Positions 1-63,573 of a stretch of DNA of 63,573 nucleotides are shown here, one piece after another; position 1 is the first letter of the stretch, and each line of letters begins with the position of its first letter. The notes under the pieces were generated by a model. It searched no databases. It was not told the origin of the DNA and worked only from the letters and a program-made list of their open reading frames with translations. The position numbers were made by a program, and so were the translations under genes. This DNA comes from Thermoleophilia bacterium. GTDB lineage: Bacteria; Actinomycetota; Thermoleophilia; Gaiellales; Gaiellaceae. The stretch spans positions 1 through 63,573 of the forward strand of contig SHVL01000004.1 in the NCBI GenBank assembly GCA_009694305.1. Reading direction: 5' to 3'.

Positions 1-703
1 CCTGACCGGGGTCGAGGTAGCCGAGTACGACCGTGTGCTCGACGCTCGGAAGCTCTGTCAGGAGCCCCTGCACGACGCCGGTGCGGTCGAAGTCCTTGCC
101 GCCGTAGCGGTAGCCGTCCACCGTGAGCAGGACGCGCGGCTCGATCTGTGCAAAGCGGTCGATCACGCTGCGGGCACCGAAGTCGGGGGAGCAGCTCGAC
201 CAGATAGCACCGATAGAGGCGCAGGCGAGCAACGCGGCCACCGCCTCTGGGATGTTCGGGAGATACGCGACAACGCGATCGCCGGGGCCGACTCCGAGGG
301 AGCGGAGACCACCGGCGAGCCTTGCCACCTCGTCGCGAAGCTCGCCGCGCGTCATCGCAGCGAGGGGCCGCAACTCGGAGGCATGCCTGATCGCCACCGC
401 CTCGAGATCGGTCGACCGCAGCGCGTGCTCGGCAAAGTTCAGGCGCGCACCGGGGAACCACTCGGCCCCGGGCATCGCCCGCGACCCGAGCACTCGCTCG
501 TACGGGGACGAGGCGATGCCACCGAACCGCTCCCAGATGGAGGCCCAGAATCCCTCGAGATCGGTCGTTGACCATTCCCAGAGGCTTGCGTAGTCGGGCA
601 GGTCGAGTCCGCGCGTCTGCTCGAGCCAGCGCGTGTACCCCGTGATCGTCGCACGCTCGATGCGCCCTGCATCCGGACTCCAGAGGATGGGTGGCACCGT
701 CAT
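1..703 (-). CDS. Acetoacetyl-CoA synthetase, N-terminal part (runs off left edge)
   Basis: Acyl-adenylate-forming enzyme that would activate acetoacetate (or a close acyl acid) to its CoA thioester with ATP. About 234 N-terminal residues are present; the catalytic core lies beyond position 1. The protein opens MTVPPILWSPDAGRI and carries family-typical stretches: WFPGARLNFAEH near residue 75, a GDRVVAYLPN segment near 135, then CSPDFG and VDGYRYGGKDFDR. These match the acetoacetyl-CoA synthetase branch better than acetyl-CoA synthetase. ATG at 703 is the first sensible start. It diverges from the zinc-ribbon/PAS gene with 56 bases between them. Substrate is inferred from family resemblance only. 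Confidence 0.85.
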   Translation of the reverse strand, partial: MTVPPILWSPDAGRIERATITGYTRWLEQTRGLDLPDYASLWEWSTTDLEGFWASIWERFGGIASSPYERVLGSRAMPGAEWFPGARLNFAEHALRSTDLEAVAIRHASELRPLAAMTRGELRDEVARLAGGLRSLGVGPGDRVVAYLPNIPEAVAALLACASIGAIWSSCSPDFGARSVIDRFAQIEPRVLLTVDGYRYGGKDFDRTGVVQGLLTELPSVEHTVVLGYLDPGQ

Positions 704-747
704 GTCACCAGTCTGCACTGCTACGCCGTCCCTTGCGCCGTAGAGCC

Positions 748-753
748 TACGAT
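748..753 (+). promoter_or_regulatory. -10 box TACGAT for the zinc-ribbon/PAS gene
   Basis: TACGAT lies six bases before GTG 760, placing the expected transcription start on the start codon. This chooses GTG 760 over an upstream ATG at 691 that would overlap the divergent synthetase gene. No convincing -35 box is visible. Confidence 0.55.
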
Positions 754-759
754 ATCCCC

Positions 760-1224
760 GTGCCGGTCTACATCTGCCCGAACTGCAAAAACCGATCCGT
801 TGACATCGACGGGTTCGAGGGCCTCACCGACTCGGATGCCCTCCAGTGCCGCCGCTGTGGCTTCGGGTTCATCTTCCAGCTGCTCGAGGACTACTACCCC
901 GCTCCGGCGACCGGATTCATCGTCTGTGACTGCGACGCACGGGTGCTCGCCTCGGGCCGTGGCGTCTTCGAGCTGACGGGATTCCAGGAGACCGACCTGA
1001 TGGGGCAGGACGTGGCCGAGGTGCTCACGCTCTCCGACCGGGCGCCCATCGGCGTCGTCCGCGAGTGGGGAGTGCGCCAGCTGGGGCTCGAGCTCGAGCT
1101 CTCGACGAGCGCTGCTATCCGCAAGCCCGTCACCGTTGACCTGTTCCCCGCCTACGACGAGGACGGCGGCCTGCTCGTGGCCCTGACTCCACGGACGCCG
1201 GGTGCTACCCGGGCAACCGGCTGA
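760..1224 (+). CDS. Zinc-ribbon plus PAS-like domain protein
   Basis: A 154-residue soluble protein. The N-terminus has a two-knuckle zinc ribbon, CPNC near residue 6 and CRRC near residue 32. A PAS-like segment follows (TGFIVCDCDARVLASGRGVFELTGFQ, given here in pieces: TGFIVCDCD, VFELTGFQ, then a DLMGQDVAEVL motif), typical of small sensor folds where a strand-helix pair follows the 'G' turn. No output domain is attached, so it is probably an adaptor or a sensor acting through a partner. GTG 760 is preferred because a -10 box sits directly upstream. Function unknown; the domain calls are by eye. Confidence 0.7.
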   Translation: MPVYICPNCKNRSVDIDGFEGLTDSDALQCRRCGFGFIFQLLEDYYPAPATGFIVCDCDARVLASGRGVFELTGFQETDLMGQDVAEVLTLSDRAPIGVVREWGVRQLGLELELSTSAAIRKPVTVDLFPAYDEDGGLLVALTPRTPGATRATG

Positions 1225-1323
1225 AACCTGCCACCCGGACTGCGACGGTGAGAGATGCAAGCGTGACGGTAGAGTGAAGCCCGTGCCTTGCAGTCGCAAG
1301 CGTGGCCGAACGAGGCGATCCCG

Positions 1324-3036
1324 GTGAGGCTCGCCCTCGCCCAGCTCAACGCCATCGTCGGTGACCTCGGGGGCAACCGCGAGCTGATCGTCGGTGCGAT
1401 CCGCGAGGCACGGGCGGCGGGAGCCGATCTCGTCGTCTTCCCCGAGCTCGCCGTCACCGGGTACCCCCCGGAAGACCTCCTGCTGCGACCGGGCTTCATC
1501 AGGGCGGCCCGGGCATCCCTGGACGAGATCGCAACCGCAACGGAGGGGATCACGGCCCTCGTCGGCTGCCCGCTCTTCGACCGCGACCTCGCAAACGCCT
1601 GTGCGATCCTCTCGGGCGGCGAGATCCGTGGGAGCTACCGCAAGCAGTTCCTGCCGAACTACGGCGTCTTCGACGAGCACCGGTACTTTGCCGCGGGCCG
1701 TGAGCTCGTCCTCCTCCGCTGCGGTGACGTGCTCGTCGGCCCGACCATCTGCGAGGACATCTGGCAGTCGGGGCCCCCGGCCACCGACCTCGCCCTCGAA
1801 GGAGCCCAGCTGATCGTCAACCTCTCCGCCTCCCCCTTTCACGTCGGCAAGGCGGAGGACCGCGAGGAGATGCTCGTCACCCGGGCGCGCGACAACGCCT
1901 CGTACGTCGCTTTCTGCAACCTCGTCGGCGGCCAGGACGAGCTCGTCTTCGATGGGCATTCGGTCGTGCTCGACGACGAGGGCGAGGTGATCGCGCGCGC
2001 GCCCGGCTTCGAAGAATGCCTGCTCGTCGTTGACCTCGACCCCACCGAGGCGATCGGCCGCAGGCTGCGCGACGTACGCCGGCGCGAGCTCGAACGCAGC
2101 CGTGAAACCGCTCCCGCCGCGACGGTGATCGACATCCCCGTCGCGGTCTTCGGGGGCGAGCCCGTTGCACCGGTCGTCGTCCCGTTCGCACCGGAGCTCG
2201 AGCAGATGCGGCTCGCTCTCGGCCTCGGTGTCCGCGACTACGTCGAGAAGAGCGGGTTCAGCGAGGTCGTGATCGCCATCTCCGGGGGTATCGACTCTGC
2301 ACTCACCGCGGCGATCTGCGCCGACGCTCTCGGGGCGAGCCGCGTCCACACCGTGTCGATGCCGTCGCGCTACTCGTCGCAAGGCACCCGTGACGACGCG
2401 CGCGAGGTGAGCGTCAACCTCGGCGCCGACTTCCGCGAGATCCCGATCGAAGACGTCGTGGGTGCGTTCACCGATGCTCTGGCCGACTCATTCGCCGGAC
2501 GTGAGCCCGACCTGGCAGAGGAGAACCTCCAGGCCCGCGTCCGCGGCACGATGCTGATGGCGCTCTCGAACAAGTTCGGCTGGCTCGTGATCTCCACCGG
2601 CAACAAGTCGGAGATGGCCGTCGGCTACGCAACGCTCTACGGGGACATGGTCGGTGGCTTCGCGCTGCTCAAGGACGTCTTCAAGACCGACGTCTTCCGC
2701 CTCTCGCGCCATCTCAACGAGCGGGCGGGCCGGGAGCTGATCCCGATGACGACGATCGAGCGGCCCCCGAGCGCCGAGTTGCGGGCAGAGCAGCGCGACG
2801 ATCAGTCGCTGCCGCCCTACGATCTGCTCGACCCGGTCCTCGAGGCCTACGTCGAGCTCGACCGCTCGCGCGAGGAGCTGCTCGCCGAGTTCGACGCCGC
2901 CACGGTCGAGCGGGTGCTCGCGCTCGTTGACCGGTCGGAGTACAAGCGCCGCCAGGCACCGCCCGGTGTGAAGCTCCGCCCGCGCGCGTTCGGCCGCGAC
3001 TGGCGCCTGCCGATCGCCAAGCGCTGGTACGGCTAG
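1324..3036 (+). CDS. nadE: Glutamine-dependent NAD+ synthetase
   Basis: Makes NAD+ from nicotinic acid adenine dinucleotide and ATP, using ammonia released from glutamine. The 570-residue protein has an N-terminal nitrilase-type glutaminase: catalytic Glu in FPELAVTGYPPEDL near residue 41, Lys in YRKQFLPNYGVFDE, and Cys in VGPTICEDIW. The C-terminal ATP-pyrophosphatase half has the AISGGIDSALT loop and the STGNKSEMAVGYATLYGDM signature. GTG 1324 gives the usual MRLALAQLN opening and has GAGG nine bases upstream; a TTG at 1288 would add a 12-residue non-conserved tail. The TAG stop lies inside a short inverted-repeat element, so the extreme C-terminus was probably set by its insertion. Confidence 0.95.
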   Translation: MRLALAQLNAIVGDLGGNRELIVGAIREARAAGADLVVFPELAVTGYPPEDLLLRPGFIRAARASLDEIATATEGITALVGCPLFDRDLANACAILSGGEIRGSYRKQFLPNYGVFDEHRYFAAGRELVLLRCGDVLVGPTICEDIWQSGPPATDLALEGAQLIVNLSASPFHVGKAEDREEMLVTRARDNASYVAFCNLVGGQDELVFDGHSVVLDDEGEVIARAPGFEECLLVVDLDPTEAIGRRLRDVRRRELERSRETAPAATVIDIPVAVFGGEPVAPVVVPFAPELEQMRLALGLGVRDYVEKSGFSEVVIAISGGIDSALTAAICADALGASRVHTVSMPSRYSSQGTRDDAREVSVNLGADFREIPIEDVVGAFTDALADSFAGREPDLAEENLQARVRGTMLMALSNKFGWLVISTGNKSEMAVGYATLYGDMVGGFALLKDVFKTDVFRLSRHLNERAGRELIPMTTIERPPSAELRAEQRDDQSLPPYDLLDPVLEAYVELDRSREELLAEFDAATVERVLALVDRSEYKRRQAPPGVKLRPRAFGRDWRLPIAKRWYG

Positions 3037-3199
3037 TGCGCTGTTCCGGAAGTCGCCTGGTGATCCTGGCGCGCGAAAAGCAAGCCGGGCAAGGGCGCAG
3101 GGAACCCCGATATCGGGTCATACCAGGGCGACGAAGGACGTGGCGCGGCGCCGCTTTGCAGCCGCCCAGGGCCCGAGTGACTTCCGGAACGGTGCACTA
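3034..3199. mobile_element. 166-bp terminal-inverted-repeat element (MITE-like)
   Basis: The ends are TAGTGCGCTGTTCCGGAAGTC at the left (3034-3054) and its near-exact reverse complement at the right (3179-3199), matching at 19 of 21 positions. No open frame inside looks like a gene. Both ends carry TA, as would be left by an IS630/Tc1-type TA target duplication, but I cannot name the parent family. It fills the whole space between convergent nadE and the Nudix gene and supplies the nadE stop codon. It could alternatively act as a bidirectional terminator-like structure. Confidence 0.65.
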
Positions 3200-3201
3200 G
3201 C

Positions 3202-3684
3202 TCACACCCCGGCGTCGATCGGAGTGAGTGGCGCACCGTTCGCCACCAGATCGCGCAGGAGTTCCGGGAGGCGGCGGGGAGCGAAGGTTGCGTCCGCCTC
3301 CTCGAGCTCGGCGAGCGTCCACCAGCGGAGCTCGAAGACGTACTCCGCGTTCAGCTGCTCCCAGGAGTGGCGGGGCGCGGGAATGAATGACGGCGTGCGA
3401 ACGAGGTGGTACTGCTCCCGCTGCCCGTCGTACTGGCCACCGATGAACGGGACGATGTGCAGCCGCGTCCAGACGACGGGACCGACCTCGACGCCCTCGA
3501 GCCCAGCCTCCTCTGCGAGCTCGCGCCGGATCGCCTCCTCGCTGCTCTCCCCCGCCTCGATCCCACCGCCCGGCGTTGCCCAGAACGTCTTCCCGGTCGG
3601 AAACAGAAACCGGACGAGCAGGATGCGATCGTCCGGGTCGAGCACGATCGCCCGGGCCGCCGAGCGGATCCGGAGGTCGGTCAC
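3202..3684 (-). CDS. Nudix hydrolase
   Basis: A 160-residue pyrophosphohydrolase acting on a nucleoside diphosphate linked to another group; the substrate cannot be read from sequence. The Nudix box is intact around residues 40-62 ([17 protein letters not shown] followed by LAEEAGL), with the REx2EE metal-binding glutamates. A WATPGGG lead-in and a C-terminal WWTLAEL motif are usual for the family. GTG 3684 overlaps the TGA of the upstream glycosylase gene (GTGA), indicating translational coupling, so a longer reading from 3741 is not needed. The pair may be a small nucleotide-hygiene and DNA-repair unit. Confidence 0.9.
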
Positions 3685-4211
3685 GGCGCAGAGCCCACGA
3701 GGTCGCGCAGTGCGGTGAACCACTGCAGCCGCTCCTCCCACGGAACGGCCGCATTGGCGGGAGAGGTCGAGGGCAGCACGAAGAGCGAGGTGCCCTCGAG
3801 GCGACGCTTCTGCAGTCCGTGCTCTGGTCGCTCACGAAATGGCCCGCGATACGCCTCCTTGCCCACAAAGGCGATGACGCCTGGCATCAACTCCCGGGCA
3901 AGTGCCTCGAGTCGCTCCGCACTTCCGGCGAAGTCGCCAGCGCGGAGATCGCCGGAGCCGGGCGTCGTCCGGTAGGCCGCGTTCGTGACGCCGATGCCCC
4001 GTGGCAGCAAGTCGAATTGCTCGGTCGGCTCGAACAGATGCGGCGTGAAGCCGGCCTCGTGCAAGAGGCGCCAGAAGTCGTTGCGAGGATTCGCGAAGTG
4101 CGCGCTCGCGGTGTCGGAGAAACGGCCCGGATTGATCCCGCAGAAAACGACCCCCAACCCGGGCGCAAGGACGTCGGGAACGGCGGAGGGCGTCTGCCCG
4201 GCGGCTGCTAT
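3681..4211 (-). CDS. mug: G/U mismatch-specific (Mug-type) DNA glycosylase, unusual start
   Basis: Removes uracil or damaged pyrimidines opposite guanine. Family motifs are clear: VPDVLAPGL, then [13 protein letters not shown] (the GINPG active-site loop), [15 protein letters not shown] and the late [12 protein letters not shown] (substrate-binding SPAN-type loop). No ATG, GTG or TTG precedes the conserved N-terminal VPDVLAPGL motif within the family's usual length. The only candidate that gives the usual length (about 176 residues, opening [13 protein letters not shown]) is ATA at 4211, which overlaps the TAG stop of the upstream small gene as ATAG. A GTG much further upstream would read through that whole gene in another frame. 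The start is therefore uncertain; the function is solid. Confidence 0.8.
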
Positions 4212-4399
4212 GCCGCTTCGGACTCGCGCGCTTCGAGGCGCGCCTCGAACGCGAGGCGAATGCGCTCCGTGAGCACAGCGGTGGACTCCACGATCACGGG
4301 GTCGCTCGGACGGACGACCTTGACGGTGTCCTCTGCGCCCCTCTGGCCATAGCACCGGAGGTAGCACTCGTCCTCGCTCAGCGGCCTCAACCGTTGCAT
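4208..4399 (-). CDS. Small conserved-looking protein, 63 residues
   Basis: Unrecognised 63-residue acidic protein beginning MQRLRPLSEDECYLRCYG. It has strong GC bias at third codon positions and two cysteines near the start. ATG 4399 lies seven bases after a TACGGT -10 box, so a leaderless transcript is likely. Its stop overlaps the apparent start of the Mug glycosylase gene, making it the first cistron of a three-gene unit with Mug and Nudix. It could be a regulator or accessory of the glycosylase; nothing in the sequence proves that. Confidence 0.6.
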   Translation of the reverse strand: MQRLRPLSEDECYLRCYGQRGAEDTVKVVRPSDPVIVESTAVLTERIRLAFEARLEARESEAA

Positions 4400-4406
4400 T
4401 GACCGA

Positions 4407-4412
4407 ACCGTA
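4407..4412 (-). promoter_or_regulatory. -10 box TACGGT for the 63-residue protein/mug/Nudix unit
   Basis: TACGGT is seven bases before ATG 4399. This fixes the start of the small gene at the internal ATG rather than a longer reading from 4522. Confidence 0.5.
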
Positions 4413-4487
4413 GGTGAGCGTCCGGACAGTAGAGGCTCTGTAGCTCGGCAGGACGGCCCGAAGGGGACGTTCTCCACACTGCCCTCC

Positions 4488-4601
4488 GTGGACGAGATCG
4501 GTACTCTCCTGCTCGACGGCAAGCGCGACTTCTCTGTCGGCGGCTCGCTGTCCGCAAAGCTCGACTACCACCGGACTGTCAACGGAGAGGACTTCTCTTG
4601 A
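4488..4601 (+). CDS. Possible 37-residue upstream ORF coupled to the PLP enzyme
   Basis: GTG 4488 opens a 37-codon frame (MDEIGTLLLDGKRDF...) with GC at most third positions. Its TGA overlaps the TTG start of the PLP-enzyme gene as TTGA, the same coupling geometry seen between other genes here. It could be a small protein or a leader peptide controlling the downstream gene. There is no clear ribosome site or -10 box at GTG 4488, so the call is tentative. Confidence 0.35.
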   Translation: MDEIGTLLLDGKRDFSVGGSLSAKLDYHRTVNGEDFS

Positions 4602-5770
4602 GTGCCACCCTACTCGATGTCACCGCTGTTCGTTCCCGCTTCACAGCCCTGCAACGTCGGCTCGCGTTCTTCGACGGCCCCGGCGGCACGCAGGTTCCCG
4701 ACGAGGTGATCGATGCGATCTCCGGCTACCTCCGCTCCGACAACGCCAACGTCGGCGCTCCCTACGAGACCTCCCGCCGGACGAGCGCGCTCGTTGACCT
4801 CGCGCATGAGCGGGCCGGCGACTTCCTCGGCTGCTCCGGCGACGAGATCGCCTTCGGACAGAGCATGACGTCGCTCAACTTCCTGCTCACACGGGCACTT
4901 GCGCGGGAGCTGAAGGCCGGTGACGAGGTGCTCGTGACGAAGCTCGACCACGACGGCAACGTCGCACCCTGGCTTGCGCTCCAGGAGGATCTCGGAATCG
5001 TCGTCCGCAACGTCGGGATCAACGCCGACCTCTCGCTCGACTACGACGACCTCGCCTCGAAGCTCAGTGACCGCACGCGCGTCGTCGCCTTCCCGCTCGC
5101 TGCCAACTCCGTCGGAACGGCACCCGACGTGCAGCGGATCGTCGGGCTCGCCCACAGTGTCGGGGCCCTCGCCTGGGGTGACGCCGTCCACTTCGGGCCG
5201 CACGGCCCGATCGACGTGACCGCCTGGGACATCGACGTGCTGCTCTGCTCGCCATACAAGTTCTACGGGCCGCACATGGGGATGGCCTACGGGAAGAAGG
5301 AGCTGCTCGCATCGTGGCGCCCCTACAAGGTGCGCCCGGCCGCTGATGACCCCGCGGGACACCGCTACGAGCTCGGCACCTGCCAGCACGAGTTGCTCGC
5401 CGGCCTCGTCGCCGCGCTCGGCTACATCGACTCGCTGGGCTGGGACGCGATGCTGGCCCATGAGCGTGCGCTCGGGCAGCGATTCCTCGACGGCGTGCCG
5501 GCCGGCTTGGATCTCTACGGCCTGCCCACGATGGAGGGCCGCGTGCCGACGTTCTGCTTCAACGTGCCGGGCCACACCTCCGAGGAGGTCGCGACGCATC
5601 TCGCCGACAAGCACGAGGTCGCCGTCTGGTGGGGCAACTACTACGCGCTCGAGACGATGCGCGCGCTCGGCCTCGACGAGTGGATGGGGGCCGTCCGTGC
5701 CGGCATCGTGCACTACAACACCGAGGAAGAGGTAGACCGCCTGCTCGCGGGCGTCGCGGAACTCGTGTGA
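4598..5770 (+). CDS. Cysteine desulfurase-like class V aminotransferase
   Basis: A 390-residue PLP enzyme of the fold-type I class V family, in the cysteine-desulfurase-like subgroup. The N-terminus has the FFDGPGGTQVPDEV motif. A pyridoxal-stacking region appears at GQSMTSLNFLL, the cofactor-binding Asp/His at WGDAVHFGPHG, and the Schiff-base lysine in CSPYKFYGPHMG near residue 222. It lacks neighbouring Fe-S scaffold genes, so a role outside cluster assembly is likely; the substrate is unknown. TTG 4598 is preceded by GGAGAGG with seven-base spacing. Its last codon overlaps the start of the next gene (GTG at 5767 with TGA 5768-5770). Confidence 0.85.
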   Translation: MSATLLDVTAVRSRFTALQRRLAFFDGPGGTQVPDEVIDAISGYLRSDNANVGAPYETSRRTSALVDLAHERAGDFLGCSGDEIAFGQSMTSLNFLLTRALARELKAGDEVLVTKLDHDGNVAPWLALQEDLGIVVRNVGINADLSLDYDDLASKLSDRTRVVAFPLAANSVGTAPDVQRIVGLAHSVGALAWGDAVHFGPHGPIDVTAWDIDVLLCSPYKFYGPHMGMAYGKKELLASWRPYKVRPAADDPAGHRYELGTCQHELLAGLVAALGYIDSLGWDAMLAHERALGQRFLDGVPAGLDLYGLPTMEGRVPTFCFNVPGHTSEEVATHLADKHEVAVWWGNYYALETMRALGLDEWMGAVRAGIVHYNTEEEVDRLLAGVAELV

Positions 5771-6732
5771 AGATCCTCGTTCTCGGCGGCACCGTCTTCG
5801 TCGGACGTGCGCTCGTCGAGGCCGCGCTCACCGCCGGCAACGAGCTGACCCTCTTTCACCGGGGCCTCACGAATCCCGGCTTGTTTCCCGACGCCGAGCA
5901 CGTGCTCGGCGACCGCGACGGTGGCCTCGGCCTGCTCGAGGGCCGGAGCTGGGACGTCTGCATCGACGTCTCCGGGTACCTGCCGAGGCTCGTCGGCGAC
6001 TCCGCCGCGGCGCTGTGCGACACCGTCGAGCGCTACGTCTACGTCTCCAGCATCTCGGTGTACGCAGATCTCTCGGTCCCGCGGGACGAAGATGGGCCGA
6101 TCGCCACGATCGAGGACGAGACGGCGGAGGAGATAACCGGAGAGAGCTGCGGGGCGCTGAAGGCTCTTGGCGAGCGAGCCGTGACAGGCGCCTACGGCGA
6201 GCGGGCGGCGATCGTACGGCCGGGATACGTCATCGGCCCGCACGACGACACCGGACGATTTCCATGGTGGGCCCACCGGGCAGCGCGGGGCGGCGAGATG
6301 ATCGTGCCGGCGTCACTCGCACGAGAGTTCCAGGCGATCGACACCCGCGACCTGGCCGACTTCCTACTGATCAGGGCCCGCTCTCCCCTCACGGGCATCT
6401 TCAACGCGACCGGGCCCGTGCCGCCGGTGACGATGCTCGACCTCGTCGAGGCGGCCGCGAGCGCGAGCGACACGGATCTGAACGTCGAGGTGATCGACGA
6501 CGCATTCCTGACCGGGAAGGTCACAGACGAGGAGTTGCCGCTCTGGGACGACGATCCTTCCTGGACGGCATGGGCCAGGGTGGACGTCTCGAAGGCGATC
6601 GGCGCCGGCCTGAAGTTCCGGCCGATCGACGACACCGTGGCAGCGACGCTTGCCCACACCACGCCCGTGCCGGGCATCGGGCTCGGGCCTGCACGCGAGG
6701 CGGAGCTGCTCGCTGCCTGGCACGCGCGCTGA
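5767..6732 (+). CDS. NAD(P)-dependent epimerase/dehydratase family protein
   Basis: A 321-residue extended short-chain dehydrogenase fold. The Rossmann motif LVLGGTVFVGRALVEAAL opens the protein, followed by CIDVSGYLPR and a VYVSSISVYAD segment in the catalytic region. The usual YxxxK pair is not obvious after it (CGALKALGE is at that place), so the enzyme may be a diverged, isomerase-like member, like many such proteins beside unrelated PLP enzymes. GTG 5767 overlaps the upstream stop, so the two genes are translated together. The substrate is unknown. It converges on mntH with 24 bases between stops. Confidence 0.8.
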   Translation: MKILVLGGTVFVGRALVEAALTAGNELTLFHRGLTNPGLFPDAEHVLGDRDGGLGLLEGRSWDVCIDVSGYLPRLVGDSAAALCDTVERYVYVSSISVYADLSVPRDEDGPIATIEDETAEEITGESCGALKALGERAVTGAYGERAAIVRPGYVIGPHDDTGRFPWWAHRAARGGEMIVPASLAREFQAIDTRDLADFLLIRARSPLTGIFNATGPVPPVTMLDLVEAAASASDTDLNVEVIDDAFLTGKVTDEELPLWDDDPSWTAWARVDVSKAIGAGLKFRPIDDTVAATLAHTTPVPGIGLGPAREAELLAAWHAR

Positions 6733-6756
6733 GGCCGGGGTCGGGTCAGGGACTCA

Positions 6757-8121
<1,365 letters not shown>

Positions 8122-8127
8122 CACGTG

Positions 8128-8133
8128 ACCCTA
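8128..8133 (-). promoter_or_regulatory. -10 box TAGGGT of mntH
   Basis: TAGGGT sits six bases before ATG 8121. Seventeen bases upstream is TTAGGC (8151-8156), a plausible -35 that is itself part of the palindromic operator. Confidence 0.6.
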
Positions 8134-8139
8134 ACACGA

Positions 8140-8159
8140 TATTTAGGACTGCCTAAATA
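8140..8159. promoter_or_regulatory. Palindromic DtxR/MntR-type operator in the mntH promoter
   Basis: TATTTAGGACTGCCTAAATA is a perfect inverted repeat with 8-bp arms and a 4-bp centre. TTTAGG...CCTAAA agrees with the TTAGG-type half-sites bound by DtxR/IdeR/MntR repressors. It covers the -35 hexamer of mntH, so binding would block RNA polymerase. The far end is 20 bases from the amidase stop. Confidence 0.75.
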
Positions 8160-8178
8160 CTGCCGTCTCCGGACGACT

Positions 8179-8901
8179 TCAACAACGTGTCGGCGACCGG
8201 CCGAGAAACCGCAGAACGCCGCGGCAGAGTCCCCGTGCCGCCCGCTCGCGGTAGGCCGCCGTCGCGAGCGCGCCGTCCTCGGTCGGATTCGTCATGAAGC
8301 CCACCTCGACGAGGATCGTGGGGACGTCGGCCCAGTTGAACCCCGTGAAGTCCGTGCGCTCCTGAAGGCCTCGATCCGGAAACCCGAGCGATCGAACGAG
8401 CTCTCGCTGCACCATCCGAGCGGCGGCGCGGCTGCGAACGTAGATGTCGTCTGTCCATCCGGCCCGAAGTGCCGGATAGAGGGTGTGCGAGCCCCGTGCT
8501 CCCTGCGCTGAAGCACCATCGGCGTGGACGCGCAGAAAGAGCGCTGCGCCGGCACGGTTGGCGATCCCGGCGCGAGCGACGTTGCCGATGCTCGTGCCGG
8601 CCGTGCGGGTCCGGGTCATCACGACCCGGACGCCTGCCCGCTCGAGCAGCGCACCCACACGCAGCGAGATTGCAAGATTCAGCTGCGCTTCCGTCGTACC
8701 CGAGACAACACCGGTCGTACCGCCGCCATCCTTGATCTTCCTCGTTCTCGAACCCGGCCCGATCGGCTCGGTCTGGAGATTTGCCCGGAGATCGTGGCCC
8801 GGATCGATCACGACGACCGGTGGGGCAGCTGCAGCAGCACCGGCGGCCACGAGAGCTGCACCAGCGAAGACGAGGCCGTGGGTGCTCACGATCCGCCGCA
8901 C
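8179..8901 (-). CDS. N-acetylmuramoyl-L-alanine amidase (Amidase_3), exported
   Basis: Zinc hydrolase that cuts the amide bond between MurNAc and the stem peptide in peptidoglycan. A short N-terminal signal sequence (MRRIVSTHGLVFAGAAL then an alanine run) precedes the catalytic domain. Zinc and catalytic residues are visible: His in VVIDPGHD, Glu in GTTEAQLNLA, His in FLRVHADGAS and Glu in ILVEVGFMTN. GTG 8901 is chosen because it gives a basic n-region to the signal; GTG 8889 has a better-placed AGGAG and is the alternative. It lies 17 bases after the stop of a 62-residue membrane protein and is probably co-transcribed with it. Confidence 0.88.
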   Translation of the reverse strand: MRRIVSTHGLVFAGAALVAAGAAAAAPPVVVIDPGHDLRANLQTEPIGPGSRTRKIKDGGGTTGVVSGTTEAQLNLAISLRVGALLERAGVRVVMTRTRTAGTSIGNVARAGIANRAGAALFLRVHADGASAQGARGSHTLYPALRAGWTDDIYVRSRAAARMVQRELVRSLGFPDRGLQERTDFTGFNWADVPTILVEVGFMTNPTEDGALATAAYRERAARGLCRGVLRFLGRSPTRC

Positions 8902-8918
8902 TCCTGACCGGGACGGAG

Positions 8919-9107
8919 TCAGCGCGGAGGCCCGGCGACGCGCCGCACGAGGGCAAGGGTCACATAGGCGCCCGGTACGAAGAGCACCGCAGCAGCCACC
9001 ATCAGCGCCTTCGCCGCAGTGCTGTCGAGATCCACGGCGAGCGCAGCCAGCATGCAGAAAGCGCCGAGAGCACACAGGGTGGGCCCGAGATACTCACTGC
9101 GTCTCAC
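8919..9107 (-). CDS. Small two-helix membrane protein, 62 residues
   Basis: Starts MRRSEYLGPTLCALGAFC and has two hydrophobic segments (about residues 8-26 and 35-54) separated by a short loop, with basic ends. GTG 9107 follows TACTCT almost directly. I do not recognise the family. Its position just upstream of the amidase suggests a common transcript and possibly an envelope role. Confidence 0.55.
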   Translation of the reverse strand: MRRSEYLGPTLCALGAFCMLAALAVDLDSTAAKALMVAAAVLFVPGAYVTLALVRRVAGPPR

Positions 9108-9158
9108 GAGAGTAGCGTGCCAGGTGGCCGCTCGAACCTCTCGAGCCTCAAGTCTGGG

Positions 9159-9746
9159 TCAGCTTCCCGCGATCGCGGTACACGCCGGGGCGGCCGTGAA
9201 CGCGCTCTCGAGCTCGCCCTTCACGTCCATGGCCTCGAAACCCGAGATGGCCGAGGTGATCTGCGTGCTCATCGTCGCGAGCGTCGCGAGGAGCACGGGC
9301 GTTGCGGCGATGATCGCGGTGATCCCCGATGCGCCGTCGAATGCGCTCGTGATCTCCGCAACTCCGTCCTCGAGATCGGTCACAAGTTGATCGAGCGAAT
9401 CCGCCGCCTGCTGGCCCGCCTCGGTATCGGGCCTACCGAGGCCCTTGAGGTCGGAGGTGAACATCGCGGTCGAGGTGGTCACGGTGTCAACCGCATTCGT
9501 CAGCGTGTCCTTTGAGAGATCGCCCGCCTTGACCGCATCTCCGATCGTGGAGATCGAGGATGTCCACGCCGTGATCGCCGTACAGAGGCCGTCGGCCCAG
9601 GCGCTCGCCGGAGAGGCTTCACTGCCACCGCCACTGTCGCCACTACTGCTGTCGTCGCTCGAGCCACCACAACCCGCTGCGAGCAAGGCCGCCGCCACAA
9701 CAACAACTGCGAGGGAGGATCGGCTGGTAAGGAACGGCGTGATCAT
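9159..9746 (-). CDS. Putative lipoprotein with low-complexity linker
   Basis: A 195-residue exported protein. It has a lipobox LLAAGC near residue 28, a Ser/Gly/Asp-rich linker, and then a mostly helical, Thr/Ser/Ala-rich domain with a heptad-like pattern. Two further cysteines (in DGLCTAI and APACTAI) could form a disulfide between the domain ends. ATG 9746 is chosen because TAAGGT lies seven bases upstream. The family is unknown. It is probably anchored on the outer face of the membrane. Confidence 0.75.
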   Translation of the reverse strand: MITPFLTSRSSLAVVVVAAALLAAGCGGSSDDSSSGDSGGGSEASPASAWADGLCTAITAWTSSISTIGDAVKAGDLSKDTLTNAVDTVTTSTAMFTSDLKGLGRPDTEAGQQAADSLDQLVTDLEDGVAEITSAFDGASGITAIIAATPVLLATLATMSTQITSAISGFEAMDVKGELESAFTAAPACTAIAGS

Positions 9747-9753
9747 GAGCGCC

Positions 9754-9759
9754 ACCTTA
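9754..9759 (-). promoter_or_regulatory. -10 box TAAGGT of the lipoprotein gene
   Basis: Seven bases before ATG 9746. It makes the internal ATG, not GTG 9755, the likely start, since GTG 9755 overlaps the box itself. Confidence 0.55.
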
Positions 9760-9786
9760 CCAGGTTGGCAGACAGAACGAAAGCTC

Positions 9787-11292
9787 CTACAGCCCGAACT
9801 CTGCGACCACGCGGCCCGACTCGACCGCGGTCTTCAGGGCGGCATAGTCGCGCTCGTTCTGGTCGGCGTATGCCTCACCAAACCGCACCATCGCAAGATC
9901 GAAGGTGTCGCTCGTGCCCAGATAGCTCGCGATCGCAATCCCGTCGCCGGCCCGCGCGTGGGCACGGGCAAGTTCGGTAGCGCAGATCTGCCCGTACCTC
10001 ATCGTACCGCGAAACTGCAACTCCTCGATTGCCGCCGAGATCTTCGAGTCCCAGAGCTGACGAACGTAGAAGTCCCGCTCAACGCCGTCGAAGCCGCGAG
10101 CCCTGATCCAGCCGAGCATGATGTCGCTTGCCGCCTGCGTCAGGCGCTGACCTTCCACCACCCGCCGGGCGCAGTTCTTGAACTCGCTGCGGCCGAGGAA
10201 CCCTTCAAGCACCGAGGGCTGTGCTTCCTTGAACTGGAGGAACAACGGGTCCCGTTCGTCCCGGCCCAGCAGCAGACAGATCCAGGCGCGTGTTCCGACA
10301 CTCCCGACACCAACCACCTTGCGCGCCGCGTGCACGTACCGGTAGCGCTCGAGGAGCTTCCGGCGGTCGCCGGCCAGGGTCTTCTGGTACGAGGCCAGAA
10401 AATGACGCAGTACGGTGTGGTACAGCTCCGGATCCCCACCCCCAACGTCCTCGATCGGAACGATGAGCGGCGGGTCGCCCGTGATCCTCGGCTCGCCGTC
10501 AACCATCGTGGTGAGCTTGGAGAGCGCCTTCATGCTGTCCTTCGCCCGGCCCTTGGCGATGTTCGCGTCCAGCCGTTTTTCCCACTTGGCATCGGCCGGA
10601 ATTGCCTCCGCATGAAGGCTCGCGACAATCTCGTCGATCTCGAGGCGTGAATACCAGATCTCGATGTTGTCCATCAACGAGAACCTCTGAATATTTTCCC
10701 GGTACGCCCGTCCGAGCTCGACGGCGATTGTCGTCCGCTGCTCCTCGTCGAATCCGCGCTCGCGACCGAGGATGGCAAAGCTCGCTACGAGACGCTTGAG
10801 ATCCCACTCGAACGGACCCGGAAGCGTCTCGTCGAAGTCGTTGATGCTGAAGATGAGCTTGCGGTCTGGCGCGGCAAAACCGCCGAAGTTCGATAGATGC
10901 GCGTCGCCACAGAGTTGCGTGTGCAGTGCTGTACGGGGAGTGTGTGCGAGGTCGGATGCCATCAGGTACGCGGCACCCCGGTAGAACGTGAGCGGCGAAC
11001 CGAGCATGCGACCGTAGCGAATCGGTACGAGCTCGGGCACACGCGTCCGGGCCTGCTCCTCGAGAAGGTCTACGGGATCGGGACGATGAACGGAAGGCTC
11101 CCAGTCACCATGTGATCTCCGTGGCAGCTTGAGGCGCATCGCTTTGCCTCGCGCCATGCGCTCGGCAACCGTGCTCTGGATGCCCAGTACGCCGCTGGCC
11201 CGCTTGGGAAGAGTCCCGACCCGCGTCTGGCCCGCCCCGTCAGGCGACGTGGCCCCCGTCTCGACTTTCGGTTCCTTCTCATACGAGCTCAT
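9787..11292 (-). CDS. DUF2252 family protein (kinase-like fold)
   Basis: A 501-residue soluble protein of the DUF2252 family. The central signature LCGDAHLSNFGGF followed by FSINDFDETLPGPFEWDLKRL resembles the catalytic and metal-binding loops of aminoglycoside-phosphotransferase-like kinases, so a phosphotransfer activity is suspected. The biochemical role of the family is not established to my knowledge. ATG 11292 has GAGGGG eight bases upstream, a conventional ribosome site unlike most first genes here. It stands alone between the lipoprotein and an EamA-like transporter. Confidence 0.85.
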   Translation of the reverse strand: MSSYEKEPKVETGATSPDGAGQTRVGTLPKRASGVLGIQSTVAERMARGKAMRLKLPRRSHGDWEPSVHRPDPVDLLEEQARTRVPELVPIRYGRMLGSPLTFYRGAAYLMASDLAHTPRTALHTQLCGDAHLSNFGGFAAPDRKLIFSINDFDETLPGPFEWDLKRLVASFAILGRERGFDEEQRTTIAVELGRAYRENIQRFSLMDNIEIWYSRLEIDEIVASLHAEAIPADAKWEKRLDANIAKGRAKDSMKALSKLTTMVDGEPRITGDPPLIVPIEDVGGGDPELYHTVLRHFLASYQKTLAGDRRKLLERYRYVHAARKVVGVGSVGTRAWICLLLGRDERDPLFLQFKEAQPSVLEGFLGRSEFKNCARRVVEGQRLTQAASDIMLGWIRARGFDGVERDFYVRQLWDSKISAAIEELQFRGTMRYGQICATELARAHARAGDGIAIASYLGTSDTFDLAMVRFGEAYADQNERDYAALKTAVESGRVVAEFGL

Positions 11293-11380
11293 ACGCCAAC
11301 CCCTCTACGAATTGCCATTCGCTCGGCTTTGATCCTAGCGCAGAGCCACCCGTCGCAATCGAGACCCTGGATCACATCGC

Positions 11381-12253
11381 CTACGCGGCCGGTTCGTCAG
11401 GAACAGGCGATGTGCCCTTCGCCGCCTCGTGTGCGAGCGAGATCATCACGGCACCGCCGAGCGAGAGTCCGACGCCGATGACGGCGACGACGACGTGCCA
11501 CATCGGCCGGCTCAGGGTCTCGTTCAGAAGAACGATCCCGATCAGGATGCCGACGATCGGATTCGCCACCGACACGGTTGCAACAGAGGGAGCAAGGCGC
11601 CCGGTTCCAAGCGATACCTGCTGCAGCAGGAAGCCGATGATCCCCGCGGCTGCGAACGCGTAACACTCCCAGTGTGAGAGCATGGTGGCAACGCTCTGGC
11701 CCAGATAGTCGAGCGTCGGTTTCGTCAGCGAGGCCGAGAGCCCGAACATCAGCCCTGCGACGGTGCCGTACACGCCCGCCTTCATCGAAGGCCCGCCGCC
11801 TCGACCGAAGTAGAGCAGCACGCCCGAGAGGACGGAGAGCAAAATGATGGCAACCGCCCACTGCGTACCGGGTGCGGTGTCGTTCCCTCCGGCAGGGTCG
11901 CCGAAGTAGATGAACAACGCGAGACCGACGATGATCACGATCGACCCGATCACCTCACGACGGCCTACACGCTGCTTCGTCAGGAAATAGCCGAGCGGTA
12001 GCGCGAACACCACCGTCGTGACGATGAGCGGCTGGACGATCGACAGCCGACCGTTGTCGAGTGCGACCGCCTGGAAGACGTAGCCGGCAAGCAACGCCAG
12101 CGTACCGAGCAGCCACATCTTCTGGCCGCCGAGCCGCAGGAGCGAGACCGGGTGGACGAGGGAGATCGTCGGGAGGTTCAGAGCCCCCTTCTGCTGCAGC
12201 GCCGCAGCCACGGCAAAGAGAAGCGCAGCGAAGATTGCAAGGGTTGCGGCCAC
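11381..12253 (-). CDS. DMT-superfamily (EamA-like) transporter
   Basis: A 290-residue inner-membrane protein with nine to ten hydrophobic helices in two similar halves, ending in a short hydrophilic tail. It resembles the drug/metabolite transporter superfamily; the substrate is unknown. Helices near residues 5-20, 47-65, 72-90, 100-117 and later ones can be read from the hydrophobic runs. GTG 12253 lies seven bases after TAGGGT; the AGGAG directly abutting GTG is too close to serve as a ribosome site, which fits a leaderless transcript. Confidence 0.8.
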   Translation of the reverse strand: MAATLAIFAALLFAVAAALQQKGALNLPTISLVHPVSLLRLGGQKMWLLGTLALLAGYVFQAVALDNGRLSIVQPLIVTTVVFALPLGYFLTKQRVGRREVIGSIVIIVGLALFIYFGDPAGGNDTAPGTQWAVAIILLSVLSGVLLYFGRGGGPSMKAGVYGTVAGLMFGLSASLTKPTLDYLGQSVATMLSHWECYAFAAAGIIGFLLQQVSLGTGRLAPSVATVSVANPIVGILIGIVLLNETLSRPMWHVVVAVIGVGLSLGGAVMISLAHEAAKGTSPVPDEPAA

Positions 12254-12260
12254 CTCCTAG

Positions 12261-12266
12261 ACCCTA
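12261..12266 (-). promoter_or_regulatory. -10 box TAGGGT of the DMT transporter
   Basis: Seven bases before GTG 12253, in the 48-base space after the formylglycine-generating enzyme stop. Confidence 0.55.
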
Positions 12267-12301
12267 CGACATCGACCGGTCACCCACAACCGGGCGGAAG
12301 A

Positions 12302-13288
12302 TCAACCCAGCCGGACGATGCAGCGGAAGCCGATGTGACAGGTCGAGGTGTCGATCGCCTCTGCCTGGCGGGCAGCCGGGCGATAGCGGAAGCAGTAGTT
12401 CGGGGCGCAGAGGTGCGAGCCCCCCTTGAGCACCTTGCGCGGGATCGTCTCGCCCGGCCCGTAGCTCTCCTCGCTGCTCGTGACCCGCGGGTTTACCGGG
12501 ATGCAACACGGTCCGGGCGCGTCCTCGGGCCGCAGCGGATGAAACCAGTCGGTCGTCCACTCCCAGACGTTGCCGGCCATATCGAAGAGGCCATGGCCGT
12601 TGGGCGGAAACGACCCGACGGGCGACGTGCCCTCGTAGCCGTCCGTCTTCAGGTTCTGCCACGGAAATTCGCCCTGCCAGACGTTCGCACACGGACGGCC
12701 GCCGGGCTCGTGCTCGTCACCCCACGTGAACGGAGCCCCGTCGAGCCCGCCACGCGCTGCAACCTCCCATTCCGCCTCGGTCGGCAGCTCCTTCCCGGCC
12801 CAGACGGCGTAGGCTTCTGCATCCTCGTAGGCGACATGTGTGACGGGATGACGATCGCGGCCGTTGATCGTCGTCCCCTTGCCACCCGGCCGCTTCCAGC
12901 TCGCTCCCGGCAGGTACTCCCACCAGTTCCGAACGTCATCGAGGCCAACCCGGCCTACGGCCTTCCGGAAGACGAGCGAGCCCGGCACGAGTAATGACAG
13001 ATCGGCGTCGGGATACCGCTCGGGGTCGAGAGCCCGTTCAGCGACCGTGACATGGGCCGTCTCGCGGACAAAGCGACGAAACTCCGCCGCGCTGACGAGA
13101 TACTCGTCAATCCAGAAGCCGTCCAGCGTGACCCGGTGGACGGGACGTTCCTCGGGGTAGAAGTCGTTCGACCCGAGCTCGAAGGTGCCACCCGGCACCC
13201 ATGACATCCCCCCGGCAGGCGGGGTGCCCGGAGCAACGGGACGAGCCGCTGCGCTGTCCTTGCCGATCACTGACGACTCTCTCTTCAA
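12302..13288 (-). CDS. Formylglycine-generating enzyme (SUMF1/FGE family)
   Basis: A 328-residue enzyme that would oxidise the active-site cysteine of a sulfatase (CxPxR motif) to formylglycine. The fold signatures are present: WVPGGTFELGSNDF at the start, FWIDEYLVS, NVWEWTTDWF, and the C-terminal GGSHLCAPNYCFRYRPAARQ. Cys294 and Cys299 correspond to the catalytic copper-binding cysteine pair, so this is probably a true FGE, not a generic family member. No sulfatase with CxPxR is visible in the window, so its target is elsewhere. TTG 13288 overlaps the TGA of the flippase-like gene (TTGA), so the two are coupled. Confidence 0.88.
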   Translation of the reverse strand: MKRESSVIGKDSAAARPVAPGTPPAGGMSWVPGGTFELGSNDFYPEERPVHRVTLDGFWIDEYLVSAAEFRRFVRETAHVTVAERALDPERYPDADLSLLVPGSLVFRKAVGRVGLDDVRNWWEYLPGASWKRPGGKGTTINGRDRHPVTHVAYEDAEAYAVWAGKELPTEAEWEVAARGGLDGAPFTWGDEHEPGGRPCANVWQGEFPWQNLKTDGYEGTSPVGSFPPNGHGLFDMAGNVWEWTTDWFHPLRPEDAPGPCCIPVNPRVTSSEESYGPGETIPRKVLKGGSHLCAPNYCFRYRPAARQAEAIDTSTCHIGFRCIVRLG

Positions 13289-14418
13289 GCCCCTGGCCCT
13301 GCGTCGTGTTCGGCCCGTTTCCCCTCCTTCTTTTCGGCTTTACGCTCCTTGCGGGCCGCCGACTGCGCCGCCGCCTCCTCCTTCGCTCCGGTGTAGGACG
13401 TGCCGACGAGTTGCTTGCCACCCGTCCAGCCAAACACCCAGGTGACAACGGCGGTGGCAAAGGTGATGTTCCAGGCGGTGACGATGATCTGCTGACCGAG
13501 CGAATAGGCAGCCGCATTGGTGGTGGTCGTGACACTCGCGAGCGAGACGCTATTCACGACCTGCGTGATTCCCACGCCACCCGGAGTGAACGACACGAGG
13601 TTTGCCAGCGAGTTGCCGCCGATCACCGACATGATCGTGTGAAAGGTCACCGGGATGCTGTAGGCGGCAAGAAAGATGCCGACGACGACAAGTTTCGCTA
13701 TCCAGGAGCCAAACGAGGGCAGCAGCACCTTGACGACGTAATCCCGCTTGTGCTCGAGGATCGAGCCACCCTGTTTCGCCTTCTCCCAGAGACCCTTCAC
13801 CCTGCTCCAGAAGACCTTCACGAGCAATGCAACCAGCACACCCCCGCCGACGATCAGGAGCGGCACGAGAAGCCGGTGGGCATCCACGATTCCGAGCTGC
13901 AGATTCAAAGTGCCCGGCACCGAGATGAAGAGGTAGACGTACACGAACGCGCCGATCAGGACAAAGAAGATCTTCTGGACGACTGTTGCACCTATCACGC
14001 CGGGGAACGTCGAGCCGCGGATCAGCGCCACGTACATCAGCAGCGAGGCGAAGGAGCCTATGTTCGCCGGCAACACGCCGTTCAACGCAACCCCGGCAGC
14101 GTACGCGGCAAGGATGTCGCGGTAGCGGGCACCTCCGTCCGGGAACGCTGCCGTGAGAACGGAGTACCAGGCAAGTGCCGTGAGCGACGTCTGGATCGTC
14201 TGGAAGAAGACACCCGCGACGATGTAGCCGGGCGAGATCGCGGTCATCGTCTGCCAGAGGTTCTCGAACCAGTCGAGCAACCCGAACCCTGCCAGGTGAC
14301 AGAGAGCGAGTACCGCCGCGATGCCGATGAACCAGGCGGCGACCTTGCCCAGTCGTCGTTTCCGCGACACGTCGTGGAACGGTGTCACCGTGCGAACGGT
14401 GTGGTGGAGAACGCTCAT
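13285..14418 (-). CDS. Lysylphosphatidylglycerol synthase TM-domain (flippase-like) protein
   Basis: A 377-residue membrane protein with about eight helices of the UPF0104/LPG_synthase_TM family, lacking the cytosolic aminoacyltransferase domain. Family-typical stretches include LNGVLPANIGSF and LVSFTPGGVGITQ. The C-terminal 40 residues are a charged Ala/Lys/Glu tail. Such stand-alone domains are thought to flip or bind lipids; that is family inference. ATG 14418 lies seven bases after TAGCCT. The coupled FGE gene follows. Confidence 0.85.
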   Translation of the reverse strand: MSVLHHTVRTVTPFHDVSRKRRLGKVAAWFIGIAAVLALCHLAGFGLLDWFENLWQTMTAISPGYIVAGVFFQTIQTSLTALAWYSVLTAAFPDGGARYRDILAAYAAGVALNGVLPANIGSFASLLMYVALIRGSTFPGVIGATVVQKIFFVLIGAFVYVYLFISVPGTLNLQLGIVDAHRLLVPLLIVGGGVLVALLVKVFWSRVKGLWEKAKQGGSILEHKRDYVVKVLLPSFGSWIAKLVVVGIFLAAYSIPVTFHTIMSVIGGNSLANLVSFTPGGVGITQVVNSVSLASVTTTTNAAAYSLGQQIIVTAWNITFATAVVTWVFGWTGGKQLVGTSYTGAKEEAAAQSAARKERKAEKKEGKRAEHDAGPGA

Positions 14419-14425
14419 CGGAACG

Positions 14426-14431
14426 AGGCTA
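14426..14431 (-). promoter_or_regulatory. -10 box TAGCCT of the flippase-like/FGE operon
   Basis: Seven bases before ATG 14418. The first position downstream of the box that could be the +1 is the A of ATG. Confidence 0.5.
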
Positions 14432-14475
14432 GCGCGACCAGAGGACGACTGCAGCGCCTCAGTCTGTGTCCTGGC

Positions 14476-15264
14476 TCAGGGCTTCTGGACTAGCCCTGAT
14501 AACCCGCCCAGCATGAAGTCTTCAGGGGAGAGCTTGATACCGCCCGAGAACGGGTACGACAGATCCATGAGGACGATGAGCGAGGCAACGATGACCACGG
14601 TGATAGTGGCCGGGCCGAGTACGTGAAACCAGAAGCTGGGAGATCCGACCATGACGGCGTAGAAGATCAACACGAGACTGCTGAACAGAATCAGTGCGAG
14701 AAGTTCGATCGGCACCCCACCCTTCCCTGCCTCGAGCCGATCCCTGCGGGCGGCGACAGAATTGTTCAGCTTTTCCACCGAGGAATCATAGAACAATCGC
14801 GCCTGCGGCGACCTCGGTTCAATATCCCTGAACGCTGCGAAGATGTCGTTGAACCGACTGGTGGTGATGTTACTCGAGTTGCCTAGGCGCAGCTGCGGCC
14901 ATTCGTCTTTGACCACCGATTCCGCATAGAGGATCACGGCGAGACGCACCTCGCTGCCTCCCGGCTCCGGGAACGACCGGCTGTCTCTCACGATCGCCGC
15001 GAGATCATCTGCCTCGGCTTTGACGTTGGCCTCCGCTGCGAGGAAGTTCTCGTAGCCGATGATGATCACGAACGCGAGAAGAAGGCCGAACAGCGCGGCC
15101 ACGGCACCGAGCATCGGCGCGGAGATCTCTGCGTGAAAGCCGTCGCGTGTCGCCGGCACCAGGCGCCGAGCGGCCCAGACGGCCAGCACAACGAGACCGA
15201 ACGAGACGCAGACCGGCACGATCATCAGCCAGACCGTGGGGACGTAGTCGAGGATCCATCGCAT
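14476..15264 (-). CDS. DUF4239 family membrane protein
   Basis: A 262-residue protein with two helices near the N-terminus (about residues 10-30 and 52-72), a long hydrophilic central domain, and two helices near residues 185-235. This layout and the ALFGLLLAFVII stretch match DUF4239. Function unknown. ATG 15264 is chosen over upstream ATGs because TATGCT lies exactly seven bases before it; the longer reading adds a non-hydrophobic tail. It is divergent from the aquaporin gene. Confidence 0.78.
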   Translation of the reverse strand: MRWILDYVPTVWLMIVPVCVSFGLVVLAVWAARRLVPATRDGFHAEISAPMLGAVAALFGLLLAFVIIIGYENFLAAEANVKAEADDLAAIVRDSRSFPEPGGSEVRLAVILYAESVVKDEWPQLRLGNSSNITTSRFNDIFAAFRDIEPRSPQARLFYDSSVEKLNNSVAARRDRLEAGKGGVPIELLALILFSSLVLIFYAVMVGSPSFWFHVLGPATITVVIVASLIVLMDLSYPFSGGIKLSPEDFMLGGLSGLVQKP

Positions 15265-15271
15265 AACGGGA

Positions 15272-15277
15272 AGCATA
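15272..15277 (-). promoter_or_regulatory. -10 box TATGCT of the DUF4239 gene
   Basis: Seven bases before ATG 15264. It selects this start among three in-frame candidates. Confidence 0.55.
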
Positions 15278-15358
15278 TATGGCAGGCTTTCACGGGCAAA
15301 AGCCGAACAACGGTGCAATCACGTCGGGCCATGTCCCCCTTCCGAAAGAGGCACCGCG

Positions 15359-16141
15359 ATGAGCGCAGTCACGTCCGAACTCGATCGCAAGCTCGAAGAC
15401 TTCGACGACCCCCACCAGGAATGGCGTCGGCTCAGCTCGGAGCTCATGGGAACGTTCTTCCTCGTCCTCGTCGCTGCTGGCGGCCCGATGATGGGTGAGG
15501 CATTCCCCGACCAGATCAGCCGTGCGACAGCGGTGACTGCCCCCGGTCTCATGGTGCTCGCGATCATTCTGTTCATGGGCAAGGTCTCCGGCGCACACCT
15601 GAATCCAGCCGTCACGGTTGCGTTCACGCTCCGTGGCGACTTCCCGCGGCGTCGGGTGCCGGGATACATCATCGTGCAGCTGGTCGGCGCCAGCCTTGCA
15701 GCGCTCTTCCTTCACGCGGTGATCAACGTCTCCTCGACGTACGGCTCGACCTACCCGGCCGCAAGCTACTCGGCCGGCGATGCGTTCCTGATGGAGGCCG
15801 TCCTCACGCTCGGGCTCGTCAGCGTGATCCTCGGCACCGCATCGGGTGCGCAGAGCATCGGCGTCTTCGGCGCGTTGGGAGTCGGCGCGTACATTGCACT
15901 CGCAGGGCTGTGGGGAAGTCCCATCTCCGGCGCCTCGATGAATCCGGCCCGCACCTTCGGCCCCGATATCGCCGGCGGCGACTTCACGAGTTACTGGGTC
16001 TACGTCGCAGGCCCGCTCGCCGGTGCAGTGCTCGCGGTCGGTGCCGCCTATGTCCTGCGCGGGTCCGGCGGAGGCGCTACAGGTTCCGGCGCCGCCCAGG
16101 GAGCGATATTCACCGAGGTCAAGGACAGCAACCAGGCATGA
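15359..16141 (+). CDS. MIP-family channel (aquaporin/glyceroporin)
   Basis: A 260-residue membrane channel with six helices and the two half-helix NPA loops: SGAHLNPAVT near residue 83 and SGASMNPARTFGPD near residue 198. The residue before the second NPA helix and the small insertions resemble bacterial aquaporin Z-like channels, so water transport is likely, but selectivity cannot be fixed by eye. ATG 15359 has GAAAGAGG about nine bases upstream, a conventional leadered start. It is monocistronic, between divergent DUF4239 and a convergent BrkB-type gene. Confidence 0.92.
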   Translation: MSAVTSELDRKLEDFDDPHQEWRRLSSELMGTFFLVLVAAGGPMMGEAFPDQISRATAVTAPGLMVLAIILFMGKVSGAHLNPAVTVAFTLRGDFPRRRVPGYIIVQLVGASLAALFLHAVINVSSTYGSTYPAASYSAGDAFLMEAVLTLGLVSVILGTASGAQSIGVFGALGVGAYIALAGLWGSPISGASMNPARTFGPDIAGGDFTSYWVYVAGPLAGAVLAVGAAYVLRGSGGGATGSGAAQGAIFTEVKDSNQA

Positions 16142-16252
16142 ACACGCGCCTGGTGGAGCATTCGAGATCTCCTCCCGGGTGACCGGCACCCGCATCGAGC
16201 CACCGTTCCTCCCCAGCGGCAAGGACGCACTGCCGAAAAATCAACCCGCCGG

Positions 16253-17554
16253 CTAGCCGACGACCTGTACAAGACGGAACGTCTCGCAGACGAGAATCGT
16301 GTCGTCATCGATCGCCACGGAAGGCTCTCCGAGGGCGGCCACCATCTCCTCCGAGGTGAAGAACCGAACGTGGGCTTCGCGCCACGCCTCCAGCGTCTCG
16401 AAACCTTCGCCCTCGTCGATGGCGAACTGCAGTCCGACGTCGGAAAGCCTCCGTAACTCGATGGCAGTCGTCTCGATCATCGCCACAGGTCGGCCGTCCG
16501 AAGCAATCACGAGCGCCTGTGACCCGACCTCCTCGAGCGCCCGTCCTGCACGAAGATACTCCTCGTAGAGGCCAGTCGTCGTCGTCTTCAGACCGTTCAT
16601 GATCGCCGCAACGAGCCTCTCTCGCAGTGGGCCCGGAAAGGCGAACTCTGCGAGCGGGAGCTTCGCCGGAAACGCATCTCCGCCGTCGGCAGCGTGACCT
16701 CCACCGAGACGCTGATCGAGCGCGCACGTGAGAATCGCGCAAACAACGAATGCTATGGCGCTCAGGTAGACGGAGAAGAGGAAGACGAAGATCGCGCTCG
16801 CAGACGCGTAGACCGCCGTGAAGTCCGCTGGCCCGGAGAGATACCACCCGAGGCCGGCCTGTACCGCCTGGAATCCGACGGCTGCGGCAGCACCACCGGC
16901 AAGCGCAGAGCGCCAGCCGGGGCGACGGATGGGAAGGTACCGGTAGAGCAGCACGAAGACGGCAAAGATCAGAACGGTGGGAACGACGACACCGAGCAGG
17001 ATCCCGAAGCCGAAGGGCTGCCATCCGAGTGCCTCACCGAGGCTCTGGCTCACCGTGTCGGTGAAGTGTGCGAGGAGCGAGACCGCCACACCACAGAGGA
17101 TCACGTCGATCGCGCCGAACACGAGCAATCCGCTGACAGCCCCTCTGCGCAGGAGACTGCGTGAGGCACCGTCGTCAAAGATGACGGCCAGCGTCTTCTG
17201 CATCGCGTTCATCACCCCGGTCGCCCCCCAGAGCGCGAGGCTGAGCGTAACGAGGCCGGCAAGACTCCAGGGTGAGGGAACCGAGTCGATCAGCGTATTG
17301 AGTCTGGCAATTCCCTGCGACGAGAGGCCGAGTTGAGCGGCGATCGCCGACACGATGTCCTGCTGGTCTACACGGTCGGACACCAGCATCCAGGCAAGGA
17401 TCGATGCGAGGAACGTTGCGAGGGGAACGAGGGAGAACAGGGCCCGATAGGAGATCGCAGCCGCGAACTGCGAGCCACCGAGGCGGCCGTACAGGACAAG
17501 TACCTCGTGGACGAGGCCGACGAGCCAGCGAACGACCGATCGTGACTCTCGCAT
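16253..17554 (-). CDS. BrkB/YihY-family membrane protein fused to an ASCH domain
   Basis: Residues 1-285 form a BrkB/YihY-type module with about six membrane helices (YRALFSLVPLATF, WGATGVMNAMQKTL and LYRYLPIRRPGWRSAL are family-typical). Residues 300-433 match an ASCH domain: FPGPLRERLVAAI, the GxKxxT motif in NGLKTTTTG (about 321-326), IETTAIEL, DEGEGFETLEAWREAH and a closing VCETFRLV. ASCH domains bind RNA or nucleobase-like ligands. No start codon lies at the junction, so the two are one protein. ATG 17554 is six bases after TACCGT. The joint function is unknown; the ASCH part would face the cytoplasm. Confidence 0.85.
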   Translation of the reverse strand: MRESRSVVRWLVGLVHEVLVLYGRLGGSQFAAAISYRALFSLVPLATFLASILAWMLVSDRVDQQDIVSAIAAQLGLSSQGIARLNTLIDSVPSPWSLAGLVTLSLALWGATGVMNAMQKTLAVIFDDGASRSLLRRGAVSGLLVFGAIDVILCGVAVSLLAHFTDTVSQSLGEALGWQPFGFGILLGVVVPTVLIFAVFVLLYRYLPIRRPGWRSALAGGAAAAVGFQAVQAGLGWYLSGPADFTAVYASASAIFVFLFSVYLSAIAFVVCAILTCALDQRLGGGHAADGGDAFPAKLPLAEFAFPGPLRERLVAAIMNGLKTTTTGLYEEYLRAGRALEEVGSQALVIASDGRPVAMIETTAIELRRLSDVGLQFAIDEGEGFETLEAWREAHVRFFTSEEMVAALGEPSVAIDDDTILVCETFRLVQVVG

Positions 17555-17560
17555 ACGACG

Positions 17561-17566
17561 ACGGTA
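17561..17566 (-). promoter_or_regulatory. -10 box TACCGT of the BrkB-ASCH gene
   Basis: Six bases before ATG 17554. An identical 11-bp block containing it (CCCGCTACCGT) is repeated 21 bp upstream at 17582-17592. Confidence 0.5.
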
Positions 17567-17602
17567 GCGGGCCAGAGGCCTACGGTAGCGGGGAAGCCTG
17601 GC

Positions 17603-18283
17603 TCAGCCGAGCAGGCGAAGGAGCCCGTCTGCGGTCAGCACGGCTCCCGAGCCGAGTGCGAGCCACACACGGACTTCCACGGCATGCGCCGTCAACCAGG
17701 ATTCGCCGCGCGCGAGGATCACGGATGCACGCTCTCCCGCTACGAGCACGAGACAGACGGGCACCGACACGAGTGCCGTCGCAACCGCGACATAGAAGAT
17801 GACGAGCGCCAACTCCTCGGCGGCAGCAAGACCCGCTCCGGTGACCAACGCCATCGCGAGAAGGGTGAGCACCAGCCGCTTCGGGCCTCCGAAGCCGAGC
17901 AGCCCTGCCATGGCAGCCGCCGCTACGGGCCCCAGCCGGCTGAGGTCGGCCAGGATCGAGCTGCTGCGGCCGCCACGCTCGGCGCCGGGCCGCGGAGGGG
18001 CATGCCGTTCCCACAATCCGGCCACGACAAGAGCAACACCGACGAGGAGTGTCAGCCAGTCCTCGACGGTCGAATGGGAGTCGAGGCGCGCGACGGCGGC
18101 CTGACCGACGAAGAAGCCCAGGACACAGGCAGCCAAGGTTCCGAGCACGAACCCGGCGAGGAAAGCGATGCCGTTGGTGCGCGGACGATCGCTCCGGATC
18201 GCGACGAGCGTCGTCGTCAGTGCCAGCGGACTCGCTGTGGCGATGATCGCGAAGAGAAGGACATGGCCGGCTACCCCGATCAT
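17603..18283 (-). CDS. GAP-family (sulfolipid-addressing-like) membrane protein
   Basis: A 226-residue protein with six helices, similar to the GAP/SfLAP proteins of actinobacteria. These resemble LysE exporters and include the mycobacterial sulfolipid-1-addressing protein. A hydrophilic middle (RHAPPRPGAERGGR) separates two three-helix halves, with LGFGGPKRLVLTLLA after it. ATG 18283 lies 50 bases after the phosphodiesterase gene stop, so the two are probably co-transcribed. A role in lipid or glycolipid export is family inference. Confidence 0.75.
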   Translation of the reverse strand: MIGVAGHVLLFAIIATASPLALTTTLVAIRSDRPRTNGIAFLAGFVLGTLAACVLGFFVGQAAVARLDSHSTVEDWLTLLVGVALVVAGLWERHAPPRPGAERGGRSSSILADLSRLGPVAAAAMAGLLGFGGPKRLVLTLLAMALVTGAGLAAAEELALVIFYVAVATALVSVPVCLVLVAGERASVILARGESWLTAHAVEVRVWLALGSGAVLTADGLLRLLG

Positions 18284-18332
18284 GGGGCGGCCGAGCGGGG
18301 CGTCCAGCCCTGGAGCCGTTGATGGCGGATGT

Positions 18333-20333
18333 CTATGCCTCGGTCGCTATGCCGTTGAGGTCGTTCCTCCAGCCGAGCAGAGTCTCATGGACAGATGCCG
18401 CACCGATGAGCTCCGGCGATCGCACCTCCAGCTCGGTCGGGTGCAGGATAAACGGTCGCGTCTGCGGGCCGCCGATGCCGCCGTGGAACGAGATCAGCTC
18501 CTCGAACGCACAGCCCGTCTCGAGGGAGGGGTCGTAGAAGCTGCCGATCATGATGTCGGCGACATGGGTGAACCCGTCGGTACGGAGCAGGTGCTGTGAG
18601 GCCGTAGGTGAGAAGAGCGCGAGCGGATCCTCGCCCTCGACACGCCCGTCGGCGAGGTAGCGCGTGCCGTTGCCACCGAGTACCAGCGGCCCGTGCTCGG
18701 ACGAGCGGACGAGCAGCCAGCCGACATGCGGGTGGTTGCGAAGCGTCGGGATCAGATCGGGGTGACGGTCATCCATCTCCTCGAGCGTCAGTCGGCGGCG
18801 CTCCTCCATCAGGTAGACGAGCCCGAGGTTGCCCGACCCCATCACGACGACATCCCTGTCGGAGACATCGTTCTTCCCATGCTTCTCACCCAGCGACTTG
18901 CCGGTCGCCTCGCCTAACGCATTCCCGACCACGAAGCCCTGTTCGTCGCCGCCCACGACGCCGGCAACGGTGCCTCGCGCAAGCGAGCGCCCGACGAGCT
19001 CATCGAGCCCATAGCCGTTGCGCTGCTTGAATGTCGCGCCCTGGGTCTGACCGTGATCCGAGAGGACGACGATGGAATACGGCCGCGGGGCGTACGGGCG
19101 CGCACGCTCGATCCGGCCGAACTGCTGGTCGAGCTTGCGCAGCGCCTCTAGCGTGTCCGCCCGCTCGAGGCCCGAGTGGTGCGCAACCTCGTCGTAGCTC
19201 GAGAACGTCGCGTAGATCGCGGGCCTTCCCTTCAGCATGTCTCCGAGAACGCCGTAGACAATGAGGTCGCGAACAAAGACGCAGAGCGCGCCCCGCATCA
19301 ACGGGTAGTAGCCGCCGCGGTGGCCGCGGGGAAGGACGTTACGCCGTTTTGCGCGGCTCGAGGCAGAGATCTCGAGGAAGACCTCCCAGAAGAAGAGCAC
19401 GAAGACGCGCGTCACGTTGAAGCCGTTGGAGAGAAATGCCGCATAACCGGGGTTCGCTCCCTTCTCCGCATCCATCCGGCTGACGGTGAGGATCACGTGC
19501 TCGGCCTCTCCCGAGAGCAGGTTGCCACGGCTCGCGCCACCGTTGGCGAGCAGTCCGTGGCCGGCATGCCGACGCTCGATCTCCGCGCAGTCGGCGGGCG
19601 CCGAGCACGTCATCGTCGTCGCCGTCTCCTTCTCGACCCAACGGAAGGCGGGGATGTCGTCATTCGATCCGAGCAGGATGCCGGCCTGCGAGGCTCCTGT
19701 CTGTGACGAGAGATCTGTCTCCCACTCGGTCAGGGTGTAGCCTCCGTCCTCGAGCCAGCGGGCCATCACCGGAACATTGCCGTCGCGCATCGCCCGCTGC
19801 AGGACGGGCAGCGCCAGCCCGTCGATCTCCAGATAGATGATACCCGGGGCATCGGTCTCGACCCGCTCCCCGGAGCGTCGGGCGATCCGCTGGATGACGC
19901 GGAGCGTGTAGGTGTCGTCATCGTTGGTTCCGAGGACGACGTCGAGCACGACCGACACCGCCGACGCGACGAGAGCGACGAGGAGTGCCGCCCAGAACGA
20001 GCCGATGTAGAGGTTGCCTTCCGTTATCTGGTCGGCGGCGAGGAGCATCAGGGCATCGAGGGCGAGGACGAGCAGGAGTCCGACAACGAGGATCCACGGG
20101 AGCCGCAGAGCTGCGACGGCCGGTGGCAGGAGCGCGTTCAGGACGGCGATCACTGCTGCCGCGAAGAAGGCGGCCGAGAAGTCGAGGGCTGTCGCATCGG
20201 GGACGATCCAGACGGCGACGAGCAGCGCCACCGTGGCGAGCAGCCAGGAGACCAGGAGGCGGACGGGCCCGAACCGGGGGCGCTTCGGGCCCCAGACAGG
20301 CATCTCGGCGCGTACCGGCGGCGTCCGCGTCAT
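18333..20333 (-). CDS. Phage-holin-like membrane domain fused to alkaline-phosphatase-superfamily phosphodiesterase
   Basis: A 666-residue protein. The first 140 residues hold four helices of the actinobacterial 'phage holin family' type (holin-like in fold only). The rest is a metal-dependent phosphatase/phosphodiesterase domain: metal-binding IYLEIDGLALPVL, nucleophile Thr in SSQTGASQAGILLGS, YDEVAHHSGLE and VVLSDHGQTQG, the usual Asp/His ligands of the nucleotide pyrophosphatase group. It has no CxPxR, so it is not a formylglycine sulfatase. The active site should face outside. ATG 20333 follows the ClC stop by 19 bases; the pair is probably one operon. Confidence 0.82.
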   Translation of the reverse strand: MTRTPPVRAEMPVWGPKRPRFGPVRLLVSWLLATVALLVAVWIVPDATALDFSAAFFAAAVIAVLNALLPPAVAALRLPWILVVGLLLVLALDALMLLAADQITEGNLYIGSFWAALLVALVASAVSVVLDVVLGTNDDDTYTLRVIQRIARRSGERVETDAPGIIYLEIDGLALPVLQRAMRDGNVPVMARWLEDGGYTLTEWETDLSSQTGASQAGILLGSNDDIPAFRWVEKETATTMTCSAPADCAEIERRHAGHGLLANGGASRGNLLSGEAEHVILTVSRMDAEKGANPGYAAFLSNGFNVTRVFVLFFWEVFLEISASSRAKRRNVLPRGHRGGYYPLMRGALCVFVRDLIVYGVLGDMLKGRPAIYATFSSYDEVAHHSGLERADTLEALRKLDQQFGRIERARPYAPRPYSIVVLSDHGQTQGATFKQRNGYGLDELVGRSLARGTVAGVVGGDEQGFVVGNALGEATGKSLGEKHGKNDVSDRDVVVMGSGNLGLVYLMEERRRLTLEEMDDRHPDLIPTLRNHPHVGWLLVRSSEHGPLVLGGNGTRYLADGRVEGEDPLALFSPTASQHLLRTDGFTHVADIMIGSFYDPSLETGCAFEELISFHGGIGGPQTRPFILHPTELEVRSPELIGAASVHETLLGWRNDLNGIATEA

Positions 20334-20352
20334 CGTCGTGCAGGCCTGCGGG

Positions 20353-21690
20353 TCACGACGTAGCCGGCTGCGCCCCGAGCGCAGTAGCGGGGGCAGAGGC
20401 AGGGGCGAGTCGCGCGGTGACGACATGCGAGACGACCACCGCAACGATCACGAACGGCATCAGGGTCAGGCCGTCGGCCTGAAGAAAGAGCGTCACGAGG
20501 AGGACGGACGCGAGCGGCAGTCCCAGCATGGCAACCGTCATCGCACCGATGCCTAGCGCGACACCTACGATCATGGGCAGGCCCGGAAGATGGGACAGTG
20601 CTATGCCTCCCACGGCCCCGATGAACATGGCCGGGAAGATGGGCCCGCCACGGAACCCACCGAGCGCCACCGAATAGGCGAGGCCCTTGCAGAGAAAGAG
20701 CAGCACGAGCGAGCCCACCGTCCATCCGGCAGCATTTTCGACAAGCAAGGGAAGCGCGTTCTCGCCGGAGAAGAGCACGTCGGAGGAACTCCTCCCGGTT
20801 GCTTCCACATAGACGAGGACGAGGACGCCGATGACCAGTCCCGCAACAGGGGTCAGCAGCAGCATCCGCCGCTCGATGATCCCCTGAAGCAGTAACGCGA
20901 CCCTCCGGATACACGTGCCGATGATCGCTGCGGCGACACCTATCGCGATCGCCCAGAGGAACTCGGCACCGGTCGGGTTCCCGGCCGGTGGGATATCCGG
21001 GATCGCGAGCGAGAACGAGCCGATGCCCGTCCAGTTGTTGAGCCCGACGAAAACGAGCGACCCGATCCCGGCAGCGAGAAATCCCGGCAGGAGCACGACG
21101 CCCATCATTCCTCCGCCGAGCCCCACGGCCTCCATCATCAGAAAAGCCCCCGCGAGGGGCGATCCGAAGAGGGCACTGACGGCCGCGAAGCTACCTGCGG
21201 CACCCACGACGATGCTGGCCGTCTCGGGCGCATCGTGCTTGAGCAGGTGGACGGCAAGAACGCCGATGCCGCCGCCGAGTGCTATCAGAGGTGCCTCCGG
21301 GCCGAGCACGACCCCGAGACCGAGGGCCGCCAACGACGCGAGGATGATGCCGGGGAGCTCGATCGGCAGGACAGGGCCCGACGCCTTGAATCCCTCTGCA
21401 GGCCGGTGCCCGCCCGTCCCCGGCAGGAACCGGATCGTCAGCGCAACCAGCAGGCCACTGAGAGCGAGGAACGGAATCGACCACCAGGCGGGTTGGGTGT
21501 CGAATCCGAGCTCGCCGGGAAGGGTTCCGTACACGTAGTGCTGCACCTCGGCAACACCTTTGAGGAAGAGCAGTGCAGCCACCGCTACCGGAATCCCGAT
21601 GATCGCGCCGAGCGCGAGCAGCATCACGTAGCCCCGGCTTCGCAGAAGGGCTGCCGGATCGGTGGGAGTGAAGTCTGCCAGATCGGTCAC
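20353..21690 (-). CDS. ClC-family chloride channel/antiporter
   Basis: A 445-residue membrane protein with the ClC motifs: GVVLGPEAPLIALGG, whose Glu is the gating glutamate, and GGFRGGPIFPAMFIGA, lining the anion path. The first motif has P-E-A-P in place of the more usual R-E-G-P, and the central GSGIP-type motif is not obvious, so anion selectivity may differ. It has no C-terminal CBS pair. GTG 21690 is preceded by AAGGA with five-base spacing. It heads a transcript continuing into the phosphodiesterase gene. Confidence 0.88.
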   Translation of the reverse strand: MTDLADFTPTDPAALLRSRGYVMLLALGAIIGIPVAVAALLFLKGVAEVQHYVYGTLPGELGFDTQPAWWSIPFLALSGLLVALTIRFLPGTGGHRPAEGFKASGPVLPIELPGIILASLAALGLGVVLGPEAPLIALGGGIGVLAVHLLKHDAPETASIVVGAAGSFAAVSALFGSPLAGAFLMMEAVGLGGGMMGVVLLPGFLAAGIGSLVFVGLNNWTGIGSFSLAIPDIPPAGNPTGAEFLWAIAIGVAAAIIGTCIRRVALLLQGIIERRMLLLTPVAGLVIGVLVLVYVEATGRSSSDVLFSGENALPLLVENAAGWTVGSLVLLFLCKGLAYSVALGGFRGGPIFPAMFIGAVGGIALSHLPGLPMIVGVALGIGAMTVAMLGLPLASVLLVTLFLQADGLTLMPFVIVAVVVSHVVTARLAPASAPATALGAQPATS

Positions 21691-21720
21691 AGTGTCCTTG
21701 GTGCCGGGGTGAAGAGGCTC

Positions 21721-21750
21721 CCGGGGTGGCCGAGAGAGCCACCACCCCGG
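21721..21750 (-). terminator. Hairpin after the DUF6325 gene
   Basis: CCGGGGTGG and CCACCCCGG form perfect 9-bp arms around a 12-base loop. It lies just after the DUF6325 stop and before the ClC start. There is no U-run, so efficiency is uncertain. Confidence 0.55.
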
Positions 21751-21764
21751 ACTCCACTCTTGAT

Positions 21765-22268
21765 TTAGCCAGCGGCCGCTTCAACGCCGATGGCAATCAG
21801 GTCACTGGCATGGATCCACTCGTCGGCAAGCGCCGTACCACCTGCTTCGACGATAGCGTTGCGGAGCGGAATCGCCCAGAGGTGCTCGAGCAGGATGATC
21901 GCTGCCGTCGAGTCGTTCGGGATCGCATCCGCGATGTAGAGGGCGTCCTCCTCCGGAATCAGGTGGCCGTCCGCCATCGCCTCGGAGCCGAGCTCGGCTC
22001 CGGCCTCGATCGCATCCTCGTCACCCTCGCCCACGCCGAACCCGACCAGTGCGCCGGCGATCGCGCCCATCTCCGTGGCTTCGTCCTGGCTGAGGTCACT
22101 CACCTGGAGGGCGGTGATGTTGCCCTCGGCGTCCTTCTGCACGACGAGTGCATCGACGATCTTGACGAACTCGTGCTCGCGCAGCCGATCGAGCTCGGCA
22201 GCGATCTTGCCGGTGAAGTTCGGCTCGGCGAATCCGAGCACGAGCATCTGTACAGGACCAATAGCCAT
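21765..22268 (-). CDS. DUF1269/DUF6325-type protein
   Basis: A 167-residue protein starting MAIGPVQMLVLGF with the phrase EPNFTGKIAAELDRL, typical of the DUF6325 (formerly DUF1269-like) group. These are small, acidic, alanine- and glycine-rich proteins with a glycine-rich middle (AIAGALVGFGVGEGDEDA) that may insert in or lie on membranes. They often sit beside SHOCT proteins, as here. Ribosome site GGAGGGGAG precedes ATG 22268. Molecular function unknown; a stress role is only suggested by the gene pairing. Confidence 0.8.
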   Translation of the reverse strand: MAIGPVQMLVLGFAEPNFTGKIAAELDRLREHEFVKIVDALVVQKDAEGNITALQVSDLSQDEATEMGAIAGALVGFGVGEGDEDAIEAGAELGSEAMADGHLIPEEDALYIADAIPNDSTAAIILLEHLWAIPLRNAIVEAGGTALADEWIHASDLIAIGVEAAAG

Positions 22269-22285
22269 TGTTCACTCCCCTCCGC

Positions 22286-22573
22286 TCACGAAGCTGAAAG
22301 CAGCTTCTGCTTCTGCATGTCGAATTCCGCCTGCGTCAGCACGCCCTCGTCGAGCAGCTTCTTCAGGTTCTCGAGCTGGGTGACCATGTCATTCCCACCG
22401 GCCGAGGGCGCAGCCGCAGCCGGCGGTGCCTGCTGCGCCTGAAGGTCTGCGATCTGCTGATTCTGTTGCGCCTCGGCTTCCTTCCCCTCCGCAGACTTCG
22501 TGCCTGCGTGGTGTGCGACGACGGCGACTCCGCCGACCATAGCTGCGCGCCTGAGCGGTCTTCTTCTCATCAT
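22286..22573 (-). CDS. SHOCT-domain protein
   Basis: A 95-residue protein. The basic N-terminus (MMRRRPLRRAAMVGGVAVV) with a weak hydrophobic stretch suggests membrane association. A Gln/Ala-rich linker follows, and then the C-terminal SHOCT motif QLENLKKLLDEGVLTQAEFD (about residues 67-86), which usually mediates oligomerisation. GGGAGAG lies upstream of ATG 22573 (22570 is an equal alternative). It is 17 bases upstream of the DUF6325 gene and surely co-transcribed. Confidence 0.8.
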   Translation of the reverse strand: MMRRRPLRRAAMVGGVAVVAHHAGTKSAEGKEAEAQQNQQIADLQAQQAPPAAAAPSAGGNDMVTQLENLKKLLDEGVLTQAEFDMQKQKLLSAS

Positions 22574-22726
22574 CTCGGGTGCTCTCCCTTCGTCTCGTGC
22601 ACTGCCCACGACTTCGCCGTGACCGGACACCAAGCGTACGCGATCCTGCAGTCCCGTGATGCTCTACGGGGCGCCTGCACGAGACGACGGTCAGCCAGAT
22701 GCGGCCGAGATGAGCCGCGCGGCTCG

Positions 22727-22732
22727 TAGGAT
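22727..22732 (+). promoter_or_regulatory. -10 box TAGGAT of the GNAT gene
   Basis: Six bases before an ATC codon at 22739, where the N-terminus of the GNAT protein appears to begin. The TAG inside the box is also an in-frame stop, which limits how far upstream translation can begin. Confidence 0.5.
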
Positions 22733-22738
22733 TCGCGT

Positions 22739-23287
22739 ATCGACACGCCGATCCCCTACCCGGAGCCTCCGCTCACAGGCCCGTTGTTCGTCCTCCGCCC
22801 CTTCCGTGAGGGCGATTTCGATGCCGCGCTCGACCTCCAGCGCGACACGGCCGCGTCGCGCTGGGTACCGGCCTTGCCGGCAACCGACGGTGCCGGAGTC
22901 GAGGCAGTCTACGACGAGTGGCGCCGGGAGGGGAGCTTGCTCCATCTCGTGATCGCCGACCTCCGGAACGACAGGTACCTCGGCGAGGCGATGCTGGCGC
23001 TCACAGAGCACGGGGTGGGTGAGGTCGGATGCTGTGTCGTTCCGGCCCAACGCGGCCGCGGGATCGCCGTCGGGGCGCTCCGCGCGCTTACCAACTGGTC
23101 ATTTGCCACTATCGGCCTCGGCCGCGTGCAGGTGTTCGTCGCCACCGGGAATGCTGCCGCACTACGGCTCGCAGGGCGTGCGGGATTCCAGCGGGAAGGC
23201 GTGCTGCGCTCGTACTGGGAGATCGAGGGAACACGGGTGGATGCGGTCGTGCTGGCGCGCATTGCGGGCGACGAACGACAGGCGTGA
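22739..23287 (+). CDS. GNAT-family N-acetyltransferase, apparent AUC start
   Basis: Transfers an acetyl group from acetyl-CoA to an amine; the target is unknown. The acetyl-CoA loop is visible as VPAQRGRGIAVGALRAL (V-x-x-x-x-RGRG-x-A), followed by NAAALRLAGRAGFQREGVLR. The N-terminal stretch DTPIPYPEPPLTGPLFVLRPF matches the usual opening of this GNAT subgroup. It lies upstream of the first standard start, TTG 22784, but after an in-frame TAG at 22727. ATC 22739 is the codon placed for a leaderless start (182 residues). TTG 22784 gives a 167-residue alternative missing the conserved opening. Confidence 0.8.
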   Translation: MDTPIPYPEPPLTGPLFVLRPFREGDFDAALDLQRDTAASRWVPALPATDGAGVEAVYDEWRREGSLLHLVIADLRNDRYLGEAMLALTEHGVGEVGCCVVPAQRGRGIAVGALRALTNWSFATIGLGRVQVFVATGNAAALRLAGRAGFQREGVLRSYWEIEGTRVDAVVLARIAGDERQA

Positions 23288-23302
23288 TCCCACCCCACTC
23301 AT

Positions 23303-23581
23303 CTAGGCCGAGGCGTAGCGCTCCCTGGCGGCCTTTGACGAGTACGTGGCGAGATCGGCAAACAGGCCGAGTGCAACGAGAAGCCAGCCGATGCCCGAAA
23401 CGCCGTTCATTGGCCCCCAGGCGACGAGATAGGCAAGCGTCGTCCAAGGCAGGAACAGCAGTCCGAGCAGCGGCAAGAGGAGACTCGAGAAGGCCGCGTC
23501 AACCGTGTCGCCGAGGATCCACCAGAGCAGGAGCACAAAACGCGGGCCAATAAGGCCTGCAAAGAGCACGAGACAGCACAT
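23303..23581 (-). CDS. Small membrane protein, 92 residues
   Basis: Starts MCCLVLFAGLIGPRFVLLLWW and has three hydrophobic segments with a WGPMNGVSGIGWL loop, resembling the small YccF/YqaE-like membrane proteins often annotated as hypothetical. ATG 23581 lies eight bases after TAGCGT; the longer reading to 23686 adds a Arg/Cys-rich stretch that overlaps the divergent K+ channel gene. Function unknown. Confidence 0.6.
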   Translation of the reverse strand: MCCLVLFAGLIGPRFVLLLWWILGDTVDAAFSSLLLPLLGLLFLPWTTLAYLVAWGPMNGVSGIGWLLVALGLFADLATYSSKAARERYASA

Positions 23582-23589
23582 GGCAGGAG

Positions 23590-23595
23590 ACGCTA
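23590..23595 (-). promoter_or_regulatory. -10 box TAGCGT of the 92-residue membrane protein
   Basis: Eight bases before ATG 23581, slightly farther than most such pairs in the window. Confidence 0.4.
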
Positions 23596-23677
23596 CCGGA
23601 CGCGGCACCCTGGCACAAGCCCCGTCTCGGCCTCGGCCTCGGCAGGAGTTAGCGATGCAGTTGCGAAATCGAGCAGC

Positions 23678-24124
23678 ATGGCTCATGAATCAAAGCAGGA
23701 GAAGCAACTCGAGCGCTGGCTCTCCCACGCGTCGAGCCCGCGCAAGGCGGCGCTCGTGATCGCATCCGTGACGGCCTCCTTGACGATCGTCGCCGGTGTG
23801 CTGATGCGGATAGTAGAACACACGGGTTTCCCGACAGTCAACTCCGGTCTGTGGTGGGCCGTCCAGACGGTGACAACGGTCGGCTACGGCGATCACGTTC
23901 CGGTGACCGGAGCAGGCCAGATCCTGGCGTCGGCCGTCATGTTGCTCGGACTCGGCTTCGTGGCGGTGATCACCGCCTCGATCACGGGCGCATTCGTGGC
24001 CCGTTCACGCAACGAGCAGCAGGACGCGTGGGCTATCCGACAGGGGAAAAACTCCACCGCCGAGTTACAACAGGTCGGGGAGCGCCTCACGCGGATCGAG
24101 GAGCTGTTGCGCGCACGACCGTAG
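23678..24124 (+). CDS. Two-helix potassium channel
   Basis: A 148-residue KcsA-like channel subunit: outer helix about residues 24-43, pore helix, selectivity filter TVGYGD at residues 67-72, inner helix about 84-108, then a hydrophilic C-terminal tail with a coiled-coil pattern (ELQQVGERLTRIEELL) that would help tetramer assembly. It works as a tetramer in the cytoplasmic membrane. No regulatory RCK domain is attached. ATG 23678 has only a weak ribosome site; an ATG 15 bases further in is possible. Confidence 0.92.
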   Translation: MAHESKQEKQLERWLSHASSPRKAALVIASVTASLTIVAGVLMRIVEHTGFPTVNSGLWWAVQTVTTVGYGDHVPVTGAGQILASAVMLLGLGFVAVITASITGAFVARSRNEQQDAWAIRQGKNSTAELQQVGERLTRIEELLRARP

Positions 24125-24146
24125 CCCCGCCGGCCTGGATCCCGGC

Positions 24147-24782
24147 TCACGCAACGATGCGGTACACCTGGAATACCTCTGCGAGCTCCCGGTTTACGTT
24201 TGCGCCGTGCACCCTGGCGAGGTTCCAGATGTACTCCGCATTCGCATAACGGCGGTGCTGCTGCGAGGCGTAGCACTCCACCGCGGCGACCTTGCGCTCG
24301 AGGTGGCGCTGCTCGAGCGCGATGTAGGCGCCGTAGGAGAAGTCGAAGTTGTTCCAGGGGATCTCGTAGCCGAGGATCGTCGTCCGCTTGAAGGCGCGTA
24401 GCCCCTCCTGGGCAATCGTCTGATGATCCTGGTGGACGTCGTGATGGGACGGCTGGAAGACGATGTCCGGCCTCCACTCCTCCCACAACGCGACGAGCAG
24501 CTCGAGGATGTCCTGACGACGCTCGGGAAACGTGCGGACGTCGAAGTCGTGCACCGTGAGGTGCGACTCGGGAATCCCGAGCTCGGCCGTCGCCTCACGC
24601 ACCTCGCGTGCCAGGGTGTCCGGCGGGAAGCCGGGCGGCAGCGAGCGGGTCGCGATCGAGAACGCGACATAGCGAACCTCGCAGCCCGCCTCGACGAGCC
24701 GAGCCGTCGTGCCACCGCAACCGAACTCACCGTCGTCGGTGTGTGGCGCAAGAACGAGCGCGCGCTGGCAGCCGGTGATCAT
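24147..24782 (-). CDS. PIG-L family (LmbE-like) deacetylase
   Basis: Zinc-dependent N-deacetylase of the LmbE/MshB/PIG-L type, 211 residues. Metal ligands are seen in LAPHTDDGEFGCGG (a PHTDD variant of the PHPDDE motif) and PSHHDVHQDHQT. It could act on a sugar-linked N-acetyl group; the neighbouring glycan genes fit surface-polysaccharide modification, and thiol-cofactor biosynthesis is less supported by context. ATG 24782 is six bases after TATGCT. Confidence 0.88.
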   Translation of the reverse strand: MITGCQRALVLAPHTDDGEFGCGGTTARLVEAGCEVRYVAFSIATRSLPPGFPPDTLAREVREATAELGIPESHLTVHDFDVRTFPERRQDILELLVALWEEWRPDIVFQPSHHDVHQDHQTIAQEGLRAFKRTTILGYEIPWNNFDFSYGAYIALEQRHLERKVAAVECYASQQHRRYANAEYIWNLARVHGANVNRELAEVFQVYRIVA

Positions 24783-24788
24783 CGCACG

Positions 24789-24794
24789 AGCATA
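24789..24794 (-). promoter_or_regulatory. -10 box TATGCT of the PIG-L deacetylase gene
   Basis: Six bases before ATG 24782, in the 52-base gap after the O-antigen ligase stop. Confidence 0.55.
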
Positions 24795-24834
24795 GTCTCA
24801 CGGGCGCGAGAGCCGTCACCACTGACCCTGGTCG

Positions 24835-26304
24835 TCATTCTGTTTCGAGCTCCTCGACCCGGCGCACGGGCTTCTTCGGCACCAGTGACACCACGCCGAC
24901 TAGCCCGAGGAGCGCCCAGGTCATCGGATCCTCGACGAACGCGGCGTAGAAGAGGCTGTGCACGACGATCGCTACAAGGGCGATCCCGACAGCGAGTGAT
25001 GCGCGCGACGTGAACCCGCGGCCCAGGTGGATCAGCGTTGCGACGAGTGAAGCGGCGATGAGCCAGCACAGGAGGCCCAGGCCGACGATGCCGCCCTCGG
25101 CGGCGATCGTGATCGGCGTCGTGTGGGACGCCACGCGCTTCGGATCGTTCCCCTCCACTCCCGTTCGCGCGGCGTACGCGCGTCGGAAGCCTCCGACGCC
25201 GATGCCTGCGACCGGGTTGTCGAACGCAATCCGGATCCCCTGGGAGACGAGATTCGAGCGGCCACTCGTCACCTTGTTCAACCCGCCCCTCGATTTCCCG
25301 GCCACCTCCTCGCGCACCTGCGGTATCGCCAGCGAAACAACGACTGTGAGCATGCCGAGCGCAACGAGTGCAACGACGCCCCGGCGGCCCCAAGCAACGG
25401 CAGATGCGACCACCACCCCCACAGCGAGGGCCACGAAGCTCGACTGGGAGAAGGAGATGGCGAGCCCGAACCACGTTGCCACGACAACCGCGTAGAGGAC
25501 GATGCTGCGACGCCCGGAGACGCCACCGAGGAGGATTCCCGCCAGCGTCACGAGTATCGCCACCGCGAGGTAGCGGCCATAGATCGAGGGGTCCCAGAAG
25601 ACCGAGTTGACGCGGAAGAACGGCGCGTAGGCGTTCCCGACGATCACGTTGGGGTTCCAGAAGACGTCTTGCGTCACCCACTGGTAGCTCCCGACAGCGG
25701 CGTAGGCGAGAGCGGTCACGACGAGTCCGCCCCACAGCCAGGTGAGCCAGCGACCCCGCCACGGAAGCCGGGCGAATCCGAGCGCAAGCAGGCCGAACGG
25801 CAGCACGAAGGCGGCCAGGAAGATGGCGCCCTTCTTCAGGTCGAGCGTCCATGCGAGCGAGAGGCCGAGCCAGAAGACGAAGGCGGCGAGCGGCCAGGCG
25901 ATCGGCCCGAACTCTCGGGAGCGGGTATCGCCGGTGATCAGTCGCCACCCGAGGGCCAGCGCAAGCGCTGCCACGACACCGTAGAGCGGCAAGAGCAGGT
26001 TGGCCCGCTCCGAGCCGATGTCGACCGGCAACCTCATGGGAATGCAGATGAGTGTCAGGAAGGCGAGCGCGTACGGGTACCGGCTGAGAACGAAGGCCAG
26101 CGTCGTGACCACAACGAAGCCTCCGGCTGCCCCGGCGAGGAGGAGCGTCCTGCTGACGTCGGGGACGAGATAGAGCGCCAGTCCAGCGAGCCCGAGGGCC
26201 CAGGCAGCGAGGCCGACGATGCGAAGACTCCGGCGGGTGGCGACGAAGAGCAGGGCCAACCCCGCGCAGCCGATCGGACCAGCGATCTGCGCGACCAGGC
26301 TCAC
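24835..26304 (-). CDS. O-antigen ligase/polymerase-like membrane protein (Wzy_C)
   Basis: A 489-residue protein with ten to twelve helices and a large external loop. The Wzy_C region holds AISFSQSSFVALAVG, GIRIAFDNPVAGIGVGGFRRAY and SHTTPITIAAEGGIVGLGLL, the usual motif spread of WaaL/Wzy proteins that join undecaprenyl-linked glycans to an acceptor or to one another. GTG 26304 overlaps the TGA of the Ig-like exported protein (GTGA); the longer reading from 26448 lies inside that gene. The exact glycan is unknown. Confidence 0.85.
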   Translation of the reverse strand: MSLVAQIAGPIGCAGLALLFVATRRSLRIVGLAAWALGLAGLALYLVPDVSRTLLLAGAAGGFVVVTTLAFVLSRYPYALAFLTLICIPMRLPVDIGSERANLLLPLYGVVAALALALGWRLITGDTRSREFGPIAWPLAAFVFWLGLSLAWTLDLKKGAIFLAAFVLPFGLLALGFARLPWRGRWLTWLWGGLVVTALAYAAVGSYQWVTQDVFWNPNVIVGNAYAPFFRVNSVFWDPSIYGRYLAVAILVTLAGILLGGVSGRRSIVLYAVVVATWFGLAISFSQSSFVALAVGVVVASAVAWGRRGVVALVALGMLTVVVSLAIPQVREEVAGKSRGGLNKVTSGRSNLVSQGIRIAFDNPVAGIGVGGFRRAYAARTGVEGNDPKRVASHTTPITIAAEGGIVGLGLLCWLIAASLVATLIHLGRGFTSRASLAVGIALVAIVVHSLFYAAFVEDPMTWALLGLVGVVSLVPKKPVRRVEELETE

Positions 26305-27236
26305 GGCTTCGGTCTCCGGACGAAGACGGCGGCGCGATCGCTGAATCCGTTTGCCGTGACGGTCAAGGTAAAGCGGCCGGGCTGCAGCGGGGCACGAAGT
26401 CGGAGCGTTCCGGGACGAGCGACGCCTGTTCGCTTGCCCAGACGCCACTCCACCTTCGCTGCGTCGGTGAGCACGAGAACTGCGAACCGGGTGCCGGCGA
26501 CGGCCTCGATCCGTTCCCGCCCGAGTGCGACGTAGCGGATCACGACCGCCTTCTCCGGCGTGGGCGGGCCGAGATTCCCGGCGACATCTCGCGCTGCAAG
26601 GCTGATCTGATAGACGCCGGGTGGCATCGGTTCGCCGTCAACCCGGCCAAACCACTCGATCCGACCGCTCGTCCTTTGTCCCCGCTTGCGCACGCGTTGC
26701 TCCGCATCGACGTAGAGCAGAGCCCCGGCCTCCTCGTCGACCCGGTAGCGCGCCACGACCTTGTCTGCACGCCGGTTCCCGTCCGGCGAGAAGACCCGCG
26801 GAAAGAGGGAGACGAGCTCGATCCGTGGTGGCGTCACGTCAACACGAATCGAGTTGGGAAGCACTATCGTTCGCCGCTGCCTCGCCATGTGGACGCGCGG
26901 CTTGTAGGAGCCCTCGGGAACGAGACCCGCGCTATCGTCACGGCCGTCCCAGGAGATGGTCACTCGTCCCGCCGGAGTCGGGCGCTCGTCGACGAGCGTG
27001 CGCACACTGTTCCCGTCCCCGTCGATCATGTCGACCGTGATCCGGTCGCTCTTGCGGAGGCGAAACGAGATCGTGGCAGCGTCGGTCTCGCATTCGCAGA
27101 CCGGCGAGAACACCTTGACGACCCGTGTGCCGAGGATCGGGCTCGGCGTCAGCTTCAGCTTCTCCGTGTACGCGAACGCCAACGCCGTCGCAAGGAGCAA
27201 GGCCGCGACGAGAGCGGCTGGGGCGTATCGCGCCAC
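26301..27236 (-). CDS. Exported protein with FlgD-like Ig repeats
   Basis: A 311-residue protein with one N-terminal hydrophobic anchor (about residues 5-23) and then beta-rich segments of the FlgD-Ig type: ITVDMIDGDGNSVRTL...GRVTISWDGRDDSAGLVPEGSY and a second FSPDGNRRADKVV...GVYQISLAARDVAGN. Such modules are found in cell-surface proteins and enzyme tails. It is coupled to the O-antigen ligase downstream and is probably an envelope-linked partner. GTG 27236 follows TAGAAT by nine bases. Confidence 0.75.
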   Translation of the reverse strand: MARYAPAALVAALLLATALAFAYTEKLKLTPSPILGTRVVKVFSPVCECETDAATISFRLRKSDRITVDMIDGDGNSVRTLVDERPTPAGRVTISWDGRDDSAGLVPEGSYKPRVHMARQRRTIVLPNSIRVDVTPPRIELVSLFPRVFSPDGNRRADKVVARYRVDEEAGALLYVDAEQRVRKRGQRTSGRIEWFGRVDGEPMPPGVYQISLAARDVAGNLGPPTPEKAVVIRYVALGRERIEAVAGTRFAVLVLTDAAKVEWRLGKRTGVARPGTLRLRAPLQPGRFTLTVTANGFSDRAAVFVRRPKP

Positions 27237-27245
27237 GGGTCGGTC

Positions 27246-27251
27246 ATTCTA
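27246..27251 (-). promoter_or_regulatory. -10 box TAGAAT of the Ig-like protein/O-antigen ligase operon
   Basis: Nine bases before GTG 27236, close to the consensus TATAAT. The predicted leader is two or three bases. Confidence 0.5.
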
Positions 27252-27283
27252 GATGTCCTACCCACACACGTTGTGAACGCGGC

Positions 27284-27820
27284 TTATCGGCGGCTTGCCT
27301 GCGAGTGAGCTGGGGAGGCGGCGTCACGGGTGTAGGCCCAGGCGTTATCTGTCATCACCCGCCGGACGCTGATCCCGTGGGCAGCGTAGAAGTCGAGTGC
27401 TCGCTCCAGAAACCGGGTCGAGGTCTCTGCCTCTGCGTCGTCGACGACTTCGGCGTAGGCGAGCCGGGAGCGGTCGTCGATCACGGCGTGCACGTGATCG
27501 AGTCCGTCGGGGGTGTGGCCCTGGGAGCGTCGGTCGCCGGTGACGCGGTGGCCGGGCTGCTTGAAACGAACGTACTCGCTCACGTCCATGTGGAGGAGAT
27601 CGCCGGGGCAGGGCCACTCGTACCGGCGGATCGGCTCCCGTCCGGGTCGCGGCGGCCGTGAGAGACCGGCCCGCTTCAAGACCTTCGAGACGGTCGAATG
27701 GGGGAAACCGGTCGCGCCCCCAACAAGCCGTGGCCCCCAGCCCGTCTCGCGTCCAACCAGCGATGCCACCAACGATGCGCCGTCGCCGGCGAAACGCTGA
27801 AAGCAGCCGCAGCCTGTCAT
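27284..27820 (-). pseudogene. IS481-family transposase remnant
   Basis: The reading contains an internal helix-turn-helix (FPHSTVSKVLKRAGL) and the start of the rve integrase core: first Asp in DLLHMDVSEYVRF, conserved HRVTGDRRS, VIDDRSRLAYAEV, and the second Asp in VMTDNAWAY. It stops about ten residues after that (YTRDAASPAHSQASRR), so the catalytic Glu and the C-terminal third are missing. The N-terminal helix-turn-helix half is also mostly missing. A full IS481 transposase has about 330 residues. No intact terminal repeats were found, so it is a dead fragment between two envelope genes. Confidence 0.8.
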
Positions 27821-27868
27821 CCCGCCTCCGCTGGCATACTGGGCACGGCCCTCGCCGTGGCCGCAACG

Positions 27869-29125
27869 ATGCGAAAGCGTCTTCTCATCATCGCCGCCGT
27901 CGTCCTGGCGCTCGCCCTCGGGCTCGTGGTCGCCGTCCTCATCGTCGCCAACCGGCCACCCTCCCCCGGAGGGCTCGAAACCGCTCCGACAGACATATCC
28001 GTCGTGGTACCGACGACGCCGACGCCCGAGCCGGTCAAGCCGGCGCCCTCGACGACTGATGTCGACCGACGGTGCTGGAAGATGTTCGGCGGCGGTCCCA
28101 CGCGGAGCCTCGCCAGGCCTGCGATCCAACTTGGCATACCGGCTCGACCGCCGATATGGGCTCGGGGGCTCAAGTCCTACGTCGAGTACCCGCCGAGCTA
28201 CTGCGACGGCGTCCTCTACGTCAATACCGGCCGCGGTGACACGTGGGCCGTCGCAGCCGACTCGGGGAAGGTCCTCTGGCGGCGGCGCAGCAACGCAAGC
28301 AAACCGTCGACCCCGGCCATCGCCGGCCCTCATCTGATCGTCAGCTCCCACGACGGATCGATCAGCGCCCTCAGCCGCCGCACCGGCAAGCTCGTGTGGC
28401 AGCTACGCACCAGGGCGAAGGTCGAGTCGTCGCCGGCCACGGTCGACGGCGTCGCTTACTTCGGGGCGACCGACGGGCGCCTCTTCGCCGTCGAGACGGC
28501 GACCGGAAAGATCCGCTGGGTCTACGACACCGGCGGGCGCATCAATTCCAGCCCCTCGCTCGCTGCGGGACGCGTGTACATCACGACGTACGCCGGGTCG
28601 ATCCTCTGCCTGCGGGCGCGAGACGGCTCGAAGCTCTGGGTCACCTACGTGAAGCGGGATGCGCTCCGGTACGAGAGCTTCTACGCGAGCGCATCGACGG
28701 ACGGTCGACGGCTCTACACGATCGCCCGCTCGGGTCTCATCGTCGCCCTCGACGCGCGGACCGGCAGGATCGAGTGGAAGCAAAGAATCAATGCGTTGGG
28801 GTACTCGACGCCTGCGATCGGCGCCGACCGGATCTTCGTCGGCGGCTTCGACGGTGCCCTGCACGCGTACCGGAAGACGGACGGGGAGGAGCTCTGGCAA
28901 GCGCGGGTCGGCGGGCGGATCCTCGGTGGGCCCGTGCTCGTGGGTGACCTCGTGTTCTTCTCGACGCTCGAGCAGAAGACGTACGCCGCCCGGGCCGACA
29001 ACGGCCGGGTCGTCTGGCGCTTTCCGATCGGGAAGTACTCGCCGGGAATCGCAACCGAGCGCGCGTACTACTTCACCCTCAATGGCATTCTCATCTCCTT
29101 TCGTGGCGTGGACGGCCCGCCATAG
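27869..29125 (+). CDS. PQQ-like beta-propeller exported protein
   Basis: A 418-residue protein. A membrane anchor (RLLIIAAVVLALALGLVVAVL) is followed by a Pro/Thr linker and then six or seven PQQ-type blades with repeats such as GRLFAVETATGKIRWVYDTG and GLIVALDARTGRIEWKQRI, plus GALHAYRKTDGEELW. No quinoprotein dehydrogenase signature is seen, so it is probably a BamB-like scaffold or ligand-binding propeller outside the membrane. ATG 27869 gives a good signal-anchor. A GTG 12 bases upstream is possible. Confidence 0.85.
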   Translation: MRKRLLIIAAVVLALALGLVVAVLIVANRPPSPGGLETAPTDISVVVPTTPTPEPVKPAPSTTDVDRRCWKMFGGGPTRSLARPAIQLGIPARPPIWARGLKSYVEYPPSYCDGVLYVNTGRGDTWAVAADSGKVLWRRRSNASKPSTPAIAGPHLIVSSHDGSISALSRRTGKLVWQLRTRAKVESSPATVDGVAYFGATDGRLFAVETATGKIRWVYDTGGRINSSPSLAAGRVYITTYAGSILCLRARDGSKLWVTYVKRDALRYESFYASASTDGRRLYTIARSGLIVALDARTGRIEWKQRINALGYSTPAIGADRIFVGGFDGALHAYRKTDGEELWQARVGGRILGGPVLVGDLVFFSTLEQKTYAARADNGRVVWRFPIGKYSPGIATERAYYFTLNGILISFRGVDGPP

Positions 29126-29153
29126 CGGTCGCTCCGGGAGAGACCACCAGCGC

Positions 29154-30107
29154 TCAGGCGACGCACGGGTGCCGACGGCGCCAAAGCGGCGAGCGCTGCA
29201 TTGCGTACCCCACTCCGTGCCACGCCGCAGTCTGTGCCCTGTATGCCGCGAGCCGCAGTCGCTCACCCCTCGAGGGGTCTCCGGCGAACCCTGACTCGTA
29301 CCCGAGCTTGGCGAGCAAACCGCCGGCGACAGCCTCGAACGAGGCCACGTCAGCGGGCGTCATCTCGGTGCGCCAATCACGGACGCCCGGCGTCAGACGC
29401 TGGTTCAGACGTTGCTGGTGCGGTTTGCGCGCCGAGTCGGAGCGACCGACGAAGTCGAGCATGTCCGACTGGTATTCCAGACCCGAGAAGGCGCAAACGC
29501 GCCGGAGTGCCTCCGTCGGCTCCCCGACGAGATCGTCGTACATGACCTCGAGGTAGCGGCCGACGCCGACCCTGCGACCGAGAGCACGAGCGGCACTCAC
29601 CTCGGTGCGCCAGAGCCGGGCGAAGCCGGCTGCGTCAGTTGGGTGACCCCAACCCTCGGTCATGATGCCGCGTGGCACGGAGAGGAACGAGACAGCTGCG
29701 TCACGGCCGTCGCGCACGAGATGGACAAAACGCGCATCCGGAAACGTGCGCTCGAGGAGCGGTAGGTACTGCATGTACAGCGGCGTCTTGTCACCCCACC
29801 GCGACTTGCCGCGGAGGCCTGCGTAGGCGGCGAACACAGCGCCGATAGCCTCCCCTGGCGTCATGCCAGGGCGGAGCCGCTCTTCCACCGCGTCTGCCAA
29901 GAGATTCCACTCGACGAGAGTCGGCAGGCGCCGGACGTCGGCGAGGAAGGAGACGGGGTCGACCCGCCGAGGATGACGGTGGACGAGCTGTGGAATGAAG
30001 TACGACTCGTCCGGAACAGCGAGCTCCGAATTCCGGTCGAGCATCACCCGGAGCAGCGTTGTCCCCGACCGCCGAACGCCGAGGACGAAGAGTGGCGGGC
30101 CGGTCAA
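29154..30107 (-). CDS. Sulfotransferase
   Basis: A 317-residue PAPS-dependent sulfotransferase. The 5'-phosphosulfate loop is GVRRSGTTLLR (residues 10-20) and the 3'-phosphate site is RFVHLVRDGRDAAVSFL. Substrate regions (SYFIPQLVHRHP, KTPLYMQYL) fit carbohydrate or small-molecule sulfotransferases of the Sulfotransfer_3 type. TTG 30107 overlaps the TGA of the APS kinase gene (TTGA), so donor synthesis and use are coupled. With glycan genes around it, sulfation of a surface polysaccharide or lipid is the likely role (inference). Confidence 0.88.
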   Translation of the reverse strand: MTGPPLFVLGVRRSGTTLLRVMLDRNSELAVPDESYFIPQLVHRHPRRVDPVSFLADVRRLPTLVEWNLLADAVEERLRPGMTPGEAIGAVFAAYAGLRGKSRWGDKTPLYMQYLPLLERTFPDARFVHLVRDGRDAAVSFLSVPRGIMTEGWGHPTDAAGFARLWRTEVSAARALGRRVGVGRYLEVMYDDLVGEPTEALRRVCAFSGLEYQSDMLDFVGRSDSARKPHQQRLNQRLTPGVRDWRTEMTPADVASFEAVAGGLLAKLGYESGFAGDPSRGERLRLAAYRAQTAAWHGVGYAMQRSPLWRRRHPCVA

Positions 30108-30655
30108 CGGAAGAGCCCCCTGGCGCCGAGCATCTTGATCACGCGTCCTGCGCTCGCTTCCGGCTCATCGAGTTCGGTGTCGAGCATGAGCTCTGGAGTC
30201 AACGGCTCTTCGTACGGAGCCGACACCCCGGTGAAGTCCGCCAGTTCGCCGGCGAGCGCGCGCGCGTACAGCCCTTTGGGATCGCGTCGAGCGCACTCTT
30301 CGACCGAGGCACGAACGTGCACCTCGAGGAATGGCGCGAACGCCTCGGTCAGCTCGCGGGCACGCCGCCTTGACGCCTCGTAAGGAGAAATCGCGGCCAC
30401 GACGACCGCTGTCCCGGCACGGGCCAGTCGAGACGCGACCCATCCGATTCGCTCGATGTTCGTGTCGCGGTCCTCTTTCGAGAACCCGAGGCCCTTCGAA
30501 AGATGAGTCCGGACGACGTCTCCGTCGAGCACCTCAACGTGGACTCCGCTTCGAGCGAGCTCTGCGGCGACCAAACGTGAAACGGTCGTCTTCCCGGCGC
30601 CCGAAAGACCGGTGAACCAGACCGTGTAGCCGGACGACGGCGCATCAGGGATCAC
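30104..30655 (-). CDS. cysC: Adenylylsulfate (APS) kinase
   Basis: Phosphorylates APS to PAPS, the sulfate donor. The 183-residue protein has the P-loop GLSGAGKTT at residues 16-24, the substrate segment LDGDVVRTHLSKGLGFSKEDRDTN, and the family motifs ISPYEASRRRARE and YARALAGELADFTGVSAPYE. It stands alone without ATP-sulfurylase genes here, so APS comes from elsewhere. GTG 30655 is eight bases after TATACT. It is followed by an overlapping sulfotransferase gene. Confidence 0.93.
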   Translation of the reverse strand: MIPDAPSSGYTVWFTGLSGAGKTTVSRLVAAELARSGVHVEVLDGDVVRTHLSKGLGFSKEDRDTNIERIGWVASRLARAGTAVVVAAISPYEASRRRARELTEAFAPFLEVHVRASVEECARRDPKGLYARALAGELADFTGVSAPYEEPLTPELMLDTELDEPEASAGRVIKMLGARGLFR

Positions 30656-30663
30656 GATCGACG

Positions 30664-30669
30664 AGTATA
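30664..30669 (-). promoter_or_regulatory. -10 box TATACT of the cysC/sulfotransferase operon
   Basis: A near-consensus box eight bases before GTG 30655, in the 40-base divergent gap shared with the DUF4395 gene. Confidence 0.6.
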
Positions 30670-30695
30670 GCCCGCGACCTGCAATACTTTCCGGA

Positions 30696-31199
30696 ATGAA
30701 GCGACCGATCGAGCGTCGAGCGGACCCCTATCGCGATACCCGAGTGATCGACGCGCGGGCCCCGCGGACGAATCAAACGGTGGTCGGCGCCGTGGCGCTC
30801 GTCGCCGTGCTGACCGGCTGGTGGGTGTTACTCGCATTGCTCGCTCTGCAACTCGCCCTCGGGCTCACGCTCGGCCGGCGGTGGTGCGTCGCGTGCGTCT
30901 TCTACTTCGAGGTGCTTCAGCCCCGGTTTGGTGAGGGGCCGATCGAGGACAGCCGACCACCGCGGTTCGCGAACATGGTCGGGTTGGGGTTCCTCTCGGT
31001 GGCATCGCTCGCGTACCTCGGCGGCTGGACCACCGTCGGCGCAGCCCTCGGGGGCATCGTCGCTGCGCTGGCGCTGCTCGCTGCGGTGACCGGGTTCTGT
31101 GCAGGCTGCACCGTGTACAGGATCGGGTACGTCGTGACGGGACGGCCGTTCACGAGCTGTCCGCTGCCGCCGGCCGCGGCCGGCCGCGCCGCTTCATAG
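30696..31199 (+). CDS. DUF4395 membrane protein
   Basis: A 167-residue membrane protein with two helix pairs. The family signature NQTVVGAVALVAVLTGWW is near the start; conserved Cys pairs follow the second helix (WCVACVFYF) and near the end (GFCAGCTVYRIGY). DUF4395 genes are often found beside thioredoxin or sulfurtransferase genes; here the divergent neighbour makes PAPS. The paired cysteines suggest redox or sulfur handling in the membrane, unproven. ATG 30696 follows an AATACT/TACTTT sequence by five to seven bases. Confidence 0.8.
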   Translation: MKRPIERRADPYRDTRVIDARAPRTNQTVVGAVALVAVLTGWWVLLALLALQLALGLTLGRRWCVACVFYFEVLQPRFGEGPIEDSRPPRFANMVGLGFLSVASLAYLGGWTTVGAALGGIVAALALLAAVTGFCAGCTVYRIGYVVTGRPFTSCPLPPAAAGRAAS

Positions 31200-31217
31200 C
31201 GCACGCGAGACCCCGGA

Positions 31218-31235
31218 GACAGGCTGAAGCCTGTC
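31218..31235. terminator. Bidirectional hairpin between convergent genes
   Basis: GACAGGCTGAAGCCTGTC folds into 7-bp arms with a TGAA loop. It lies in the 53-base space between the stops of DUF4395 (+) and the VOC gene (-), and is suitable to end both transcripts. There is no U-tract. Related sequence occurs elsewhere in the window. Confidence 0.55.
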
Positions 31236-31252
31236 ACCGTTCGTCCGCAAGG

Positions 31253-31663
31253 CTACGACTCGGCGAGGCCCCAGTCGAGGACGACGCGCCAGCCGTCGGG
31301 ATCCGCGATCGTGATGCTGCGCCCGTCCCAGTAGGGGTTCTCCGGCTCGACATCGGAATAGCCGAGATCCGAAAGTCGGCCTGCAACGATCTCCGCCGCC
31401 GGTTCCGACTCGACGTAGAGCACGAGAAGGTTGTCAACGCTCGGCGCAGGGCAGGGACTTCCGTCCTCGTGCGAGGTGAACTCGAGGTGATAGTCGCTGC
31501 CGGGGAGCCCGAGCATGACGCCGTCATAGCCCGAGTGGCCCTCGAAGCGTCCGATCTCGACGAGGCCTATACCCCGGGTGTAGAACTCGACGACCTCGTC
31601 GAGGCGGTCGGTGGGTCGGGCTATCCGCACCCCGATCACCGGGAGACCTGCGGGCCAGGTCAT
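31253..31663 (-). CDS. VOC (glyoxalase/dioxygenase fold) protein
   Basis: A 136-residue member of the vicinal-oxygen-chelate superfamily with two beta-alpha-beta-beta-beta modules: VRIARPTDRLDEVVEFYTRGIGL at the start and NPYWDGRSITIADPDGWRVVL at the end. Metal-ligand positions are plausible (Glu in DYHLEFTS, Glu/His elsewhere) but not certain. It is the last gene of the flavoprotein-fumarase-ComA-exporter operon; ATG 31663 overlaps the exporter stop (ATGA). The substrate is unknown; VOC folds include lyases, epimerases and dioxygenases. Confidence 0.8.
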   Translation of the reverse strand: MTWPAGLPVIGVRIARPTDRLDEVVEFYTRGIGLVEIGRFEGHSGYDGVMLGLPGSDYHLEFTSHEDGSPCPAPSVDNLLVLYVESEPAAEIVAGRLSDLGYSDVEPENPYWDGRSITIADPDGWRVVLDWGLAES

Positions 31664-32562
31664 ACCGGCCCGGGCCCCGTAGTCGGCTCTGACCCAGGCA
31701 CGGGCCCGCGACGAGCATGCCGTTGTGTGGCGAGGCCGATCCCGACGGTGAGGGCGAGTCCGACGACCCCGACAATGAACACGTTTGCGCCCGGTGGATT
31801 GAGGAGCTTGACACCGGAGAGCGAGAGGACGAGCGCAAGCGCCACGCGCAATGCGCGGTCGGGGAGCTTGACTGTCAGCTGGCTTCCGAGCAGCACTCCG
31901 GGGATGGAGCCGATCAGCAGCCACCCCGTCGCATGAAGATCGACGCTGCCGGTGACGAAGTGACCGAAGCCGGCTACCCACAGCAGAAGTGCTGCCTGAA
32001 AGAGATCCGTTCCCACGATCTTCGCCGCGGTGAGGGGAAAGGCAATCATCATCACGAGGCCAAAGAACGTCCCGGACCCGACAGAGGTCAGCCCCACGAT
32101 GAAGCCACCGAAGACTCCGAGCACGACGGCAATACAACGATCGCGCCGCGCAAGGATGAACGGTGCGTCGCTTCCGTGGGGCCGCACGAACGCTTTGACG
32201 AAGAAGCCAATCCCACCGACCACGAGCGCGACTGCGAGAGCCTTCTGCGCCACGCTTTCGTAGCCGCCCCCGTACCTGCGCGAGAGAGCGGCCGAGAGCG
32301 CCACTCCGACGAGCGATGCCGGGATCGATCCCACGAGCATCCACATCGCGAGCCGGGCGTGAACATGCCCGAGTTGGCGGTGCCGGACGGCGCCGAACGA
32401 CTTGAAGATGGCCCCGTGCAGGATGTCCGTGCCGATCGCCACCGTCGGCTGGAAGCCGAACACGAGGATCAGCATCGGCGTCATCAGCGAGCCGCCGCCC
32501 ATGCCGGTCATCCCGACGAGTAGGCCGATCAGCAGACCGGCAAGTGACAGCTTCCAGTCCAT
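31660..32562 (-). CDS. TauE/SafE-family (TSUP) anion exporter
   Basis: A 300-residue membrane protein with eight to nine helices. Family motifs are LVGMTGMGGGSLMTPML in the first half and the matching FIVGLTSVGSGTFFGLVMM in the second. Characterised members export sulfite, sulfoacetate or other organosulfonates, and some bring in sulfur anions. Located eight bases after a ComA-like synthase that consumes sulfite, it may move sulfite or the resulting sulfonate (inference). The short C-terminal tail is hydrophilic. Confidence 0.87.
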   Translation of the reverse strand: MDWKLSLAGLLIGLLVGMTGMGGGSLMTPMLILVFGFQPTVAIGTDILHGAIFKSFGAVRHRQLGHVHARLAMWMLVGSIPASLVGVALSAALSRRYGGGYESVAQKALAVALVVGGIGFFVKAFVRPHGSDAPFILARRDRCIAVVLGVFGGFIVGLTSVGSGTFFGLVMMIAFPLTAAKIVGTDLFQAALLLWVAGFGHFVTGSVDLHATGWLLIGSIPGVLLGSQLTVKLPDRALRVALALVLSLSGVKLLNPPGANVFIVGVVGLALTVGIGLATQRHARRGPVPGSEPTTGPGPV

Positions 32563-32569
32563 AAAAGGT

Positions 32570-33358
32570 CTAGACCGATTGCTCTTGCGCCGGAAGCAGA
32601 ATCTCCTTCAACGTGTCGCCACGCAGACCAAGACGCAGGGTTTCGAGCGGAATCACCTCGTCGGGAGGAATGTTGCCGAGGTTGACGTTTGGCCCGAACT
32701 GCTTCACAAACCATGCCTGTGAGGCCTTGGTCGGCGCCTCGAAGATCAGGTCTTCGAGCGCGACGCCGTGCACGATCTCGTCGATCAGACCCGTCCGCAT
32801 GTCGCCGTCCTTGCGAAAGATGCCCGCAGTGCCACCCTCGCGTGCCTCGGTGATCACCTTCCAGGCACCCGCCTCGAGCTCCTCCTTGATCCACTCGACC
32901 CACTGATACGGGGCGTAGACGACGTCGGAGTCCTTCGATCCGACCTCGGAGAGCACCACGAAGTCGCGTGCGAAGTCGCGGATCAACTCGAGCTTCTCCT
33001 CGCGCGGGATCTCGATCGTGCCGTCCGAAATCTCGACATGCGCAAACCGGTGGTCGGTGAGCCACGCCTTGAAATCGTCGATCTTGCCCTTTGCGTAGAC
33101 GGCCTCGAAGAGCGTTCCTCCGCAGACGACGGGCGTGTCGAGGCTCCGGTAGAGCGCGATCTTCTTCTCGAGATTGTTCGTCACGTAACTCGTGCCCCAG
33201 CCGAACTTGACGATGTCCACGAAGTCGCCGGCCGTGTCGAACATCCCCTCGATGTCACGAATGTTCAGTCCCTTGTCCATCACGTGGGTCAGCCCGTTCT
33301 GCCGGGGCTTGCCCGGACGAGAGGGGACACCCAGCCAACCATCGCTAAAGTCGGGCAT
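32570..33358 (-). CDS. Phosphosulfolactate synthase-like protein (ComA family)
   Basis: A 262-residue TIM-barrel protein of the ComA family, which joins sulfite to phosphoenolpyruvate to give (2R)-phospho-3-sulfolactate, the first step of one route to coenzyme M and sulfolactate. Family motifs are RQNGLTHVMDKGL, DIVKFGWGTSYV, TPVVCGGTLFE, VEISDGTIEIPREEKLELI and the late NVNLGNIPPDEVIPLETLRLGLRGDT. Plant Hsa32 is a homologue without that known activity, so the reaction is not certain. ATG 33358 overlaps the fumarase beta gene by 14 bases. ComB, ComC and ComDE are not in the window. Confidence 0.85.
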   Translation of the reverse strand: MPDFSDGWLGVPSRPGKPRQNGLTHVMDKGLNIRDIEGMFDTAGDFVDIVKFGWGTSYVTNNLEKKIALYRSLDTPVVCGGTLFEAVYAKGKIDDFKAWLTDHRFAHVEISDGTIEIPREEKLELIRDFARDFVVLSEVGSKDSDVVYAPYQWVEWIKEELEAGAWKVITEAREGGTAGIFRKDGDMRTGLIDEIVHGVALEDLIFEAPTKASQAWFVKQFGPNVNLGNIPPDEVIPLETLRLGLRGDTLKEILLPAQEQSV

Positions 33359-33947
33359 AGAGCTCCTTCAGTTTTTCGTGGGCACGGGCCTGGACGTCGT
33401 GGTAGAGCGAGTTGCCGTGGGCGTCGATGCCGACGATCAGCGGCCCGAAGTCCCTGACGCGGAACTTCCACAGGCACTCCGGCATCAACTCTTCCCAGAG
33501 CACCTCCTCGATCTCCTCGATCTGCGTCGTCTCGAGTGCCGCAGCACCACCGACGATCGCGAAGTAGACCATCCCGAGGCGCTGCATCGGCTCGATCGCG
33601 ACATCGGGAAAGCCCCCCTTGCCGCAGATTGCCCGGACGCCGTACTGCTCGCCAAGCCCCTCGGTGAAGCGCACCATGCGGGCACTCGTCGTCGTACCGA
33701 TACAGACCTTCTCGTACGTTCCTCTGCCCTCGGCGTCGGTGGACACCTTGCGCACGCCCGGCGCGGTGTGGAGCAGAAACGCACCCGACAGATCCATCGG
33801 CGGCTCGACTCCCTGGTCGAAGATGCGGATCTGGGTGCGGTCGCGGATACCGATGATGCGGCCCTGCACCGTGACCTCGTCGCCGGCACGGAGCTTGAGG
33901 ATGTCTGCCGGATCGGTGATCGGAAAGGTGATCTCGTGATGGGCCAT
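33345..33947 (-). CDS. Class I fumarase/tartrate dehydratase, beta subunit
   Basis: A 200-residue C-terminal-type subunit of the oxygen-sensitive [4Fe-4S] hydro-lyases (FumA/TtdB family). Motifs: FPITDPADILKLRAGDEV, LLHTAPGVRK, the GTTTSARM substrate-binding loop, and AICGKGGFPDV. The partner alpha subunit is directly upstream with three bases between the genes. The expected reaction is reversible hydration of fumarate to malate, but in this operon the pair could work on a different enoic acid. ATG 33947. Confidence 0.87.
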   Translation of the reverse strand: MAHHEITFPITDPADILKLRAGDEVTVQGRIIGIRDRTQIRIFDQGVEPPMDLSGAFLLHTAPGVRKVSTDAEGRGTYEKVCIGTTTSARMVRFTEGLGEQYGVRAICGKGGFPDVAIEPMQRLGMVYFAIVGGAAALETTQIEEIEEVLWEELMPECLWKFRVRDFGPLIVGIDAHGNSLYHDVQARAHEKLKELYARL

Positions 33948-33950
33948 GGT

Positions 33951-34850
33951 CTAGAACTCCCTGTCGAAGTCGATCGTGCCGTCGGCGGCGATGTGGGCCG
34001 AGGCGCGCCTCGCCGCCCAGCACTGGTAGTTGACCGCGACCGGATTGAGGGTCATGTGGGTGTCGGCGTGCTCGATGTGGCACTGCAAGACCGTCACGTC
34101 GCCACCGAGCCCCATCGGGCCGATGCCCGTCTCGTTGAGGAGGCCGTACAACTCGTCCTCGAGTTGTGCCACGAGCGGATCGGAGTTGCGCGTGCCGACC
34201 GGCCGCGCGATCGCTTCCTTGGCCAGGTACATCGCGTAGTCGGCGGAGCCGCCGATGCCGACGCCGACGATGCCGGGAGGGCACGGCTTGCCGCCTGCGT
34301 CAACGATCGACTCGAGCACGAACTTCTTGATCCCGACGACACCGTCGGCAGGCACGCACATCTTGAGGAAGCTCATGTTCTCGGAGCCAGAGCCCTTGGG
34401 AACACACTTGACGTCGAGGCCGTCCCAGTCGGGGATGAAGTCCCAGTGGACGATGGGCAACCGGTAGCCGACATTCGGGCCGGTGTTCTCGCGCGTCAAC
34501 ACGTGCACCGCATTCGAGCGCAACGGATGCTCGACCGTCGCGCGCGCCGTCCCCGCCTTGAGAGCCGCGTAGATGCGGGTCGGGTGGAGCGGGAAATGCT
34601 CGCCCACGCGGCACGTATAGACGGCGATCCCGGTGTCCTGACAGACGAGGTTCTTCTGCTCGTCCGCGATCGAGACGTTCCGATGGATCGTCTCGAGAAT
34701 CCGGATCCCCGTCTTCGAGGTCTCGCGGTCGCGTGCATCCGCGAGTGCATCGCGGAGGTCCTGCGGGATGTCCTTCAACGCCCAGACGTAGAGGTGCGCG
34801 GCGGCATCCTCGACGGCTCCTTCGAGATCGGTGGTGGTGATCGTGCTCAT
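33951..34850 (-). CDS. Class I fumarase/tartrate dehydratase, alpha subunit
   Basis: A 299-residue N-terminal-type subunit holding the iron-sulfur cluster. Candidate cluster cysteines occur in LVCQDTGIAVY, KPCPPGIVGVGIGG and LQCHIEHADTH, the standard places in the family. NTGPNVGYRLPIVHWDF and KGSGSENMSFLKMC are further signatures. ATG 34850 overlaps the TGA of the flavoprotein gene (ATGA); a longer reading to 34904 lies within that gene. Together with the beta subunit it forms the hydro-lyase. Confidence 0.88.
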   Translation of the reverse strand: MSTITTTDLEGAVEDAAAHLYVWALKDIPQDLRDALADARDRETSKTGIRILETIHRNVSIADEQKNLVCQDTGIAVYTCRVGEHFPLHPTRIYAALKAGTARATVEHPLRSNAVHVLTRENTGPNVGYRLPIVHWDFIPDWDGLDVKCVPKGSGSENMSFLKMCVPADGVVGIKKFVLESIVDAGGKPCPPGIVGVGIGGSADYAMYLAKEAIARPVGTRNSDPLVAQLEDELYGLLNETGIGPMGLGGDVTVLQCHIEHADTHMTLNPVAVNYQCWAARRASAHIAADGTIDFDREF

Positions 34851-36055
34851 ACGCTCGCTTTCTCTGAGGCTGCCCGTCCCGCGCGACGTCCGAAGACGAC
34901 GCACTCGAGCAGCGAGTTGCCCATCATGCGGTTGCGCCCGTGGGTGCCGCCGGCGATCTCGCCGCAGGCGTACAGACCCTCGAGCGTGGTCTCGGCGTGC
35001 TCGTCGATCACGAGGCCGCCGTTTTGGTAGTGGAGGACGGGATAGGTGAGAAGTGGTTCGGTGAGCGGGTCGATGCCGGCGCCGCGGTAGCGCCGCAGCA
35101 TGTACGGCAGCGAAATGTCCGCGTCGGCCTCCGGGATCCGGGTCGTGTCGAGGTAGACCGCGGGACGGCCGTCCTCGGTCTCGACGCCGCGCCCTGCCGT
35201 CACCTCGTCGAAGATCGCCTGCGAAACGACATCCCGTAGCCCGAGCGAGTCGGTGAACTCCTCGCCGTTCGCGTTCAGGAGCACTGCGCCGTAGGCGCGC
35301 GTCGTCTCGGGGATCGAGTAGCCCTGCATCGTGACGGGCCAGGCGCCGCCGTTCGGGTGGTACTGCAGCGCGTCGAGGTCACGTGCCTCCGCGCCGAGGT
35401 CGAGTGCGATCCCGGTTACCTCTCCGGTCGCATTCGGGTGGTTCGTGGAGAGCTCCTGGCGCCGCTTTGCCTCTGCGAAGCACCGGCCGCCGGCCGCAAG
35501 GACGACGGTGCCCGCATCGATCGCTACCGGGTCGCCGTTCTTCACCTCGAAGGAGGCGCGCCACCCCGAAGCGGTTGGCTCGAGCGCGGCAAGCGCATGG
35601 TCGGGAAAGGTCAGGGCGTTGCCCCCCTCGTGGGCGTCGCGCAACGCCTTCGTGATTGCGTGGCCGGTGCGGTCACCGACCTGGAGCAGGCGCCTGCGGG
35701 AAGCTCCGCCGCAACGCGCAAGGCGGTAGCCGCCGTCTTCCCGTGTGAACGCACAGCCGAGCTCCTCCAGCCAGTGGATTGCCGATCGCGCATCCCCGGT
35801 GAGGATCTCGACGAGCCGTGGGTCGGCTGTCTCGTGCGACGAGCGCATCACGTCCGCGGCATGAAGCTCCGGCGAGTCGTCGTCGGCAAACGCCGCCTGG
35901 ATCCCACCCTGTGCCTTGGACGAGTTATTGGCCTGGATCGAGCCCTTGGTCGCCAGAGCGACATTCGCTCCCGCCCGCTCCGCCGCGACAGCGGCCGCGA
36001 GTCCCGAGGCACCACTGCCAATCACGAGCACGTCAAATCGATCCGGGGGCCGCAT
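34847..36055 (-). CDS. Flavoprotein of the fumarate reductase/L-aspartate oxidase family
   Basis: A 402-residue FAD enzyme. The dinucleotide fold VLVIGSGASGLAAAVAAERAG is at the start; SSKAQGGIQAAFADDDS gives the substrate-site loop; DALQYHPNG and the C-terminal THGRNRMMGNSLLECVVFGRRAG bind FAD. It lacks the long C-terminal helical domain of SdhA and NadB (about 530-590 residues), and no iron-sulfur or membrane subunit is adjacent, so it may act as a soluble oxidase or reductase. ATG 36055 is fixed by a TATGCT box six bases upstream. It is the first gene of the ComA operon. Confidence 0.83.
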   Translation of the reverse strand: MRPPDRFDVLVIGSGASGLAAAVAAERAGANVALATKGSIQANNSSKAQGGIQAAFADDDSPELHAADVMRSSHETADPRLVEILTGDARSAIHWLEELGCAFTREDGGYRLARCGGASRRRLLQVGDRTGHAITKALRDAHEGGNALTFPDHALAALEPTASGWRASFEVKNGDPVAIDAGTVVLAAGGRCFAEAKRRQELSTNHPNATGEVTGIALDLGAEARDLDALQYHPNGGAWPVTMQGYSIPETTRAYGAVLLNANGEEFTDSLGLRDVVSQAIFDEVTAGRGVETEDGRPAVYLDTTRIPEADADISLPYMLRRYRGAGIDPLTEPLLTYPVLHYQNGGLVIDEHAETTLEGLYACGEIAGGTHGRNRMMGNSLLECVVFGRRAGRAASEKASV

Positions 36056-36061
36056 CGGCCA

Positions 36062-36067
36062 AGCATA
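36062..36067 (-). promoter_or_regulatory. -10 box TATGCT of the flavoprotein-fumarase-ComA operon
   Basis: Six bases before ATG 36055. The LysR-type site at 36089-36103 is centred about 41 bases upstream of the expected transcription start. Confidence 0.6.
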
Positions 36068-36088
36068 CCACTGTTTGTTATTCGTTGC

Positions 36089-36103
36089 ATTACAGAAACT
36101 TAT
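36089..36103 (-). promoter_or_regulatory. Putative LysR-regulator site upstream of the ComA operon
   Basis: Read on the transcribed strand it is ATAAGTTTCTGTAAT. It keeps 11 of 15 positions of the perfect palindrome at the LysR gene's own start and keeps the T-N11-A pattern. Position near -41 overlaps the -35 region, so the regulator could activate by contacting polymerase or block it. Confidence 0.5.
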
Positions 36104-36198
36104 CTCAGCGAGAGTCCAACCCACCTCTGTGCTGCGGAAAGATGACCCGGTGCAGCAGATCAGCGGGGTCGTGTCCCTGGTGGCTTTCGACCGCCACC

Positions 36199-37092
36199 TC
36201 AGGCGCTTCGTGCCCGCACGAAGGCAACGAACTCGGTGGCAGCCCGCGTTGACACCCGCCCGGATGCGCGTACGAGCGAGATCTCGCGGGTTGCGTTCAT
36301 TCCCTCGAGCCGCGCCTCCGCAAGCGTGCCTGCGGCGAGGTCGGACTCGACCGCCGTCCGCGAGATGAACGTGATGCCATACCCCGCCTGAACGGCGCTG
36401 CGAACCGATTCCTGGAGGCCCAGCTCGAGCGACGTCGCAAGCTCGAGCAGGCGAATGCCCCGCTCCCGTAGCTCGTCCTCGACGACCTGCCTCACACCGG
36501 CGCCTTCCTGCATCACGATCAACGTCTCGGCCCGGATCTCGTCGATCCCGACCGTGCGGCCGGCAAACGGGTGGTCGGGGAGGCAGATGAGAATGACCTC
36601 GTCCTCCAGAATCGGCTCGAAGCTCACCGCGCGATGACGCCGTGCGGCTCCGACGATGCCGAGCTCGAGCTCCCGGTTGGCCACGAGATCGACCACGGTC
36701 TGGGTGTCGTGCACCTCGAGCGCGACCCTGAGATCGGGATGATGCTGCTGGAACTCACAAAGCAGAAGTGGGACGGCTACGGCGGCGGGACCCGTCGAGG
36801 CTCCGATCGAGAGCTCTCCCGCCAGAGCCCCCGCACTCTCGGACGAGAGCTCGTCGAGCATCTGCTCCTCGAGCTGAAGGAGCCTTTGGGCGCTGCTGAA
36901 CAGCCGCAGCCCGGCCTCGGTCGGCTCCACGCGACGGCCCGAACGGTCGAGGAGCTGCATCCCGAGCCGCTTTTCGAGCGACCGCACCTGCAGCGACACG
37001 GCCGGCTGCGTGACGCCGAGCCGCTCTGCAGCCTGCGAGAAGCTCCGCCGCTCGACGACGGCACAGAATGCAGCAAGCTGGCGCGTGTCCAT
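36199..37092 (-). CDS. LysR-family transcriptional regulator
   Basis: A 297-residue regulator. The N-terminal winged helix-turn-helix is typical (LAAFCAVVERRSFSQAAERLG, TQPAVSLQVRSLEKRLG). The effector domain begins ELSIGASTGPAAVAVPLLL and resembles the CysL/sulfur-metabolism-associated subgroup in my reading, at low certainty. It lies 143 bases upstream of the flavoprotein-fumarase-ComA operon in the same direction, and a version of its own operator is found there. ATG 37092 is embedded in a palindrome and follows TAAGCT by six bases, so it is probably autoregulated. The effector is unknown; sulfite or a sulfonate would fit. Confidence 0.88.
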   Translation of the reverse strand: MDTRQLAAFCAVVERRSFSQAAERLGVTQPAVSLQVRSLEKRLGMQLLDRSGRRVEPTEAGLRLFSSAQRLLQLEEQMLDELSSESAGALAGELSIGASTGPAAVAVPLLLCEFQQHHPDLRVALEVHDTQTVVDLVANRELELGIVGAARRHRAVSFEPILEDEVILICLPDHPFAGRTVGIDEIRAETLIVMQEGAGVRQVVEDELRERGIRLLELATSLELGLQESVRSAVQAGYGITFISRTAVESDLAAGTLAEARLEGMNATREISLVRASGRVSTRAATEFVAFVRARSA

Positions 37093-37105
37093 AAGCGAAG
37101 CTTAT
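37091..37105. promoter_or_regulatory. Autoregulatory palindrome on the LysR gene start
   Basis: ATAAGCTTCGCTTAT is a perfect inverted repeat (6-bp arms, 3-bp centre) with the LysR T-N11-A motif. It covers both the -10 box (TAAGCT, 37099-37104) and the start codon of the LysR gene, so regulator binding would stop its own transcription. Confidence 0.65.
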
Positions 37106-37183
37106 CCCAGGATCGTGATTTCGGCGAGTGCTGCAATGGCCCACTCCCGAGCACCGTGCAGGAACAGCGACCGTGCGACACGA

Positions 37184-37189
37184 TACGGT
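37184..37189 (+). promoter_or_regulatory. -10 box TACGGT of the DUF354 gene
   Basis: Six bases before ATG 37196. It selects this start over a reading from 37010 that would run antisense into the LysR gene. Confidence 0.55.
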
Positions 37190-37195
37190 CGGAGC

Positions 37196-38209
37196 ATGAA
37201 GGTCTGGATCGATATGACGAACTCACCGCACGTGCCGTTCTTCCGGCCGCTGATCCGGCTGCTCGAGCAACGGGGCCACGCTGTCCACGTCTCGGCACGC
37301 GACTTTGCCCAGACGCTCGAACTGCTCGATGCAGCCGGGATCGAGCACGATATCGTCGGGCCCCCACATGGTGGCGCGAGCCGCCTCGGGAAAGCCCGTG
37401 CCATGGGCTCACGCCTCGGAGCGCTGCGCAACTGGGCCCGCCCGCAACGGTTCGACCTCGCCATCTCACATGCCTCGCACGAGCTTCCGCTCGCGGCTCG
37501 CTCGCTCGGTGTGCCCTCGGCCTACGCCTACGACTACGAGTTCGCGCGCGTCCAGCACACGCTCGGCTCGCACGCGGCCACACGGGTCGTTGCGCCAGAC
37601 GCGATTCCCCAAGACCGCCTCGCGCGGCTCGGTGCAAAAGCAACCAAGGTGCGCCGCTACCCGGGGTTGAAGGAGGAGTACTATCTCTCCGGCTTCTCTC
37701 CCGACCGCAGCGTGCTCGACGTGCTCGGCCTCGACCCGACCCGGGTGCTTGCGGTCGTACGCACTCCTCCGGAGGTCTCGCTCTACCACCGCCACGGCAA
37801 CCCTCTGTTCACGGACGTGCTCGAACGACTCGGCAGCGACGCCGGCGTGCAGGCCGTCGTCCTGCCGCGCACCCTCGCACAGCGAGACGGCCTCAGAGGG
37901 ACGACTCTGCCGTCGCTCGTCGTGCCCGAGCACGCGATCGACGCACAGAGCCTGATCGCGCTCGCCGATCTCGTCATCTCCGCCGGCGGCACGATGAACC
38001 GGGAGGCCGTCGCACTCGGCACGCCCGTGTGGACGACGTTTGCAGGCAGGCTCGGCGCGGTGGACGAGGGTCTCATAGCCACGGGCCGGATGGCCGAGCT
38101 GAAGGATGCCGGAGCGCTCGTGGTGACAAAGAAAACGGAGGGCACCGCCGTCGAGCAGCGCAACCCGGAGCTGATGCTCGACCTGCTGCTCTCCGCGCTC
38201 CGAGCGTGA
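37196..38209 (+). CDS. DUF354 family, glycosyltransferase-like protein
   Basis: A 337-residue protein starting MKVWIDMTNSPHVPFFRPL, the standard opening of DUF354. It has a two-domain GT-B-like layout with an epimerase/MurG-like C-terminal half: LADLVISAGGTMNREAVALGTPVW resembles the nucleotide-sugar binding region of UDP-GlcNAc 2-epimerase and MurG. It probably transfers or modifies a sugar in surface glycan formation. It converges on the sugar dehydratase gene with 26 bases between stops. Confidence 0.85.
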   Translation: MKVWIDMTNSPHVPFFRPLIRLLEQRGHAVHVSARDFAQTLELLDAAGIEHDIVGPPHGGASRLGKARAMGSRLGALRNWARPQRFDLAISHASHELPLAARSLGVPSAYAYDYEFARVQHTLGSHAATRVVAPDAIPQDRLARLGAKATKVRRYPGLKEEYYLSGFSPDRSVLDVLGLDPTRVLAVVRTPPEVSLYHRHGNPLFTDVLERLGSDAGVQAVVLPRTLAQRDGLRGTTLPSLVVPEHAIDAQSLIALADLVISAGGTMNREAVALGTPVWTTFAGRLGAVDEGLIATGRMAELKDAGALVVTKKTEGTAVEQRNPELMLDLLLSALRA

Positions 38210-38235
38210 ATCCAGCCCGAACCCCGGGGCTCGGG

Positions 38236-40116
38236 CTACTGGCCGGAGCCTGGCACTACGGCAGTGGCGACCTTTCGAGGATCAGCAAAAATCCGGCTCA
38301 ACGCTCCGACGAGCTCGACCACGTTGCCCTCGCCGACGAACCGCTCGAGCACCGCCAGCTCCTCGTCGAGCCACGCTGCCTCAACGGGCGGTCGCTCGAT
38401 GCGCTGGATCTTTGGATGCAGGCTCGACGACACCACCTCGCCGTCACCGACGAGCACCTCGTGCAGCTTCTCGCCGGGTGCCGAGCCGATCACCTCGATC
38501 GCGATCTCGCTCCCCGGCTCCTTCCCGGAGAGGCGAATCATGTTCTCCGCCAGATCCATGATGCGCACGGGGTCTCCCATGTCGAGCACGTAGACCTGCC
38601 CGCGCTCGGCGATAGCGCCAGCCTGGACGACGAGCTGCACCGCCTCCGGGATCGTCATGAAAAACCGCGTCATCTCGGGGTGCGTCACCGTCACCGGGCC
38701 GCCCCTCGCAATCTGTCTGCGGAAGATCGGGATCACGGAGCCGGACGAGCCGAGCACGTTCCCGAACCGCACGGCGACAAACCGTGTCGAAACGTCTGGC
38801 CGGTGCCCCCACGTCTCGACGATCCACTCACAGAGGGCCTTCGACTGCCCCATGATCGTCTGTGGATTTGCCGCCTTGTCCGTCGAGACGAGCACGAAAC
38901 GTTTTGCGCCGAACTCGACGGCGGCATCCGCAACCGTGCGCGTCCCGAGCGTGTTGTTCCGGACCGCCTCGAGCGGATTCATCTCCATCATCGCCACGTG
39001 CTTGTACGCGGCCGCATGAAAGATCACGCCCGGCCGGTGGCTCTCGAACACCTGGCGCATCCTGAAGCCGTCCTTGACATCCGCGACGACGGCGACGCCA
39101 TCACCAAATCCGCGCTCCCGCGCAAGTTGCCGGTCGATCTCGAAGAGCGCGGGCTCCGAGTTGTCTACCAGGACGAGTCGTGACGGCCCGAGCAGGGAGA
39201 GCTGCCGACAGAGCTCTGACCCGATCGAACCACCCGCGCCCGTGACCATCACCACCTCACCGGCGACGTAGCCGGCGATCGCGTCGAGATCGACCTCGAC
39301 GGGCTCCCGTCCGAGGACGTCCTCGACCTCCACGGGCCGCAGCTGTGTCGCGAGGCCGGAGCCGCCGCTGACGAGCTCCGTCAACCCTGGAAGCGTTTTG
39401 ACCGGAACTCCGGCAGCTCTTGCCGCTTCGACGAAGCGGCCACGCATCTCGCCCGAGGCCGACGGCATCGCAATCAGCACCTCGTCCGGTCGCCGGTCGC
39501 GAATCACCATCGGAAGGTCGGCCGTCGTACCGAGAACCCTGATCCCGTGCAGACGCAGATTGCGCTTGCGCGGGTCGTCGTCCACGATCCCGATTGGCGT
39601 ATAGCCGAGCCGGGGATTACGCAACATCTCCTTGATCACGAGGTGCGCTGCGTCACCGGCCCCGACGATGATCGCCTCCTTCCCGCGTGCCACGACCTGC
39701 CCGGGCAACGGCCGTTCTATCAGGGTGCGGGCGAGGAGACGCGAACCGGCGACGAACGCGAGACAGAGAAGCAGGTCGATGAACCAGACGCCCTTCGGCA
39801 CCCGCGCCGGGTGAAACTCGAAGAGCGTGAAGATCAGGAACGTGGCGAGCGATGCCAGGCAGACCCCGCGCAGCGCCGCCCACATGTCACGCGTCGAGAC
39901 GTATCGCCACCATCGGTTGTAGAAGCCGGCGAGCGCAAAGACGGTCAGCTGAATCCCGACGACGAGCAGGATGATCTGCCAGTCGAGGTACCGCTCATAG
40001 TAGACCGGCCGCCCCTGATCGAATCGAAGTAGCCAGGCCAACGTCCACGCGGCAGCGATGATCGAAGCGTCGGCACCGAGTTGCCATAGCGCATGGCGAT
40101 TGAACGGAGATCTCAC
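38236..40116 (-). CDS. Membrane-bound nucleotide-sugar 4,6-dehydratase (CapD/PglF/WbpM type)
   Basis: A 626-residue protein. Four N-terminal helices are followed by a CoA-binding-like Rossmann domain (AIIVGAGDAAHLVIKEML) and a second NAD-binding SDR domain with VMVTGAGGSIGSELCRQL. In place of the usual YxxxK, STDKAANPQTIMGQSK holds the SMK-type catalytic residues of this family. IDLAENMIRLSGKEPG and GEKLHEVL are further signatures. It makes the 4-keto-6-deoxy sugar intermediate for bacillosamine-like or capsule sugars. Downstream of the DegT aminotransferase, which supplies the next step. GTG 40116 has a weak ribosome site. Confidence 0.9.
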   Translation of the reverse strand: MRSPFNRHALWQLGADASIIAAAWTLAWLLRFDQGRPVYYERYLDWQIILLVVGIQLTVFALAGFYNRWWRYVSTRDMWAALRGVCLASLATFLIFTLFEFHPARVPKGVWFIDLLLCLAFVAGSRLLARTLIERPLPGQVVARGKEAIIVGAGDAAHLVIKEMLRNPRLGYTPIGIVDDDPRKRNLRLHGIRVLGTTADLPMVIRDRRPDEVLIAMPSASGEMRGRFVEAARAAGVPVKTLPGLTELVSGGSGLATQLRPVEVEDVLGREPVEVDLDAIAGYVAGEVVMVTGAGGSIGSELCRQLSLLGPSRLVLVDNSEPALFEIDRQLARERGFGDGVAVVADVKDGFRMRQVFESHRPGVIFHAAAYKHVAMMEMNPLEAVRNNTLGTRTVADAAVEFGAKRFVLVSTDKAANPQTIMGQSKALCEWIVETWGHRPDVSTRFVAVRFGNVLGSSGSVIPIFRRQIARGGPVTVTHPEMTRFFMTIPEAVQLVVQAGAIAERGQVYVLDMGDPVRIMDLAENMIRLSGKEPGSEIAIEVIGSAPGEKLHEVLVGDGEVVSSSLHPKIQRIERPPVEAAWLDEELAVLERFVGEGNVVELVGALSRIFADPRKVATAVVPGSGQ

Positions 40117-40172
40117 TGCGGCACGGTGGCTCGGAGCACTGGCACGAGAACGCTACCTCGCGTTCCGGCTGC

Positions 40173-41252
40173 TCATGCTGCCGCCATGGCCACTGCGGCA
40201 CGGACTGTCGAGACGACCCGCTCCTGCACGTCGGCTCCGATGCAGCCCCACATCGGGAGCGCGAGGTTGTCTGCCGCAGCCCGTTCCGTCTCGGGAAACG
40301 AGCCCGGCCCGTAGCCGAGGTACCGCATCGCCGGCTGCAGATGCAAGGGCGTCACGTAGTACGACGCCGAGGCAATGCCGGCCTCCTTCAGCGCTGCGGC
40401 GATCCGGGCACGGTCGGGAGTACGCACGACATAGATGTGGTAGACGTGGCCCGGCTCGTCGAGCGGCAGCCCGACGACGTCGCCGAGACCCAGCTCCGCG
40501 TAGCGTGCTGCTCCTTCGCGGCGGCCCCTGTTCCACCCTTCGAGCTCCGGCAGGAAGACACGCAGGGCTGCGGCCTGGATCGCATCGAGCCGCGAGTTCG
40601 TGCCGACGAGCTCGAAGGTCTGCTTGTCCCGGGACCCGTGGAAGCGCAGCATCCTGACACGCTCCGCAACCGCGTCGTCGCGACACGCGACAAGGCCTCC
40701 GTCGCCGAGTGCGAACAGGTTCTTGGTCGGAAAGAAGCTGAAGGTCGAGCAGACGCCGGTGCTCGCAACACCCTCGGCGCCAAAGGCCTGCGCCGCATCC
40801 TCGATCAACGGCAGGCCGAGGCTCTCGAGCGCGACGAGCGGAGCAGGTCGGCCGAGAAGATGGACAGGCATGATCGCCTTCGTTCTCGGCGTGATGCGCG
40901 CTGCCACATCCTCGGGATCGAGGTTGAGCGTGACGGGGTCGATGTCGGCAAACACCGGCGTCGCGCCGACACGGGCAATCGCCTCGGCCGTCGCATAGAA
41001 CGTGAACGAGGGGCAGATGACCTCGTCGCCCGGGCCGATGCCCATCGCCTCGAGCGAGAGAACCAGTGCGTCGGTGCCGTTCGCGACGCCGATCGCGTAG
41101 GGAACGTCGAGATAGGCAGCCGACTCGCGCTCGAACGCCTCGACCTCGGGACCGAAGATGAAGCGGCCCGATTCGAGAACCTCTGCGAAACGCTCCTTGA
41201 GTGCGGGGATCAGCGGCTCGTACTGCGCCTTGACATCGACTAGCGGGATCAT
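40173..41252 (-). CDS. DegT/DnrJ/EryC1 sugar aminotransferase
   Basis: A 359-residue PLP enzyme that would add an amino group to the 4-keto (or 3-keto) sugar made by the neighbouring dehydratase. Family motifs: IPLVDVKAQYEPL at the start, GVANGTDALVLSLEAMGIGPGDEV, LPLIEDAAQAFGAE, and the PLP lysine in FSFFPTKNLFALGDGG. GTNSRLDAIQAAAL and HVYHIYVVR follow. Predicted product is an amino-deoxy sugar for a surface glycan. ATG 41252 lies nine bases after TACACT. Confidence 0.9.
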   Translation of the reverse strand: MIPLVDVKAQYEPLIPALKERFAEVLESGRFIFGPEVEAFERESAAYLDVPYAIGVANGTDALVLSLEAMGIGPGDEVICPSFTFYATAEAIARVGATPVFADIDPVTLNLDPEDVAARITPRTKAIMPVHLLGRPAPLVALESLGLPLIEDAAQAFGAEGVASTGVCSTFSFFPTKNLFALGDGGLVACRDDAVAERVRMLRFHGSRDKQTFELVGTNSRLDAIQAAALRVFLPELEGWNRGRREGAARYAELGLGDVVGLPLDEPGHVYHIYVVRTPDRARIAAALKEAGIASASYYVTPLHLQPAMRYLGYGPGSFPETERAAADNLALPMWGCIGADVQERVVSTVRAAVAMAAA

Positions 41253-41261
41253 AAGGAGCGA

Positions 41262-41267
41262 AGTGTA
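41262..41267 (-). promoter_or_regulatory. -10 box TACACT of the aminotransferase/dehydratase operon
   Basis: Nine bases before ATG 41252; the leader would be only two or three bases long. Confidence 0.45.
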
Positions 41268-41364
41268 CCGAGCGACCGCCCCACACGGCCCCCACGTGCA
41301 GGGAAAACCTCGGTGTCACACGAGTGCGGCATCTCGACGTGCAGGGCGAAGTGCTCGCCGTGGA

Positions 41365-42039
41365 TCAGGTCTCGCCCGTGATCCGGCGTTTTTGCCAGAA
41401 GCGCCAGCCGAGCCAGGCCACGACCGAGACGACGAGCAGGGCGACGGCGACGTCGGCGTAGCGGAACGCGCTGTGGAAGCTCTCCCAGTTTGCACCGGCG
41501 GCCCAACCGATGCCCGCAAACGCGAAGCACCAGAGCGCCGACCCGACGAGCGTCAGCACGGTGTAGCGCCGGATGGGCACCCCGAAGATGCCGGCCGGGA
41601 TCGAGACGAACGACCGCACGACCGGGGTGACGCGCCCGAGCAGTACCGCCCAGTCCTCCCAGCGTAGGAACCACGCCTCGGCGCGCTCCAGCTTCGCCGC
41701 ATCGAGATGGAGCCAGCGCCCGTGCCGCTCGAGATAGGGCCTCCCACCCCTGCGACCGATCTCCCAGCCGACAAGCGCCCCTATGAGGTACCCGACCGTG
41801 CCGGCAACGGCCATGGCGAGATACGCCGACAGCCCCGGAGAGAAGGTGTAACCGAAGAGCGACACCGTCTGCCCGGCAATCAGGCCGGAGGCGATCGCAC
41901 CCGCGTAGACCATCACGACCTCACTCGCAGCGGGAAAGACCGCGTCGATCAGCATGAGGAAGAACACAGCGTAGAGGCCGTAGTTGCCGATCGCGGACGT
42001 AATCGAATCGGTGATGCCGCTGAGGACGGAGAGAAGCAT
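41365..42039 (-). CDS. DedA/SNARE-associated family membrane protein
   Basis: A 224-residue membrane protein with the DedA layout: a re-entrant acidic loop near the start (FFLMLIDAVFPAASEVVM, where the Glu is the conserved one), the GYLIGALVGWEIGRRGGR segment, and the amphipathic FLRWEDWAVLLGRVTPVVRSFVSIPAGIFG motif with conserved Arg residues. Known DedA members recycle undecaprenyl phosphate or help lipid homeostasis, a good match to glycan neighbours. ATG 42039 is chosen over TTG 42045. Confidence 0.9.
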   Translation of the reverse strand: MLLSVLSGITDSITSAIGNYGLYAVFFLMLIDAVFPAASEVVMVYAGAIASGLIAGQTVSLFGYTFSPGLSAYLAMAVAGTVGYLIGALVGWEIGRRGGRPYLERHGRWLHLDAAKLERAEAWFLRWEDWAVLLGRVTPVVRSFVSIPAGIFGVPIRRYTVLTLVGSALWCFAFAGIGWAAGANWESFHSAFRYADVAVALLVVSVVAWLGWRFWQKRRITGET

Positions 42040-42048
42040 CGGCAACGC

Positions 42049-42054
42049 ACTCTA
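42049..42054 (-). promoter_or_regulatory. -10 box TAGAGT of the DedA gene
   Basis: Nine bases before ATG 42039 and only three before TTG 42045, supporting the ATG. Confidence 0.45.
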
Positions 42055-42089
42055 CTCGCGAGGCCGGTACACCCCGGCCGCAGGACGGG

Positions 42090-43832
42090 TCAGCGGGGCC
42101 CGACGATCCGCTGTACCCGGAGCCTGTGCGTGAGCTCTATCGCCCCCAGCGCGTTTCTGGCTGTGACCCGCACGAGGTAGTTGCCGCCCCTGACCGCCTG
42201 CTTCTTGCGGTCGAGGCCGTTCCAGGCGACAGCGGGGCTTCCGGCCCGGTACGAGCGCTTCGCCAGGGTGCGAACGACCTCGCCGGCGAGCGTCTCCACG
42301 GTGACGACGACCCGGGCAGGGCGCGACTGCTTCCAGGTGATCCCGATGTCCCTCCCGCGGGGCGGAAGGAAGAGCTTGCGCGGCGCGGTGCTCAGAAAGC
42401 CGACCGTGCTGTTGACGATGAACGACTGCGTCATCTCCGACGACTGCCCGACCTCGTCGAGAGCAGAGACGGCGAGCTTCCAGCGACCGTTGGCCGGCTG
42501 CGCGTCAGGCGTGCCGACGGGCGCCTTGGACGAAGGCGGAAACAGAACGTCGAAGCTTCCCGACTGACGTTCCTTGATCTCGGTGAAGGCAACAGTGCCG
42601 TCGGGCGCCGTCAACGTCGTGGTCGTCGTCGCCGGGCGCACCAGCCTGTAACGCAGGCTCTGCCGGTCGGCGACGCCGTCGCCGTCGGGAGAGACAACCG
42701 CCGTCGCGGACTCCACGAAGACACCGGTGTACTCGAAGAGCAGCGCCGTCGAGACCGGCCGCTCGGTACCCGAGGGCCGGTTGAGCAGCGTCCCGTTGAA
42801 CGCCATCGTGGTGGAGCCACCGCCATCGAGGGCCATTGCGGTGACAGCGCCGAGTCGAACGAGCGTCTGGGCCAGCTCGAACATGGTCATCCCGACCGAG
42901 TACCCTGGCTGACGGCCGTCAACGGCGACGAGAATGACACGGCCGTCGGCCAGTTGACCGAGGCCCGTGCGAGGAACGCGAGCGCCGAGCTGAAAGGGAG
43001 TGAACGCCTCCCCCGCACGGAAGACCGCGGCACCGTTGCGCACGATCTGCGGGCCGCCGCCGATCGCGGAGACGATCCCGGGCCACTCGGGCCTGAAGAT
43101 CAGCTGTGACGTGATCTGCTGTCCCACCGCCCCCTCCCTGGCGAGCACGGCCGCAGCCGACCCGATCCCCACGAGCACGGCACCACCGAGCGGAATCGAA
43201 ACAGGAGCGCCGCCGGTACGCACCTCGCCGACGGGTGCCACGAGATCGGCGTTCGGCTGCGGTGCCGGCAAAGGAAAGAGGGTCAGGGCCGTAGCACCTG
43301 GAAACGCCGGGGTCTCCGGGCCCCAGGCCTGGGTATACAGCGCAGTCCCGTTCGGAGGAGGAGGCCTGTTGAGCGTGTTGAGCGTGCGCTTGGCGCCGGC
43401 TCCCTGCCAGGTGCCAAAGAACGAGATCCTGCGGATGTCGAGAGACCCGTCCGTCGTGATACCCGCGCTCGAACGGTCACCGGCCGGCGGGTTCGCGATC
43501 TGCCCTTCGCGCATCAGGACTCCACTCGGGGCCCCCGTCTCGAACGAGAAGTAGTCACCGTTGACCCCCGCCGTCGTCGCCGACCCCACGAGGCGGCGCT
43601 GCATGGCCGTCAGGGTCTCGGTGCCGGTCAGGGTCTCGTTCGACAGGGTTGGCACCAGGGTCGTCGTCCCACCCGGGCGCGGCCCGATCAGCACGTTGAG
43701 CGCAACCGGCCCGTTCGAGGTGAACTGGACGGCAGTGTCGTAGGTGACGCCCGGCCACAGCGTCCGCGGCTGCGCCACCGCGGGCACGGCCAGGACCAGA
43801 GCGGCGAACGCGGTGAGGAGGAGGCGTCCCAT
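42090..43832 (-). CDS. Exported phosphodiester glycosidase (NAGPA) with Ig-like tail
   Basis: A 580-residue exported protein with a cleavable-looking signal (LLTAFAALVLAVPAVAQP). The NAGPA domain spans about residues 30-370: AGVNGDYFSFETGAPSG, GGPQIVRNG, and the hallmark MALDGGGSTTMAFNG near its end. Related enzymes remove GlcNAc from a phosphodiester or are cell-wall proteins of unknown substrate. A beta-rich tail follows, with a FlgD-Ig-like module at the C-terminus (YRAGSPAVAWNGLDRKKQAVRGGNYLVRV). ATG 43832; TACCCT lies 11 bases upstream. Confidence 0.85.
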   Translation of the reverse strand: MGRLLLTAFAALVLAVPAVAQPRTLWPGVTYDTAVQFTSNGPVALNVLIGPRPGGTTTLVPTLSNETLTGTETLTAMQRRLVGSATTAGVNGDYFSFETGAPSGVLMREGQIANPPAGDRSSAGITTDGSLDIRRISFFGTWQGAGAKRTLNTLNRPPPPNGTALYTQAWGPETPAFPGATALTLFPLPAPQPNADLVAPVGEVRTGGAPVSIPLGGAVLVGIGSAAAVLAREGAVGQQITSQLIFRPEWPGIVSAIGGGPQIVRNGAAVFRAGEAFTPFQLGARVPRTGLGQLADGRVILVAVDGRQPGYSVGMTMFELAQTLVRLGAVTAMALDGGGSTTMAFNGTLLNRPSGTERPVSTALLFEYTGVFVESATAVVSPDGDGVADRQSLRYRLVRPATTTTTLTAPDGTVAFTEIKERQSGSFDVLFPPSSKAPVGTPDAQPANGRWKLAVSALDEVGQSSEMTQSFIVNSTVGFLSTAPRKLFLPPRGRDIGITWKQSRPARVVVTVETLAGEVVRTLAKRSYRAGSPAVAWNGLDRKKQAVRGGNYLVRVTARNALGAIELTHRLRVQRIVGPR

Positions 43833-43906
43833 CGATACGTTCGAGGGTACCGACCGGATCCGTTGCTGCGGCCCACCCTTACCACCTGCTTACGACTTCG
43901 GCCGGG

Positions 43907-45028
43907 TCAGTCGAAGACGCGAACATCCCGGTAGAGCGTGTCGCGCTGCACCGGGGTCTTGCCGAGCGAGCGGATCAGATATACCAGCTCGTCGGTCGAG
44001 GTTCTGTGCGAGGTACCTGCTGCCGAGACGACGTTCTCCTCCATCATCACGGAGCCCATGTCATCTGCTCCGAACGCGAGTGCGACCTGGCCGATCTTGA
44101 GTCCCTGCGTCACCCACGACGACTGGATGTGCGAGATGTTGTCGAGATAGATACGCGAGACGGCCTGGGTGAGCAGATAGTCGAACGAGGTCGGCATCTG
44201 CTCGTCACTGACGAGAGCCGAGAGGCGGTTGCCGTCACGCTGGAACGTCCACGAGATGAACGCGCGGAAGCCACCCGTCTCGTCCTGGACTTCACGCACG
44301 CGGCGCATGTGCTCGACACGCTCCTCGAGCGTCTCGACGTGCCCGTACATCATGGTCGCAGTCGTGGACATGCCGAGTTTGTGCGCGTGCCGCATCACAT
44401 CGAGCCAGTCGTCCGAGTTCGTCTTCTTCGGGGCGATGATGTCTCTGACTCGATCGACGAGAACCTCACCTCCGCCGCCCGGCAACGAGTCGAGGCCTGC
44501 GTCGCGCAGTCGGGAGAGCGTCTCCCAGACCGTCAGCTTCGACCGGCGGGAGATGTGCTGGATCTCGGGAGGCGAGAGGCAATGGAGGTGCACCGTGTAG
44601 CGGCTCTTGATCGAGCTGAACAGATCCTCGTAGAACTCGATTCCGAGGTCGGGATGGTGGCCGCCCTGCATGAGGACACCGGTACCGCCGATCGCAAGCG
44701 TCTCCTCGATCTTCCTGAAGATGACCGGCTTCGGAAGCAGATATCCCTCGCGCGTGTCCCCCGGACTGCGGTAGAAGGCGCAGAAATCGCAGTCGGTGAC
44801 ACAGATGTTCGTGTAGTTGATGTTCCGGTCGATGATGAAGGTGACCCTGCTCGGGTCGGTCTTGCGGTTGCGCAACGCGTTCGCGACCCGACCGACGGCC
44901 ACGAGATCGCGGGAGCGTAGGAGCGTGGCCGCGTCCTCGTCCGTGATGCGCTCACCGTCGAGCGCACGCTCGAGGATCTCTGCGGTGGGGGGCTTCAGCC
45001 TGTCTCCCGGGTGGTGCGTCAGGCTCAC
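43907..45028 (-). CDS. mqnC: Cyclic dehypoxanthinyl futalosine synthase (radical SAM)
   Basis: Radical-SAM enzyme of the futalosine menaquinone pathway that cyclises dehypoxanthine futalosine. The 373-residue protein has the cluster motif in NYTNICVTDCDFCAFYR (CxxxCxxC), then LMQGGHHPDLGIEFYEDL, LDSLPGGGGEVLVDRV and MMYGHVET. The 'DRNINYTN' context separates it from MqnE. GTG 45028 overlaps the mqnA stop (GTGA). It is the last gene of the ubiX-menG-hepT-mqnE-mqnA-mqnC run. Confidence 0.95.
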   Translation of the reverse strand: MSLTHHPGDRLKPPTAEILERALDGERITDEDAATLLRSRDLVAVGRVANALRNRKTDPSRVTFIIDRNINYTNICVTDCDFCAFYRSPGDTREGYLLPKPVIFRKIEETLAIGGTGVLMQGGHHPDLGIEFYEDLFSSIKSRYTVHLHCLSPPEIQHISRRSKLTVWETLSRLRDAGLDSLPGGGGEVLVDRVRDIIAPKKTNSDDWLDVMRHAHKLGMSTTATMMYGHVETLEERVEHMRRVREVQDETGGFRAFISWTFQRDGNRLSALVSDEQMPTSFDYLLTQAVSRIYLDNISHIQSSWVTQGLKIGQVALAFGADDMGSVMMEENVVSAAGTSHRTSTDELVYLIRSLGKTPVQRDTLYRDVRVFD

Positions 45029-45789
45029 AGCGAGACCTCGGCGTCGCGGGAGAAGCGAAGCTCGGGGATGCGGTGGATCTCACCGACGTCGCGTGCCATC
45101 TCGAGGAACGTGTAGTACCCGGCCCGCTCGCGAGGGCCAAAGCTGTAGCGGAGCTTCTCGAAGTAGCGGGCAAGGAAGCCCGCGGGGTAGCCGTACCGCT
45201 CGCTCGCCTCGTAGGCGAGCTTCTCTGGCTCCGACCGGGCGAGGCGCACCGACGCGACGAGTGCGTGCTCGAGGTCGGAGAGCCCCTCGACGACCGGCTC
45301 GGAAGCGGCCCAGACGGCAAACACCATGGGCAGGCCGGTCTTCTCGAGCCACAGCCGCCCGAGATCGTAGTGCGGTGTGGGATCCTCGAAGGCGCTCCGC
45401 AAGGCCGCGTCGCCGATCAGGAGCGTCGCATCGGCCTCATCCTCGAACGGACGGATCTCGGCACCCGGGAGCAGGATCTTCGTCAGCACGACAGACGTGG
45501 CGCTCTCGGGCGTGACGGCGACGGAGCGCACGCGTCCGAGCGGCATGCGCGTCACGAGCTGGATCGAGTCCACGGCACCCTCCGAGGAGACACACAGGCG
45601 GGGCAGGAGCCGTAGCGTTTCGGCATTGCGCGCGTACTCGATCGACGAGATCGGGGCGACGTCGAGGTTCCCCTCGATCAGCATCCGATTGAGCTCTGTT
45701 GGAACGCCGACAATCTGCTCCACCTCGTACTCGAGGCCGTGGAAGACCGGCGCCATGTTGACGTAGCTGATCCGGCCGAGTCGGATCAC
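45025..45789 (-). CDS. mqnA: Chorismate dehydratase
   Basis: Converts chorismate to 3-enolpyruvylbenzoate, the first step of the futalosine pathway. The 254-residue periplasmic-binding-protein-like fold begins IRLGRISYVNMAPVFHGLE, with DVAPISSIEYARN, SSEGAVDSIQLVTRMPL, ATLLIGDAALR and DLGRLWLEKTGLPMVFAVWA. GTG 45789 overlaps the mqnE stop (GTGA) and the mqnC start overlaps its own stop, so the three are translationally coupled. Confidence 0.95.
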   Translation of the reverse strand: MIRLGRISYVNMAPVFHGLEYEVEQIVGVPTELNRMLIEGNLDVAPISSIEYARNAETLRLLPRLCVSSEGAVDSIQLVTRMPLGRVRSVAVTPESATSVVLTKILLPGAEIRPFEDEADATLLIGDAALRSAFEDPTPHYDLGRLWLEKTGLPMVFAVWAASEPVVEGLSDLEHALVASVRLARSEPEKLAYEASERYGYPAGFLARYFEKLRYSFGPRERAGYYTFLEMARDVGEIHRIPELRFSRDAEVSL

Positions 45790-46901
45790 GCCGCGTCCCA
45801 GACCTGAATCGTGTTGTGGAGCGAGTCACGCTGCACCGGAATCCGGCCGGCCTCGCGCACGAAGCGAACGAGCTGATCGATCTTCTGCTCCGTCTCCGTC
45901 TGCGCGCCCGCTGCATGGAAGATCGTCTCGCGCATGACCGTTCCCTGCACGTCGTTGGCTCCGAAATGCAGGCCGACGGCCGAGAGCGGCATCCCCATCA
46001 TGATCCAGTACGCCTTGATGTTCGGGATGTTGTCGAGCATCAACCGTGAGACGGCCATCATCTTGAGATCCTCGGAGCCGGTCGAGTGACGGAAGCCACG
46101 GCGCTCGAACACGGTGTTCTCCGGGTGGAAGGCGAGCGGGATGAAGGCCACGAAGCCGCCCGTCCGATCCTGCTGCTCACGCAGGCGAATCAGGTGGTCG
46201 ATGCGCTCCTCGTAGGTCTCGACGTGACCGTAGAGCATCGTGCAGGTCGAGCGCAGGCCCATCCGGTGCGCGGTGTCGTGCACGTGGAACCAGATGTCTG
46301 CGTGCTCCTTTCCCGGAGCGACGAGCGCCCTGACGCGATCGGCGAAGATCTCCGCCCCGCCGCCGGGAAGCGAGTCGAGCCCGGCCGCCTTGAGCTCGAC
46401 GAGAACCTCCTCGTGCGTGAGACCGGAGAGAGTCGTCATGTGGTGCACCTCCGAGGCCGTGTAGCACTTGAGATGCACGTCGGGCAGCTCGGCCTTGAGC
46501 GCCCTGAGCGTGTCGAGGTAGAAGTCGAGATCGATGTGCGGGTTCTCGCCGTTGACCATGTGGATCTCGGTGAACGAGGCGAGGCGATGCTGGGCGACCG
46601 CATCGCGCACGAGCTCCTCGGTCGTCGTCGAATATGCGTGCTCCTGCTTCTGGGTCGCCGCAAAGGCACAGAACTTGCATTTCACCCGACAGACGTTCGT
46701 CTGACTGAGGTAGAGGTTCTGAACGAACGACACCTCGTCGTTGCCGCCGCGCAGGCGGCGTGCGAGGTCGGCAAGTTCACCGATCTCGAGAAGATCGTCG
46801 GATTCGAGGATCGTGAGACCGTCCTCGAGGTCGAGGCGTTCGCCCGCCTCGACCTTGTCGCGAACGGGGCCGAGCGTTGAGGTGCGGTCGAGGAGTGCCA
46901 T
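45786..46901 (-). CDS. mqnE: Aminofutalosine synthase (radical SAM)
   Basis: Radical-SAM enzyme joining 3-enolpyruvylbenzoate and the adenosyl part of SAM to form aminofutalosine. The 371-residue protein has CRVKCKFCAFA (CxxxCxxC) preceded by LYLSQTNV, then MVNGENPHIDLDFYLDTL, LKCYTASEVHHM, LDSLPGGGAEIFADRV and TMLYGHVETYEER. ATG 46901 lies nine bases after the polyprenyl synthase stop. MqnB and MqnD, needed to complete the pathway, are not in this window. Confidence 0.95.
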   Translation of the reverse strand: MALLDRTSTLGPVRDKVEAGERLDLEDGLTILESDDLLEIGELADLARRLRGGNDEVSFVQNLYLSQTNVCRVKCKFCAFAATQKQEHAYSTTTEELVRDAVAQHRLASFTEIHMVNGENPHIDLDFYLDTLRALKAELPDVHLKCYTASEVHHMTTLSGLTHEEVLVELKAAGLDSLPGGGAEIFADRVRALVAPGKEHADIWFHVHDTAHRMGLRSTCTMLYGHVETYEERIDHLIRLREQQDRTGGFVAFIPLAFHPENTVFERRGFRHSTGSEDLKMMAVSRLMLDNIPNIKAYWIMMGMPLSAVGLHFGANDVQGTVMRETIFHAAGAQTETEQKIDQLVRFVREAGRIPVQRDSLHNTIQVWDAA

Positions 46902-46910
46902 TTCTGCTGC

Positions 46911-47816
46911 CTATCTGTTGCGGTCTACGACGGCGTCTGCCAGGGCCTCGAGCTCCCGGCGGCGGGACTCGCCGGAGAGGCTCTCTCGTGCCCTTATAGC
47001 GTAGTCGAGGGCAACCGCCCGCGAGCGCTCGAGGGCGCCGGTTGCCGCCACGCGAACGAGAACGCCTTCGAGGGGGCCGCCGGCAATCGCCGCACGCACG
47101 GTCTCGTCGGACTGCGCGGCGAGGAGCAGCGGCAAGGTGGGCGTGCCGTCACGCAGGTCGGTGCCGGGGATCTTGCCCGTCTCGTTCGAGTCGCCCGCAC
47201 AGTCGAGAATGTCGTCAACGATCTGAAACGAAATACCGAGCAATCGTCCGTAGTCGCCGCTCCCGCCACCGAGCAGGCAGGCAGCCTCGAAGAGCTTCCC
47301 GGTCTTGAGAGAGCATCGCTCGAGATAACCGTCCACCGTCGTGTCGGGATCATACCGCTGCCGCCGCTGCAGAGCCTCGCCTCGTGCGAGCGCGAGCGAC
47401 GCTTCTGCGAGGGCCGAGACACCGGCGAGGTCGCCGTCTGCAGCGAGCTCCGAGAAGGCGCGTGCGAAGAGGTAGTCGCCGGTTGCACGGGCGGCTTCCG
47501 CGCCGAAGGCCGACCATGCCGCTGCCTTGCCGCGGCGCACGCTGGCCCCGTCGATCAGGTCGTCGTGCACGAGAGTCGCCATGTGTACGAGCTCGACGGC
47601 CGCGCCCGCTACGACCGACGGCGCCCTATCGGCCGGAGCCGAGAGGAACGTGAGCATCGGTCGAAGCCGCTTTCCACCGGCCGTCAGTGCCTCGGTACCG
47701 ATCTCGGCGACGAGGCCGGGGTGCCCTGCCACGGAGCGGTCGAGCAGCTCCTCGACATCGGCCAGGTAGTCGGCGAGCCCCGGAGCGGCCCGCACCGTCT
47801 CGAGGGTCGCACTCAG
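46911..47816 (-). CDS. Polyprenyl (heptaprenyl-type) diphosphate synthase
   Basis: Builds the isoprenoid side chain of menaquinone. The 301-residue all-helical protein has GGKRLRPMLTFL, the first aspartate-rich motif LVHDDLIDGASVRRG and the second FQIVDDILDCAGDSNETGK. The best start is CTG 47816, which overlaps the menG stop as CTGA and gives the opening SATLETVRAAPGLADYL; GTG 47795 is the conventional alternative (294 residues). Chain length cannot be read with certainty. Confidence 0.88.
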   Translation of the reverse strand: MSATLETVRAAPGLADYLADVEELLDRSVAGHPGLVAEIGTEALTAGGKRLRPMLTFLSAPADRAPSVVAGAAVELVHMATLVHDDLIDGASVRRGKAAAWSAFGAEAARATGDYLFARAFSELAADGDLAGVSALAEASLALARGEALQRRQRYDPDTTVDGYLERCSLKTGKLFEAACLLGGGSGDYGRLLGISFQIVDDILDCAGDSNETGKIPGTDLRDGTPTLPLLLAAQSDETVRAAIAGGPLEGVLVRVAATGALERSRAVALDYAIRARESLSGESRRRELEALADAVVDRNR

Positions 47817-48496
47817 CGTGCCGTCGCCGTGTGAAGGGCGACGATCGAGCCGCCGAAGAGCCTGAAGGTCGCCCCGCCGAACCCTGTCTCGTCGATCAAC
47901 GCCGCGAGATCCTCGGCTCCGGGAAAGCGCCGCACGCTGGCCGGAAGGTACGTGTACGCCTCGCCGCCGGGCAGGACCCGCCCGAGCAGCGGCACGATGC
48001 GATCGAACCAGAGGGAAAAGAACGGTTTCAGGGGACCGCGCGGCTGCGTGATCTCGAGAATCGCGAGCTGTCCTCCCGGGCGCAGAACACGACGCAACTC
48101 GAGCAGGCCGGCGCGGAGGTCGTCCACGTTGCGCACGCCGAACCCGACGGTGACGACGTCGAAGCTGCCGTCATCGAAAGGGAGCGCCAACATGTCGCCC
48201 TGGGCCCATTCGATCGAGTCGGACTTGGATCGGGCGCGGGCGAGCATCGGGCCGGAGAAGTCGAGGCCCGTCACGATGCCACCTTCGCGCTCGCAGGCCA
48301 GGGCAAGGTCGCCGGTCCCGCAGCAGGCGTCGAGAACACGTGAACCGGGCCGTACGACCGCACGGGCGGTGACCTGACGCCACCGCTGGTCGAGCCCCAT
48401 CGTCATGACACGGTTCATCACGTCGTACACGGGCGCTATCCGGTCGAACATGCTGCGCACGCCATCGGGCTGTAGCGTCCCGCTCTCGTGCGTCAT
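47813..48496 (-). CDS. menG: Demethylmenaquinone methyltransferase
   Basis: SAM-dependent C-methyltransferase for the last step of menaquinone synthesis. The 227-residue protein has MFDRIAPVYDVMNRVMTMGLDQRWR, the SAM motif VLDACCGTGDLAL, GLDFSGPMLARAR, DGSFDVVTVGFGVRNVDD and LRVLRPGGQLAILE-like sequence, all UbiE/MenG signatures. ATG 48496 overlaps the ubiX stop (ATGA). Since the pathway here is the futalosine one, menaquinone is the expected product, not ubiquinone. Confidence 0.95.
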   Translation of the reverse strand: MTHESGTLQPDGVRSMFDRIAPVYDVMNRVMTMGLDQRWRQVTARAVVRPGSRVLDACCGTGDLALACEREGGIVTGLDFSGPMLARARSKSDSIEWAQGDMLALPFDDGSFDVVTVGFGVRNVDDLRAGLLELRRVLRPGGQLAILEITQPRGPLKPFFSLWFDRIVPLLGRVLPGGEAYTYLPASVRRFPGAEDLAALIDETGFGGATFRLFGGSIVALHTATAR

Positions 48497-49083
48497 GCCT
48501 GGCCCCAGCGCGGCATCAGCGTGTTGTCGAGGCCGATCTGGTCGAGTGCGCGTGCAACAACGAAGTCCACGAGGTCGTCGATCGTCTTTGCTCCGTGGTA
48601 GAAGCCGGGGGCGGCGAGCAGGATCACCGCTCCTGCCTCGTGCAGGGTCGCGAGGCCGCGCAGATGAATCGACGAGAGCGGCGTCTCACGGGGAACGAGA
48701 ACGAGCTTGCGTCGCTCCTTGAGTGCGACCGAGGCGGCACGGTGGATGAGATTCGCCATCGCACCCGAAGCGAGCGTGCCCACGGTGCTCATCGAGCAGG
48801 GGCAGACGACGTACGCGTCAACCTTCGCGGAGCCGCTTGCATAGGGGCTCTTGTAGTCGCTGATCCCGTAGACCGTGACCTGGTCGGCGGCATCACCGAC
48901 GAATCGCTCGAGCACCTCGGCAGGCGGCAGGGTGGCGTCACCGTACAGCTCGGTCGCGATCACCTCGATGCCGGCGGCCGAGGCAACGAGGCCTATCTCA
49001 CAGTCGGCCTGCGCGAGCGACTGCAGCAGCCGGGCAGCATAGGGAGCGCCCGAGGCACCGGTGACTCCAAGAAAGACTCGCAT
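48493..49083 (-). CDS. ubiX: Flavin prenyltransferase UbiX
   Basis: Makes prenylated FMN, the cofactor of UbiD decarboxylases. The 196-residue protein begins RVFLGVTGASGAPYAARLL and has VVCPCSMSTVGTLASGAMANLIHRAASVALKERRKLVLVPRETPLS (in pieces: CPCSMSTVGT, NLIHRA, PRETPLS) and AAPGFYHG, all typical. Its UbiD partner is upstream beyond the bc complex genes. ATG 49083 is seven bases after TAGCAT; this promoter heads the menaquinone operon. Confidence 0.95.
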   Translation of the reverse strand: MRVFLGVTGASGAPYAARLLQSLAQADCEIGLVASAAGIEVIATELYGDATLPPAEVLERFVGDAADQVTVYGISDYKSPYASGSAKVDAYVVCPCSMSTVGTLASGAMANLIHRAASVALKERRKLVLVPRETPLSSIHLRGLATLHEAGAVILLAAPGFYHGAKTIDDLVDFVVARALDQIGLDNTLMPRWGQA

Positions 49084-49090
49084 CGATGAG

Positions 49091-49096
49091 ATGCTA
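49091..49096 (-). promoter_or_regulatory. -10 box TAGCAT of the ubiX-mqn operon
   Basis: Seven bases before ATG 49083. It lies in the 54-base gap after qcrC, so the menaquinone genes can be transcribed independently of the bc complex. Confidence 0.55.
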
Positions 49097-49137
49097 GACG
49101 CCAGACCCCGACCCGGGAGACTGACCGGACGGCCCTG

Positions 49138-49959
49138 CTACTTCACCGGGCCCTTGGAGGCTTCCAGGAAGGTCGCGATCTTGATCAGGTTCTCCTCGCC
49201 GAGGCTGGCGAACGAAGGCATCTGAGAGCCCGGTGTCTTACTGCTCGGATTCTTGAGGTGGGCGACCTGCCACTCGATACCTCTGCCCTTGGCACCCTCC
49301 GCCGAGAGGTCGGGCGCACCCAGGTTCTGGGCGCCCGCACCGAGATAGACGTGGCAGTTGAGGCAGCCTGATTCCGCGAAGAGCCCTGCCCCCTCGACGG
49401 CAACCGGATTACCGGCAAAACCCTCCTGCTCCGCCCACCCCGGCACGAGGCTCAGGGTCTCCGAGCCGAGCGACTCCTTCGCGGTCGCGCCCTTCCACGT
49501 CAGCACACCCATCGAGATCACCACGAGGATCGCAGCAACGAACGCGACGGGGCGCCGCAGCACTGCCCGCTCGGGGCGGCGGTCGTAGAACGGCAGCGTC
49601 ATCAGCAGCACGAGCAGCAGCGTCGGAATCCCGACCGTGCCGAGCACGACGGTCTCGGGCCACTTGAAGATGCGGAGCAGATAGAAGAGGAAGTAGAAGA
49701 ACCAGTCGGGCCGCGGCACGAAGTTGGTCGTGCCAGGGTCGGCCTTGGCCTCGTAGAGCGGCCCGAGCATCCCGGCCTCCGTGCCGTCCGCGGTGTATTT
49801 CCAGATCACGGCAAGACCGATGATCACGACCACGACGACGAGCGACATGATCGTGTCGTGGTAGATCGCATAGGGGAAGAACGGCTTCCCTTCTTTCGCG
49901 ACGTCTTCCTTGTAGCGCTTGTGCTGGGCGCGGTACTCCTGCTGCCTCTTGCTCGCCAC
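49138..49959 (-). CDS. qcrC: Menaquinol:cytochrome c reductase, subunit IV-cytochrome c fusion
   Basis: A 273-residue subunit like Bacillus QcrC. The N-terminal half is the PetD-like part of cytochrome b with three helices (residues 36-53, 85-125 region, 136-155) and the quinol-site PRPDWFFYFLFYLLRIFKWPE. The C-terminal half is a class I cytochrome c: haem-binding CLNCH near residue 200 and axial Met in PGSQMPSF near 250. GTG 49959 follows the qcrB stop by two bases. Confidence 0.93.
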   Translation of the reverse strand: MASKRQQEYRAQHKRYKEDVAKEGKPFFPYAIYHDTIMSLVVVVVIIGLAVIWKYTADGTEAGMLGPLYEAKADPGTTNFVPRPDWFFYFLFYLLRIFKWPETVVLGTVGIPTLLLVLLMTLPFYDRRPERAVLRRPVAFVAAILVVISMGVLTWKGATAKESLGSETLSLVPGWAEQEGFAGNPVAVEGAGLFAESGCLNCHVYLGAGAQNLGAPDLSAEGAKGRGIEWQVAHLKNPSSKTPGSQMPSFASLGEENLIKIATFLEASKGPVK

Positions 49960-49961
49960 GG

Positions 49962-50744
49962 CTAGCTCGTCTCCTCGGACGACGGCTCACGGGTCAGCCC
50001 GGTGCGGTCGCCGGTGGGCTCGGCGTCGGGCCGCGGGCGGCCGGCGGCCGTCTTCGACCAGGGCGGCGAGGTGACGCCGAGGCGGAGGACGAGATACATG
50101 TGCAGGCCGATCATCGCCATGATCCCGCCCGGAATCACGAGCATGTGAAGCGAGTAGAACTTTGCCAGCGTGTCGGGCCCGATCTGTGCCCCACCCTGGA
50201 GGAACTGGGCAATAAACGGCCCGGCAAACGGTGCCGTGGCGTTGATGTTGATGCCGACCACCGTCGCCCAGTAGGCCGTCTGGTCCCAGGGCAGCAGATA
50301 CCCGGTGAAACCCTCGGCCATGCCGGCGACGAGCAGCAGGACGCCGATGACCCAGTTCAGCTCACGCGGATACTTGTAAGCCCCGAACAGGAACGTGCGT
50401 GCCATGTGGAGGAACATCAGGATGATGAAGAGGCTCGCACCCCACTTGTGCATCCCGCGGACGAGCCAGCCGAGCGTGACCTCGTTCGAGATGTTCTGAA
50501 TCGACTCGTAGGCGCTGTTCGGATCCGGCTTGTAGTACATCGCGAGGAAGACACCTGTTATTGCCTGAACGAGGAACGCCGTGAGCGTTGCCGCACCGAG
50601 CGTCTGCATCCAGTTGACGTCTCTCGGGACATGACGGAAGAGGAACCACTTCGTGTACCCGACGAGCCCGGTGCGCTCCTCGGTCCAGTCGAGCGGGTAG
50701 AGGGCCGCCTTCTCTATCTGCGCCTGCCGCGCGGACTTGGCCAT
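49962..50744 (-). CDS. qcrB: Cytochrome b6-type subunit of the bc complex
   Basis: A 260-residue four-helix cytochrome b with two haem-ligand His pairs in RGMHKWGASLFIILMFLHMAR and FYSLHMLVIPGGIMAMIGLHMYL. AYESIQNISNEVTLGWLVRGMH and LLPWDQTAYWATVVG are further signatures. It passes electrons from menaquinol across the membrane. ATG 50744 is two bases after the Rieske stop; a longer frame reaching 51104 lies within the Rieske gene and is not real. The C-terminus is a hydrophilic tail. Confidence 0.95.
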   Translation of the reverse strand: MAKSARQAQIEKAALYPLDWTEERTGLVGYTKWFLFRHVPRDVNWMQTLGAATLTAFLVQAITGVFLAMYYKPDPNSAYESIQNISNEVTLGWLVRGMHKWGASLFIILMFLHMARTFLFGAYKYPRELNWVIGVLLLVAGMAEGFTGYLLPWDQTAYWATVVGININATAPFAGPFIAQFLQGGAQIGPDTLAKFYSLHMLVIPGGIMAMIGLHMYLVLRLGVTSPPWSKTAAGRPRPDAEPTGDRTGLTREPSSEETS

Positions 50745-50746
50745 GA

Positions 50747-51670
50747 TCAGGCCCCCGGCACCGGGATGGGATACAGCCAGCGCTCGAGGCCGTCTACGTG
50801 AACGCCCGGGTACGCCTGCCCGTAGCGGCTGATCTTCGCATCCGCAGCGGTGCCTTCGACGGTGCCGACGCTGAAGTGCTTTCCCAGCACGAGATTGCCG
50901 TCTACGATCGAGAAGGCGTAGCGGTCGAGCGAGCGCACGGGCGGCCCGGCAGTCCGGTTGCCCTCCGTGTCGTAGGCACCGCCGTGACACGGGCACCCGA
51001 ATCCTGCGGGTTGAACCGGGGTCAGAGTCACGTCCCTGTAGGTGACCATCTTGTCCTCGAACTTCGGGCCGTTCGGCTGCACGGGGCAGCCGAGATGGAC
51101 GCACCGACTGTAGATGATCGTGAAGCTCGGATCGTTCGCTGCGCTCAGTCCGTTGTTCCGGATGTAGGCGGTACGCCTGGACACCTCTCCCTGATCCTTG
51201 CTGCCGATGAAGGTGGTGATCACGAACATTCCCTCGGGAAAGTTCTCGAGCGGCCCGAGGTCTACGGGGTTGGTCTCGATTCCTTCGCCGGTGAACGACG
51301 GCAGCACGGCAAAGCCGATCGAGGGGAGGGTGACAGCAGCGCCAATGACACCGCCGAGGCCGATCGTGGCGAGTGTCAGGAAGCCGGCACGTCCGTGGGT
51401 CTCGAGATGCTGACCCTCGGCGGCTGCGAGAGCCGGCGAAGGCGTCCCACCGTCGAGTGCATCCCCGGCTGCGAAATCGACCGGGCCATGAGTGCCGGCG
51501 GCCTCACGGATCCAGAGCACACCGGAGACGATGGTGATGGCGGCACCGAGCAGGACGGCGGGCCAGCTGACGACGAGCCCGATGAGGATGCAGGCTACCC
51601 CGATCGCAAAACCGATCGGCCAGAGGCTGTGCCCCCGGGTCTCTTCCTCGTTGTCGGCTGCGTCAGTCAC
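50747..51670 (-). CDS. qcrA: Rieske iron-sulfur subunit of the bc complex
   Basis: A 307-residue subunit. Two N-terminal helices (about residues 16-53) and a third near 95-120 anchor it. The Rieske cluster is bound by CVHLGC (with Cys and His ligands) and CPCHGG, with the disulfide cysteines of both boxes present. The extra N-terminal helix pair is common in actinobacterial QcrA. GTG 51670 starts it, with a weak GAAGA upstream; TACAGT about 35-40 bases before the start may be its promoter. Confidence 0.94.
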   Translation of the reverse strand: MTDAADNEEETRGHSLWPIGFAIGVACILIGLVVSWPAVLLGAAITIVSGVLWIREAAGTHGPVDFAAGDALDGGTPSPALAAAEGQHLETHGRAGFLTLATIGLGGVIGAAVTLPSIGFAVLPSFTGEGIETNPVDLGPLENFPEGMFVITTFIGSKDQGEVSRRTAYIRNNGLSAANDPSFTIIYSRCVHLGCPVQPNGPKFEDKMVTYRDVTLTPVQPAGFGCPCHGGAYDTEGNRTAGPPVRSLDRYAFSIVDGNLVLGKHFSVGTVEGTAADAKISRYGQAYPGVHVDGLERWLYPIPVPGA

Positions 51671-51717
51671 TCTTCAACTTCCAGTCGGATACTTCGACTG
51701 TAGCGCGTGCATGGCTG

Positions 51718-53232
51718 TCACCGACGCAACAAGCGCGTCAACGTGCCTCCACGAGTCCCATTCTGCACATCTCTCCCGCGCAGTGCGGCGGGAAGGCCGA
51801 TCTCCCCCCAGCGCGCATCGACCCGGGCACGGATCTCGGGGCTCATCTCGATCTCCGGAGGCCACTCACGCCGCCCCTCGTCCGGCCCCTTCGCGGTCGC
51901 GTCGATGCCGATCTTGCCCCCGAACGCCTGGATGGTGACCGCGTGGTCGAGCTGGTCGATCGGACCTTCGCTGAGCAGGATGTCACGTGCCGGATCGACG
52001 TTTGCACAGACATAGAAGAAGACCTGCTCGTAGTTATGGACGTCCACGTGCTCGTCCACGACGACGACCGACTTCGTCAGGCTCATCAGGCCGAGCCCCC
52101 ACATCGCGTGCATGACCTTGCGCGCGTGGCCGGGAAAGCGCTTGCGGATCGAGACGATGACGCAGTTGTGAAACGTTCCCGCTGTCGGCAGGTCGTAATC
52201 GACGATCTCGGGGACGCTCATCCGGATCGCAGGAAGGAAGATCCGCTCGGTCGCCTTGGCGAGCCACTCGTCCTCGGCCGGCGGCTTGCCGACGACGATT
52301 GACGGGTAGATCGCATCGCGGCGCATCGTGATCGCCGAGATGCGGAAGATCGGGAACTCCTCGGGCGGTGTATAGAACCCTGTGTGATCACCGAAGGGCC
52401 CTTCGATCCCGATGTCGTCACGATCGACCCAGCCCTCGAGGACGATCTCGGCATTCGCCGGAACCTCGAGATCGACGGTCTTGCATTTGACGAGTTGCAC
52501 CGCCGAGCCCTTGAGGAATCCGGCGACCATCAGCTCGCCGATGTGCTTGGGGAGCGGCGCGCTCGCCGAGTACGCGGTGACCGGGTCGAGCCCGAGCGCC
52601 ACCGCAACCGGGATCCTGCCGTCGGGCGCCGCGCGCAGATCGGCTCGGCCGTCCTTGTGAATCTGCCAGTGCATGAACGTCGAGCGGTGGTCGATCTTCT
52701 GCATCCGGTACATGCCGACGTTGCGGACGCCCGTCGCCTGATCCTTCGTGATCACCGCGGGGAGCGTGATGAAGGGAGCCGGGTCGAGCGGCCAGCAGCG
52801 CTGAATCGGGAACAGGTCGAGATTCACGTCGTCTCCCGTCAGGACGATCTCCTGGCAGGCCCCCTTCGAGACCTCCTTCGGCATCGAGTCGGCGATCGAC
52901 TTGAGCTTGCCGAGCGAACGCACCTTGTCAACGAGCCCCTGTGGCGGCTGCAGCTCGAGGATCTCGCCGAGCTTGTCGGCGAGGTCGTCGAGTTTCTCGA
53001 CGCCGAAGGCCATGCACATCCGCTTCTCGGTGCCGAACTGGTTGATCAGGAGCGGATGCGCCGCGCCCTTCGGGTTCTCGAACAGGAGCGCCGGCCCACC
53101 GGACTTGACGACGCGATCGACGATCTCGGTGACCTCGAGGTCGGGATCGACCTCGGCCGAGATGCGAACGAGCTCATCCTCACGCTCGAGAAGGGCGATC
53201 CATTCGCGGAGGTCTGATGCCGGGCTTGCCAT
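51718..53232 (-). CDS. ubiD: UbiD-family decarboxylase
   Basis: A 504-residue prenyl-FMN-dependent decarboxylase. Motifs: LREWIALLEREDELVRI, ALLFENPKG, NVGMYRMQKIDHRSTFMHWQIHKDG, EGPFGDHTGFYTP (a metal and cofactor region with the Glu) and SVVVVDEHVDVHNYEQV. In the futalosine pathway a UbiD/UbiX pair removes the naphthoate carboxylate, and the adjacent menaquinone genes make that the likely role. ATG 53232 is eight bases after TAGACT. Confidence 0.93.
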   Translation of the reverse strand: MASPASDLREWIALLEREDELVRISAEVDPDLEVTEIVDRVVKSGGPALLFENPKGAAHPLLINQFGTEKRMCMAFGVEKLDDLADKLGEILELQPPQGLVDKVRSLGKLKSIADSMPKEVSKGACQEIVLTGDDVNLDLFPIQRCWPLDPAPFITLPAVITKDQATGVRNVGMYRMQKIDHRSTFMHWQIHKDGRADLRAAPDGRIPVAVALGLDPVTAYSASAPLPKHIGELMVAGFLKGSAVQLVKCKTVDLEVPANAEIVLEGWVDRDDIGIEGPFGDHTGFYTPPEEFPIFRISAITMRRDAIYPSIVVGKPPAEDEWLAKATERIFLPAIRMSVPEIVDYDLPTAGTFHNCVIVSIRKRFPGHARKVMHAMWGLGLMSLTKSVVVVDEHVDVHNYEQVFFYVCANVDPARDILLSEGPIDQLDHAVTIQAFGGKIGIDATAKGPDEGRREWPPEIEMSPEIRARVDARWGEIGLPAALRGRDVQNGTRGGTLTRLLRR

Positions 53233-53240
53233 CGAGAGAC

Positions 53241-53246
53241 AGTCTA
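53241..53246 (-). promoter_or_regulatory. -10 box TAGACT of ubiD
   Basis: Eight bases before ATG 53232. Confidence 0.5.
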
Positions 53247-53327
53247 GAGGCGAGGGGAGGGGCCACGGGGAACCGGGGGTTCCCGGCTTCAGGAGCCACG
53301 CGAAGCGTGCCGGAACAGAGGCGCTGG

Positions 53328-53361
53328 AAAGCCGGCGGTACGCTCTTCCACCGCTGGCTTT
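53328..53361 (-). terminator. Hairpin overlapping the end of the 52-residue gene
   Basis: AAAGCCGGCGGT (53328-53339) and ACCGCTGGCTTT (53350-53361) form 12-bp arms with one mismatch around a 10-base loop. It overlaps the TAA stop of the small gene. A second, shorter GGGAACC...GGTTCCC inverted repeat lies near 53270-53287. The 127 bases between this gene and ubiD hold no other gene. Confidence 0.5.
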
Positions 53362-53518
53362 ACAGCGCTCGCGACTTGCGTTTTGCCGAAAGGTAGTGCG
53401 TCAGCTCGCCGAGTGCGATCACGGCGATGAAGATGAGCCCGACGACGAACATCGCGAGAACCACGTTGCGGCCTTCCTCGGCGGCGTCGGCCAGAAACAG
53501 AAACGAACCTATTGGCAT
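53360..53518 (-). CDS. Small single-helix membrane protein, 52 residues
   Basis: MPIGSFLFLADAAEEGRNVV begins it; one strong hydrophobic helix (about residues 20-38, FVVGLIFIAVIAL) is followed by a basic tail (YLSAKRKSRAL). Codon use is strongly GC at third positions. ATG 53518 lies seven bases after TAAAGT, so it has its own promoter. It is flanked by heme genes upstream and ubiD downstream. A role as a small respiratory-complex or heme-delivery accessory protein is possible but not shown. Confidence 0.65.
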   Translation of the reverse strand: MPIGSFLFLADAAEEGRNVVLAMFVVGLIFIAVIALGELTHYLSAKRKSRAL

Positions 53519-53525
53519 GGCCGAG

Positions 53526-53531
53526 ACTTTA
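53526..53531 (-). promoter_or_regulatory. -10 box TAAAGT of the 52-residue membrane protein
   Basis: Seven bases before ATG 53518. It overlaps the last codons of the upstream gene (stop at 53529-53531). Confidence 0.5.
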
Positions 53532-54074
53532 CCCAACGAGGAGCTTGTGCGCGCAGCGTGCCCGCTCGACCGCTTCCACTCCGGCCGTGCTCCGGGCCAC
53601 CTCCGCGAGCACAGTCGCGTCGCCGCGGTCTCTCAGCGCCGCTCTCGCTTGCGAAAGAGAACCCTTGCCGAGGAGCGCCGCCGTCGCGGCCCAGGCCTCG
53701 AACTCGCCGCCTCGGCTGTCGGCTCGTGCCTGCGCGCAGAGCGAGATGAGCTCGGCAAGGTCGTGTACCGCGCCGATGCTGCCGGTCGCAGAGACGCGCA
53801 CGAGTCCGTGTGCGTAGAGGTAGTCGCCGAGAAGCAATGCGGTGTCAGGATCGGCAGGGCTGAAGAGGCGCGGACGACCGTAGTGCAGGAGGTAGCCCTC
53901 GTAGATCGTCTCGACGCCGAGCGCGTACACCGGCTCGCAGAGACGAGAGAAGACGGGCGTGCGGTCCTGCTCGCTCGCGGGACGAAGCGACTCCTCCCAG
54001 AGCAAGCTCTCTGCTCCTGCCTCCGCTACGAGCGTCTCCCAGACGCCCGCTTCAGTTGCCGAAGAAGTCGCCAA
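53529..54074 (-). CDS. Uncharacterised all-helical protein downstream of hemL
   Basis: A 181-residue protein with start TTG 54074, overlapping the hemL end by 23 bases; no nearer start codon keeps the frame. It looks all-helical. The stretch ALLLGDYLYAHGLVRVS followed by DLAELISLCAQARAD recalls the middle of polyprenyl synthases, but the DDxxD motifs are absent. The coding region beyond the hemL overlap is solid, with an Ala/Arg-rich composition. Function unknown; possible partner of isoprenoid or heme enzymes. Low confidence on any role. Confidence 0.65.
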   Translation of the reverse strand: MATSSATEAGVWETLVAEAGAESLLWEESLRPASEQDRTPVFSRLCEPVYALGVETIYEGYLLHYGRPRLFSPADPDTALLLGDYLYAHGLVRVSATGSIGAVHDLAELISLCAQARADSRGGEFEAWAATAALLGKGSLSQARAALRDRGDATVLAEVARSTAGVEAVERARCAHKLLVG

Positions 54075-55311
54075 CGGCCTCGATCGTCCTGTCGATCTCC
54101 TCGTCGTCGTGCGCGAGTGAAACGAACATGCACTCGAACTGCGAGGGCGCGAAGTAGACGCCCCGGTCGAGCAGGTGTCGGAAGAGCGCCGCGTAGCGTT
54201 CGGTGTCGGAGCGGACGGCGTCGTCGTAGTCGGAGACGGCATCGCCCTGACAGAAGAGCGTCAGCATCGCACCGACCCGCTGGACGGTTCCGAACGGAGC
54301 GAGGCCTGCTTCGAGGCGCGCACCGCGGCGCTCGAGCTCCTCGTACACAGCCGGGTCGCGGAGACGCCGCAACACGGAGATCCCGGCCGCCGTGGCCAGG
54401 GGATTCCCTGAAAGCGTGCCGGCCTGGTAGACGTCGCCGACGGGCGCGAGCCGTTGCATCAGCTCGGCGCGGCCACCGAATGCGGCCGCCGGCAGGCCGC
54501 CACCGACGATCTTGCCGAGGATCGTCAGGTCGGGTGTGATGCCGTAGCGCTCCTGCGCGCCGCCACGCGCGACGCGGAAGCCGGTGATCACCTCGTCGAA
54601 GACGAGGAGCGCACCACATGCATCGCACAGCAGACGGAGCGCCTCGAGGAACCCGGGGGCGGGAGGAACGACGCCCATGTTGCCCGCGACCGGCTCGACG
54701 AGGATCGCCGCTAGCCCTTCTCCGAACTCGGCCACCGCCGCCGAGACAGCGGCGATGTCGTTGAATGGCAGCACGATGGTGTCGCGCGCGACACCCGACG
54801 GGACACCGGGCGTGGACGGGATCCCGAGCGTCATCAGGCCGGAGCCGGCGCTCGCGAGCAGTGCGTCCACGTGGCCGTGGTAGTTGCCCGCGAACTTGAT
54901 CAGCCGGTCGCGGCGAGTCGCAGCCCGCGCGAGGCGCACCGCGCTCATCGCAGCCTCGGTGCCGGAGGAGACGAGGCGCACCATCTCGACGGACGGCACG
55001 GCGTCCACGATCTCGGCGGCCAGATCGACCTCTGCCTCGGTCGGCGCCCCGAATGTCGTGCCACGCGCGAGCGCTTCGGTCACGGCGGCAAGCGTCGTCG
55101 GGTCGGCATGACCGAAGAGCAGCGGGCCCCAGGAGAGCACCCAGTCGATGTAGCGGTTGCCGTTCACGTCCTCGATCAACGCACCCGCGCCGCTGCGCAT
55201 GAAGAGCGGCTCGTCGAGCCCGACCGAGCGCATTGCGCGCACGGGCGAATTGACTCCACCCGGAATCAGTCGCTGCGCGCGGTCATAGAGATCCGACCGC
55301 GTCAGAGCCAT
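54052..55311 (-). CDS. hemL: Glutamate-1-semialdehyde 2,1-aminomutase
   Basis: PLP enzyme that makes 5-aminolevulinate in the C5 pathway of heme synthesis. The 419-residue protein has IPGGVNSPVRAMRSVG, the SSGTEAAMSAVRLAR cofactor loop, KFAGNYHGHVDALLASAGSG, LLVFDEVITGFRVARGGAQ and the PLP lysine in LGKIVGGGLPAAAFGG. ATG 55311 overlaps the end of hemB by ten bases. hemA, hemC and hemD are not in this window. Confidence 0.96.
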   Translation of the reverse strand: MALTRSDLYDRAQRLIPGGVNSPVRAMRSVGLDEPLFMRSGAGALIEDVNGNRYIDWVLSWGPLLFGHADPTTLAAVTEALARGTTFGAPTEAEVDLAAEIVDAVPSVEMVRLVSSGTEAAMSAVRLARAATRRDRLIKFAGNYHGHVDALLASAGSGLMTLGIPSTPGVPSGVARDTIVLPFNDIAAVSAAVAEFGEGLAAILVEPVAGNMGVVPPAPGFLEALRLLCDACGALLVFDEVITGFRVARGGAQERYGITPDLTILGKIVGGGLPAAAFGGRAELMQRLAPVGDVYQAGTLSGNPLATAAGISVLRRLRDPAVYEELERRGARLEAGLAPFGTVQRVGAMLTLFCQGDAVSDYDDAVRSDTERYAALFRHLLDRGVYFAPSQFECMFVSLAHDDEEIDRTIEAVGDFFGN

Positions 55312-56258
55312 CGCGCGACGTCCTTCGCCCAGTACGTGAACATGAAATCGGCACCGGCTCGCCTGATCGCGACGAGCGACTCGAGTGCGGCGGCCCTCTC
55401 GTCGAGATGACCCGCAGCCGCGGCCGCCTTGACCATCGCGTACTCGCCGGAGACGTTGTAGGCAGCCACGGGGCAGTCGAATCGCTCACGCACGGCCCGG
55501 ATCACGTCGAGATATGCGAGCGCGGGCTTCACCATCAGCACGTCTGCGCCCTCGTCGAGGTCGAGCGCACACTCCCGCAGCGCCTCGCGCACGTTCGCGG
55601 GATCCATCTGGTAGCCGCGGCGGTCGCCGACGGACGGCGTCGAATCCGCCACCTCCCGAAACGGCCCGTAGAACGACGAAGCGTACTTCGCGGCGTACGC
55701 GATGATCGGCGTGTGCGGCAGGGCTTCACGGATCGCAGCCACGCGTCCGTCCATCATGTCGCTCGGCGCCACGACGTCGGCACCGGCTTCGACATGACTC
55801 GAGGCTGTCCGCACGAGCAGCTCGAGCGTCTCGTCGTTTGCGACCTCTCCGTCGCTGAGCACACCGCAGTGGCCGTGACTCGTGTACTCGCAGAGGCACA
55901 CGTCGGTCATGAGGGTCAGGCCGGGAACCTCGGTGCGCAGCGCACGCAACGTCCGCTGCACGATCCCGTCGGCCTCCCACGCTCCCGACCCCTCCTCGTC
56001 CTTCTCCTCCGGGATGCCGAACAGGAGCACTGCGCGCACGCCGAGCGCCGCCAGCTCGGTCGCCTCGCGGACGATCTCGTCAACGGATCGCCGGGCGATC
56101 CCGTCGAGCCCTTCTACGGGAAGCACGACGCCCTCGCCGGGGCAGGCAAAGAGCGGCATCACGACGTCGTCGAGCGACAGGCGCGTCTCGCGGACGAGCG
56201 CTCGCAGCGTGTCGCTGCGACGGAGGCGCCGGAGGCGCGTGACGGGAAACGAGTTCAC
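55302..56258 (-). CDS. hemB: Porphobilinogen synthase (5-aminolevulinate dehydratase)
   Basis: Condenses two 5-aminolevulinates to porphobilinogen. The 318-residue TIM barrel has the zinc-binding cysteines in DVCLCEYTSHGHCG, one Schiff-base lysine in AAKYASSFYGPFR and the other in LMVKPALAYLD, with RGYQMDPANVREAL. It is of the zinc-dependent type. GTG 56258 overlaps the stop of the AI-2E family gene (GTGA). The hemB-hemL overlap indicates strict co-expression. Confidence 0.96.
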   Translation of the reverse strand: MNSFPVTRLRRLRRSDTLRALVRETRLSLDDVVMPLFACPGEGVVLPVEGLDGIARRSVDEIVREATELAALGVRAVLLFGIPEEKDEEGSGAWEADGIVQRTLRALRTEVPGLTLMTDVCLCEYTSHGHCGVLSDGEVANDETLELLVRTASSHVEAGADVVAPSDMMDGRVAAIREALPHTPIIAYAAKYASSFYGPFREVADSTPSVGDRRGYQMDPANVREALRECALDLDEGADVLMVKPALAYLDVIRAVRERFDCPVAAYNVSGEYAMVKAAAAAGHLDERAAALESLVAIRRAGADFMFTYWAKDVARWL

Positions 56259-57448
56259 AGGGACAAGGACCCGTCAGCGGGGCCGCCGCCGCCCGCGTCC
56301 ACGCCGACCGACGGCTCACCGTCATCCCAGCGCTCGAGGTGCACGCGTTCGGCGAAGAACTCCCAGATCGCCCGGGAGGCAGCCATCGTCGGCAGCGCCA
56401 TCAACACCCCTGCGATCCCGTACAGCTCACCCCCTGCCAGAAGGCCGAAGATGACGAGGAGCGGGTGGAGACGAAGCGCATTCGCCATCACGTTGGGCAC
56501 CACGATGTGGCCCTCGACCTGGTAGATGAAGACGAAGAGCAGGAGCACCCAGAGCGCCGACACCGGATCGACGACGAGCGCGTAGGCGACCGGTGGGACG
56601 GCCGAGAGCCAGGGCCCGATGTACGGAATCACCTCGATCACAGCTGTCCACACGCCGAAGAGCAGTGCGTAGCGCTCCGCACCGGGGACGAGGCCGGTGG
56701 TGCCGAGCAGCCAGATCCCGAGGCCCGCGCTCAGACCGATCACGGTCGAGAGGATCAGCTGCCCGCGCACGTAGCCGGCCAGTGCCTTTTCGATCCGTAG
56801 GGTCAACGGGAGGCCGTCGCCGGGCGGAAAACGGCGGTCTACCGCCCCTTCGAGCCTGTCCATGTCGAGCAGCATGTAGACGGCGATCACGATGATGAGG
56901 ACGAGGTTGAACAACGTCACGACGACCGAGAATGCAGCACCCTGCGCAAAGGCGATCGCGTTCTGGGTGTACTTGGAGATCTCGCCGGCACCGAGGTTGT
57001 CTACCCAGTCGCTCGCCTGCTTCTGGATCTGGATCCGCTGCAACCCGTGGCTGTCGAGCCACCCCTGGAGGCGGTCGATGTCCTGCTCGGCCCCGCTGCT
57101 CCCGGCACTATCTGCGATCGTCACGTAGTCGTCGATGCGCTCGGTTGCGGAGCGGGTCTGGTCTACGACCACGCCTCCGAGCGCGAGCACGATGAACGCG
57201 ACGGCCGCTGCGAAGAGCAGAAGCACGAGAGCGACGGCAAGCCCGCGTGGCAGCCTCATCCGCTTCAGATCACGGACGAGCGGGTTGAGGAGGAAGGCGA
57301 TCAGCCCGGCCGTGAGGAAGAGGAAGAGGACGTGCCCGAGCAGGCCCGCGAGCATCCAGACGAGGAGGAGCCCGACCGGCAGGCCCACGAGCTGAATCCA
57401 CCGCGGCACGCTGATCGTGGGCATCGTCGGGCCCGAAGGTGGTGTCAT
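56255..57448 (-). CDS. AI-2E family membrane protein
   Basis: A 397-residue membrane protein with the AI-2E/PerM layout: paired helices near the start, a long amphipathic helical insert (WLDSHGLQRIQIQKQASDWV), and later motifs LEGAVDRRFPPGDG, GYVRGQLILSTVIGLSAG, VIEVIPYIGPWLSAVP and YQVEGHIVVPNVM. Members export quorum signals or act as ion antiporters; the substrate here is unknown. ATG 57448 is chosen because TACGAT is seven bases upstream, and a longer reading to 57532 would cross the divergent promoter. Confidence 0.88.
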   Translation of the reverse strand: MTPPSGPTMPTISVPRWIQLVGLPVGLLLVWMLAGLLGHVLFLFLTAGLIAFLLNPLVRDLKRMRLPRGLAVALVLLLFAAAVAFIVLALGGVVVDQTRSATERIDDYVTIADSAGSSGAEQDIDRLQGWLDSHGLQRIQIQKQASDWVDNLGAGEISKYTQNAIAFAQGAAFSVVVTLFNLVLIIVIAVYMLLDMDRLEGAVDRRFPPGDGLPLTLRIEKALAGYVRGQLILSTVIGLSAGLGIWLLGTTGLVPGAERYALLFGVWTAVIEVIPYIGPWLSAVPPVAYALVVDPVSALWVLLLFVFIYQVEGHIVVPNVMANALRLHPLLVIFGLLAGGELYGIAGVLMALPTMAASRAIWEFFAERVHLERWDDGEPSVGVDAGGGGPADGSLSL

Positions 57449-57455
57449 AGACGGG

Positions 57456-57461
57456 ATCGTA
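57456..57461 (-). promoter_or_regulatory. -10 box TACGAT of the AI-2E/hemB/hemL operon
   Basis: Seven bases before ATG 57448, at the head of a run of overlapping genes reaching 53529. Confidence 0.55.
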
Positions 57462-57511
57462 GCCGGGCGCGACTCATCGCACCCGTGCACGGCGGTTTCT
57501 GGGACGTCCGC

Positions 57512-57517
57512 TACCGT
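57512..57517 (+). promoter_or_regulatory. -10 box TACCGT of the M23-like gene
   Basis: Seven bases before ATG 57525, in the divergent space shared with the AI-2E operon. Confidence 0.55.
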
Positions 57518-57524
57518 TGCAGCC

Positions 57525-58286
57525 ATGACCACGCCGCGCTCTCGGCGTGCGGCCCGTCACCGCGAACGACGGCGCCGCACGCAACATCGCGCCCGCAGTC
57601 TGGCCGTGATCGGGATCGTCGCCGCTCTCGCTCTCGTCACGTTGATCCTGACCGCCTTCGGCTCGAGCTCACCCGAGCCGCTCCTGACCACGACCGTTGC
57701 CGCTGCTGCCCGTGGCGTGCCGCCAGAGCCCGACGTGCTGGCAACCGTCGGCAACCTCCAGATCAAGCTTCCGGTCGCCCGTGACGCGGTCACGGCCGTC
57801 GGATTCCACGGAGCCGAGAACGGATCGCTCAGGCTGACCCCCGTCGGACGCCAGCTCAACGAGGGACTCCTCGCACGGCTCTGGCGACGCATCGCGGGCT
57901 CCGCTCCGACGGGGTCGGTCTGGATTCAGCTCGGCGACGGGCCCGGCACCGAGGTGATGGACGTCGGCGCGATGCCGGGGACAAACGTGTACTCGCCCGC
58001 CGCAGGTACCGTCGTTTCGATCTCCGACTTCGTGATCGACGGCAAGGCCCACGGTGCGCGCATCGACGTGCGGCCGAGCTCTGCGCCCTCTTTGATCATC
58101 TCGTTGAGCCACGTGGAGCCCGATCCCTCGCTCACGGTCGGCAGCCCCGTGCTGGCCTCCTCGTCCAGGCTCGGCACGGTCGTCAACGTCGCGGCGGTCG
58201 AGCGGCAGTCCCTCGCAAAACACGCGGGAGCCCGCGGCAACAACGTGGCGATCGAGGTTCATCCGACGGCCGGGTCTCTGCCGTGA
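57525..58286 (+). CDS. Membrane-anchored M23-like protein lacking clear metal ligands
   Basis: A 253-residue protein. A basic N-terminus (RSRRAARHRERRRR) precedes a single helix (SLAVIGIVAALALVTLIL), then an outside domain. Its end resembles the lipoyl-like barrel of M23 peptidases (GTNVYSPAAGTVVSISDF, GSPVLASSSRLGTVV, NVAIEVHP). The usual HxxxD and HxH zinc motifs are not found, so it may be an inactive, regulatory member. TGA overlaps the start of the next gene (GTGA), coupling it to a phosphoesterase. Confidence 0.7.
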   Translation: MTTPRSRRAARHRERRRRTQHRARSLAVIGIVAALALVTLILTAFGSSSPEPLLTTTVAAAARGVPPEPDVLATVGNLQIKLPVARDAVTAVGFHGAENGSLRLTPVGRQLNEGLLARLWRRIAGSAPTGSVWIQLGDGPGTEVMDVGAMPGTNVYSPAAGTVVSISDFVIDGKAHGARIDVRPSSAPSLIISLSHVEPDPSLTVGSPVLASSSRLGTVVNVAAVERQSLAKHAGARGNNVAIEVHPTAGSLP

Positions 58287-59065
58287 ACATCCTGTTTGTG
58301 GGAGACGTCGTGGGCCGGCCCGGGAGGGAGGCGCTCGAGGAGCGGCTCGCCGCCCTGCGGACGGAGCTGAACGTCGGAGTATGCATCGTCAACGGCGAGA
58401 ATATCGCCGACGGTGTCGGTATCACCCCGAAGCTCGCCGATCGTCTTCTCGCGGCGGGCGCCGACGCGATCACGCTCGGCAACCACACCTGGCGCCGTCA
58501 GGAGATCGCACCGTACCTCGCTGTCTCCGACAGGGTGATCCGGCCCGCGAACCTGTCGGCCGAAGCGCCGGGCCGTGGCATCACGGTCGTGACCGCGACG
58601 GACGGTTCACCGGTGGGGGTCGTGAACGTGATGGGGTCACTCTCGCTCGAGCCGGCGAGAAGCATGTGGGAGATCGTGGACGACCTCGTGGGCGAGGCGC
58701 GCGCGACGACACCGGTCATCCTCGTTGACGTCCACGCGGAGGCGACGAGCGAGAAGGTGGCGCTCGCACGCTGGCTCGACGGGCGCGTGACGGCGGTGAT
58801 CGGAACCCACACGCATGTTCAGACATCGGATGCACGCGTGCAGCCAGGTGGTACGGCAGCGATCACCGATGCCGGGATGACGGGCCCGCACGACTCCGTG
58901 ATCGGCGTCAAGGCAGAGCTCGCGACGCAGCGGATGCGCACGGGGATGCCCGTGCGGTTCGAGGTGGCAACCGACGGCGTGCGGATCGAGGGAGTTCTCG
59001 TCGAGTGCGACGTGGCGAGCGGCCGGGCGACGGCTATCAGGCCCGTGCGGGTTCCCTGGCCCTGA
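58283..59065 (+). CDS. YmdB-type metallophosphoesterase (TIGR00282 family)
   Basis: A 260-residue two-metal phosphodiesterase; the Bacillus homologue YmdB cleaves cyclic nucleotides. Metal-binding segments are NILFVGDVVGRPGREAL, VNGENIADGVGI, TLGNHTWRRQEI, ILVDVHAEATSEKVA and VIGTHTHVQTSD. GTG 58283 overlaps the M23-like stop. Its last 29 bases overlap the convergent membrane protein gene. Physiological substrate is unknown. Confidence 0.92.
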   Translation: MNILFVGDVVGRPGREALEERLAALRTELNVGVCIVNGENIADGVGITPKLADRLLAAGADAITLGNHTWRRQEIAPYLAVSDRVIRPANLSAEAPGRGITVVTATDGSPVGVVNVMGSLSLEPARSMWEIVDDLVGEARATTPVILVDVHAEATSEKVALARWLDGRVTAVIGTHTHVQTSDARVQPGGTAAITDAGMTGPHDSVIGVKAELATQRMRTGMPVRFEVATDGVRIEGVLVECDVASGRATAIRPVRVPWP

Positions 59066-60245
59066 GCCGGACGACGAGGACGACGAACAGGACGACGAGC
59101 ACGAGGTCGCGGGCAAGGACGAGCCACGAGGCAGTCGGGTCGAACCGCCTGACGAGATCCCAGTAGGTCTCGGGAAACCACAGTCGGGTGAGCGCACACG
59201 CGGCGAGCAGCAGCAGGGTGGCAACCGTTCCGCGCAGGCCCGGTACGACGACCACGATCGCGATGAGCCAGACGAGGAACTGCGGTGACCCGACCTTGCC
59301 GAAGGCCACGAAGGCGACGGCCGCAGCCGCCGCGAACCGCGCGAACCGCACTGCGTCGTCCGTGTCGCCGCGCCCGTACCGCACCCAGACGAGGACGAGG
59401 GCCGCGAGGCCGACGATCGTGGTCGTTCCGGAGGCAACGGCGGCCACCGCACCGGTGAGGTTCTGCGAGCCCGAGCCGGATGCCCAGCCGAGCGGCATCC
59501 CGGCGGCATTGTGAAGCGCAAGCAGCACGCCCGCGCCGAGGCTCTCGATCTGCAGCGGACGACCGACTTGCCGCCAGAGGCTGCGCGCCACACCCTCCGG
59601 GGCGAGAACCGCGAAGGGGAGATAGACGAGGGCCGTAGTGCCTATCGTCAGGCCGAGGGCCCGCAGCGCGACAGACCGACCGTCCTTCTTCCAGGCCCGG
59701 ACGACGAGAAGCGGCAGGATGACAGCGGGATAGATTTTCGTTGCGATTGCGACCCCGAGCAGCACCGGTCCAAGCGTCGCGCGTCGCGCGAGGATCGCGC
59801 ACACCGCAGCGAGAGTGAGCGCCGCGGCATAGAGGTCGAAGCGGGTCAGGATGAACTGCCCGAGAAGGACCGTGCCGAACAGGAATGCGGCTACGGCAAA
59901 GGCGATCCGCGTTGGCGAAGCCCGGAGCACCCGGAGCGACAGAACGATCAACACGCAGATGGCCGCGAGTGCGCACACCATCAGCGCCTTGAACGACCTC
60001 TCGTAGCGACCCTGCTCCGACGAGACGAGAGCGGGAAGCACGAACGGGATCAGCGCTCCCGGGGGATACTCGACCCGGAAGTCGCGGTACGGCATGTCTC
60101 CGTCGGCGATGCGCTCGCCGTAGGCCTCGTACACGGGCGTATCGGAGATCCCCGGGCTGCCTGCAAGGCCCGACACGAGGACGAGTCCCGCCAGAAGCCC
60201 CGCCGCCGCCGCCAGCACCGCAGGAACCACGGTCGGGACTGTCAC
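59037..60245 (-). CDS. GT87-type (GT-C fold) membrane glycosyltransferase-like protein
   Basis: A 402-residue protein with about ten helices. The first loop has GISDTPVYEAYGERIADGDMPYRDFRVEYPPGAL, the Asp-rich first-loop site of GT-C mannosyltransferases (DUF2029/GT87), followed by ATKIYPAVILPLLVV. It probably uses a polyprenyl-phosphate-linked sugar outside the membrane. GTG 60245 overlaps the upstream stop (GTGA); a long frame reading upstream lies inside the next gene. The 3' end overlaps the YmdB-type gene in convergent orientation. Confidence 0.8.
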   Translation of the reverse strand: MTVPTVVPAVLAAAAGLLAGLVLVSGLAGSPGISDTPVYEAYGERIADGDMPYRDFRVEYPPGALIPFVLPALVSSEQGRYERSFKALMVCALAAICVLIVLSLRVLRASPTRIAFAVAAFLFGTVLLGQFILTRFDLYAAALTLAAVCAILARRATLGPVLLGVAIATKIYPAVILPLLVVRAWKKDGRSVALRALGLTIGTTALVYLPFAVLAPEGVARSLWRQVGRPLQIESLGAGVLLALHNAAGMPLGWASGSGSQNLTGAVAAVASGTTTIVGLAALVLVWVRYGRGDTDDAVRFARFAAAAAVAFVAFGKVGSPQFLVWLIAIVVVVPGLRGTVATLLLLAACALTRLWFPETYWDLVRRFDPTASWLVLARDLVLVVLFVVLVVRLRAREPARA

Positions 60246-62005
60246 GACACGGTGGCCGCGGGGTCGGCCCGCCGCAGGGGAAGCAGGAGAGCCAACAAAA
60301 CGAACGGGAAAAACCAGGGAATGTAGAGATACGACCAGTGCGTGAGCGTGAGCTCGAAGCCGACGAGAACCGCCGCACTCAGAGCAGCGAGCTCGAGCGG
60401 GCCCTTCCGCTGTGGAATCATCGCGACGACACCCGCAAGGGCGAGGACACCCACCTGAAGGATCAGCTGGACCGCTCCGAGGTCGGGGATCCCACGGGCG
60501 CGATACTGCCCCCAGTCCCAGGGCGAGAACGGTGAGCCACGGTCGAGCTGGTAGCGGAACGTGTGCTCGACGAAGGCACGCAGCACGACGACAGGGCTCG
60601 GCTCGAGGAGGAGAACCGAGAAGGCCACCAGAGAAGCGACGACGAACCCCGCCATGAAGCGCACGACGGCACGGCGCGAGAGGCCGTTCGGGTACGTGAG
60701 CCAGAGGGGTGCAAGCAGGAGCGTGGCAAACTTCGTCCAGCTCGAAAGCGCCACGGCAGCGCCACGCGCGACGGGAGACGTCGAGAGCCAGAAGCCCCAG
60801 ACGAGGATCGCGGGCATGATCGCGTCGTTCGTGTTGGAGTTCAGCGCATACGCGGTAAAGGGGAGCGCCATCCAACCGAACGCGAGCGCCACGGCAAGAG
60901 GTGCACCACCGAACCGGCGCCCCACGAGGAGCAGTCCGAGGACGACGAGCAGGTCGAACACAATCGCCGTTGCGTGGGCCGCGGTCAACGAGTCCCACTT
61001 TCCGGACGGCGGGAAGGCAAGCACCGCTGGGACGTAGGCGAGATAGGAGACCGGCCCGTAGGTGTCGCCACGCGGGAGCGACGACTCGCACCGGCCATTG
61101 GCCTGGATCCAGTCGCGTACCGAGCCGTTGGCGTCGGCCTTCCCGCAGGGACGGCCCGTGTCTCGGATTGGCATATGGCCGTACGGAGCCTGGCCGTCGA
61201 GAATCCTGTCACCGCCGATCACGCCCGCATAGCCGACATCGATCACCCCCCGGGGCGTCTCGATATTGAGACCGATCCGCAGCCCCCCCATGAAGACGGC
61301 GATCGCGGCGAGCAACCAGACCGGCCAGAAGATGACCGGGGTGAAGGCACGCCCGCGGAAGCCTGTCCAGCACATGCGCACGAGGAGATAGGCGAGAGGC
61401 ACTGCCCCGAGTGGTGCGCTCCGGAAGACCTCACCGCGGTTGAAGAACCAGAGGGAGAGGCCGAACGACACCAACGCGAGCAGGTCGGCCGTGTGCCACG
61501 AACGGAGGCGACGCCAGTCGGCGAGACCGACGAAGAAGAGCACGCTCAGCGGTATCCACATCCACCATGCGTTCAGGGTCTTGCCACCGAACGAGCCCAC
61601 GCGCCCCCGGGCCATGTCCCAGGCGACCTGGGGCCCTGTCCAGGCCTCGGAGACGCGACCGTCACCGTCCTCGACCTTGCCGAGTGCGATCTCCCCCGCC
61701 CTGCCCGACCAGACCTTCACCGTCCAGCGTCGGGTTGCCGTGTCGAACGCGGCCTCGGTCATCGGGTGTGGCGGATAGCGGGCGACCCAGCGAGCGACCT
61801 TCGGATCGTCGAGAAATCGAGCGACGACCTTTTTACTCGTCAACCGCGCCCCTCCCGTCGCGGGGGTAAAGGGCTCCTGGAGAGGCGCGCCCCTCACTCC
61901 GGTCGTCGTCGGCACGGCCGGGTCAGCCCCAAGCGCCGCGGGGGCGGCAACGACGGTGAGGGCTACGGCGGTGGCGACGACCCACGCAATGGCCACTCGC
62001 GTCAT
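60242..62005 (-). CDS. Large GT-C-like membrane protein with N-terminal exported region
   Basis: A 587-residue protein. A signal sequence (VAIAWVVATAVALTVVAAPAALG) is followed by a 130-residue outside region containing KKVVARFLDDPKVARWV, then ten or more helices. A loop reads VIDVGYAGVIGGDRILDGQAPYGHMPIRDTG, comparable to the Asp-containing first loop of the GT87 protein next door, with SYLAYVPAVL after it. It is probably a related glycosyltransferase acting in the same glycan pathway. ATG 62005 overlaps the GtrA-like stop (ATGA). Confidence 0.75.
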   Translation of the reverse strand: MTRVAIAWVVATAVALTVVAAPAALGADPAVPTTTGVRGAPLQEPFTPATGGARLTSKKVVARFLDDPKVARWVARYPPHPMTEAAFDTATRRWTVKVWSGRAGEIALGKVEDGDGRVSEAWTGPQVAWDMARGRVGSFGGKTLNAWWMWIPLSVLFFVGLADWRRLRSWHTADLLALVSFGLSLWFFNRGEVFRSAPLGAVPLAYLLVRMCWTGFRGRAFTPVIFWPVWLLAAIAVFMGGLRIGLNIETPRGVIDVGYAGVIGGDRILDGQAPYGHMPIRDTGRPCGKADANGSVRDWIQANGRCESSLPRGDTYGPVSYLAYVPAVLAFPPSGKWDSLTAAHATAIVFDLLVVLGLLLVGRRFGGAPLAVALAFGWMALPFTAYALNSNTNDAIMPAILVWGFWLSTSPVARGAAVALSSWTKFATLLLAPLWLTYPNGLSRRAVVRFMAGFVVASLVAFSVLLLEPSPVVVLRAFVEHTFRYQLDRGSPFSPWDWGQYRARGIPDLGAVQLILQVGVLALAGVVAMIPQRKGPLELAALSAAVLVGFELTLTHWSYLYIPWFFPFVLLALLLPLRRADPAATVS

Positions 62006-62451
62006 CGGGGCCGGAACGACCAGAGCTTGTTCCCCACGAAGTTGAGCGGTGTGACGAGAACGATTGCGACTGCCTGTGCCGCGAGCTCGTTCGTTCCCGC
62101 GGCAACCATGACGGTCAGAAGGCCGATGTTCGCGGCCAGCGAGACCGTCGAGACGACGAAAAATCGCCATCCCTGAGCACCGACGTTACCGCGTTCGACC
62201 CGGAACGTCCAGGCCCGGTTGAGGACGTAGTTGTTCGAGACCGCCACGGCGAACGAACAGACGGCAGCCGGGATGTAATGCACGCCAGCCTGCCTCAGAA
62301 GCAGGTAGTAGACGGCCAGGTTGACGACGTACCCGGTCGCGCCGACCACGCAGAACTTCGCGAGTTGCTCCCAGTTGCTTCGCGTCCCGAGTACGTTGCC
62401 AATCCGCCGGGTGGCATTCTTGCCGGGCGCGGGCGGGGAAGGGTCAATCAT
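62002..62451 (-). CDS. GtrA-like membrane protein
   Basis: A 149-residue four-helix protein of the GtrA/DPMS family, with FCVVGATGYVVNLAVYYLLL, the NNYVLNRAWTF motif and a closing FVGNKLWSF. Related proteins flip or assist polyprenyl-phosphate-sugar, which would feed the two GT-C-type enzymes that follow in the same operon. ATG 62451 is eight bases after TACCCT. Confidence 0.9.
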   Translation of the reverse strand: MIDPSPPAPGKNATRRIGNVLGTRSNWEQLAKFCVVGATGYVVNLAVYYLLLRQAGVHYIPAAVCSFAVAVSNNYVLNRAWTFRVERGNVGAQGWRFFVVSTVSLAANIGLLTVMVAAGTNELAAQAVAIVLVTPLNFVGNKLWSFRPR

Positions 62452-62459
62452 GTCGTGCG

Positions 62460-62465
62460 AGGGTA
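62460..62465 (-). promoter_or_regulatory. -10 box TACCCT of the GtrA/GT-C operon
   Basis: Eight bases before ATG 62451, heading three overlapping genes. Confidence 0.5.
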
Positions 62466-62502
62466 GCGGGATGCCGAAGTGGGAGAGCCGGCGGCCTCGA
62501 CC

Positions 62503-62928
62503 TCACCTGGCGAGCGAGCGCAGACCGGCGGCCTTGTCCGGGGTGGCGCGCGCGCGTCGCACCGCCAGGAAGGGCAGAACGATCGCCTCGAGATACCCGA
62601 CCACGGGAATGAGTGCGAGCAGGCCAACGGCGAGAGCAGCGCCGACGAGGAAGAGCGCCACACCGCCACTCGTCGCGCCACGGCGAGTGGCGCCACGAAC
62701 GATCGTGACCGCGGACACCGCTCCGATCACGCCGCCGATCACGCCGCCGCCGGCGCCGAGCCACCCGTTGACGAGCACACCGGCAACGACGCCCACGACA
62801 ACCGATCCGAGAACGGTCGCCGCAAAGCCGAACCGGAAACCCGCCAGCACCCCCGCGAGGGCGATCCCCGCGGCGACACCGACGCCGACGGTGATTCCGA
62901 TCTGGTACCAGTCACCCATCTCTGCCAC
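62503..62928 (-). CDS. Hypothetical multi-helix membrane protein, 141 residues
   Basis: Four hydrophobic segments rich in Gly, Ala and Val with repeated 'GVVxGVVxG' patterns (FAATVLGSVVVGVVAGVLV, GGGVIGGVIGAVSAVTIV), then a short basic tail. GTG 62928 abuts the TGA of the E2 gene; ATG 62919 (MGDWYQIGI) is an alternative. The family is not recognised with certainty (DUF456-like in style). Its link to the dehydrogenase is only by position. Confidence 0.65.
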   Translation of the reverse strand: MAEMGDWYQIGITVGVGVAAGIALAGVLAGFRFGFAATVLGSVVVGVVAGVLVNGWLGAGGGVIGGVIGAVSAVTIVRGATRRGATSGGVALFLVGAALAVGLLALIPVVGYLEAIVLPFLAVRRARATPDKAAGLRSLAR

Positions 62929-63573
62929 TCAGTGTACGGATCGTCGTTCGATGCGGCCGATCATGTCGAGGCAGAAAGCGCCGGCGCGCACCCCGTCAAC
63001 GACCCGGTGGTCGAACGTGACCGACACGTTGCCCATCTCGCGAATGACGACGGCACCGTCCCGCACGACCGGCCTCGGGCCGATGCGGTGCAACCCCAGG
63101 ATGGCGACCTCGGGGTGGTTGATCAGCGGTGTCACGAAAAGACCGCCGAGCTTGCCGGCGCTCGTGACCGTGAAGGTCGAGTCGCGGAGCTCGTCAGGGT
63201 GAAGGGAGCCCGCCCGGGCCCGGCCGGCGAGTCGCCGGATCTCGGCATCGATCTCGGCGACCGACAGCCGGTCGCACCCGCAGACGACGGGCACGACGAG
63301 GCCCGCATCGGTGTCAACTGCAACACCGATGTCGTAGCGGTCGAGCAGGACGATGTCGCCGTCCTCGATCCGCGCATTGAGCTCCGGAAACCCGGCGAGC
63401 GATGCCGCCAGGTCGCTGAGCGTGCTCGCGACGAGCAGGCCGAGGTCAACGCCCGTGAAATCGCACTCCTCCACGAACGTCACAGCAGGAATCTCGCGAT
63501 GGGTGCGCTCGACCTGCTCGACGATTGCGCGCCGGATCCCGCGCACCGGAATCCGGCGACCCTCCGGCGGATC
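62929..63573 (-). CDS. 2-oxoacid dehydrogenase E2 acyltransferase, C-terminal part (runs off right edge)
   Basis: About 215 C-terminal residues of a lipoate-dependent acyltransferase (pyruvate, branched-chain or 2-oxoglutarate complex). The catalytic domain shows VTFVEECDFTGVDLGLL, YDIGVAVDTDAGLVVPVV, FTVTSAGKLGGLFVTPLINHPEVAILGLHRI and the active-site VTFDHRVVDGVRAG (HxxxDG). The lipoyl and E1/E3-binding domains lie beyond the end, so the frame continues through 63573 and GTG 63546 is internal. Which complex cannot be told here. Confidence 0.92.
   Translation of the reverse strand, partial: DPPEGRRIPVRGIRRAIVEQVERTHREIPAVTFVEECDFTGVDLGLLVASTLSDLAASLAGFPELNARIEDGDIVLLDRYDIGVAVDTDAGLVVPVVCGCDRLSVAEIDAEIRRLAGRARAGSLHPDELRDSTFTVTSAGKLGGLFVTPLINHPEVAILGLHRIGPRPVVRDGAVVIREMGNVSVTFDHRVVDGVRAGAFCLDMIGRIERRSVH

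Follow-up and report, generated by a model that had tools for sequence, protein, structure and literature searches.

A candidate sulfite-fixing operon built around a ComA-family synthase in Thermoleophilia

Sulfonates make up a large share of the organic sulfur in soils and waters, and the biosynthetic routes known to produce them are few and mostly serve coenzyme M. In Xanthobacter autotrophicus the later enzymes of the coenzyme M route are drawn from the fumarase/aspartase-type lyase superfamily, and in Bacillus sulfolactate occurs in spores. The Xanthobacter route (XcbB1, XcbC1, XcbD1, XcbE1) starts with ComA (PMC11507031). Conversion of 3-sulfopropionate by way of sulfoacrylate to sulfolactate is credited to Roseovarius in a thesis result as quoted in PMC11489063, and is counted here as chemical precedent for the steps proposed below. 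With regard to sulfite handling, Salmonella YeiE/YeiH provides a case in which an autoregulating LysR-type protein controls an adjacent sulfite-handling gene (PMC12880088).

The window analyzed here, a 63,573-nucleotide stretch from a Thermoleophilia bacterium (contig SHVL01000004.1, assembly GCA_009694305.1), carries six genes on the minus strand in the order flavoprotein, class I fumarase-type alpha, beta, ComA, TSUP and VOC. Their tight packing, first described from a sequence-only reading, is confirmed by coordinates, Pfam matches and junctions of -14 to +7 nt (from flavoprotein to VOC: -4, +3, -14, +7 and -4 nt). Immediately ahead of them, also on the minus strand, is a lysR gene that counts as part of the unit. 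The features are as follows.

37091..37105, no strand assigned: LysR-type box ATAAGCTTCGCTTAT, a perfect palindrome spanning the lysR start and suggesting autoregulation
36199..37092, minus strand: LysR-type regulator gene (lysR; Pfam HTH_1/LysR_substrate), a probable dedicated local regulator
36089..36103, minus strand: LysR-type box ATAAGTTTCTGTAAT, preceding the flavoprotein start
34847..36055, minus strand: short FrdA/NadB-type flavoprotein, 402 aa (FAD_binding_2, E 1e-64), of a ComA-linked subfamily
33951..34850, minus strand: class I fumarase-type hydro-lyase alpha (4Fe-4S; PF05681, E 1e-89), of a ComA-linked clade
33345..33947, minus strand: class I fumarase-type hydro-lyase beta (PF05683, E 1e-24), of a ComA-linked clade
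32570..33358, minus strand: ComA-family protein, predicted phosphosulfolactate synthase (PF02679, E 4e-88)
31660..32562, minus strand: TSUP (TauE/SafE) transporter (PF01925, E 4e-40), a sulfate/sulfite permease or sulfonate exporter
31253..31663, minus strand: YycE-like VOC protein, co-located, not conserved and probably peripheral
30104..30655, minus strand: CysC adenylylsulfate kinase, which in relatives belongs to a comA-cysH-cysC-cysDN run
29154..30107, minus strand: sulfotransferase adjoining cysC (a PAPS user), near the cluster in several relatives too

The ComA-like gene is a genuine member of its family, as had been supposed. The protein matches PF02679 at 295 bits (gathering threshold 25.2) over positions 2-243 of 243, and D20, K43, W46, E79, E103, E133, K137, E168, R170, E205, K209, N224, R240 and R244, the core polar residues common to M. 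jannaschii ComA and B. subtilis YitD, are invariant in 55/55 relatives. It is not the archaeal equivalog, scoring 241.8 bits on TIGR03849 against a cut-off of 280, and its closest solved relative is Bacillus YitD (1U83), a ComA homologue. ComA is present in 101 of 199 Thermoleophilia genomes, and the gene order, when sought in other members of the class, proved to be conserved. In most relatives from the window's family (f1) the run extends into cysH, cysC, cysD and cysN, so that ComA adjoins sulfite production; these four genes are ComA neighbors in groups f1 and f3, an ATP sulfurylase domain comes after flavoprotein-comA in group f5, and in the window's own genome cysHDN lie on another contig. 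Sulfite reductase is not detectable in that genome, with cysHDN present, as is often the case for genomes carrying the gene set, and among genomes without sulfite reductase PAPS_reduct (CysH/CysD) is found in 14 of 15 that have ComA and in none of the four that do not.

From these comparisons we consider it on balance probable that the locus is a dedicated sulfite-fixing operon making a C3 sulfonate, its TCA-like enzymes working on compounds that correspond to malate, fumarate and succinate but carry a sulfonate group. The substrates, step order and product we infer to be as follows. CysDN, CysC and CysH would activate sulfate and reduce it to sulfite, which ComA would join to phosphoenolpyruvate, forming (R)-phosphosulfolactate. 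Removal of the phosphate by a phosphatase, for which there is a ComB-family gene at another place in the genome, would leave sulfolactate, the counterpart of malate among sulfonates. Sulfolactate and sulfoacrylate, which corresponds to fumarate, would be interconverted by the class I fumarase-type hydro-lyase, and the short FrdA/NadB-type flavoprotein would perform hydride transfer on this C3 skeleton, most likely turning sulfoacrylate into 3-sulfopropanoate in clusters that have the hydro-lyase and sulfolactate into sulfopyruvate in those that lack it. TSUP would carry sulfate or sulfite inward or product outward, and the adjoining LysR would control this operon and itself only, in response to a signal that is probably sulfite or a sulfonate. 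A bolder and distinctly tentative extension is that in many Thermoleophilia ComA replaced sulfite reductase, such that sulfate assimilation ends not in sulfide but in a series of sulfonates that mirrors the reductive TCA branch (sulfolactate, sulfoacrylate, 3-sulfopropanoate), made by dedicated paralogues under a LysR of their own.

The same enzymes could be imagined to operate catabolically, the flavoprotein oxidizing 3-sulfopropanoate to sulfoacrylate, the hydro-lyase forming sulfolactate, and ComA in reverse freeing sulfite for export by TSUP. The sole quoted precedent for the chemistry is indeed catabolic (PMC11489063, quoting a thesis), some TSUP proteins export sulfite, and substrate induction fits a LysR with its own box. 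However, the sulfate-activating and sulfite-making genes cysH, cysC and cysDN stand in the same run, neither a dedicated uptake system nor a sulfolactate kinase was seen, and for genomes without sulfite reductase the only gain would be more sulfite; a catabolic direction is thus unlikely, if still the most serious competitor to the biosynthetic operon.

Whether the fumarase pair and the flavoprotein serve ordinary carbon metabolism, beside a ComA homologue of other, Hsa32-like function, was the plain alternative from the outset. The fold and catalytic residues are those of the fumarase and FRD families, and the alpha subunit exceeds the NCBIfam cut-off for a fumarate hydratase equivalog (PRK06246, 302.5 vs 276 bits), whereas beta falls below its counterpart (PRK06043, 147.6 vs 269). 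Yet FumC and SDH (fumC, sdhA) are encoded elsewhere in the window's genome, outside the cluster, and for this reason the TCA-type pairing was rejected. Both partners also track ComA. All ComA-positive f1 genomes tested except G117 have the fumarase pair, and none of the four ComA-negative ones does; in group f6, which retains a second, stand-alone class I fumarase, the ComA-linked alpha is 57-59% identical to the window's and the stand-alone copy only ~37%, and ComA-linked alpha copies separate from an outgroup, albeit a small one. The three cluster cysteines and the catalytic Asp/His are kept (CQDTG, GKPCPP, QCWA, a conserved His), but the pocket motifs of true fumarases are altered, with ARDxAH read as IRDxTQ, GPTTSARM as GTTTSARM, ALLA as ALETT and xCHxASxP as xTHxTxNP, the altered forms being ≥95% invariant across the ComA-linked clade at positions read by alignment to homologues. 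Such a pattern of predicted catalytic residues retained and clade-specific changes common in substrate-pocket motifs is shared by the hydro-lyase and flavoprotein subunits, and leaves a TCA-type function improbable.

The flavoprotein had been called truncated, but its gene is intact, since the entire subfamily is ~400 aa long and lacks the C-terminal domain PF02910, which Pfam likewise does not find in the window's protein. This subfamily occurs in 73 genomes, 73/73 of which also have ComA, on the same contig and within 2.5 kb of it in 68/68 testable cases. In a phylum search, matches of at least 600 bits were confined to Thermoleophilia, the next being one outlier (G449) at 376 bits with 40% identity to the window protein and no ComA within its 4.2-kb locus. 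The sequence-only reading held that partners kept without ComA would speak against a shared pathway; the subfamily was never found without it, and the fumarase pair was absent from all four ComA-negative same-family genomes tested. Equivalents of FrdA H232, E245, R248, R287, H355 and R390 (catalytic Arg/His and proton relay) are kept, there is a 4-aa insertion relative to FrdA, Thr244 of the C4-carboxylate site is Pro in all subfamily members examined, and the NCBIfam cut-offs for nadB (263 vs 452.75) and sdhA_frdA_Gneg (235 vs 567) are missed. An AprA-like (P)APS reductase making sulfite for ComA might also be considered, given that the M. thermolithotrophicus PAPS reductase alpha subunit lies in the same superfamily (E 8e-8; PMC10322725) and that group f5 carries the ATP sulfurylase domain. 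FrdA/NadB scores are nevertheless far higher (E 1e-43 to 1e-47), all FrdA/NadB catalytic residues are kept, cysH is already present, and neither the window's cluster nor the annotated neighbors of related clusters include a ferredoxin-like beta subunit; on the residues and the missing subunit this idea was rejected and is given very little weight.

Dedicated control of the proposed sulfonate operon is suggested by the boxes. The LysR box (ATAAG-N5-CTTAT) has exactly two occurrences in the 2.5-Mb window genome, both at this locus, is limited to this locus in four whole genomes, and in 18 of 24 f1/f3 loci precedes the flavoprotein by no more than 90 bp; lysR adjoins flavoprotein/ComA in f5 also and is near the cluster in f6. 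This LysR is predicted to act through the box and to regulate its own gene.

The periphery of the cluster is less uniform. TSUP recurs close to the cluster in most f1 loci, several f6 loci and one f3 locus, and a place at the end of a cysHCDN run would suit a sulfate permease just as well, in the manner of C. glutamicum CysZ, itself likely one (PMC1266029); a route ending in export, as first proposed, is to that extent unproven. Apart from the window, a single congener (L033 and L071, probably one and the same record) has VOC at the cluster position, so that it is not core; it and DUF4395 were rejected as core members. Some f1 loci have Fe-ADH and TOMM SagD as neighbors; conserved ComA neighbors are weak DAO-like and ACT proteins in f2, a 660-aa protein without Pfam match in f5, and histidine phosphatase and MBOAT in f6. 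Product clues from these groups do not converge, and no product-specific gene for export, decarboxylation or transamination is conserved in the clusters. The lineup itself varies, with f2 and f5 having only the flavoprotein, f6 only the hydro-lyase and one f1 genus no flavoprotein; because the two are not always together, it cannot be assumed that one linear route applies throughout. The original sulfonate-operon idea is thus supported in part: ComA, the conserved order, the linkage and the kept catalytic residues with changed pocket motifs stand, and export, VOC and a specific product are unsupported or unproven.

Should the operon turn sulfate directly into a C3 sulfonate, the Thermoleophilia, widespread in soil and freshwater but seldom cultured, would count among the producers of such compounds and provide a new sulfite sink, and enzymes of the malate-fumarate-succinate steps would prove to have been adapted to sulfonate counterparts of their substrates. 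Since a species already in culture, Miltoncostaea oceani, has the lysR-flavoprotein-ComA core, part of the claim can be tested.

Read in this way, the operon represents a new form of sulfonate synthesis that begins with ComA. It shares with the archaeal coenzyme M pathway (ComA, ComB, ComC, ComDE) ComA and an unlinked ComB-family gene, has no linked ComB and no good ComC, and adds a hydro-lyase and a flavoprotein. The earlier statement that ComB, ComC and ComDE are missing holds for the cluster, but PF04029 (ComB family) is found elsewhere in G000, the window's genome, unlinked at C73; it occurs in ComA-negative genomes too and was not found in three f5 genomes tested. Bacillus YitD, the closest solved relative of the window ComA, has to our knowledge no fumarase-type or flavoprotein partners. 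The Xcb route likewise starts with ComA and continues with lyase-superfamily enzymes, fumarase-type ones here, but its lyases are class II (argininosuccinate/adenylosuccinate-lyase homologues), in contrast to an iron-sulfur class I pair plus flavoprotein, and it is tied to alkene metabolism rather than to sulfate assimilation. Known PEP-dependent coenzyme M routes begin with ComA (PMC12068725, PMC11507031), and the locus might thus encode a variant route to coenzyme M or another C2 sulfonate; this is highly doubtful, as ComC (PF02615) gives weak partial matches only, no alkene or methane metabolism genes were noticed nearby, and, unlike the bacterial route, no argininosuccinate/adenylosuccinate-lyase-type genes are linked, Lyase_1 (XcbC/XcbD-type) proteins not being found among the cluster genes and those of the window genome lying on other contigs. 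C. glutamicum, also an actinobacterium, has a comparable cysHDN run in its fpr2-cysIXHDNYZ cluster, with a membrane permease (CysZ; PMC1266029) as the last member, but there sulfite passes to the sulfite reductase CysI, whose place ComA occupies here. Finally, YeiE/YeiH shares a LysR-type protein beside a sulfite-handling target (proposed here) and autoregulation (predicted here), although the window LysR reaches only 159 bits on the YeiE model against a cut-off of 480, and where that system resists sulfite by transport, the operon described here would fix it.

The sequence-only reading had proposed a sulfite/sulfonate operon of a flavoprotein, a class I fumarase-type pair, a ComA phosphosulfolactate synthase, a TSUP exporter and a VOC protein. 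No test run contradicted that central idea, although the VOC protein has been removed from the set, lysR has been added, and export by the transporter is left undecided. The window sequence confirms all six ORFs, with junctions of -4, +3, -14, +7 and -4 nt:

31253-36055, minus strand, the six-gene run:
flavoprotein, 402 aa (FAD_binding_2)
fumarase-type alpha, fumA (Fumerase)
fumarase-type beta, fumB (Fumerase_C)
ComA (ComA family)
TSUP transporter (TauE)
VOC protein (YycE-like)
36199-37092, minus strand: lysR, 143 nt upstream of the run
Downstream of the run, plus strand: DUF4395 gene
Downstream of the run: cysC and a sulfotransferase gene

Elsewhere in the window, an ORF at 27284-28351 (minus strand) has a C-terminal part resembling an integrase-core transposase remnant and matches no Pfam family at 1e-8, and two radical SAM proteins (CofH/MqnC-type C-terminal regions) with a UbiD protein at 43907-53400 probably form a futalosine-type menaquinone cluster.

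Within the class Thermoleophilia, whose families are numbered f1 (the window's own) to f12, ComA is present in 101 of 199 genomes and the flavoprotein subfamily in 73, all of which (73/73) also carry ComA. Where both lie on one contig (68 genomes), they are always within 2.5 kb, 37 pairs as direct neighbours and 30 separated by a fumAB-sized gap; the remaining five genomes have them on different contigs. The sole further flavoprotein hit (genome G175) matches at 41% within a frame of 505 aa, and best scores exceed 600 bits in the class and outside it reach 376, then about 308. The nearest named records for the window's ComA are Thermoleophilia and Actinomycetota MAGs, at 92% identity or less. 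Second, divergent ComA copies lie outside the cluster in G144 and G193 (e.g. L055, 29% identity), and Bacteroidota loci (L100-L105; Algoriphagus, Spirosoma-labelled MAGs) encode a ComA with 53% identity to that of the window, with no flavoprotein or fumarase partners detected nearby.

The order flavoprotein-fumA-fumB-comA recurs in f1, preceded by lysR and variable genes and usually followed by cysH, cysC, cysD, cysN and TSUP, and likewise in f3, where no lysR was seen. Other families hold parts of it: comA-flavoprotein without fumarase (f2); lysR-flavoprotein-comA (f5, including Miltoncostaea oceani, G122, a member of the class), followed by an ATP sulfurylase domain in at least L057, the locus of M. 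oceani itself; TSUP-fumA-fumB-comA without flavoprotein, with a histidine phosphatase in several loci (f6); and ComA lacking such partners (f10). Gene order in relatives thus ties ComA genetically to sulfite supply, which favours sulfite as substrate and speaks against the Hsa32-like role offered as an alternative. A TOMM cyclodehydratase gene (SagD/YcaO type) directly precedes the flavoprotein in some relatives (L032:1044-2924, L044, L047, L078). Between lysR and flavoprotein, some f1 loci (L074:3359-4378, L048, L076) have a short gene resembling iron-containing alcohol dehydrogenases, which scores under all specific family cut-offs.

The plainer reading of the class I pair and flavoprotein as TCA-cycle enzymes was rejected, given that the window's genome encodes elsewhere an SDH flavoprotein (C81) and, at the end of contig C9, a fragment of a class II fumarase. 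The class I pair also tracks ComA, being present in all ComA-positive f1 genomes tested but one (G117) and in 0/4 ComA-negative ones. Genomes of f6 carry a second, stand-alone class I fumarase, about 37% identical to the window's, against 57-59% for their ComA-linked copy. In a small tree with few outgroups, linked copies stand apart, at support 0.99, from the stand-alone copies and those of M. jannaschii and Leishmania. The linked clade retains the three cluster cysteines and catalytic residues, with its own replacements in the motifs ARDxAH, GPTTSARM, GALLA and CHxASxP, motifs known to line the substrate pocket of class I fumarases.

All 55 Thermoleophilia ComA proteins compared share, without variation, the core polar residues common to M. 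jannaschii ComA and B. subtilis YitD. By alignment, the flavoprotein retains equivalents of FrdA H232, E245, R248, R287, H355 and R390; it lacks the covalent-FAD His, has Pro for T244 in all members examined, a four-residue insertion adjoining H232, and HYxNGG for HYTMGG. Its AlphaFold2 model (pLDDT 88) matches L-aspartate oxidase and soluble fumarate reductases along its whole length (Z 40-42), a resemblance already predicted by the sequence. The residue pattern is consistent with redox chemistry of the FRD/NadB type on a substrate whose distal acid group differs, without identifying that substrate.

Ties to sulfate assimilation and a missing sulfite reductase are additions to the original idea. 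Contig C49 of the window's genome holds cysH, cysD and cysN as a group, and the window itself has cysC; the genome yields no match to PF01077 (sulfite/nitrite reductase domain), not even a first-look candidate. ComA-positive genomes without PF01077 number 27/36 in f1, 4/5 in f2, 12/12 in f6, 4/33 in f5 and 0/12 in f10; the genomes being mostly incomplete MAGs, an absence in any one of them counts for little, and the pattern across a family counts for more. Among tested PF01077-less genomes, PF01507 (CysH/CysD) occurs in 14/15 with ComA versus 0/4 without (Fisher P 0.0013, which ignores relatedness). CysK-like genes occur in every genome tested, so sulfide for cysteine must have another source where PF01077 is lacking. 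Genomes combining CysH and CysDN with no detectable sulfite reductase domain are found in f1, the window's own among them, and in f6.

A LysR-type box, ATAA[GC]-N6-T[TA]AT, precedes the flavoprotein at a distance of no more than 90 bp in 18/24 f1/f3 loci (0.005 expected per search interval); because these loci are related to one another, the P value exaggerates the enrichment. Exact-pattern searches of whole genomes locate it twice in the window's genome, at 36089-36103 and, in palindromic form, at 37091-37105, and nowhere else; G150 has it solely at the corresponding two positions, and in M. oceani and G007 its sole location is between lysR and flavoprotein. Given this restriction, and no such box at the cysHDN locus of the window's genome, LysR probably acts locally and controls its own gene; position and palindrome form suggest that it binds the box.

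By the chemistry of their families, ComA would join PEP and sulfite into phosphosulfolactate, a ComB-family protein (gene on C73 of the window's genome) or another phosphatase would dephosphorylate it, FumAB would reversibly dehydrate sulfolactate to sulfoacrylate, and the flavoprotein might by hydride transfer convert sulfoacrylate to 3-sulfopropanoate or sulfolactate to sulfopyruvate. Serial action of FumAB and flavoprotein is not required, since either can occur without the other (flavoprotein in f2 and f5, hydro-lyase in f6). TSUP may be a sulfate permease or an exporter. CysZ of C. glutamicum is a TSUP-family protein. No description of the lysR-flavoprotein-fumAB-ComA set was found in the literature searched, which left out most subscription papers. 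Among known systems, YeiE, which binds sulfite and controls its own gene and neighbouring yeiH (PMC12880088), is a functional precedent for the window's LysR rather than a demonstrated orthologue. CysZ closing the C. glutamicum cys cluster (PMC1266029) offers a parallel for a permease; for export the parallel is E. gilvus TauE, a proposed 3-sulfopropionate exporter according to PMC11489063, which also quotes the series 3-sulfopropionate, sulfoacrylate, sulfolactate from Roseovarius catabolism.
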